Shown: in pieces, positions 1 through 20,459 of the stretch | How positions within the stretch are numbered: position 1 is the first letter of the stretch | How the letters are laid out: each line of letters starts with the position of its first letter | Assembly: GCA_011390435.1 (NCBI GenBank) | Contig: JAABSK010000026.1 | Location: forward strand, 1-20,459 | Source: Desulfobacteraceae bacterium | Lineage (GTDB): Bacteria; Desulfobacterota; Desulfobacteria; Desulfobacterales; Desulfobacteraceae | Reading direction: 5' to 3' | Length of the DNA stretch: 20,459 bases | Position numbers and translations under genes: made by a program | The notes under the pieces: model-generated | Database searches by the model: none | Seen by the model: the letters and a program-made list of their open reading frames with translations, nothing else | What the model was told of the DNA's origin: nothing

Positions 1-1
1 C

Positions 2-148
2 AAGCCCGATCCCATTGTGGAATCCTGCATGGGGTGTCATGAGGACTGTGAGGCGCCGTTCACCCAGGGCAAAGAAAACTGCCTGAGCTGCCACGGGTCA
101 GCGTTGATCAACATCGAGAAGTGCAAAAAACATGAAGGCTGCCTCTAA
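2..148 (+). CDS. C-terminal end of a multihaem c-type cytochrome (partial)
   Basis: Only the last 48 codons are in the window; the gene starts upstream. The fragment carries two CxxCH haem c attachment motifs (CMGCH and CLSCH) about 20 residues apart, which would give bis-His or His-Met c-type haems in a periplasmic electron-transfer protein. A further Cys-His-rich tail (CKKHEGC) follows without forming a canonical motif. Short spacing between CxxCH motifs is typical of the multihaem cytochromes common in sulfate and metal reducers. Which family it belongs to cannot be told from this end alone. No clear intrinsic terminator follows the stop codon. Confidence 0.8.
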   Translation, partial: KPDPIVESCMGCHEDCEAPFTQGKENCLSCHGSALINIEKCKKHEGCL

Positions 149-158
149 AGCTCTGGAC

Positions 159-317
159 TTGCCGGACAGGTGTGTGTATAGTATATAAAATATAATTTTA
201 TGCTTTCCACTACAATTTCTGACCAGACCCTGTGAATATGAATCTCCCGCTGGAAGCCACGTAAAATTATATTGTCAGTTCTGAAGATTCATTAACCCGT
301 CATTTGGAGGAAACGTC
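159..317 (+). promoter_or_regulatory. Intergenic region with a probable promoter for the coiled-coil gene
   Basis: The 169-base gap between the cytochrome stop and the next ATG contains a very AT-rich stretch at 177-202. This includes a perfect TATAAT at 191-196 and an overlapping TATATA at 182-187. The latter lies 17 bases after a TTGCCG (159-164) that could be a -35. The exact promoter cannot be fixed because several -10-like hexamers overlap. The likely 5' leader is about 100 nt. A strong Shine-Dalgarno sequence, GGAGG, lies at about 306-310, before ATG 318. Confidence 0.35.
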
Positions 318-620
318 ATGGAAGTAAAAGATTATTGCAAAGCCATGCTGGCAGAAGTCAGTGCCTGGAAAAAAAAATTAGAGGCCATGAAAAAAACGGC
401 AGACACATATAGTTCTGCTGAAAAAGAAAAAATCATGCCGCTGATCGGACAGCTCGATCAGGAAGTCGTGGCAGCTCAGGCGCGTGTGGATCAGCTTGAA
501 AATGAATGCCCCTCTGACTGGTCTCCTTTGAAAAACGAACTGGATGATTTGTTTGGAACCGTCGGAAGCAGTGTGAACAGGGCCTGGAAAGACCTGGAAG
601 CAGGGAATGTCGGCGGCTGA
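318..620 (+). CDS. Small cytoplasmic coiled-coil protein, function unknown
   Basis: A 100-residue protein with no signal peptide or membrane segment. Residues about 5-65 are rich in Lys, Glu, Ala and Leu with heptad-like spacing (for example LEAMKKTADTYSSAEKEK and LDQEVVAAQARVDQLENE), so two antiparallel helices or a coiled coil are likely. The C-terminal part (DLFGTVGSSVNRAWKDLEAG) resembles an amphipathic helix. I do not recognise a named family with certainty; small coiled-coil proteins of this shape are often annotated as stress-related or hypothetical. It has its own strong ribosome site and is followed by an intrinsic terminator, so it appears to be a monocistronic, well-expressed gene. 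Confidence 0.8.
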   Translation: MEVKDYCKAMLAEVSAWKKKLEAMKKTADTYSSAEKEKIMPLIGQLDQEVVAAQARVDQLENECPSDWSPLKNELDDLFGTVGSSVNRAWKDLEAGNVGG

Positions 621-652
621 TCCTTCAAGCTAAAAAATTTCAGACAACCCGA

Positions 653-683
653 TGGCCCCCAGAGTGCTTGCGGGGCCATTTTT
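653..683 (+). terminator. Intrinsic terminator of the coiled-coil gene
   Basis: TGGCCCC (653-659) pairs perfectly with GGGGCCA (672-678) around a 12-base loop, followed at once by a run of five T (679-683). It lies 33 bases after the stop of the coiled-coil gene. The stem would also stop leftward transcription from the MscS gene, but on that strand the T run is about 14 bases away, so rightward termination is better supported. Confidence 0.8.
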
Positions 684-701
684 AGTTGAAACCGCTTCAG
701 A

Positions 702-1604
702 TCAGGATGAATGCTGCTGTCTGTCGCCGGCCAGGCGGACTTCAAGACCGTGGGCCTTGATATTTCTGGAATGGAATCGGCTGATCAGGCGGGTCCTGAC
801 ATCATGGCCGAATTCCCATGCGTTTCCAGGCGAATCCACCCATCCGGCAATCCAGCACTTATATCCTTTGGTGGTCATTTCCATGATCCAGAACCGGGGT
901 TCTTCGTAGTCACTGAAATACTGGCTGCCGGATGCTGCTTCCATGGCCAGCGCTTCAATATCGTCAGGTTCATGATCATAGGAAACAAAAAATTCAACAT
1001 GGACCCATTGGTACGGATCATTGATGGTGCAGTTGACGATCTCTTTTACCAGCATCTGGCTGTTGGGAATGATATATCTTCGCCAGTTCCAGATCTTGAG
1101 AACGGTGTGGGTAATGGTGATATCTTCAATGGTGCCGTAATTCCCATCAATAATAACGGTGTCACCCGTCCGGACAGGGTGGGAAAAAGAGATGACCACC
1201 CCGGATATCAGATTTTCAATAAACGGCCGGGATGCGATCCCGAGAATAATACCGGAGGCACCCACCAGAATCGAAACCAGGGTGGCGGGAATCGCCTGCA
1301 GAAAAGGAAAAATAAAGGCAATCACCCAGATGGCGATCGTAACCAAAAGGGAGATTTTACGGATAATGGTAAACCGGGTGGCCACACTCTCTGCCGCCAG
1401 TTTTTTTGCCGTCTGAAACGGATTTTCCAGAGGCGTTTCAGTATTGACCGGTTCAAATGAACTGATGCGTTTCAGCCTGCGGCTTCGCTGGGTCTCGGCA
1501 GTGGTTATTTTTTTCCGGACCCACCAGATGGTTGCCGCCCCTGAAATCCCCACCAGACAAAAATAAATCAACAAATATCGATCAAACATAAAACCTTCCA
1601 TCAT
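702..1604 (-). CDS. MscS-family mechanosensitive ion channel
   Basis: A 300-residue inner-membrane protein that should form a homoheptameric channel opening on membrane tension to release osmolytes. Membrane segments are visible at about residues 8-28, 83-103 and 106-128. The last is the Gly/Ala-rich pore helix (VGASGIILGIASRPFIENLISG), followed by the conserved beta domain (PVRTGDTVIIDGNYGTIEDI, then IPNSQMLVKEIVN) and a soluble C-terminal alpha/beta domain. The length is close to E. coli MscS (286). It is the last gene of the leftward hcp block, 18 bases after the large coiled-coil gene. The start is uncertain: ATGs at 1604, 1601 and 1589 are all possible, the last with GGAAGG four bases upstream. 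Confidence 0.9.
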   Translation of the reverse strand: MMEGFMFDRYLLIYFCLVGISGAATIWWVRKKITTAETQRSRRLKRISSFEPVNTETPLENPFQTAKKLAAESVATRFTIIRKISLLVTIAIWVIAFIFPFLQAIPATLVSILVGASGIILGIASRPFIENLISGVVISFSHPVRTGDTVIIDGNYGTIEDITITHTVLKIWNWRRYIIPNSQMLVKEIVNCTINDPYQWVHVEFFVSYDHEPDDIEALAMEAASGSQYFSDYEEPRFWIMEMTTKGYKCWIAGWVDSPGNAWEFGHDVRTRLISRFHSRNIKAHGLEVRLAGDRQQHSS

Positions 1605-1622
1605 CCCCTGAACAAATAATTC

Positions 1623-4592
1623 CTACTGTGCCGGCCAAAACCGTCCGCCGGTGGTCCTTGCAATGACCGCTCTGCCATCTTCCGTCATGCGCACTTCTTC
1701 TGTAACCGTTGTTTTTTCAGTATGCCGGATATCGTTGGCGTAACTGTACCCCTCAATCGTGATGGTGTATGACACTGAAAAACGGTCATCTTTGATCGGC
1801 TGAATGGTCAACCCTTCAATCTGACAGCTGATCTCATCAAAAAGGGAAAAACTGTTGCTCAATGTATCTTCCAAATCCATGAGGTCTGCCCCGTCACTCC
1901 CGCTTACCCAGTCATCCGCCAGCAAGGCGGTAAGTGCATAGAGATCCTTGTCCCCGTAATGGCGGGCAAACGCCTCATAAAGCTGCTGAATCGCATGGTG
2001 GGAAGTCGTTGTGTCCCGGATGGAAGCCATTGTCCGCATATGATCTGTGTGGGCGGCAAGAAGAGAGTCGATTCTGCGTAAAAGAGTATTGAGCTGAGTC
2101 TTATCTGTGGAGATCAACTGGCCTGCATTGACGCTGTTGACCTTTTGATCATATTCTTCATAAGCCTGCATCAACCGTTTATAGGTTTTCTCATAAGCCG
2201 GGGTGTCATCGATATAGAATGTTTCCACCTCTGCCAGTAATGCATTGATACCGGTGAACAGGCCTGCCGGATTGATGTATCTGGGTTTCTGACTGAGTTT
2301 GCCAAGCAGTTCGTTCACCACTTCCAGCTGTGTGCTGAATTTTTCAGCAATGGTATCCTGAGACTCCCGGCATGCCAGGTTTTCTTCAAATTCCTTGAGG
2401 CGCAGCCGGTATTGTCCTTCAAACGATTCAAGCCGCAAGGCATGGACCCGGTCATGGGAAAGCGCGTTGGTGAGCTCCGTTTTCAGATTGCCAAGGGAAT
2501 GGGCAAGCTGTTTGATCACATCCTGCTGGCGGCTACTGATTTTATGAAAAACAGAGTCTGGATAGAGTTGCCCCAGCATAAAAAAGTTATCATTCTGGAG
2601 ATGTTCAGAGATGGTCTGGATATTAGAGCGCATGTTGTTATAACGCTGCCGGGTTTCCATGGCCTGGGCTGCATCACGGTCCAGCTCTTTTTGTTCCGCT
2701 TCCCAGTCCATTTTCATCTCCACAAATGCCGGAACCGGGACAGCGGGCCTCCCGTAATAGATACTCAACTCATATGCAGTGGCCACCTGCCGTTCAAGAG
2801 CCGCCACATCAGCAATCGGTCCTGCGGCAAACTGTTTGTGAACCTGCGATATGGCAGCACAAAGGCCGGCATCCAGATCCACGTCAAAATTGAGCTGATA
2901 CAGTGTCCCGCTTCCGCTTGAAACAGGGGTAAAAAGCGACGTCTGATACCGGCTCCTCAGTTTTGACACCTGCCGCCTGATTGCATTCTGGTTTGATTGA
3001 TACGCCTGGCGCTGACGCTGGTAGCGGGCAATCTCCTCTTGCATTTCATTTCTGCGCGCATCAAATAATTTGCGCAATTTGGTCATTTTGTCTTCATGGT
3101 AAGCGGCCTGGCGCTCTATTGTCTGTTGCGTTTCAGCCACTTCTTCCAGAAGTTTGAGTTTCATAGATTTAAGTGTCTCGATAAAATCAAAGGAGACATG
3201 GGTGATAAACGGATACGAAGAAACAATACCGTTGTCTGTACCGGTTCTGATCAGCGCTGCAGACTGCTCAGGCTCATTGAGGCATTCTCTGCGGATTCTG
3301 GCATACCGCCCCACAGCAGCATTGATATTGGAAAGTCCCTGAGCGATCTGCAGATTCAGTGCTTCTGTATCGATTCCCTCCAGAATGGTATCTGCCAGCG
3401 CTTGAAGTTCGTCTTTTCTGGTTTTTAATCTCAGCATCCAGGCATCGTGGAAGCCCCTGGTATCTTCCAGCATTTGGTCAAACGGCGCACCCGTGGGATA
3501 TGAGCCATTTTCCACACTCGAAAGATCAATATTGTATAAAAACGATGTTTCCATCGGTTTCTGATAAGCGTTTTCAATGGCATTCCGCTTTTCCTGTATT
3601 TCAGACAGATAGGCCTGTTGTATCGTGTTTCGCTCCTTGAGCAGCCCCTTGAGACGATCGTTTTCATCTTTGGCAATCTGAATGAATTTCGTAATTTCAG
3701 CAGAAATCGCCCGGTGTGTTTCACGATTTTTTGCACCATAGCATCCCTGAGGCATGTCCGGGTCCACTGAAATGGACGGCTCAACCGAATCAGGCTTCTG
3801 ACTGATGCGTTCATCTTCTTCGCTGAGTTGAACTTTTGCGTTTTTTTCCAATTGCGCATCTCTGTCCTTGCGATTTAATTCCTCAAGCTGACTGCGCAGA
3901 ATCGCAATCTGGCGATCAATCGCCTTTAAATCACGCTGGGCGGATTCCAGCATTTGATTCAGGTGGATCTCCAGAACAGACAGGGCCTTGTGAGCTGCCT
4001 CAGCATACTCGACAATCAATCGCATGCGCTGGATAAAGGTCCCGGTATCACCCAGTTCCCAGGCGGGCTGTTTGCCGTATCGATTGTAATACGCCTTCAT
4101 GGCCTCATCCGAAGATGAGGCCATGCGGTAAAGCTTGTCAATTTCTGCCCCAAGGGATCGATGGTCTTCAGAAATCCCTTCAAGCTTCCGGGTGTAAAAT
4201 GCCTCCTTTCCAGCAAAAAAGGTGCTTTTCTCCATGGACAGCCCAATGGCTTTTCCAATGGCCCAGGTTGCCAGATCCACTGCACGGCCGGCATTCCTGG
4301 AACCGTGAAGCTCCATCAGTGTATTGATTGTACCGCTGGCAAGGGTTTTTATGAGGTTGTTTTTGAGACTGGTGTTGACCTCGTCCCGATATTGCTTGAC
4401 CTCTTTTTTTGCCTTCTCAACCCGGATGATCTCCTTTTTGGCGTATGCAATGATATCGAACAGGGGCGGTTTGATCTGCTCAAGCTCCTGAATCTGAAAA
4501 CTCAGGTCCGAGCGGAGTCTGCTTTCATCTTCAGCCTCCAGCGGCAGTGTCAAAGCGAAAAAAAGCACCAGCGTAAACAGAAAAACGCGCAT
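1623..4592 (-). CDS. Large exported coiled-coil protein with C-terminal NTF2/SnoaL-like domain
   Basis: A 989-residue protein with a clear signal peptide (MRVFLFTLVLFFALTLPLEA, then acidic residues), so it is periplasmic or otherwise exported. Most of the chain, about residues 30-860, is rich in Glu, Gln, Lys, Arg and Leu with many heptad-like stretches, pointing to long helical hairpins or coiled coils. The last ~120 residues, beginning IQQLYEAFARHYGDKDLYAL, look like an NTF2/SnoaL-type cone (helix with YEAF, DDWVS, then beta strands ending GGRFWPAQ). Family and function are not recognised. ATG 4592 is preferred over TTG 4595 because AAGGA lies six bases upstream of the ATG. It starts 14 bases after the hcp stop, so the two are almost surely co-transcribed. 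Confidence 0.8.
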   Translation of the reverse strand: MRVFLFTLVLFFALTLPLEAEDESRLRSDLSFQIQELEQIKPPLFDIIAYAKKEIIRVEKAKKEVKQYRDEVNTSLKNNLIKTLASGTINTLMELHGSRNAGRAVDLATWAIGKAIGLSMEKSTFFAGKEAFYTRKLEGISEDHRSLGAEIDKLYRMASSSDEAMKAYYNRYGKQPAWELGDTGTFIQRMRLIVEYAEAAHKALSVLEIHLNQMLESAQRDLKAIDRQIAILRSQLEELNRKDRDAQLEKNAKVQLSEEDERISQKPDSVEPSISVDPDMPQGCYGAKNRETHRAISAEITKFIQIAKDENDRLKGLLKERNTIQQAYLSEIQEKRNAIENAYQKPMETSFLYNIDLSSVENGSYPTGAPFDQMLEDTRGFHDAWMLRLKTRKDELQALADTILEGIDTEALNLQIAQGLSNINAAVGRYARIRRECLNEPEQSAALIRTGTDNGIVSSYPFITHVSFDFIETLKSMKLKLLEEVAETQQTIERQAAYHEDKMTKLRKLFDARRNEMQEEIARYQRQRQAYQSNQNAIRRQVSKLRSRYQTSLFTPVSSGSGTLYQLNFDVDLDAGLCAAISQVHKQFAAGPIADVAALERQVATAYELSIYYGRPAVPVPAFVEMKMDWEAEQKELDRDAAQAMETRQRYNNMRSNIQTISEHLQNDNFFMLGQLYPDSVFHKISSRQQDVIKQLAHSLGNLKTELTNALSHDRVHALRLESFEGQYRLRLKEFEENLACRESQDTIAEKFSTQLEVVNELLGKLSQKPRYINPAGLFTGINALLAEVETFYIDDTPAYEKTYKRLMQAYEEYDQKVNSVNAGQLISTDKTQLNTLLRRIDSLLAAHTDHMRTMASIRDTTTSHHAIQQLYEAFARHYGDKDLYALTALLADDWVSGSDGADLMDLEDTLSNSFSLFDEISCQIEGLTIQPIKDDRFSVSYTITIEGYSYANDIRHTEKTTVTEEVRMTEDGRAVIARTTGGRFWPAQ

Positions 4593-4606
4593 CAAACATC
4601 CTTTTT

Positions 4607-6250
4607 TCAGTTTCCAGCCATCATGGCGGCAACATCGTCATCTGCGTCACCAATCAATTTGATATCAAACTTTTCAACCAGCACATTCAGCACAGTGGGT
4701 GAGATAAATGCAGGAAGCGTCGGCCCAAGCCGGATCCCTTTGATGCCCAGCGACAGCAATGCCAGAAGGACAGCAGCAGCTTTCTGTTCATACCAGCCGA
4801 TGTCAAATGAGAGCGGCAGATCATTGATATGCTCCAGACCGAAAGCGTCTCTGAGCTTCATGGCGATCACCGCCAGAGAGTAGCAGTCGTTGCACTGGCC
4901 TGCATCCAGAACCCGCGGGATTCCGCCGATATCACCAAGATCAAGCTTGTTGTATCTGTATTTTGCACATCCTGCGGTCAGAATCACAGCGTCTTTTGGA
5001 AGCTTTTGTGCGACTTCTGTGAAATATGACCGGCTCTTCATCCTGCCGTCGCAACCCGCCATAACAATAAACCGTTTGATCGCGCCGGATTTCACTGCAT
5101 CAATCACCTTGTCAGCAAGGGCCAGAACCTGATGATGGCCAAATCCGCCCACAATCGTTCCGGTTTCGATTTCCTCTGGCGGCTTGCATTGTCCGGCCTT
5201 TTCAATGACAGCGGAAAAATCTTTTGCAGCACCTTCTTTTCGATCAGCGATGTGAACAGCCCCGGGATACCCTGTTGCGCCGGTTGTAAAAAGCCGGTCT
5301 GCGTAAGTGTTGTTTTTTCTGATCGGAATGACACAGTTGGTGGTCATCAGGATCGCACCGTTAAACGTTTCAAAATCCTGATTCTGGTGCCACCATGAAT
5401 TGCCGTAGTTTCCTTTCAGATGCCCAAATTGTTTCAGTTTCGGATAATAGTTGGCCGGAAGCATTTCACTGTGCGTATACACATCGATTCCTTTGCCTTC
5501 GGTCTGGATCAGCAGCTCCTGTAAATCTCTGAGGTCATGACCGCTGACAAGAATCCCGGGATTTGTTCCGACGCCAATGTTGACTTCCGATATTTCCGGA
5601 TGACCGTAGGTGCTGGTGTTGGCTTCATCCAGAAGCGCCATGGTGGCAACGGCATTGTCCCCTGTCTTCATGACCATGGCGATCATCTCATCAACAGAAA
5701 GATCTTCTGTGACAGATGCCATACTTTCGACCAGCTGATCATAGACGGCTTTGCTTTCAAATCCCAGCATTGCCGCATGATGGGCATAGGCGCTGATGCC
5801 TTTACAGCCGAACACCACTGTTTCCCTCAAAGACCGTACATCCTCATTTTCTGTGGCAAGAATGCCCACGGTCCTGGCTTTTTCCTGAAACTGTGCAGCG
5901 TCATCGCTGATATAAACCGCGGCATCATGAAGGTTTTTTGGAAGTTTTTCGCCGAATGCTGATGTAAGGTCAGATTTGAAAACCTGAAGCTGCCGGATAC
6001 AGTCAATGAGCGCATCATCATCAAAGTTGGCATTGGTAATGGTTGTAAACAGGGAGTGGGAAATGATTCGGCCGGCGTCCTCAATGCGGTCAATTCCAAG
6101 CGCCTTCCCTTTTTTGGCCAGAACCGCAATTCCTTTACAATGAAAAATAATCAGATCCTGCAGATTTGCAGTGGCATCTTCTTTTCCGCAGACACCTCGA
6201 ACCGTACAACCGGTTCCCTTTGCTGTTTCCTGACATTGAAAACAAAACAT
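4607..6250 (-). CDS. hcp: Hybrid cluster protein (class I), NO/hydroxylamine reductase
   Basis: A 547-residue cytoplasmic Fe-S protein. The N-terminal MFCFQCQETAKGTGC pattern gives Cys3, Cys6, Cys15 and Cys21, the [4Fe-4S] site spaced as in Desulfovibrio class I enzymes. The ligands of the 4Fe-2S-2O hybrid cluster are all in place: His238, Glu262, Cys306, Cys400, Cys428, Cys453, Glu488 and Lys490. The family reduces hydroxylamine in vitro and acts in vivo as a high-affinity NO reductase and protein S-nitrosylase. No hcr reductase gene adjoins it, so the electron donor is unknown. The ribosome site GGAGGAG is strong. It is the first gene of a likely operon with the exported coiled-coil protein and MscS. 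Confidence 0.97.
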   Translation of the reverse strand: MFCFQCQETAKGTGCTVRGVCGKEDATANLQDLIIFHCKGIAVLAKKGKALGIDRIEDAGRIISHSLFTTITNANFDDDALIDCIRQLQVFKSDLTSAFGEKLPKNLHDAAVYISDDAAQFQEKARTVGILATENEDVRSLRETVVFGCKGISAYAHHAAMLGFESKAVYDQLVESMASVTEDLSVDEMIAMVMKTGDNAVATMALLDEANTSTYGHPEISEVNIGVGTNPGILVSGHDLRDLQELLIQTEGKGIDVYTHSEMLPANYYPKLKQFGHLKGNYGNSWWHQNQDFETFNGAILMTTNCVIPIRKNNTYADRLFTTGATGYPGAVHIADRKEGAAKDFSAVIEKAGQCKPPEEIETGTIVGGFGHHQVLALADKVIDAVKSGAIKRFIVMAGCDGRMKSRSYFTEVAQKLPKDAVILTAGCAKYRYNKLDLGDIGGIPRVLDAGQCNDCYSLAVIAMKLRDAFGLEHINDLPLSFDIGWYEQKAAAVLLALLSLGIKGIRLGPTLPAFISPTVLNVLVEKFDIKLIGDADDDVAAMMAGN

Positions 6251-6282
6251 TTTTCTCCTCCTTCTTTTTCCGTTATGGGTGG

Positions 6283-6312
6283 GTCATAAACGCGTTTGGA
6301 TCATGCTGTCAA
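6283..6312 (-). promoter_or_regulatory. Putative sigma-70 promoter of hcp
   Basis: Read on the minus strand there is a perfect -35, TTGACA (plus 6307-6312), an 18-base spacer and a -10-like TATGAC (plus 6283-6288, four of six consensus bases). Transcription would start near 6276, giving a leader of about 26 nt ending in GGAGGAG. A 5-bp inverted repeat, GTTTG (6294-6298) and CAAAC (6310-6314), overlaps the -35 and could be an operator. No FNR-type TTGAT-N4-ATCAA box is present here. Confidence 0.4.
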
Positions 6313-6319
6313 ACAGGCG

Positions 6320-7345
6320 TTAAAAAAGCCGATGGTGTTCTCGTAATTTTTCAGAAAGCGCCTTGGTCAGCTCAAACGCCTTTTCAACTGTCTGACTGCC
6401 GTCCTGGTTGACCAGGCAGCAGGTGGCCGGTGAGATCAATCCCTGTTCCAGAATTTGATCCATTGGGATCCCTTTCCTGTCAAGGGCCTTCCAGATCGTT
6501 TCCAGTCTGAAGGCCAGCAGATCAAGATTTTCTTTTTCAAAGGTTTCAAAACCAGTGGGAACGATCCCCCAGACCAGAACACCCCCTTTGTCGAGAAATT
6601 TTTTGATCGATCGGGTCGATAAACCAAAGATTTCAGCATTTGAATGAATATCCAGAGACAGAATATCCAGATCCAGGCCTAAAAGAAAATCCCAATCCGG
6701 GTTTCCACACAGGTGTATCCCTTTTGGACTTTCAATCTGCGCAAAAAATTCGTCCAGATCCTGTTTTGCTTTCTGGTCGCTGTAACCGGACATGGCCGAA
6801 AAAACAAACTGCATTCCCGGTTCATCAACAAACATGAATGCGTTGCTGTTTTTCTGTTTGAGCTTTTCCAGTTGAATATTGATCCGCCTGGCCATGAATT
6901 CAAACATAAACGGGCGCACAGTATCATCAAAAAGAATCGGACGTTCATCCTGATCCAGTACGTTGAAACCAAAGCTTACAGGCCCTTCGAGCTGCCCGCG
7001 GATTGCAGGCCTGCCTGACAGATCCATGTTCAGGAAGCGATGATACACAGCAGAATATGTTGTGCTGACATCAAAATAGTCAGGGTCGTCAGCGTGTGCC
7101 ATGGTTTCTTCAAATTCTGCAATGAATTTATCCATGGAAAACCGCAACGTCTTTTTGTCCATATCCAGAACAATCCCTGGAAAATGCTCTGCTGCCTGGA
7201 CATACATATCTTCATAATAGCTGTAATTGGGCAGTTGCGGCCAGAAAGGGATATCAAGGCTCATTGCTGTTTCAAGGGCTTTGTCAATATCAGTATGCGG
7301 CATGACAGCCATGGCTGTTGTCAACAATTTCCCCGGAATCGGCAT
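6320..7345 (-). CDS. MetE C-terminal / uroporphyrinogen decarboxylase-like protein
   Basis: A 341-residue protein of the UroD/MetE TIM-barrel superfamily without the MetE N-terminal domain. Visible signatures are FVDEPGMQF (173-181), the zinc-type HLCGNPDW (His211, Cys213) and SPATCCLVN with Cys309 and Cys310. These match the His-x-Cys plus distant Cys zinc site of cobalamin-independent methionine synthase. It therefore probably transfers a methyl group or acts on a thiol or corrinoid substrate; the substrate is not determinable. A longer frame begins at 7429, but ATG 7345 has AAGGGAG about eight bases upstream and starts the conserved MPIPGKLLTTAMAVMPHTD. It sits between the RND operon and hcp, with 120 and 69 bases of separation, so it may be transcribed alone. 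Confidence 0.8.
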   Translation of the reverse strand: MPIPGKLLTTAMAVMPHTDIDKALETAMSLDIPFWPQLPNYSYYEDMYVQAAEHFPGIVLDMDKKTLRFSMDKFIAEFEETMAHADDPDYFDVSTTYSAVYHRFLNMDLSGRPAIRGQLEGPVSFGFNVLDQDERPILFDDTVRPFMFEFMARRINIQLEKLKQKNSNAFMFVDEPGMQFVFSAMSGYSDQKAKQDLDEFFAQIESPKGIHLCGNPDWDFLLGLDLDILSLDIHSNAEIFGLSTRSIKKFLDKGGVLVWGIVPTGFETFEKENLDLLAFRLETIWKALDRKGIPMDQILEQGLISPATCCLVNQDGSQTVEKAFELTKALSEKLREHHRLF

Positions 7346-7404
7346 GGTTGCACTCCCTTCCTCTTTGTATTCGACCTGTATATGATTGCTGCAATTTATT
7401 ATTC

Positions 7405-7428
7405 TGCCAATTTTTCCCCAGCTTGGCA
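7405..7428. repeat. Perfect 6-bp inverted repeat upstream of the MetE-like gene
   Basis: TGCCAA (7405-7410) and TTGGCA (7423-7428) are separated by 12 bases, in the 120-base gap between the RND gene end and the MetE-like start. On the minus strand TTGCCA-N17-CAGAAT overlaps it and could be a weak promoter, making the repeat a candidate operator or leader hairpin about 60-80 nt before the ATG. There is no T run, so it is not a convincing terminator. Confidence 0.35.
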
Positions 7429-7465
7429 AGCGTTATGCGCTGCATCTGCAGGGCGGATGAAAAAA

Positions 7466-10400
7466 TCAAACCTCAGGCCCATACGCTTTTGAACCGATTT
7501 TTTCGACCATCCCGAAATCATTCAGGATCAGATACATGCAGGGAAGTGCCAGAAGAACCAATACCGTGCTTGCCATCAATCCAAATGATGTGCTGATGAC
7601 AAGGGGAATCAATATCTGTGCCTGAAGACTTTTTTCAAGCAGCAGCGGAAGCAGACCGGCAATGGTCGTGGTTGATGTCAGCAGTACGGCCCTGAATCTG
7701 TCCTTGCTTGCCTGGACAGCTGCATCGTGTATTGACAGCCCGCTTTTCCGTGCATTTTTTAAAAAAATCACCAACAGAATCGAGTCATTCACAACAACGC
7801 CCCCCAAAGCAATAAAACCCAGCAGACTCGGCATGCTGACAGGCACCCCCATCAACCCGTGCCCCCAGATCACACCGATCAGGGCAAAAGGGATGGCCAG
7901 CATCACGATAAACGGTTCTGTAAACGTCCTGAACTGAAAACTCAACAGAAAAAAAATACCCACAAGTCCGATAACCAGCGATATCAGCATTGATTTTCGG
8001 GTGGTATTGATCTCTTTCAAAGCGCCTGCAATTTCCAGTTTTAAATCCGGGTATGTTTGTTGAAAATCGTTCAGGCGGGATTGGCGAAAAAGATGCATCA
8101 ATTCATTGGTATTGATTTTCCGGGTATCCACATCCCCGCGCAGGGTTACCGCGCGCATCCCGTTAAACCGTGCAATGCGCGCCCATCCCGTTTTTGTTTC
8201 CCATGTCACCACAGCGGTTAAGGGAACATGGGTTCCGTCTGACAGTATCAGATTAAAATTTTCCAGATCATCCAGATCATCTGTATTGATTCCTGACAGG
8301 CGGACTTCGATTTCATACGCCTCAGGCCCGATCTGAATCTGGTCGGCATCAACCCCCTGAAATGCCGCTCTCAGCTGCCGGGCAATGTCTGTCGCATCCA
8401 ATCCGATACCGTGGGCGTCTTCACGGATCTGCATGCGAAATTCAGTCCGGCCGGCCCTGAGGTCATCTGTCAGGTTCAACACACCTTCAAACTGGGAAAA
8501 CCAGCTTTTCAGGTCTGCCACTGCGGTTTTCATTTCATTTAAATTGTCACCTCTCAGACGAATTTCAATCGGACGGCCGCCAGGTCCGAAACCAGGTTCA
8601 CTCAGGTTCAGACTCACGACATCCGGCAGATTGCCGACCGTTTTCCGCCAGAAGGCCAGATACGCGTCTATGGATCCGGATCTTTGATCCGCTGTCAGTA
8701 AATCCACTGTGATGGTTGCCACATGAGGACCGTTTTCAAAGGCTTCTGTATTTGAATTGTACTGGACATACACATTCCTGACCAGATCCCGGCCTTCAGG
8801 CTGATCTGGTTTAAACTGCTGATTTGTTTGTTCAAGGGCGGACAGAATATGAGCGACAACGTCTTCGGTTCGCGTCAATGGGGTACCCTGGGGCATCAGC
8901 AGCCGTGCCATCACAACATTCCCCTCCAGTTCTGGAAACCCTTGAAACTTTATTTTTCCAGAGGCAATCATGCTGATGGAAAGAATAAAGGTTCCAATCA
9001 GCAAAGACAAAAAAAGATACCGCTGTTTCAGGAGCATTCGAACCCCACTGCCCAGCAGTACATCTCTTGTCCAATTAAAAAACCGATTGAATCTTTCCCT
9101 GAAACGATTTGTCCGGTTCAGGTCAAATTGATGCATGGCATGATTCATATGGGCAGGGAAAATCAAAAAGGCCTCGATAAGGCTTACAGCCAGCACCAAA
9201 ATCAGCATCATGGGAACAACCTTCAGCACCCTGCCGATTTGTCCGTCAATAAAAGCCAATGGACCCAGGATACAAATTGTTGTGAAAAATGAAGAGATCA
9301 CGCCTGCTCCCACTTCTTTTGTGCCGTCTACAGCCGCACGCAAAGGCGGTTTTCCGCGCTGCCGGTGGGTCATGATGTTCTCGGCAATAATAATCGCATC
9401 ATCCATGAGCAACCCAAGGGCCATCAGCAGACCGACCATGGTAAACATGTTGATGCTCAGATCCAGGTGCGGGATAAGGGTAAACGCCCCCATAAAGGAG
9501 ATTGGCAGACCCAGGGCGATCCAGAAGGAGACCCGGACATTGAAAAACAGCAACGTGGTGGCAAAAACCAGCACCAATCCCTGAAGTCCGTTGGTGACGA
9601 GCATACCAAGGCGGTCTTTCAAAACCGTGGTCTCATCCTGGGTGATGGTCAATTTCATCTGAGGGTGGCGCTTGCGTTCGCCTTCGACAAACGTGTATAC
9701 CTGCTGTGCAATCCGGATCGCGTCCTGATTCTTTGATTTTTCAATCTTCAGCAGGGCGCTTCGCTGCTGATCCTTAACAAACTTTTCTTCATCCAGCTCA
9801 AACAGATCTTCAATCCGGGCGATATCTCCCAGGCGAATCCGGCCACCTGATGAATCGGCAAAAACAATAAGATCCGCCAGTTCAGATGGGGTCCGCCGCT
9901 GATCAACAAACCGGAGCAGGATCTCTTTTTCGCGGGTCTCAATGATTCCCAGCGGAATATCTTTGCTCTGGGCTGCGATGCGATCTGCGACGTGTGCAGC
10001 ACTGATCCCTGCCCTTCGCAGGGCTGCGTCGGACAACAATACCCGCAGCTGATGATCGGAAAAGCCCTGGATGTCGATCAAAGCCACGCCTGCTTCCTGC
10101 AGACGATCCTTGAAATCTTCACAATATGCTTTCAGGTCAGAAAACGCCAGAGGACCGGATACCAGAAGCGACAATACCGGATCTGTCCGCCCGAGCTCGG
10201 AAATGACAGGACGTTCGACTTCATCCGGAAAGTCATCAATGGCACCGATTTCGGTTTCGATATCCCGTATGAATGTCTGAATATTGCCTTGTGTGCCCAT
10301 TTCAACAACAATGGATGCCATCCCTTCACGGGCATCCATTCGGACTTCTTTCACAAAACTGATGCCGTCAAGGGCGTCCTCCACCCGCAGACAAATCACT

Positions 10401-10576
10401 TCTTCCACTTCCTGGGCAGTGGCCCCGGGGTATCGGATACGGATGTCAACCTCTGTGGGTGCAAAATCAGGCTGGGTTTCTCTTAAAATATACGGCAGGG
10501 TGATTGCGCCGGAGAACAAAAAAGCAATCATCAGCAGGGTGGCTGCAGTCGGGTGTCCGGCAAAAAAGCGAATCAT
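7466..10576 (-). CDS. RND-family inner-membrane efflux pump (AcrB-like)
   Basis: A 1036-residue proton-driven transporter of usual RND length. It has an N-terminal membrane helix (residues ~10-30) and a first periplasmic loop with the typical RYPGATAQEVEEVI. The central membrane bundle contains GLLMDDAIIIAEN, with the paired proton-relay aspartates Asp392 and Asp393. A second half repeats the layout (FIALGGVVVNDSILLVIF). These support the HAE1/AcrB type rather than the metal-exporting CusA type, although the substrate cannot be told. Its ATG overlaps the adaptor stop as ATGA, so translation is coupled. No outer-membrane TolC-like gene is in the window. Confidence 0.95.
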   Translation of the reverse strand: MIRFFAGHPTAATLLMIAFLFSGAITLPYILRETQPDFAPTEVDIRIRYPGATAQEVEEVICLRVEDALDGISFVKEVRMDAREGMASIVVEMGTQGNIQTFIRDIETEIGAIDDFPDEVERPVISELGRTDPVLSLLVSGPLAFSDLKAYCEDFKDRLQEAGVALIDIQGFSDHQLRVLLSDAALRRAGISAAHVADRIAAQSKDIPLGIIETREKEILLRFVDQRRTPSELADLIVFADSSGGRIRLGDIARIEDLFELDEEKFVKDQQRSALLKIEKSKNQDAIRIAQQVYTFVEGERKRHPQMKLTITQDETTVLKDRLGMLVTNGLQGLVLVFATTLLFFNVRVSFWIALGLPISFMGAFTLIPHLDLSINMFTMVGLLMALGLLMDDAIIIAENIMTHRQRGKPPLRAAVDGTKEVGAGVISSFFTTICILGPLAFIDGQIGRVLKVVPMMLILVLAVSLIEAFLIFPAHMNHAMHQFDLNRTNRFRERFNRFFNWTRDVLLGSGVRMLLKQRYLFLSLLIGTFILSISMIASGKIKFQGFPELEGNVVMARLLMPQGTPLTRTEDVVAHILSALEQTNQQFKPDQPEGRDLVRNVYVQYNSNTEAFENGPHVATITVDLLTADQRSGSIDAYLAFWRKTVGNLPDVVSLNLSEPGFGPGGRPIEIRLRGDNLNEMKTAVADLKSWFSQFEGVLNLTDDLRAGRTEFRMQIREDAHGIGLDATDIARQLRAAFQGVDADQIQIGPEAYEIEVRLSGINTDDLDDLENFNLILSDGTHVPLTAVVTWETKTGWARIARFNGMRAVTLRGDVDTRKINTNELMHLFRQSRLNDFQQTYPDLKLEIAGALKEINTTRKSMLISLVIGLVGIFFLLSFQFRTFTEPFIVMLAIPFALIGVIWGHGLMGVPVSMPSLLGFIALGGVVVNDSILLVIFLKNARKSGLSIHDAAVQASKDRFRAVLLTSTTTIAGLLPLLLEKSLQAQILIPLVISTSFGLMASTVLVLLALPCMYLILNDFGMVEKIGSKAYGPEV

Positions 10577-11949
10577 TGTCTGGCCTCTTTTCCCCGGTGC
10601 ACGGCAGTCATCCGTCGGTAAAAACCGTCATCAACCACCGGTGAAATTTTCATACCGATCATTGCCGGCGCAGGATCAGATACAACAACCCGATCACCGA
10701 TTGATACCCCGGATCGAAGAACCGCTGCTTCTGATTGAAAAAAATCGACAATGACCTGTTTTTTCTGCAATCGGGATTCTGAATCAACGATAAAAACCAC
10801 ATCATCATGCACAGCAGACCTTGGCACCACCATCCGCCGGGGCTGAACAGGGCCCTGCAGCTCCACCCGGCAGAACATGCCTGCCATCAGCGGCGGGCGC
10901 TCCCCTGGTATGACTTTTTCATAGGGGTGGTCCACCGCCACCACAACCATGATTTCCCTGGTTTTTACCGCAACCGCTTCCCGGAATCGATCGATTCTGG
11001 CATCCCATTGCGCAGACCATTCTCCGCTTTGAAGCTCAACAACACCCCTTACATCTTTAAATAACCGGCCGAAATCACCCGTGCCCAGTCCCGGCTGTAA
11101 CCGATTGCGCATCTGTTCATTCAAAAGTTTTTGCAAGTCTTCTATTCTGAACTGAACATCGATTTCTGTGACATCGGTTCCATGGGCCTGAAAAAGCAGC
11201 TGGCCAGCCTGTATAAACTGTCCTGCCTTGATATTGACATCCCCTGGCCGGCAGTCATACGGCGCCCTGATAACTGTCTTTGACAGATTTATCTGTGCCT
11301 GTCTGAGATCAGAACGATAGACCTCAAGGACTGCCTGCAGAGATTCTTTTTTTGACGGAATTAACGCAAGATCATTTTCCAGCTTCAGCAGATTTTGCTG
11401 CTGTTGAAGAAAGCTGATTTCCTCCTGATCCACATCATCTTTAGATGCAGCATTGTGTTTGAGCAATTTACGCTTGCGTTCAATTGAATCTCTTGCCAGA
11501 ATTAAAGACTGTTTTTCCACGGCAATCATTTTTCTGGCGTTATCCTCGGCAATGGCAAGTTCTCTGATCTCTGCCTGGGTTTTGGCAACATTTGCCGCTG
11601 TCCGGGAAATGGCCAACTGGTATTCCGTGCCATCGAGCTTGATTAAAACCGTTTCAGCCGGAATGATTTCCCCAGCCTTTAAACGCGAATGGATGTACCG
11701 GACAGTTCCCTTGACTTCAGCCACCGCTTCCCAGACAGATCCCGGCCGGGCTGTTCCATACCCCGCAACCGTGGGGATCAGGTCCACAGATGATGTTTTT
11801 ACAACCCTGAGCGGTTTTATCGATTCCTGTATCGGTTTTTGATGCGGACCTGGTTTATGCGTCACCAGATATACTGCCACTAAAACAGCGATGGCAATCG
11901 GCAGGATCATCATGAATCTGATTGAATATTTCCTGATCATTTTTCTCAC
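10573..11949 (-). CDS. Periplasmic adaptor (membrane fusion protein) of the RND pump
   Basis: A 458-residue HlyD/AcrA-type adaptor that bridges the RND pump and an outer-membrane channel. The N-terminus has one membrane anchor (about residues 12-30, MMILPIAIAVLVAVYLV). A lipoyl half-motif follows (AEVKGTVRYIHSRLKAGEII), then a coiled-coil hairpin of about 100 residues (LAIAEDNARKMIAVEKQS to LDQ-rich helices), the second lipoyl half (TVIRAPYDCRPGDVNIKAGQ) and beta-barrel domains ending in IGDRVVVSDPAPAMIGMKI. It starts with GTG at 11949, overlapping the DUF3786 stop as GTGTGA; an internal ATG at 11940 is an alternative. AGGAG lies upstream of both. Confidence 0.93.
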   Translation of the reverse strand: MRKMIRKYSIRFMMILPIAIAVLVAVYLVTHKPGPHQKPIQESIKPLRVVKTSSVDLIPTVAGYGTARPGSVWEAVAEVKGTVRYIHSRLKAGEIIPAETVLIKLDGTEYQLAISRTAANVAKTQAEIRELAIAEDNARKMIAVEKQSLILARDSIERKRKLLKHNAASKDDVDQEEISFLQQQQNLLKLENDLALIPSKKESLQAVLEVYRSDLRQAQINLSKTVIRAPYDCRPGDVNIKAGQFIQAGQLLFQAHGTDVTEIDVQFRIEDLQKLLNEQMRNRLQPGLGTGDFGRLFKDVRGVVELQSGEWSAQWDARIDRFREAVAVKTREIMVVVAVDHPYEKVIPGERPPLMAGMFCRVELQGPVQPRRMVVPRSAVHDDVVFIVDSESRLQKKQVIVDFFQSEAAVLRSGVSIGDRVVVSDPAPAMIGMKISPVVDDGFYRRMTAVHRGKEARQ

Positions 11950-12602
11950 ACTGATGATTCTCCTTTGATTAAAAACCCGGTGAGGCAGGTGACGATACTG
12001 GCCAGAGATTTCAGATCCAGGTATGAGATTGCATCCTCATGAAACAAAAACGCGGATGTTGCGGGAAATGTATCATCACTCTCATTAAACTGCAATGTGA
12101 CCGGTATTCTGGGCAGCGCCTTAAACCGGATACTCAAGTCACAGGAACAGTTGCCCAGCGGCATTCCAAAAAGCGCCTTACATTTTTCTTCAAGTGCGTC
12201 CAGCCTGCCGGAAAATGCGGTTTCGATTGTTTTGTTGGTATTTTCCACAAACCGGGAAAACAATGGACCTGCTCCTGAAAATTCTCTGAAGGTCACAAGT
12301 TTTCCTGAACTGTCAGTTTTTGTTTGCGGATGCATGATCAGATACCGGCAGAAAACGGTTTTGATTGCCGGCAGCAGCGCTGTGCCGGAAAGATCAATAA
12401 AATCTGTGCCGTCAAACAGAATCTGGCGGTTGAAAAAATCAAACCGATATCCCTGGGCGCATTTCTGAATCCCGAGCGTATCAATGAAATGATCAATCTT
12501 CAGTTCACGAACCTGTGACAAACATTCATCAAGATTGTCATTCCCCTGGATTGGATCATCTACCGATTTTGTGCCTTTTAATTCAACATTATCGCGGTTC
12601 AT
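11946..12602 (-). CDS. DUF3786-type protein heading the RND operon
   Basis: A 218-residue soluble protein without signal peptide or membrane helix. The C-terminal part, VTLQFNESDDTFPATSAFLFHEDAISYLDLKSLASIV (residues ~165-202), matches the pattern I associate with DUF3786 (PxxLxFxxxDxxFPAxxxxLFDxxxxxYLxxExL), a family frequent in Desulfobacterota and some Firmicutes. A Cys pair (NCSC) precedes it. No biochemical function is established for the family. It is the first gene of a three-gene operon with stop-start overlaps into the adaptor and pump, where a TetR- or MarR-type regulator is more usual. AGGAG lies seven bases before the ATG. Confidence 0.75.
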   Translation of the reverse strand: MNRDNVELKGTKSVDDPIQGNDNLDECLSQVRELKIDHFIDTLGIQKCAQGYRFDFFNRQILFDGTDFIDLSGTALLPAIKTVFCRYLIMHPQTKTDSSGKLVTFREFSGAGPLFSRFVENTNKTIETAFSGRLDALEEKCKALFGMPLGNCSCDLSIRFKALPRIPVTLQFNESDDTFPATSAFLFHEDAISYLDLKSLASIVTCLTGFLIKGESSV

Positions 12603-12640
12603 GAATTTTCTCCTGCAGGTATTGTTTCAATTTGAGATTT

Positions 12641-12683
12641 ACTATACTGGTAAAACAAAGGGGATATCCTTGATATAAATCAA
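12641..12683 (-). promoter_or_regulatory. FNR-type class II promoter of the DUF3786-RND operon
   Basis: TTGAT-ATAA-ATCAA (12670-12683) is a perfect match to the FNR-family palindrome TTGAT-N4-ATCAA. On the minus strand the -10-like hexamer TATAGT (plus 12641-12646) begins 30.5 bases from the palindrome centre. That puts a start near 12634 with the box at about -42, the standard class II activator position. There is no good -35, as expected for an activated promoter. The ATG at 12602 follows a leader of about 30 nt. CRP/FNR relatives such as HcpR or Dnr bind similar sites, so the exact regulator is inference. Confidence 0.7.
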
Positions 12684-12762
12684 ACGATGCATTTTTACCA
12701 CTGCAATCTTTTTTCCGAATAATGGACATCCCTTGCACAGGAGCCTCCTGGAAAAACAATTC

Positions 12763-12791
12763 TTGACTTTTCACTGCATGTCATCTCTAAT
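12763..12791 (+). promoter_or_regulatory. Putative sigma-70 promoter for the rightward block
   Basis: TTGACT (12763-12768), a 17-base spacer, and TCTAAT (12786-12791) each match the sigma-70 hexamers at five of six positions. Transcription would begin near 12798, about 22 nt before the ATG of the 52-residue membrane peptide, and could continue into hemerythrin and the flavodiiron protein. The FNR-type box for the divergent operon lies about 90 bases upstream. Confidence 0.5.
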
Positions 12792-12819
12792 GGTTTCATT
12801 AATCCAAGGTATCAGAAGC

Positions 12820-12978
12820 ATGAATAAACCGATTCTCGTTGTGTGCTTTCTCTGGACTGCCCTGATTGCCGGTTCGCTTTGGTTTGTATTGATCAGCACC
12901 TGGAACACCCGGGAGCTTTCCGAACTGATAATCAATCACAATGGTGTCATGGTGTCAGGTTCCGGATCACCAGCCTGA
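12820..12978 (+). CDS. 52-residue single-pass membrane peptide (hypothetical)
   Basis: MNKPILVVCFLWTALIAGSLWFVLIS forms one hydrophobic membrane helix at residues 4-26, followed by a short polar tail (TWNTRELSELIINHNG and onward). The frame is open further upstream to 12733, but ATG 12820 begins exactly before the helix and lies 22 bases after a predicted transcription start. The ribosome site is weak (AAGG about 12 bases upstream). No family is recognised. It precedes the hemerythrin gene by 123 bases. It may be a genuine small membrane protein or only an open frame within a leader. Confidence 0.45.
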   Translation: MNKPILVVCFLWTALIAGSLWFVLISTWNTRELSELIINHNGVMVSGSGSPA

Positions 12979-13101
12979 AGCTGTTAAATCCCCAGAATCG
13001 TCCTCTGGATCGGAAAAAAATCCGCTTGAATGATCACTTTACCAGAAAAAAGCGTCAGGCCGTAACCAGGCAAAACAGTTTTCACCAAAAGGAGAATCCG
13101 T

Positions 13102-13653
13102 ATGAAAGCCATCGAACAGCTGGAAAATGAGCACGAGGGAATCAAAATCGTATTTCGCATTTTAAAACAGATGTGTGATTCTCTCAAATCAGATCAAACC
13201 CTTAACATCAGTCATTTTGAAGGCATTCTGGAATTTTTCCAGATTTTTGTGGACAAATGCCACCACGGTAAAGAGGAAGACCTGCTTTTTCCGGAAATGA
13301 TACAGGCCGGTATCCCGGAGCAGGGTCCCATCGCGGTCATGCTGTCGGAACATACCACCGGCCGCAGCCATATCAAAGCCATCGGTCAGATGTTGACCCG
13401 GTTCAAGTCAGGCGATACCGCCGTTGCTGAAGCACTTGCTCAGGAATGTGAACAATATATTTCCCTGATGCGCGACCATATCGAAAAAGAAAACACCATT
13501 CTTTACCCCATGGGAGAAAGCCGCTTTTCAAAAGAAACCGACGAACGGTTGTATCAGAGTTTTGAAACACTTGAAGTGGAAAGAATCGGCAAGGGCAAAC
13601 ATGAAGCGTTTCATGAGATGATCGACCAGTTGACCCGCATTTATCTGAAATAA
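13102..13653 (+). CDS. Hemerythrin HHE-domain protein (first copy)
   Basis: A 183-residue, mostly helical cytoplasmic protein with the hemerythrin HHE di-iron pattern: His11 (LENEHEGI), His54 or His55 and Glu58 (CHHGKEED), His84 (LSEHTTGRSH) with His90 close by, and His126 and Glu130 (RDHIEKEN). The family binds O2 reversibly or acts in O2/NO sensing, transport or repair. The gene has AGGAG about eight bases before ATG and ends 13 bases before the flavodiiron gene, so the two are co-transcribed. In microaerobic defence hemerythrin could deliver O2 to the flavodiiron enzyme (inference). The C-terminal ~40 residues lie outside the four-helix core. Confidence 0.92.
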   Translation: MKAIEQLENEHEGIKIVFRILKQMCDSLKSDQTLNISHFEGILEFFQIFVDKCHHGKEEDLLFPEMIQAGIPEQGPIAVMLSEHTTGRSHIKAIGQMLTRFKSGDTAVAEALAQECEQYISLMRDHIEKENTILYPMGESRFSKETDERLYQSFETLEVERIGKGKHEAFHEMIDQLTRIYLK

Positions 13654-13666
13654 TCAGGAGGCCGCC

Positions 13667-14860
13667 ATGCATTTTGCAATCAAAGAACAGATCCACTGGG
13701 TAGGAAAAATCGACTGGGAGCTGCGCCATTTTCATGGACAGGAATACACCACACACCGGGGCTCCAGCTATAACGCCTACCTGATCAGAGATGAAAAAAC
13801 TGTTCTCATTGATACGGTATGGTCTCCGTTTTCCCATGAATTTGTGGAAAACCTCAAAAAAGAGATTCCGTTGGAACAGATTGACTATATTATTGCCAAT
13901 CATGCAGAGTCTGATCATTCAGGTGCTCTTCCGGAACTGATGCAGCACATCCCGGACACCCCCATCTACTGTACTGCCAACGCGGTAAAATCCCTGACAG
14001 GCCACTACCATCAGGACTGGAATTTCAAGGTGGTTAAAACCGGAGACAAACTCAATATCGGCACCAGGGATCTGATCTTCATCGAAGCGCCAATGCTCCA
14101 CTGGCCTGACAGCATGTTCTGCTACCTCACCAAAGACAGCATTCTGTTCAGCAACGACGGATTCGGCCAGCATCTGGCATCGGAACTGATGTACAATGAT
14201 CTGGTGGATCCGGGCGAACTGTTCCAGGAAGCGATCAAATATTACGCCAATATTCTGACCCCTTTCAGCGCCCAGGTCACCCGGAAAATACAGGAGGTGG
14301 TGGCCCTGAACGTGCCGCTGGACATGATCTGTCCCAGCCACGGGGTGATCTGGCGGAAAGATCCCATGCAGATTGTGGACCGATACCTGCAATGGGCAGA
14401 TGCATACCAGGAAAACCAGATCACACTCATCTATGACACCATGTGGGAAAGTACCCGGAAAATGGCAGAAACCATTGCCAAAGGGATTCTTGCGGCTGAC
14501 AGCAGCGTCACGGTAAAACTGTTCAATGTGGCCAAATCCGATAAAAATGACATCATCACCGAGATCTTCAGATCCAAAGCGATCCTGGTTGGATCCCCCA
14601 CGGTGAACAAGGGAATTTTATCTTCTCTGGCCGGCCTGTTCGAAGAGATCATCGGCCTGCGGTTCAAGGGCAAAAAAGCTGCGGCATTCGGATCATACGG
14701 CTGGAGCGGTGAATCCGTGAAGGTGATTTCCGACAGGCTGGAACAGGGGAAATTTGAACTGTTGAACGAAGGGTTGCGTGAAAAATGGAACCCGGACACC
14801 CAGGCGGTGGAAAACTGCTTCAATTTTGGAAAATCCATTGGTGAAACACTGAAACCATGA
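13667..14860 (+). CDS. Flavodiiron protein (FprA / rubredoxin:oxygen oxidoreductase type)
   Basis: A 397-residue A-type flavoprotein. The N-terminal metallo-beta-lactamase fold carries the di-iron ligands His79, Glu81, Asp83 (NHAESDH), His145 (MLHWPDS), Asp164 (SNDGFGQ) and His225 (PSHGVIWR). The C-terminal flavodoxin domain begins near residue 252 with the FMN phosphate loop YDTMWESTRKMA. The enzyme reduces O2 to water and/or NO to N2O in the cytoplasm of anaerobes. There is no fused rubredoxin or NADH-reductase domain and no rubredoxin gene in the window, so the electron donor is encoded elsewhere. AGGAGG precedes ATG. The last base quartet ATGA overlaps the VOC start. Confidence 0.97.
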   Translation: MHFAIKEQIHWVGKIDWELRHFHGQEYTTHRGSSYNAYLIRDEKTVLIDTVWSPFSHEFVENLKKEIPLEQIDYIIANHAESDHSGALPELMQHIPDTPIYCTANAVKSLTGHYHQDWNFKVVKTGDKLNIGTRDLIFIEAPMLHWPDSMFCYLTKDSILFSNDGFGQHLASELMYNDLVDPGELFQEAIKYYANILTPFSAQVTRKIQEVVALNVPLDMICPSHGVIWRKDPMQIVDRYLQWADAYQENQITLIYDTMWESTRKMAETIAKGILAADSSVTVKLFNVAKSDKNDIITEIFRSKAILVGSPTVNKGILSSLAGLFEEIIGLRFKGKKAAAFGSYGWSGESVKVISDRLEQGKFELLNEGLREKWNPDTQAVENCFNFGKSIGETLKP

Positions 14861-15219
14861 CACCCCAGGAACAGGTGATCCGTGTCAACACCATTTTATA
14901 CTGTGAAAAATGGGCGGATACAGTGGACTTTTATACGACTGGTCTTCAGCTGCCAGCGACTGTGTCCCTGGACTGGTTTATGGAGTTCAAGCTCACAGAC
15001 ACCGCCTGCCTGAGCATTGCCAATGTCAGCCGGACCACCAGAAACTCCAGCCGGGGCGAGGGCCATCTTATTACTTTCCAGGTAACCGACCTGGAAAAAA
15101 CCCGGAACCGTCTGTGTCGCAATGGCCTGGCCCCTTCTCCCATTGAAAGCCACACATGGGGAGCAGCCGTGATGTATCTCACAGACCCTGAAGGAAACCG
15201 CCTGGAATTCTGGTGCTGA
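14857..15219 (+). CDS. VOC-superfamily (glyoxalase / dioxygenase fold) protein
   Basis: A 120-residue protein with two beta-alpha-beta-beta-beta modules of the vicinal oxygen chelate fold: module one VIRVNTILYCEKWADTVDFYT, module two HLITFQVTDLEKTRNRL and onward. His70 and Glu117 (in the terminal TDPEGNRLEFWC) are the positions that usually bind the metal. Members include glyoxalase I, extradiol dioxygenases and antibiotic-binding proteins, and the substrate cannot be assigned. It overlaps the flavodiiron stop by four bases (ATGA), so translation is coupled and a role in the same stress response is likely (inference). Confidence 0.88.
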   Translation: MTPQEQVIRVNTILYCEKWADTVDFYTTGLQLPATVSLDWFMEFKLTDTACLSIANVSRTTRNSSRGEGHLITFQVTDLEKTRNRLCRNGLAPSPIESHTWGAAVMYLTDPEGNRLEFWC

Positions 15220-15249
15220 TCAGATTCTGATCGACGAGAGGACAATAGC

Positions 15250-16092
15250 GTGATTGAAGAAATTGTTTTCAAGCAGGAACCATTGATCCGGATAGGGTTT
15301 TTCTTTGGCATGCTGGGGCTTATGTGGCTCTGGGAAAGACGATTTCCCACCCGTCAGCCAGTGGTATCAAAACCACTGCGCTGGGCCAGCAACCTGGGGA
15401 TGGTGGTGCTCAACACCCTGTTGCTCCGGGCGCTGTTTCCCCTGGCTGCAGTGGGGTTTGCAGGGATTGCCGCCAGCCAGGAGTGGGGGGTGTTCAATAT
15501 CCTGGATTTACCCGGTTGGCTGGTAATTCTGCTGTCGGTGATGCTGCTGGACCTGATCGTTTACCTGCAGCATGTGATGTTTCACACCCTGCCAGTCCTC
15601 TGGCGGCTCCACCGGGTGCACCATGCAGACCGCGATTTTGATACCACCACTGGGCTGCGGTTTCATCCCATTGAAATCTTTTTGTCCATGGGCATCAAAA
15701 TGGCGGCGATTGCCCTGATTGGTGCCCCGCCTTTAGCAGTTCTGCTGTTCGAGATACTCCTCAATGCCACTGCCATGTTCAACCATGGCAATGTAAGTCT
15801 GCCCGTGTTTCTGGATCGTCTGATGCGAAAGATTGTGGTCACCCCTGACATGCACCGGGTCCACCACTCAGTGATTCCCCGTGAAACCAACAGCAACTAT
15901 GGATTCAACCTGCCGTGGTGGGACTATCTGTGCGGCACCTACCGGGACCAGCCCGCCAAAGGCCATTTAGGCATGACCATCGGCCTGTCAGAATATCAGA
16001 CAACACTCCGAGTGGTCCAACTGCCCTGGATGCTGGTGTCACCGTTCTGGAATCCGCTCGACGGCCGGTCATCAAAAGACAAACACAGATAG
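15250..16092 (+). CDS. Fatty acid hydroxylase / sterol desaturase-family membrane protein
   Basis: A 280-residue integral membrane protein with the complete histidine clusters of a non-haem di-iron hydroxylase: HxxxH (His108, His112), HRVHH (121-125), His179 (NHGN) and HRVHH (202-206). Membrane segments lie at about residues 13-30, 50-73, 88-107 and 145-178. The family hydroxylates or desaturates lipids using O2 and an electron donor, which is noteworthy in an anaerobe. It begins with GTG 15250 after GAGAGG; an internal ATG at codon 21 would cut the first helix. It is 30 bases after the VOC gene and probably ends this operon. Confidence 0.9.
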   Translation: MIEEIVFKQEPLIRIGFFFGMLGLMWLWERRFPTRQPVVSKPLRWASNLGMVVLNTLLLRALFPLAAVGFAGIAASQEWGVFNILDLPGWLVILLSVMLLDLIVYLQHVMFHTLPVLWRLHRVHHADRDFDTTTGLRFHPIEIFLSMGIKMAAIALIGAPPLAVLLFEILLNATAMFNHGNVSLPVFLDRLMRKIVVTPDMHRVHHSVIPRETNSNYGFNLPWWDYLCGTYRDQPAKGHLGMTIGLSEYQTTLRVVQLPWMLVSPFWNPLDGRSSKDKHR

Positions 16093-16101
16093 ACCACCCA
16101 C

Positions 16102-16144
16102 TTGATATACATCAATTTTTTCATCGTCCCGATCATGGTATGCT
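16102..16144 (+). promoter_or_regulatory. FNR-type class II promoter of the CBS-HPP-kinase operon
   Basis: TTGAT-ATAC-ATCAA (16102-16115) is a perfect FNR-family palindrome in the 138-base gap after the hydroxylase gene. TATGCT (16139-16144) lies at the -10 position, its upstream edge 30.5 bases from the palindrome centre. Transcription would start near 16151, with the box at about -42 and a leader of about 80 nt before ATG 16231. The box is followed by six T, so it might instead be read as a weak terminator-like hairpin. The 5-bp stem and the matching -10 make activation the better explanation. Confidence 0.7.
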
Positions 16145-16230
16145 TAATAATAAAGAAGATGGCATCTTGATCAGTCTAAAATTAAAACAGAATCAGGACA
16201 ACCAGAAGCGTTGAACAAAATGAGGTAACT

Positions 16231-16824
16231 ATGAAATTAAGCAGCGTCAATGAATGCGTCCAGACCATCACCGATGAGGATGTGCTTGAGGCCATGAAAA
16301 AAATTCCAGGATATCTGGACATTACACCGTCTGACTTTTTAGCAATTTATAGGATCGCTTTTGATCACGCCGTAACCAGGCTCCGAACTGCCGTACTGGC
16401 TGAACATGTCATGACAAAAAAAGTCATTTTTATTACAGAAGATGCACCGCTGATCGAAGCGGTGATCAAAATGGGAGAAAATGAAATTTCCGGCCTTCCT
16501 GTTCTGAACAATGAGAATATGGTAACCGGTGTAATTTCAGAAAAAGATTTTCTGGCCCGAATGAATAGTAAAAAATCGCCTTCATTCATGCAGGTTCTTC
16601 TTCAATGCATGGATACCACCGGCTGTCTTGCAGTGCCTTTTAAAAATTTCAAAGCACGGGATATCATGTCATCTCCGCCAGTCATGGTTCATCAGAAGAC
16701 AACCCTGCTTGATGTGGCAAACACCATGGATCGATCCAATATCAATCGGATTCCGGTACATGATGATCACAACACACTGGTGGGGATCATTGCCAGATCA
16801 GACCTTGTTCAGGCCATGTGCTGA
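16231..16824 (+). CDS. CBS-domain pair protein
   Basis: A 197-residue soluble protein with two CBS domains at about residues 58-111 (VMTKKVIFITEDAPLIEAV and GVISEKDFLARM) and 143-195 (DIMSSPPVMVHQKTTLLDV and GIIARSDLVQAM). Together they form a Bateman module that binds adenine nucleotides such as AMP, ATP or SAM. The N-terminal ~55 residues (DVLEAMKKIPGYLDITPSDF and onward) are a helical region. The ribosome site is GAGG six bases before the ATG. It is followed 23 bases later by an HPP membrane protein; in some bacteria CBS domains are fused to HPP, so this is probably its cytoplasmic regulatory subunit (inference). Confidence 0.92.
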   Translation: MKLSSVNECVQTITDEDVLEAMKKIPGYLDITPSDFLAIYRIAFDHAVTRLRTAVLAEHVMTKKVIFITEDAPLIEAVIKMGENEISGLPVLNNENMVTGVISEKDFLARMNSKKSPSFMQVLLQCMDTTGCLAVPFKNFKARDIMSSPPVMVHQKTTLLDVANTMDRSNINRIPVHDDHNTLVGIIARSDLVQAMC

Positions 16825-16847
16825 TCGCGGACGCAAAGGAAATTACA

Positions 16848-17387
16848 ATGAATCTGTTCTTGAAAAAAATGACCGGCGGTGGCCAGCGTCCCCCAAAAGT
16901 GGGTGCTTCAGAAATCTTCTGGTCCTGGATCGGTGCCTTTGCAGGAATCACGCCGGTGGCACTGTTAAATTACACTTTTTTTGCCGGAAATGATTTGGTT
17001 TTTATTATCGGGTCTTTCGGAGCGTCAGCAGTCCTGATTTACGGTGCCATCCGAAGCCCGCTGGCCCAGCCCCGGAATCTGGTTGGCGGGCATCTGCTGT
17101 CCGCTTTCATCGGCGTGGCATCCTGGCAGATGTTTGCGCCTTTTCCCTGGTTTGCTGCAGCATTTTCCGTTGCAACCGCCATTGCCGTGATGCATGCCAC
17201 GCAGACGCTTCACCCGCCAGGTGGTGCCACTGCGCTGATTGCTGTCATCGGCAGTGAAAAAATACATGCTCTGGGATTTATGTATCTTCTGTTTCCAGTG
17301 GGGGTTGGGGTATTGATCATGTTGATTGTGGCCCTGATCACCAATAATATGGCAAAAAACCGGAAATATCCGGAATTCTGGTTTTAA
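16848..17387 (+). CDS. HPP-family integral membrane protein
   Basis: A 179-residue protein with about four membrane helices (roughly 25-45, 50-68, 82-115 and 145-165) and the family signature HPPGGATAL (122-130). Other conserved blocks are GSFGASAVLIYG and PLAQPRNLVGGH. HPP proteins are linked to nitrite transport in plastids and cyanobacteria; that role is an extrapolation here but would suit neighbours that handle nitrogen oxides. ATG 16848 is chosen over the in-frame ATG 16818 because it follows AAAGGA by six bases and does not overlap the CBS gene. It lies between the CBS and hemerythrin genes of one operon. Confidence 0.9.
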   Translation: MNLFLKKMTGGGQRPPKVGASEIFWSWIGAFAGITPVALLNYTFFAGNDLVFIIGSFGASAVLIYGAIRSPLAQPRNLVGGHLLSAFIGVASWQMFAPFPWFAAAFSVATAIAVMHATQTLHPPGGATALIAVIGSEKIHALGFMYLLFPVGVGVLIMLIVALITNNMAKNRKYPEFWF

Positions 17388-17427
17388 AACGCCATTAAAA
17401 TCTGAACCGGGCAAGGACAGGCTGCAT

Positions 17428-18003
17428 ATGGAAGTGTTGACGAAATTAACCGAAGAACACGCCCTCATCCTCCAGGGTATCAACTGTCTTGAAACAGCAA
17501 GAGATGCGCTGGAGAAAAGCTGTCATCCGCCAGTAGCGTTTTTTGAAACAGCTGTTCTTTTTTTTACGGAATATGCAGACAAACTGCATCACTATAAAGA
17601 AGAATATCTGTTGTTTGGATTTTTGGCGTCAAAAAAAGGCGGCAGCATTGATCTTGAAATGGGAGCACTGCGATACCAGCATGAAGTGAATCGGCAGTGT
17701 TTAAAAAAAATAAAAGATTCTCTTAAAGGATATGGGACCAAAAACGAAATCGCGGTGACAACACTTCTGGAAAACAGTGCGGCATATATTTCGATCTTAA
17801 AGCGCCATATTTACAGAGAGGATCAACTGTTTTTTCCCATGGCAGAAACAGAATTGTCGGAAAATGAAAAAAATCAGCTGAAGAAACAGTTTGAAGCGGA
17901 AGAAAATGGATTGAACACAAACAAGGTGCTCAGGGACAATCTATCCCGCCTCCAGAACATGAAAAATGCCATTAACGGAATGCAATGGGCTCAAAACGAT
18001 TAA
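17428..18003 (+). CDS. Hemerythrin HHE-domain protein (second copy)
   Basis: A 191-residue helical protein with the HHE pattern: His11 (TEEHALI), His54 or His55 and Glu58 (KLHHYKEEY), His85 (RYQHEVN), and His127 with Glu131 (KRHIYRED). It is the same length class as the upstream hemerythrin and shares its spacing exactly (11, 54/55, 58, then 84/85 and 126/127), so the two are paralogues, although sequences differ widely. A Lys/Glu/Asn-rich C-terminal extension of ~45 residues follows the core. The end overlaps the kinase gene by 19 bases, which implies coupled translation and a sensory partnership (inference). The ribosome site is AAGGACAGG. Confidence 0.9.
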   Translation: MEVLTKLTEEHALILQGINCLETARDALEKSCHPPVAFFETAVLFFTEYADKLHHYKEEYLLFGFLASKKGGSIDLEMGALRYQHEVNRQCLKKIKDSLKGYGTKNEIAVTTLLENSAAYISILKRHIYREDQLFFPMAETELSENEKNQLKKQFEAEENGLNTNKVLRDNLSRLQNMKNAINGMQWAQND

Positions 18004-19451
18004 ACTGCTGGGAATACATGGGCTGCGGCCTGGAACCCGGCGGCATAAACACTGTTCAGGACGGGATCTGTCCTGCAGCATCAGACAGCAGTTTTTCCGG
18101 TATTAATTCCGGTAAAAATGCCGGCCGGTTCTGCTGGGCGGTTTCAGGAACGTTCTGCCACCGCGAGCGCCAGGGCCATTATCTGAAGAAACTGGCAAGC
18201 TGCCGGGAATGTGATTTTTACCATATGGTACTGGCAGAAGAGGGAACCTTGAACCTGAGAACCACGTTCTTAAGATTTGCATGCGGCCACCATGCCGGAA
18301 CTCCCATTCTCAAACAGCTGCACCAGACCATCATCAAACCGGGAACACGGTTCGTATTTCAGGGCAGAGAAATGGACGAGGCCTATATTATCAGACGCGG
18401 AGCATGCATCGTGCTGGTGGAAAAAGACGGCCATCTATACCCTGTGGATCATCGAAGCGAGGGAGATCTGGTAAACATGAGCGCGCTGTTCACCGGAGAG
18501 CCCAGCATGGCCCATGTTGAATCGGAAAGCGAAATTGACGCCTGGGTGATTCAAAAATCCGCATTTCATACCATACCGGAAAATGATCCTGATCTCTGGG
18601 AATTTCTGACCGAGATTGTTGCAGATCGCTTTGATTCAAAACGACCGACCTCATATCGGACCATCGGGCATTATCTGATAACAGAAATCATCGGCCGTGG
18701 CGGGTACAGCATTGTTTACAAAGGAAAAAACCTGCTCACCCAAAAGCCGGTGGCCATCAAGATGATGCGGCATCATATGGTTCTGGACAGTGACTTTCTT
18801 GAAAAACTGAAAAGGGAAGCGCACATTGTCAACCTGCTGGATCACGAGAATATTATCAGAGTTTATGATATGGTGGAGCGGTACCGCACCATCTTTATCA
18901 TCATGGAGTATCTGGAAGGCGAGTCCATCCTGGAGAAGATCCAGCGGCACAAGACAATTCCGCCCCAAACCGCTGTCCATTATCTCATTCAGGCCTGCCA
19001 TGCGATTCAGTATGCCTATGGCATTGGTATTCTGCACAGGGATATCAATCCAGGCAATCTGATGGTTGTTGAAAATAACAGGATAAAGCTGGTCGACTTT
19101 GGTGTGGCCTGCTCGCTTCAGGAGGAAGATGATCTTTTTGACGGTGCGTTTCCCTACCTTGCACCTGAAATATTACAAGGAGAAACCCCGAGCCTGCAAA
19201 GCGATATCTATGCGCTGGGGATTTCCGCATTTGAAATGGTGACCGGCCAACGGCCGTATCCTGAAGATGATCCGGCACGGTTTACACAGATACGCTGCAC
19301 TGAGGAGATTCCAGATCCAAAACAGCTGGTTCCAGAGCTTTCGCACCGCCTGGCCCGGTTTATTGTAACGGCCTGCCGGATCGATCCCGCCAGAAGATTC
19401 AAGAATATGACAGAGGCTGTTGACCTGCTGACCCAAGGGAAAAATGATTGA
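17985..19451 (+). CDS. Two-CW / cNMP-binding-like / Ser-Thr protein kinase fusion
   Basis: A 488-residue cytoplasmic protein in three parts. Residues 1-87 form a cysteine-rich two-CW-type module (Cys8-Trp9, Cys14, Cys29, Cys50-Trp51, Cys58, Cys73, Cys76). Residues ~108-212 look like a cyclic-nucleotide-binding beta roll (IKPGTRFVFQGREMDEAYII, GDLVNMSALFTGEPSMAHVE). Residues ~230-482 are a Hanks-type kinase with Gly loop GRGGYS (237-242), Lys259, Glu278, HRDINPGN (351-358), DFG (371-373) and APE (393-395). Lys of the usual HRDxKxxN is Asn355. The start overlaps the hemerythrin end by 19 bases. It ends one base into the phosphatase start. Metal or redox sensing by the Cys module is inference. 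Confidence 0.9.
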   Translation: MGSKRLNCWEYMGCGLEPGGINTVQDGICPAASDSSFSGINSGKNAGRFCWAVSGTFCHRERQGHYLKKLASCRECDFYHMVLAEEGTLNLRTTFLRFACGHHAGTPILKQLHQTIIKPGTRFVFQGREMDEAYIIRRGACIVLVEKDGHLYPVDHRSEGDLVNMSALFTGEPSMAHVESESEIDAWVIQKSAFHTIPENDPDLWEFLTEIVADRFDSKRPTSYRTIGHYLITEIIGRGGYSIVYKGKNLLTQKPVAIKMMRHHMVLDSDFLEKLKREAHIVNLLDHENIIRVYDMVERYRTIFIIMEYLEGESILEKIQRHKTIPPQTAVHYLIQACHAIQYAYGIGILHRDINPGNLMVVENNRIKLVDFGVACSLQEEDDLFDGAFPYLAPEILQGETPSLQSDIYALGISAFEMVTGQRPYPEDDPARFTQIRCTEEIPDPKQLVPELSHRLARFIVTACRIDPARRFKNMTEAVDLLTQGKND

Positions 19452-20278
19452 TGAACACCAAAAAACAAAACTGCTGGGAAGATATGAAGAAATGCGGCAG
19501 CGGACCAGGAAAAGGACACGTCCCAAAAAATCAGGCCGCATTGGAGACAAACAATATCGACATTGCTGCCTGTACCCATACCGGTCTGATTCAAAAAACC
19601 AATGAGGACAGATATCTTGTCAGAACCATGACAGACAATGCTGTGCTGCTTGCAGTGGCTGACGGTTTGGGAGGAGATGTTTCCAGTGATGTTGCCGCAG
19701 AAATGGCCAAAAGCAGGCTTGCATCATTGAGCCATCTCCCTGCAGGCAGGGAGACCGAATTTCTGAATACATTCGCAAAAAAGCTTGATCTGTTGATTCA
19801 TCAAAAGGCATCAGATCATCCCAGCCTGACGTACATGGCAACAACCCTGGTGTGCACGGTTTTAAAAAACAATATGATCCACTGGATAAATATCGGTGAC
19901 AGCAGATTCTATCTTCTCCGGAATGGTGCCATTCACCAGATCACAAAAGACCAGACACTGGCAAAAGCGCTTGTTGAAGAGGGTGTTCTGAAACCAGAGG
20001 ATGTGGAGGTGCATTATTCCCGAAAAATTCTTGACCAATGCCTGGGATATGGAACAAGCGAACCTGAAACCGGCACGTTTGAAATCAAACAGAACGACAC
20101 CATCATTCTGGCCACAGACGGTCTCTACAAGATGATTGAACACCGATTGATGCTGAGCATTCTAATGAGTGACAACCGTCTGGGGCAGAAAACAGCCGCC
20201 CTGACAGAGGCAGCGTTATCATCCGGTGGCAAGGACAACATCACCATTGTGCTTGCCCATGTTAAACAGACGGAATAA
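19451..20278 (+). CDS. PP2C-type Ser/Thr phosphatase with N-terminal CW-like motif
   Basis: A 275-residue metal-dependent phosphatase. Signatures are THTGLIQKTNEDRY (42-55, Asp53), VADGLGGD (69-76, Asp71), INIGDSRFYLLRNG (Asp150), ILATDGLYKM (Asp223) and GGKDNITIVL (Asp262), so the metal-binding aspartates are complete. It is the expected antagonist of the adjacent kinase, with which it overlaps by one base (TGATG). ATG 19451 is preferred to TTG 19448. The first ~30 residues begin NTKKQNCWEDMKKCGSGPG and resemble the start of the kinase (NCWEYMGCGLEPGG), but the rest of the Cys module is missing. Confidence 0.93.
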   Translation: MNTKKQNCWEDMKKCGSGPGKGHVPKNQAALETNNIDIAACTHTGLIQKTNEDRYLVRTMTDNAVLLAVADGLGGDVSSDVAAEMAKSRLASLSHLPAGRETEFLNTFAKKLDLLIHQKASDHPSLTYMATTLVCTVLKNNMIHWINIGDSRFYLLRNGAIHQITKDQTLAKALVEEGVLKPEDVEVHYSRKILDQCLGYGTSEPETGTFEIKQNDTIILATDGLYKMIEHRLMLSILMSDNRLGQKTAALTEAALSSGGKDNITIVLAHVKQTE

Positions 20279-20298
20279 ATAAAACCTGAAAAGGCCTG

Positions 20299-20459
20299 TT
20301 ATCCGTTGTCATCCTGTCCGTCGGAACGGATCTGTAAAAGGCTTTGTATTGTAATTTTGTCAAGGCGCTTGAACATGGCTTTACCAGCCTCAACCCAGAC
20401 CCAGCGGGACAGGCAGTCGCCTGCCTCATTACAGATGCCGCAGAGTTTCTGATCCTCTT
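20299..20459 (-). CDS. Rrf2-type transcriptional regulator, C-terminal part (partial)
   Basis: Only the last 53 codons are present; the start lies beyond the window. The fragment reads EDQKLCGICNEAGDC with a Cys-x2-Cys-x5-Cys cluster, then LSRWVWVEAGKAMFKRLDKI and TIQSLLQI. This agrees with the Fe-S cluster loop and final helix of the Rrf2 family (IscR, NsrR, RirA), typically ending in a Trp-containing segment and a dimerisation helix followed by SIT-ADLL. Such regulators sense Fe-S status, NO or redox state. It converges with the phosphatase gene, 20 bases apart. Which subfamily it belongs to is undetermined. Confidence 0.75.
   Translation of the reverse strand, partial: EDQKLCGICNEAGDCLSRWVWVEAGKAMFKRLDKITIQSLLQIRSDGQDDNG
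20301..20331 (-). repeat. 7-bp inverted repeat at the 3' end of the Rrf2 gene, possible terminator
   Basis: ATCCGTT (20301-20307) pairs perfectly with AACGGAT (20325-20331) across 17 bases. On the minus strand the downstream arm includes the stop codon, and short T runs follow within about 8-20 bases. This would suit a weak leftward terminator between the convergent genes, but the long loop and interrupted T run keep confidence low. Confidence 0.3.

Follow-up and report, generated by a model that had tools for sequence, protein, structure and literature searches.

The window, a 20,459-nucleotide stretch of a Desulfobacteraceae contig, carries a five-gene operon that probably encodes a nitrite- or NO-linked Ser/Thr phosphorylation switch, one variant of a module conserved in Desulfobacterota; we infer the signal, the substrate and the two-CW cofactor of this switch. 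The module core is a three-domain kinase with a PP2C antagonist, and a dedicated YtfE-like hemerythrin is found in about half of the family. ORF calls and domain searches place the CBS, HPP, hemerythrin, kinase and PP2C genes in that order on one strand, separated by gaps of 23 and 40 bases and then by overlaps of 19 bases and 1 base. Domains were assigned by Pfam and NCBIfam profile searches, and the remnant on PP2C by reading the sequence:

16231..16824, + strand, CBS-pair protein, 197 aa (PF00571, 1.7e-30, two stretches)
16848..17387, + strand, HPP-family membrane protein, 179 aa (PF04982, TM_HPP, 6.9e-61; LHPPGG motif)
17428..18003, + strand, hemerythrin (HHE) protein, 191 aa (PF01814, 4.2e-14)
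17985..19451, + strand, three-domain Ser/Thr kinase, 488 aa (two-CW, cNMP-binding and Hanks kinase domains)
18000..18233, + strand, two-CW domain of the kinase, aa 6-83 (NF045718, 4.1e-29)
18333..18575, + strand, cNMP-binding (CRP-like) domain of the kinase, aa 117-197 (PF00027, 1.9e-9; strands in the structure model)
18678..19403, + strand, protein kinase domain, aa 232-473 (PF00069, 2.2e-53; catalytic Lys, HRD, DFG)
19451..20278, + strand, PP2C Ser/Thr phosphatase, 275 aa (PF13672, 1.3e-15; NF033484, 2.3e-55)
19469..19498, + strand, second two-CW remnant, NCWEDMKKCG, at the PP2C N-terminus

The starts were taken as ATG 16848 for HPP and ATG 19451 for PP2C; the ORF list gives a longer HPP frame from GTG 16818 and a PP2C start at TTG 19448. 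An earlier note on this DNA had described five one-strand genes with these gaps and overlaps, and its coordinates agree to the base; its five domain identities are backed by the profile searches. The compact kinase/phosphatase module with a hemerythrin that it proposed also stands, but it had overlooked the cNMP-binding domain and the two-CW remnant on PP2C.

The kinase is Hanks-type by its glycine loop, catalytic Lys, αC Glu, HRD and DFG, and is predicted to carry out Ser/Thr phosphotransfer. Residues G237, G239, K259, E278, H351, D353, F372 and G373 are found in 59/59 relatives, D371 in 58/59 and R352 in 52/59; a Cys at the third place after DFG occurs in 55/59. The two-CW domain has seven invariant Cys (C8 in 58/58 relatives, the remaining six in 59/59). 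Its structure model is weak (mean pLDDT 51.7) and gives no cofactor, and a search for a solved relative of the domain found none. At the places that in CRP hold the nucleotide through the Glu and Arg of the phosphate-binding cassette, no consistent Glu/Arg was seen on reading the 25 sequences listed. The top Foldseek matches of the kinase model are cGMP-dependent kinases in the PDB, with PknB also among the best (TMt 0.79-0.91). A role as an anti-phage defence kinase (PD-T4-6, MAD6) was considered and rejected; the PADLOC matches listed (25 of 36) cover the kinase domain only, aa 207-486. Among the matches listed for the other operon proteins, PP2C had one weak match (PDC-M21C, 1.8e-11) and CBS, HPP and hemerythrin had none.

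The last gene is assigned to the PP2C phosphatase family by its profile matches, although its score against the Stp1/IreP NCBIfam model (NF033484; 187.7 bits) lies under the 230-bit cut-off. Conserved Asp positions of PP2C proteins serve the metal site, and here D53 is kept in 30/30 relatives, D71 in 31/31, and D223 and D262 in 32/32. Several relatives (e.g., L005, L057 and L091) carry a full-length two-CW domain on PP2C.

The H-HxxxE-H-HxxxE pattern is common to many HHE proteins. In the window hemerythrin the di-iron ligand set is H11, H54, E58, H85, H127 and E131; all six align with YtfE, at 20% identity between the two proteins, and are invariant in 27/27 relatives. The YtfE ligands are four His and two bridging Glu (PMC9268430), and YtfE produces NO from nitrite (PMC9052748). 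By sequence, the window protein is thus YtfE-like at its di-iron site. It is not classed as RIC because its scores miss the curated RIC/YtfE cut-offs (TIGR03652, 19.6 bits against 204.7; NF008221, 15.8 against 254) and because it begins at the HHE domain, without the N-terminal ScdA domain of YtfE and its di-Cys. The homologue at L005 does carry an N-terminal domain. Searched against solved structures, the hemerythrin sequence gave two weak matches only. The close family is small, with 41 clusters at 1e-20 among 136 candidates; for nine of these, counting the window's own, the longest contig equals that of a listed kinase hit in length.

Of 389 genomes in a single order, which is probably Desulfobacterales, 76 encode a relative of the kinase. 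Neighbors were counted by tblastn, as ORF calling had missed hemerythrins, and loci with too little flank were excluded from the 61, leaving denominators of 53 and 56. Four incomplete kinase matches (G210:C220, G151:C424, G172:C616 and G197:C71) were excluded, as were matches beginning past residue 5 of the model, save L006 and the six controls L099-L104; L006 and L063 were left out of the residue counts and the tree. A hemerythrin lies directly upstream of the kinase at 28/53 testable loci, with aligned ends at most 70 bp apart in 27 of the 28, and by ORF the two genes overlap or stand at most 10 bases apart in 23 of 27 gaps. PP2C is downstream of, or fused to, the kinase at 40/56; the ten kinase-PP2C fusions correspond to four changes when mapped on the tree, each of them required by branches with good support. 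The full five-gene order occurs at 8/61 loci. Thus the gene-order search that the earlier note had set as a check shows an arrangement not confined to this genome. Around the six control kinases, which have no two-CW domain, hemerythrin, HPP and CBS were found in 0/6 and PP2C in 2/6. Because it is absent from 25/53 testable loci, the hemerythrin cannot be the sole input to the kinase.

Two candidate hemerythrin-kinase fusions were rejected. The long N-terminus of the L063 kinase holds a GAF domain and, after it, a stretch of unknown residues; the extension of the L070 kinase was read as an out-of-frame hemerythrin gene, which tblastn places 5 bp upstream. None of the 120 kinases listed has the hemerythrin Pfam domain.

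The CBS-HPP pair is an optional attachment and not part of the module core, because it is present near a minority of kinases: CBS within 3.2 kb at 16/61 relative loci and HPP within 2.5 kb at 19/61. A role of the pair as kinase target or second input, proposed in the earlier note, is a hypothesis. The HPP protein is placed in the HPP family by its TM_HPP domain and LHPPGG motif, a family to which Maeda 2014 (cited in PMC7438415) ascribes a part in nitrite transport. Homology and gene context support a nitrite-transporter-like protein with a putative transport role, and the earlier guess of a possible nitrite transporter fits the nitrogen-oxide gene context better than an oxygen reading.

Upstream control and the flanking genes were analyzed around these features:

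16102..16115, + strand, TTGATATACATCAA, a perfect palindrome of the FNR/DNR type that precedes the CBS start by 115 bp
12670..12683, + strand, another perfect FNR-type palindrome, with a DUF3786 gene on one side and the hemerythrin-flavodiiron genes on the other
13102-13653, + strand, neighboring hemerythrin (Pfam/NCBIfam searches)
13667-14860, + strand, neighboring flavodiiron protein (NF008887, NO reductase flavorubredoxin, 1.3e-221)

Perfect TTGATNNNNATCAA sites occur only twice in the window, where simple arithmetic on ten fixed bases predicts about 0.02. A TATGCT hexamer at 16139-16144 lies downstream of the operon palindrome, at a distance close to class II FNR promoter spacing. Palindromes stand in 24 of 59 operon leaders of kinase relatives and are missing from 35, counting only leaders with at least 150 bp upstream; among the 236 comparison leaders, one is present in 35 of the 213 other leaders at kinase loci and in none of the 23 at control loci. 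FNR-type sites thus also precede neighboring genes at kinase loci. The FNR-type site claimed earlier is real, and sites of this kind recur upstream of relatives; for the gene arrangement, recurrence in relatives rules out chance. TTGAY-N4-RTCAA palindromes mark HcpR/DNR/FNR regulons, and predicted HcpR regulons often hold hemerythrin-like genes (PMC1274295). The recurring perfect palindrome points to membership of the operon in an FNR/HcpR/DNR-type regulon, with putative regulator binding, and the site at 12670-12683 possibly belongs to the same regulon.

The neighbors of the kinases suggest a response to nitrite or NO rather than to oxygen. At distances of up to 15 kb from the 61 kinases, more genes were observed than genome density predicts for HPP (21 vs 0.18), Hcp (7 vs 0.48), qNOR (6 vs 0.10), NapA (4 vs 0.08), NarG (3 vs 0.04) and NrfA (3 vs 0.09); the marker set was picked after the neighbors had been seen, and the P values of this enrichment are too small because the genomes share ancestry and are not independent samples. 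For these counts, a two-piece HPP hit in G175 and a two-piece NarG hit in G352 were each joined into one, and an Hcp fragment of G388 was omitted. When the three loci that had suggested the markers were dropped (n = 58), HPP stood at 20, Hcp at 5, qNOR at 6, NapA at 3, NarG at 2 and NrfA at 2. At least one of the six lies within 15 kb at 29/61 loci; the other 32 have none, partly since contigs are short. One locus (L054) reads Hcp piece, 119-aa ORF, qNOR, CBS, HPP, hemerythrin, kinase, PP2C, NapH-like. Another (L060) pairs hemerythrin with kinase, with NarG at a distance of 5.8 kb and no adjoining PP2C. Kinase-bearing genomes also encode HPP (41/59 vs 3/21), NapA (20/59 vs 1/21) and NrfA (17/59 vs 0/21) more often than kinase-lacking ones; qNOR, NarG and Hcp were not significantly commoner in this comparison of 59 with 21 genomes.

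These counts bear on an oxygen or general redox switch, in which the hemerythrin would report O2, the two-CW Cys would report the redox state and the module would guard strict anaerobes against air. HHE domains can bind O2, and flavodiiron proteins have dual O2/NO use, so the one encoded nearby could serve either; the FNR-type box, the seven invariant two-CW Cys and the Cys after DFG also speak for such a switch. Against it, the two oxygen markers tested, CydA (cytochrome bd) and desulfoferrodoxin, were near 0/61 kinases, a comparison of low power with only 0.26 and 0.29 expected, and the nearest such pair is 376 kb apart, whereas nitrogen-oxide genes are enriched and the hemerythrin ligands are those of YtfE. 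We therefore rejected oxygen as the main signal and regard such a switch as unlikely. The earlier note had offered O2 or NO as the hemerythrin input; the same evidence disfavors the O2 half and fits NO better. We give about as little credence to a genuine kinase-PP2C pair accompanied by hemerythrin and CBS-HPP as co-regulated passengers of a nitrogen-oxide regulon that do not feed the kinase. Kinase-PP2C pairs without hemerythrin persist in other parts of the tree, CBS-HPP is a minority attachment, and 13 of 26 HPPs away from the kinase adjoin Hcp, qNOR or NarG. The close placement of hemerythrin and kinase genes, at most 10 bases apart or overlapping in most cases, and the small size of the close hemerythrin family argue against passengers.

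In the nitrite/NO-linked switch that we favor, an FNR/HcpR/DNR-type regulator would activate the operon in anoxia or during nitrogen-oxide stress. HPP would transport nitrite through the membrane, perhaps with the CBS protein as an adenine-nucleotide-dependent gate, and the di-iron hemerythrin would bind or reduce nitrite or bind NO. Its state would be relayed to two domains of the kinase, the Cys-rich two-CW and the CRP-like one, which may gate the kinase domain in the manner of the cNMP domains of PKG. PP2C would reset the kinase targets, the first candidates being respiratory or nitrogen-oxide enzymes. A more specific version, which we hold only tentatively, is a self-contained nitrite/NO cassette: HPP would import nitrite, the dedicated YtfE-like hemerythrin would convert it to a nitrosyl or redox signal and pass this directly to the PKG-like kinase through a novel metal- or thiol-based sensor, the two-CW domain, and PP2C, which bears two-CW in some relatives, would respond to that cue in the opposite direction.

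If this cassette version is true, it would be, within the literature searched, a first case of sulfate reducers sensing nitrogen oxides through Ser/Thr phosphorylation, alongside transcription control by HcpR. The available text of PMC5701242 describes their nitrate, nitrite and NO response as transcription control (HcpR1, HcpR2 and NrfS-NrfR), to which a kinase-phosphatase pair in nitrogen-oxide neighborhoods would add fast post-translational control. In the literature searched, the two-CW domain was not named, no combination of hemerythrin with a Hanks-type kinase was found, and a query on hemerythrin, protein kinase, phosphatase and nitrate in Desulfo bacteria had no match; among the papers listed by wider searches, judged by titles and abstract openings, none was recognizable as this system. 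The module would give the two-CW domain a role, would make the signal of the di-iron hemerythrin directly testable, and would matter for the use of nitrate against souring and for sediment nitrogen cycling.

The operon shares TTGAY-N4-RTCAA palindromes and a hemerythrin-like gene with HcpR/DNR/FNR nitrogen-oxide regulons; unlike it, the main-text account of HcpR regulons (PMC1274295) is without the term kinase. Kinase/PP2C fusion as such is not new because a 2025 survey of bacterial PP2C proteins already names Pkinase and cNMP_binding among the fused domains (PMC12088040); in the available part of that survey, neither a Desulfo entry nor the order two-CW-cNMP-kinase-PP2C was encountered. All six di-iron ligands are common to the window hemerythrin and YtfE/ScdA RIC proteins, from which it differs by its gene coupling to a kinase and its missing N-terminal domain. 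PKG likewise places cNMP binding ahead of a Ser/Thr kinase domain within a single chain and supplies the best-ranked PDB folds, but the window kinase has one CRP-like domain and an added two-CW domain, and an rmsd of 16-22 Å across both domains means that a common arrangement is not demonstrated. SpkB of Synechocystis, reportedly a thiol-regulated Ser/Thr kinase whose N-terminal Cys motif is redox-controlled, is likened here by description; the references of PMC6213207 include a title about a thiol-modulated kinase of cyanobacteria. PknB/PrkC-Stp pairs share the kinase fold and an adjoining Stp1/IreP-type PP2C, whereas the window kinase has no detected PASTA domain and instead carries two-CW and cNMP-binding domains ahead of the kinase domain, together with a hemerythrin partner.

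The earlier note, made from the sequence alone, had described a possible O2/redox-responsive phosphorylation circuit encoded by five genes. An ORF check placed all five where they had been reported, and the spacing is exact (gaps of 23 and 40 bases, then overlaps of 19 and 1):

16231-16824, +, CBS-pair protein
16848-17387, +, HPP-family membrane protein
17428-18003, +, hemerythrin
17985-19451, +, kinase with two-CW
19451-20278, +, PP2C

Pfam and NCBIfam bore out the domain identities (CBS pair, TM_HPP, hemerythrin, kinase with two-CW, PP2C). Overlooked at that stage were the cNMP-binding domain of the kinase and, at the PP2C N-terminus, a short remnant of two-CW in which the first motif alone remains.

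A first protein search of the genome collection turned up nine loci, of which seven (L001–L007) are true relatives; the other two, L008 and L009, match only in two-CW. A kinase profile built on the first relatives had matches (E ≤ 1e-100) in 76 of the 389 genomes from a single order, probably Desulfobacterales going by the lineages of L001–L004, L006 and L007; part of these matches are without two-CW, and the studied loci come from 58 of the 76 genomes. At a stricter 1e-170, matches were found in 6 of 395 genomes sampled across the phylum. The relative loci number 61 (L001–L007, L044, L046–L098) and the control loci, with kinases that lack two-CW, six (L099–L104).

By tblastn, hemerythrin lies within 400 bp upstream of the kinase in 28 of the 53 loci with enough flank, PP2C is fused to the kinase or downstream in 40/56, and both are there in 20/48. 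HPP was found within 2.5 kb of the kinase in 19/61 loci and CBS within 3.2 kb in 16/61. The complete five-gene order, which the earlier note had wanted sought in relatives' genomes, recurs in 8 of the 61 (L048, L054, L056, L057, L062, L081, L091 and L092), with the kinase fused to PP2C in L048. Hemerythrin, HPP and CBS occur in none of the six control loci, and PP2C in two. The kinase–phosphatase module is real and conserved, often with a di-iron partner.

Kinase–PP2C fusions number ten and fall at four places in the kinase tree (L001/L046; L089/L095; L048; L007/L050/L052/L070/L078); well-supported branches force four fusion changes, a gain and a loss counting as two. PP2Cs with their own full two-CW domain are found in L005, L047, L057, L063, L071, L075, L076, L088 and L091. 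Hemerythrin requires 5 changes on the tree (30 rows with, 24 without; shuffled mean 17.9), although kinship among rows makes any label cluster. Because it clusters, hemerythrin marks parts of the family, and kinase–PP2C is the wider core.

All six di-iron ligands of E. coli YtfE (H84, H129, E133, H160, H204 and E208; PMC9268430) align with the window hemerythrin; NO production from nitrite has been reported for YtfE (PMC9052748). Since the window protein falls short of the curated YtfE/RIC scores, it is YtfE-like in site only. Its close family comprises 41 clusters at E ≤ 1e-20 among 136 candidates. For nine of the 41, including the window's, the longest contig equals in size one among the 120 kinase matches listed, which suggests that these hemerythrins lie together with kinases. 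In a Desulfopila locus (L005), the hemerythrin before the kinase (7087-7869) has an N-terminal domain that is longer and contains Cys, like that of YtfE; napD-napA come after the PP2C.

The kinase catalytic residues are intact across relatives. In counts made without L006 and L063, the seven two-CW cysteines are invariant (C8 in 58/58, the other six in 59/59), C141 of the cNMP domain is conserved in 57/59, and C376, third after the DFG motif, is Cys in 55/59. The last is not peculiar to the two-CW family, since Cys also occupies this position in four of the six control kinases. By scripted count, the activation loop has at most two Ser/Thr/Tyr in 31 of 60 members, including the window kinase, and up to six elsewhere; our guess is that kinases with two or fewer are controlled from their N-terminal domains, not by loop phosphorylation. 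The window loop (19095-19169, residues 371–395) has this Cys, an acidic EEDD stretch, one Ser and no Thr. With a mean pLDDT of 80.1, the model of the whole kinase is fair, and cGMP-dependent protein kinases rank best against it in a Foldseek search of the PDB, with PknB next. The kinase frame of L063 (1522-3840) opens with a GAF domain, possibly another sensor input, after which an assembly gap leaves a stretch of unknown residues.

Neighbor clusters of the kinase loci include NapA, a NapB-like cytochrome, NarG, NorB-type qNOR, Hcp, NapH-like and HdrBC-like proteins. Marker positions were mapped genome-wide in 59 genomes with the kinase and 21 without it. The nitrogen-oxide markers were chosen after inspection of neighbors, as suggested by L004, L005 and L007, and counts were repeated with these three excluded.

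Markers within 15 kb of the 61 kinases: observed; expected; observed among the 58 left after exclusion
HPP: 21; 0.18; 20
Hcp: 7; 0.48; 5
qNOR: 6; 0.10; 6
NapA: 4; 0.08; 3
NarG: 3; 0.04; 2
NrfA: 3; 0.09; 2

At least one nitrogen-oxide marker lies within 15 kb in 29/61 loci, and none in 32/61. HPP proteins have been given a role in nitrite transport (Maeda 2014, cited by PMC7438415); of 26 HPP genes away from the kinase, 13 are close to Hcp, qNOR or NarG. Kinase-bearing genomes more often have HPP (41/59 versus 3/21, p 2e-5), NapA (20/59 versus 1/21, p 0.009) and NrfA (17/59 versus 0/21, p 0.004), differences that may be inflated, as several genomes classed as kinase-lacking (without a profile match at 1e-100) are small. 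Presence did not differ for qNOR (22 versus 5), NarG (10 versus 5) or Hcp (53 versus 18). Of the proposed O2/NO signal, the NO part fits this gene linkage better. The O2 part found no support: CydA and desulfoferrodoxin are near none of the 61 kinases, an absence of little power given expectations of 0.26 and 0.29, and the closest oxygen-marker/kinase pair is 376 kb apart. The module most likely serves nitrite/NO sensing rather than O2 sensing.

The rest of the window contains the following features:

1623-4595, -, 990-aa protein of no clear family (DUF4440 only, 0.0038, under cut-off)
4607-6250, -, hybrid cluster protein Hcp (NF003658, 6.8e-243)
6320-7429, -, 369-aa protein, UroD/MetE-like by eye only
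12670-12683, second perfect FNR-type palindrome, flanked by a DUF3786 gene (11946-12602, -) and hemerythrin-flavodiiron genes (13102-14860)
20279-20459, -, Rrf2-type regulator, C-terminal part, with several Cys (Pfam 0.00035, weak, under cut-off)

Given Hcp and the hemerythrin-flavodiiron genes, some 7 kb apart, the window itself is a nitrogen-oxide region. The 369-aa protein has no match in Pfam (E ≤ 0.01) or NCBIfam (E ≤ 0.1); its homologs occur in 12/61 kinase loci, often adjoining NapH-like or hemerythrin genes, and it is an unnamed nitrogen-oxide neighbor. A homolog stands directly upstream of hemerythrin-kinase in L007, L050 and L052. Hcp directly follows the fused kinase in L007, and in the window it adjoins the 369-aa gene. 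In L055 the kinase is followed by a 161-aa frame and then a flavodiiron-glyoxalase pair as in the window. These arrangements tie both halves of the window, left and right, into one neighborhood. The Rrf2-type piece, convergent with the operon, is a possible NsrR/IscR-like regulator.

The predicted FNR-type site was confirmed as a perfect palindrome at 16102-16115, one of two in the window. Perfect TTGAYNNNNRTCAA sites lie upstream in 24/59 operon leaders, the window's included, versus 35/213 other leaders of the same loci (p 1.5e-4), and in 0/23 leaders of control loci; palindromes number 63 over 836 kb of kinase loci versus 2 over 103 kb of control loci. Fourteen of the 35 site-bearing other leaders precede NapH-like or HdrC-like genes, so a single regulon may be involved. 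The palindrome shape is shared with the FNR/DNR motif and with the HcpR motif of delta-proteobacteria other than Desulfovibrio, and hemerythrin-like genes are often in predicted HcpR regulons (PMC1274295).

Among the partly accessible texts searched, no account was found of a kinase–PP2C–hemerythrin system, and "nitric oxide", "hemerythrin" and "cyclic nucleotide" are all without a match in a 2018 review of Hanks-type kinases (PMC6213207). Fusion of such domains to PP2C has precedents, Pkinase and cNMP_binding being already among the domains fused to bacterial PP2Cs (PMC12088040).
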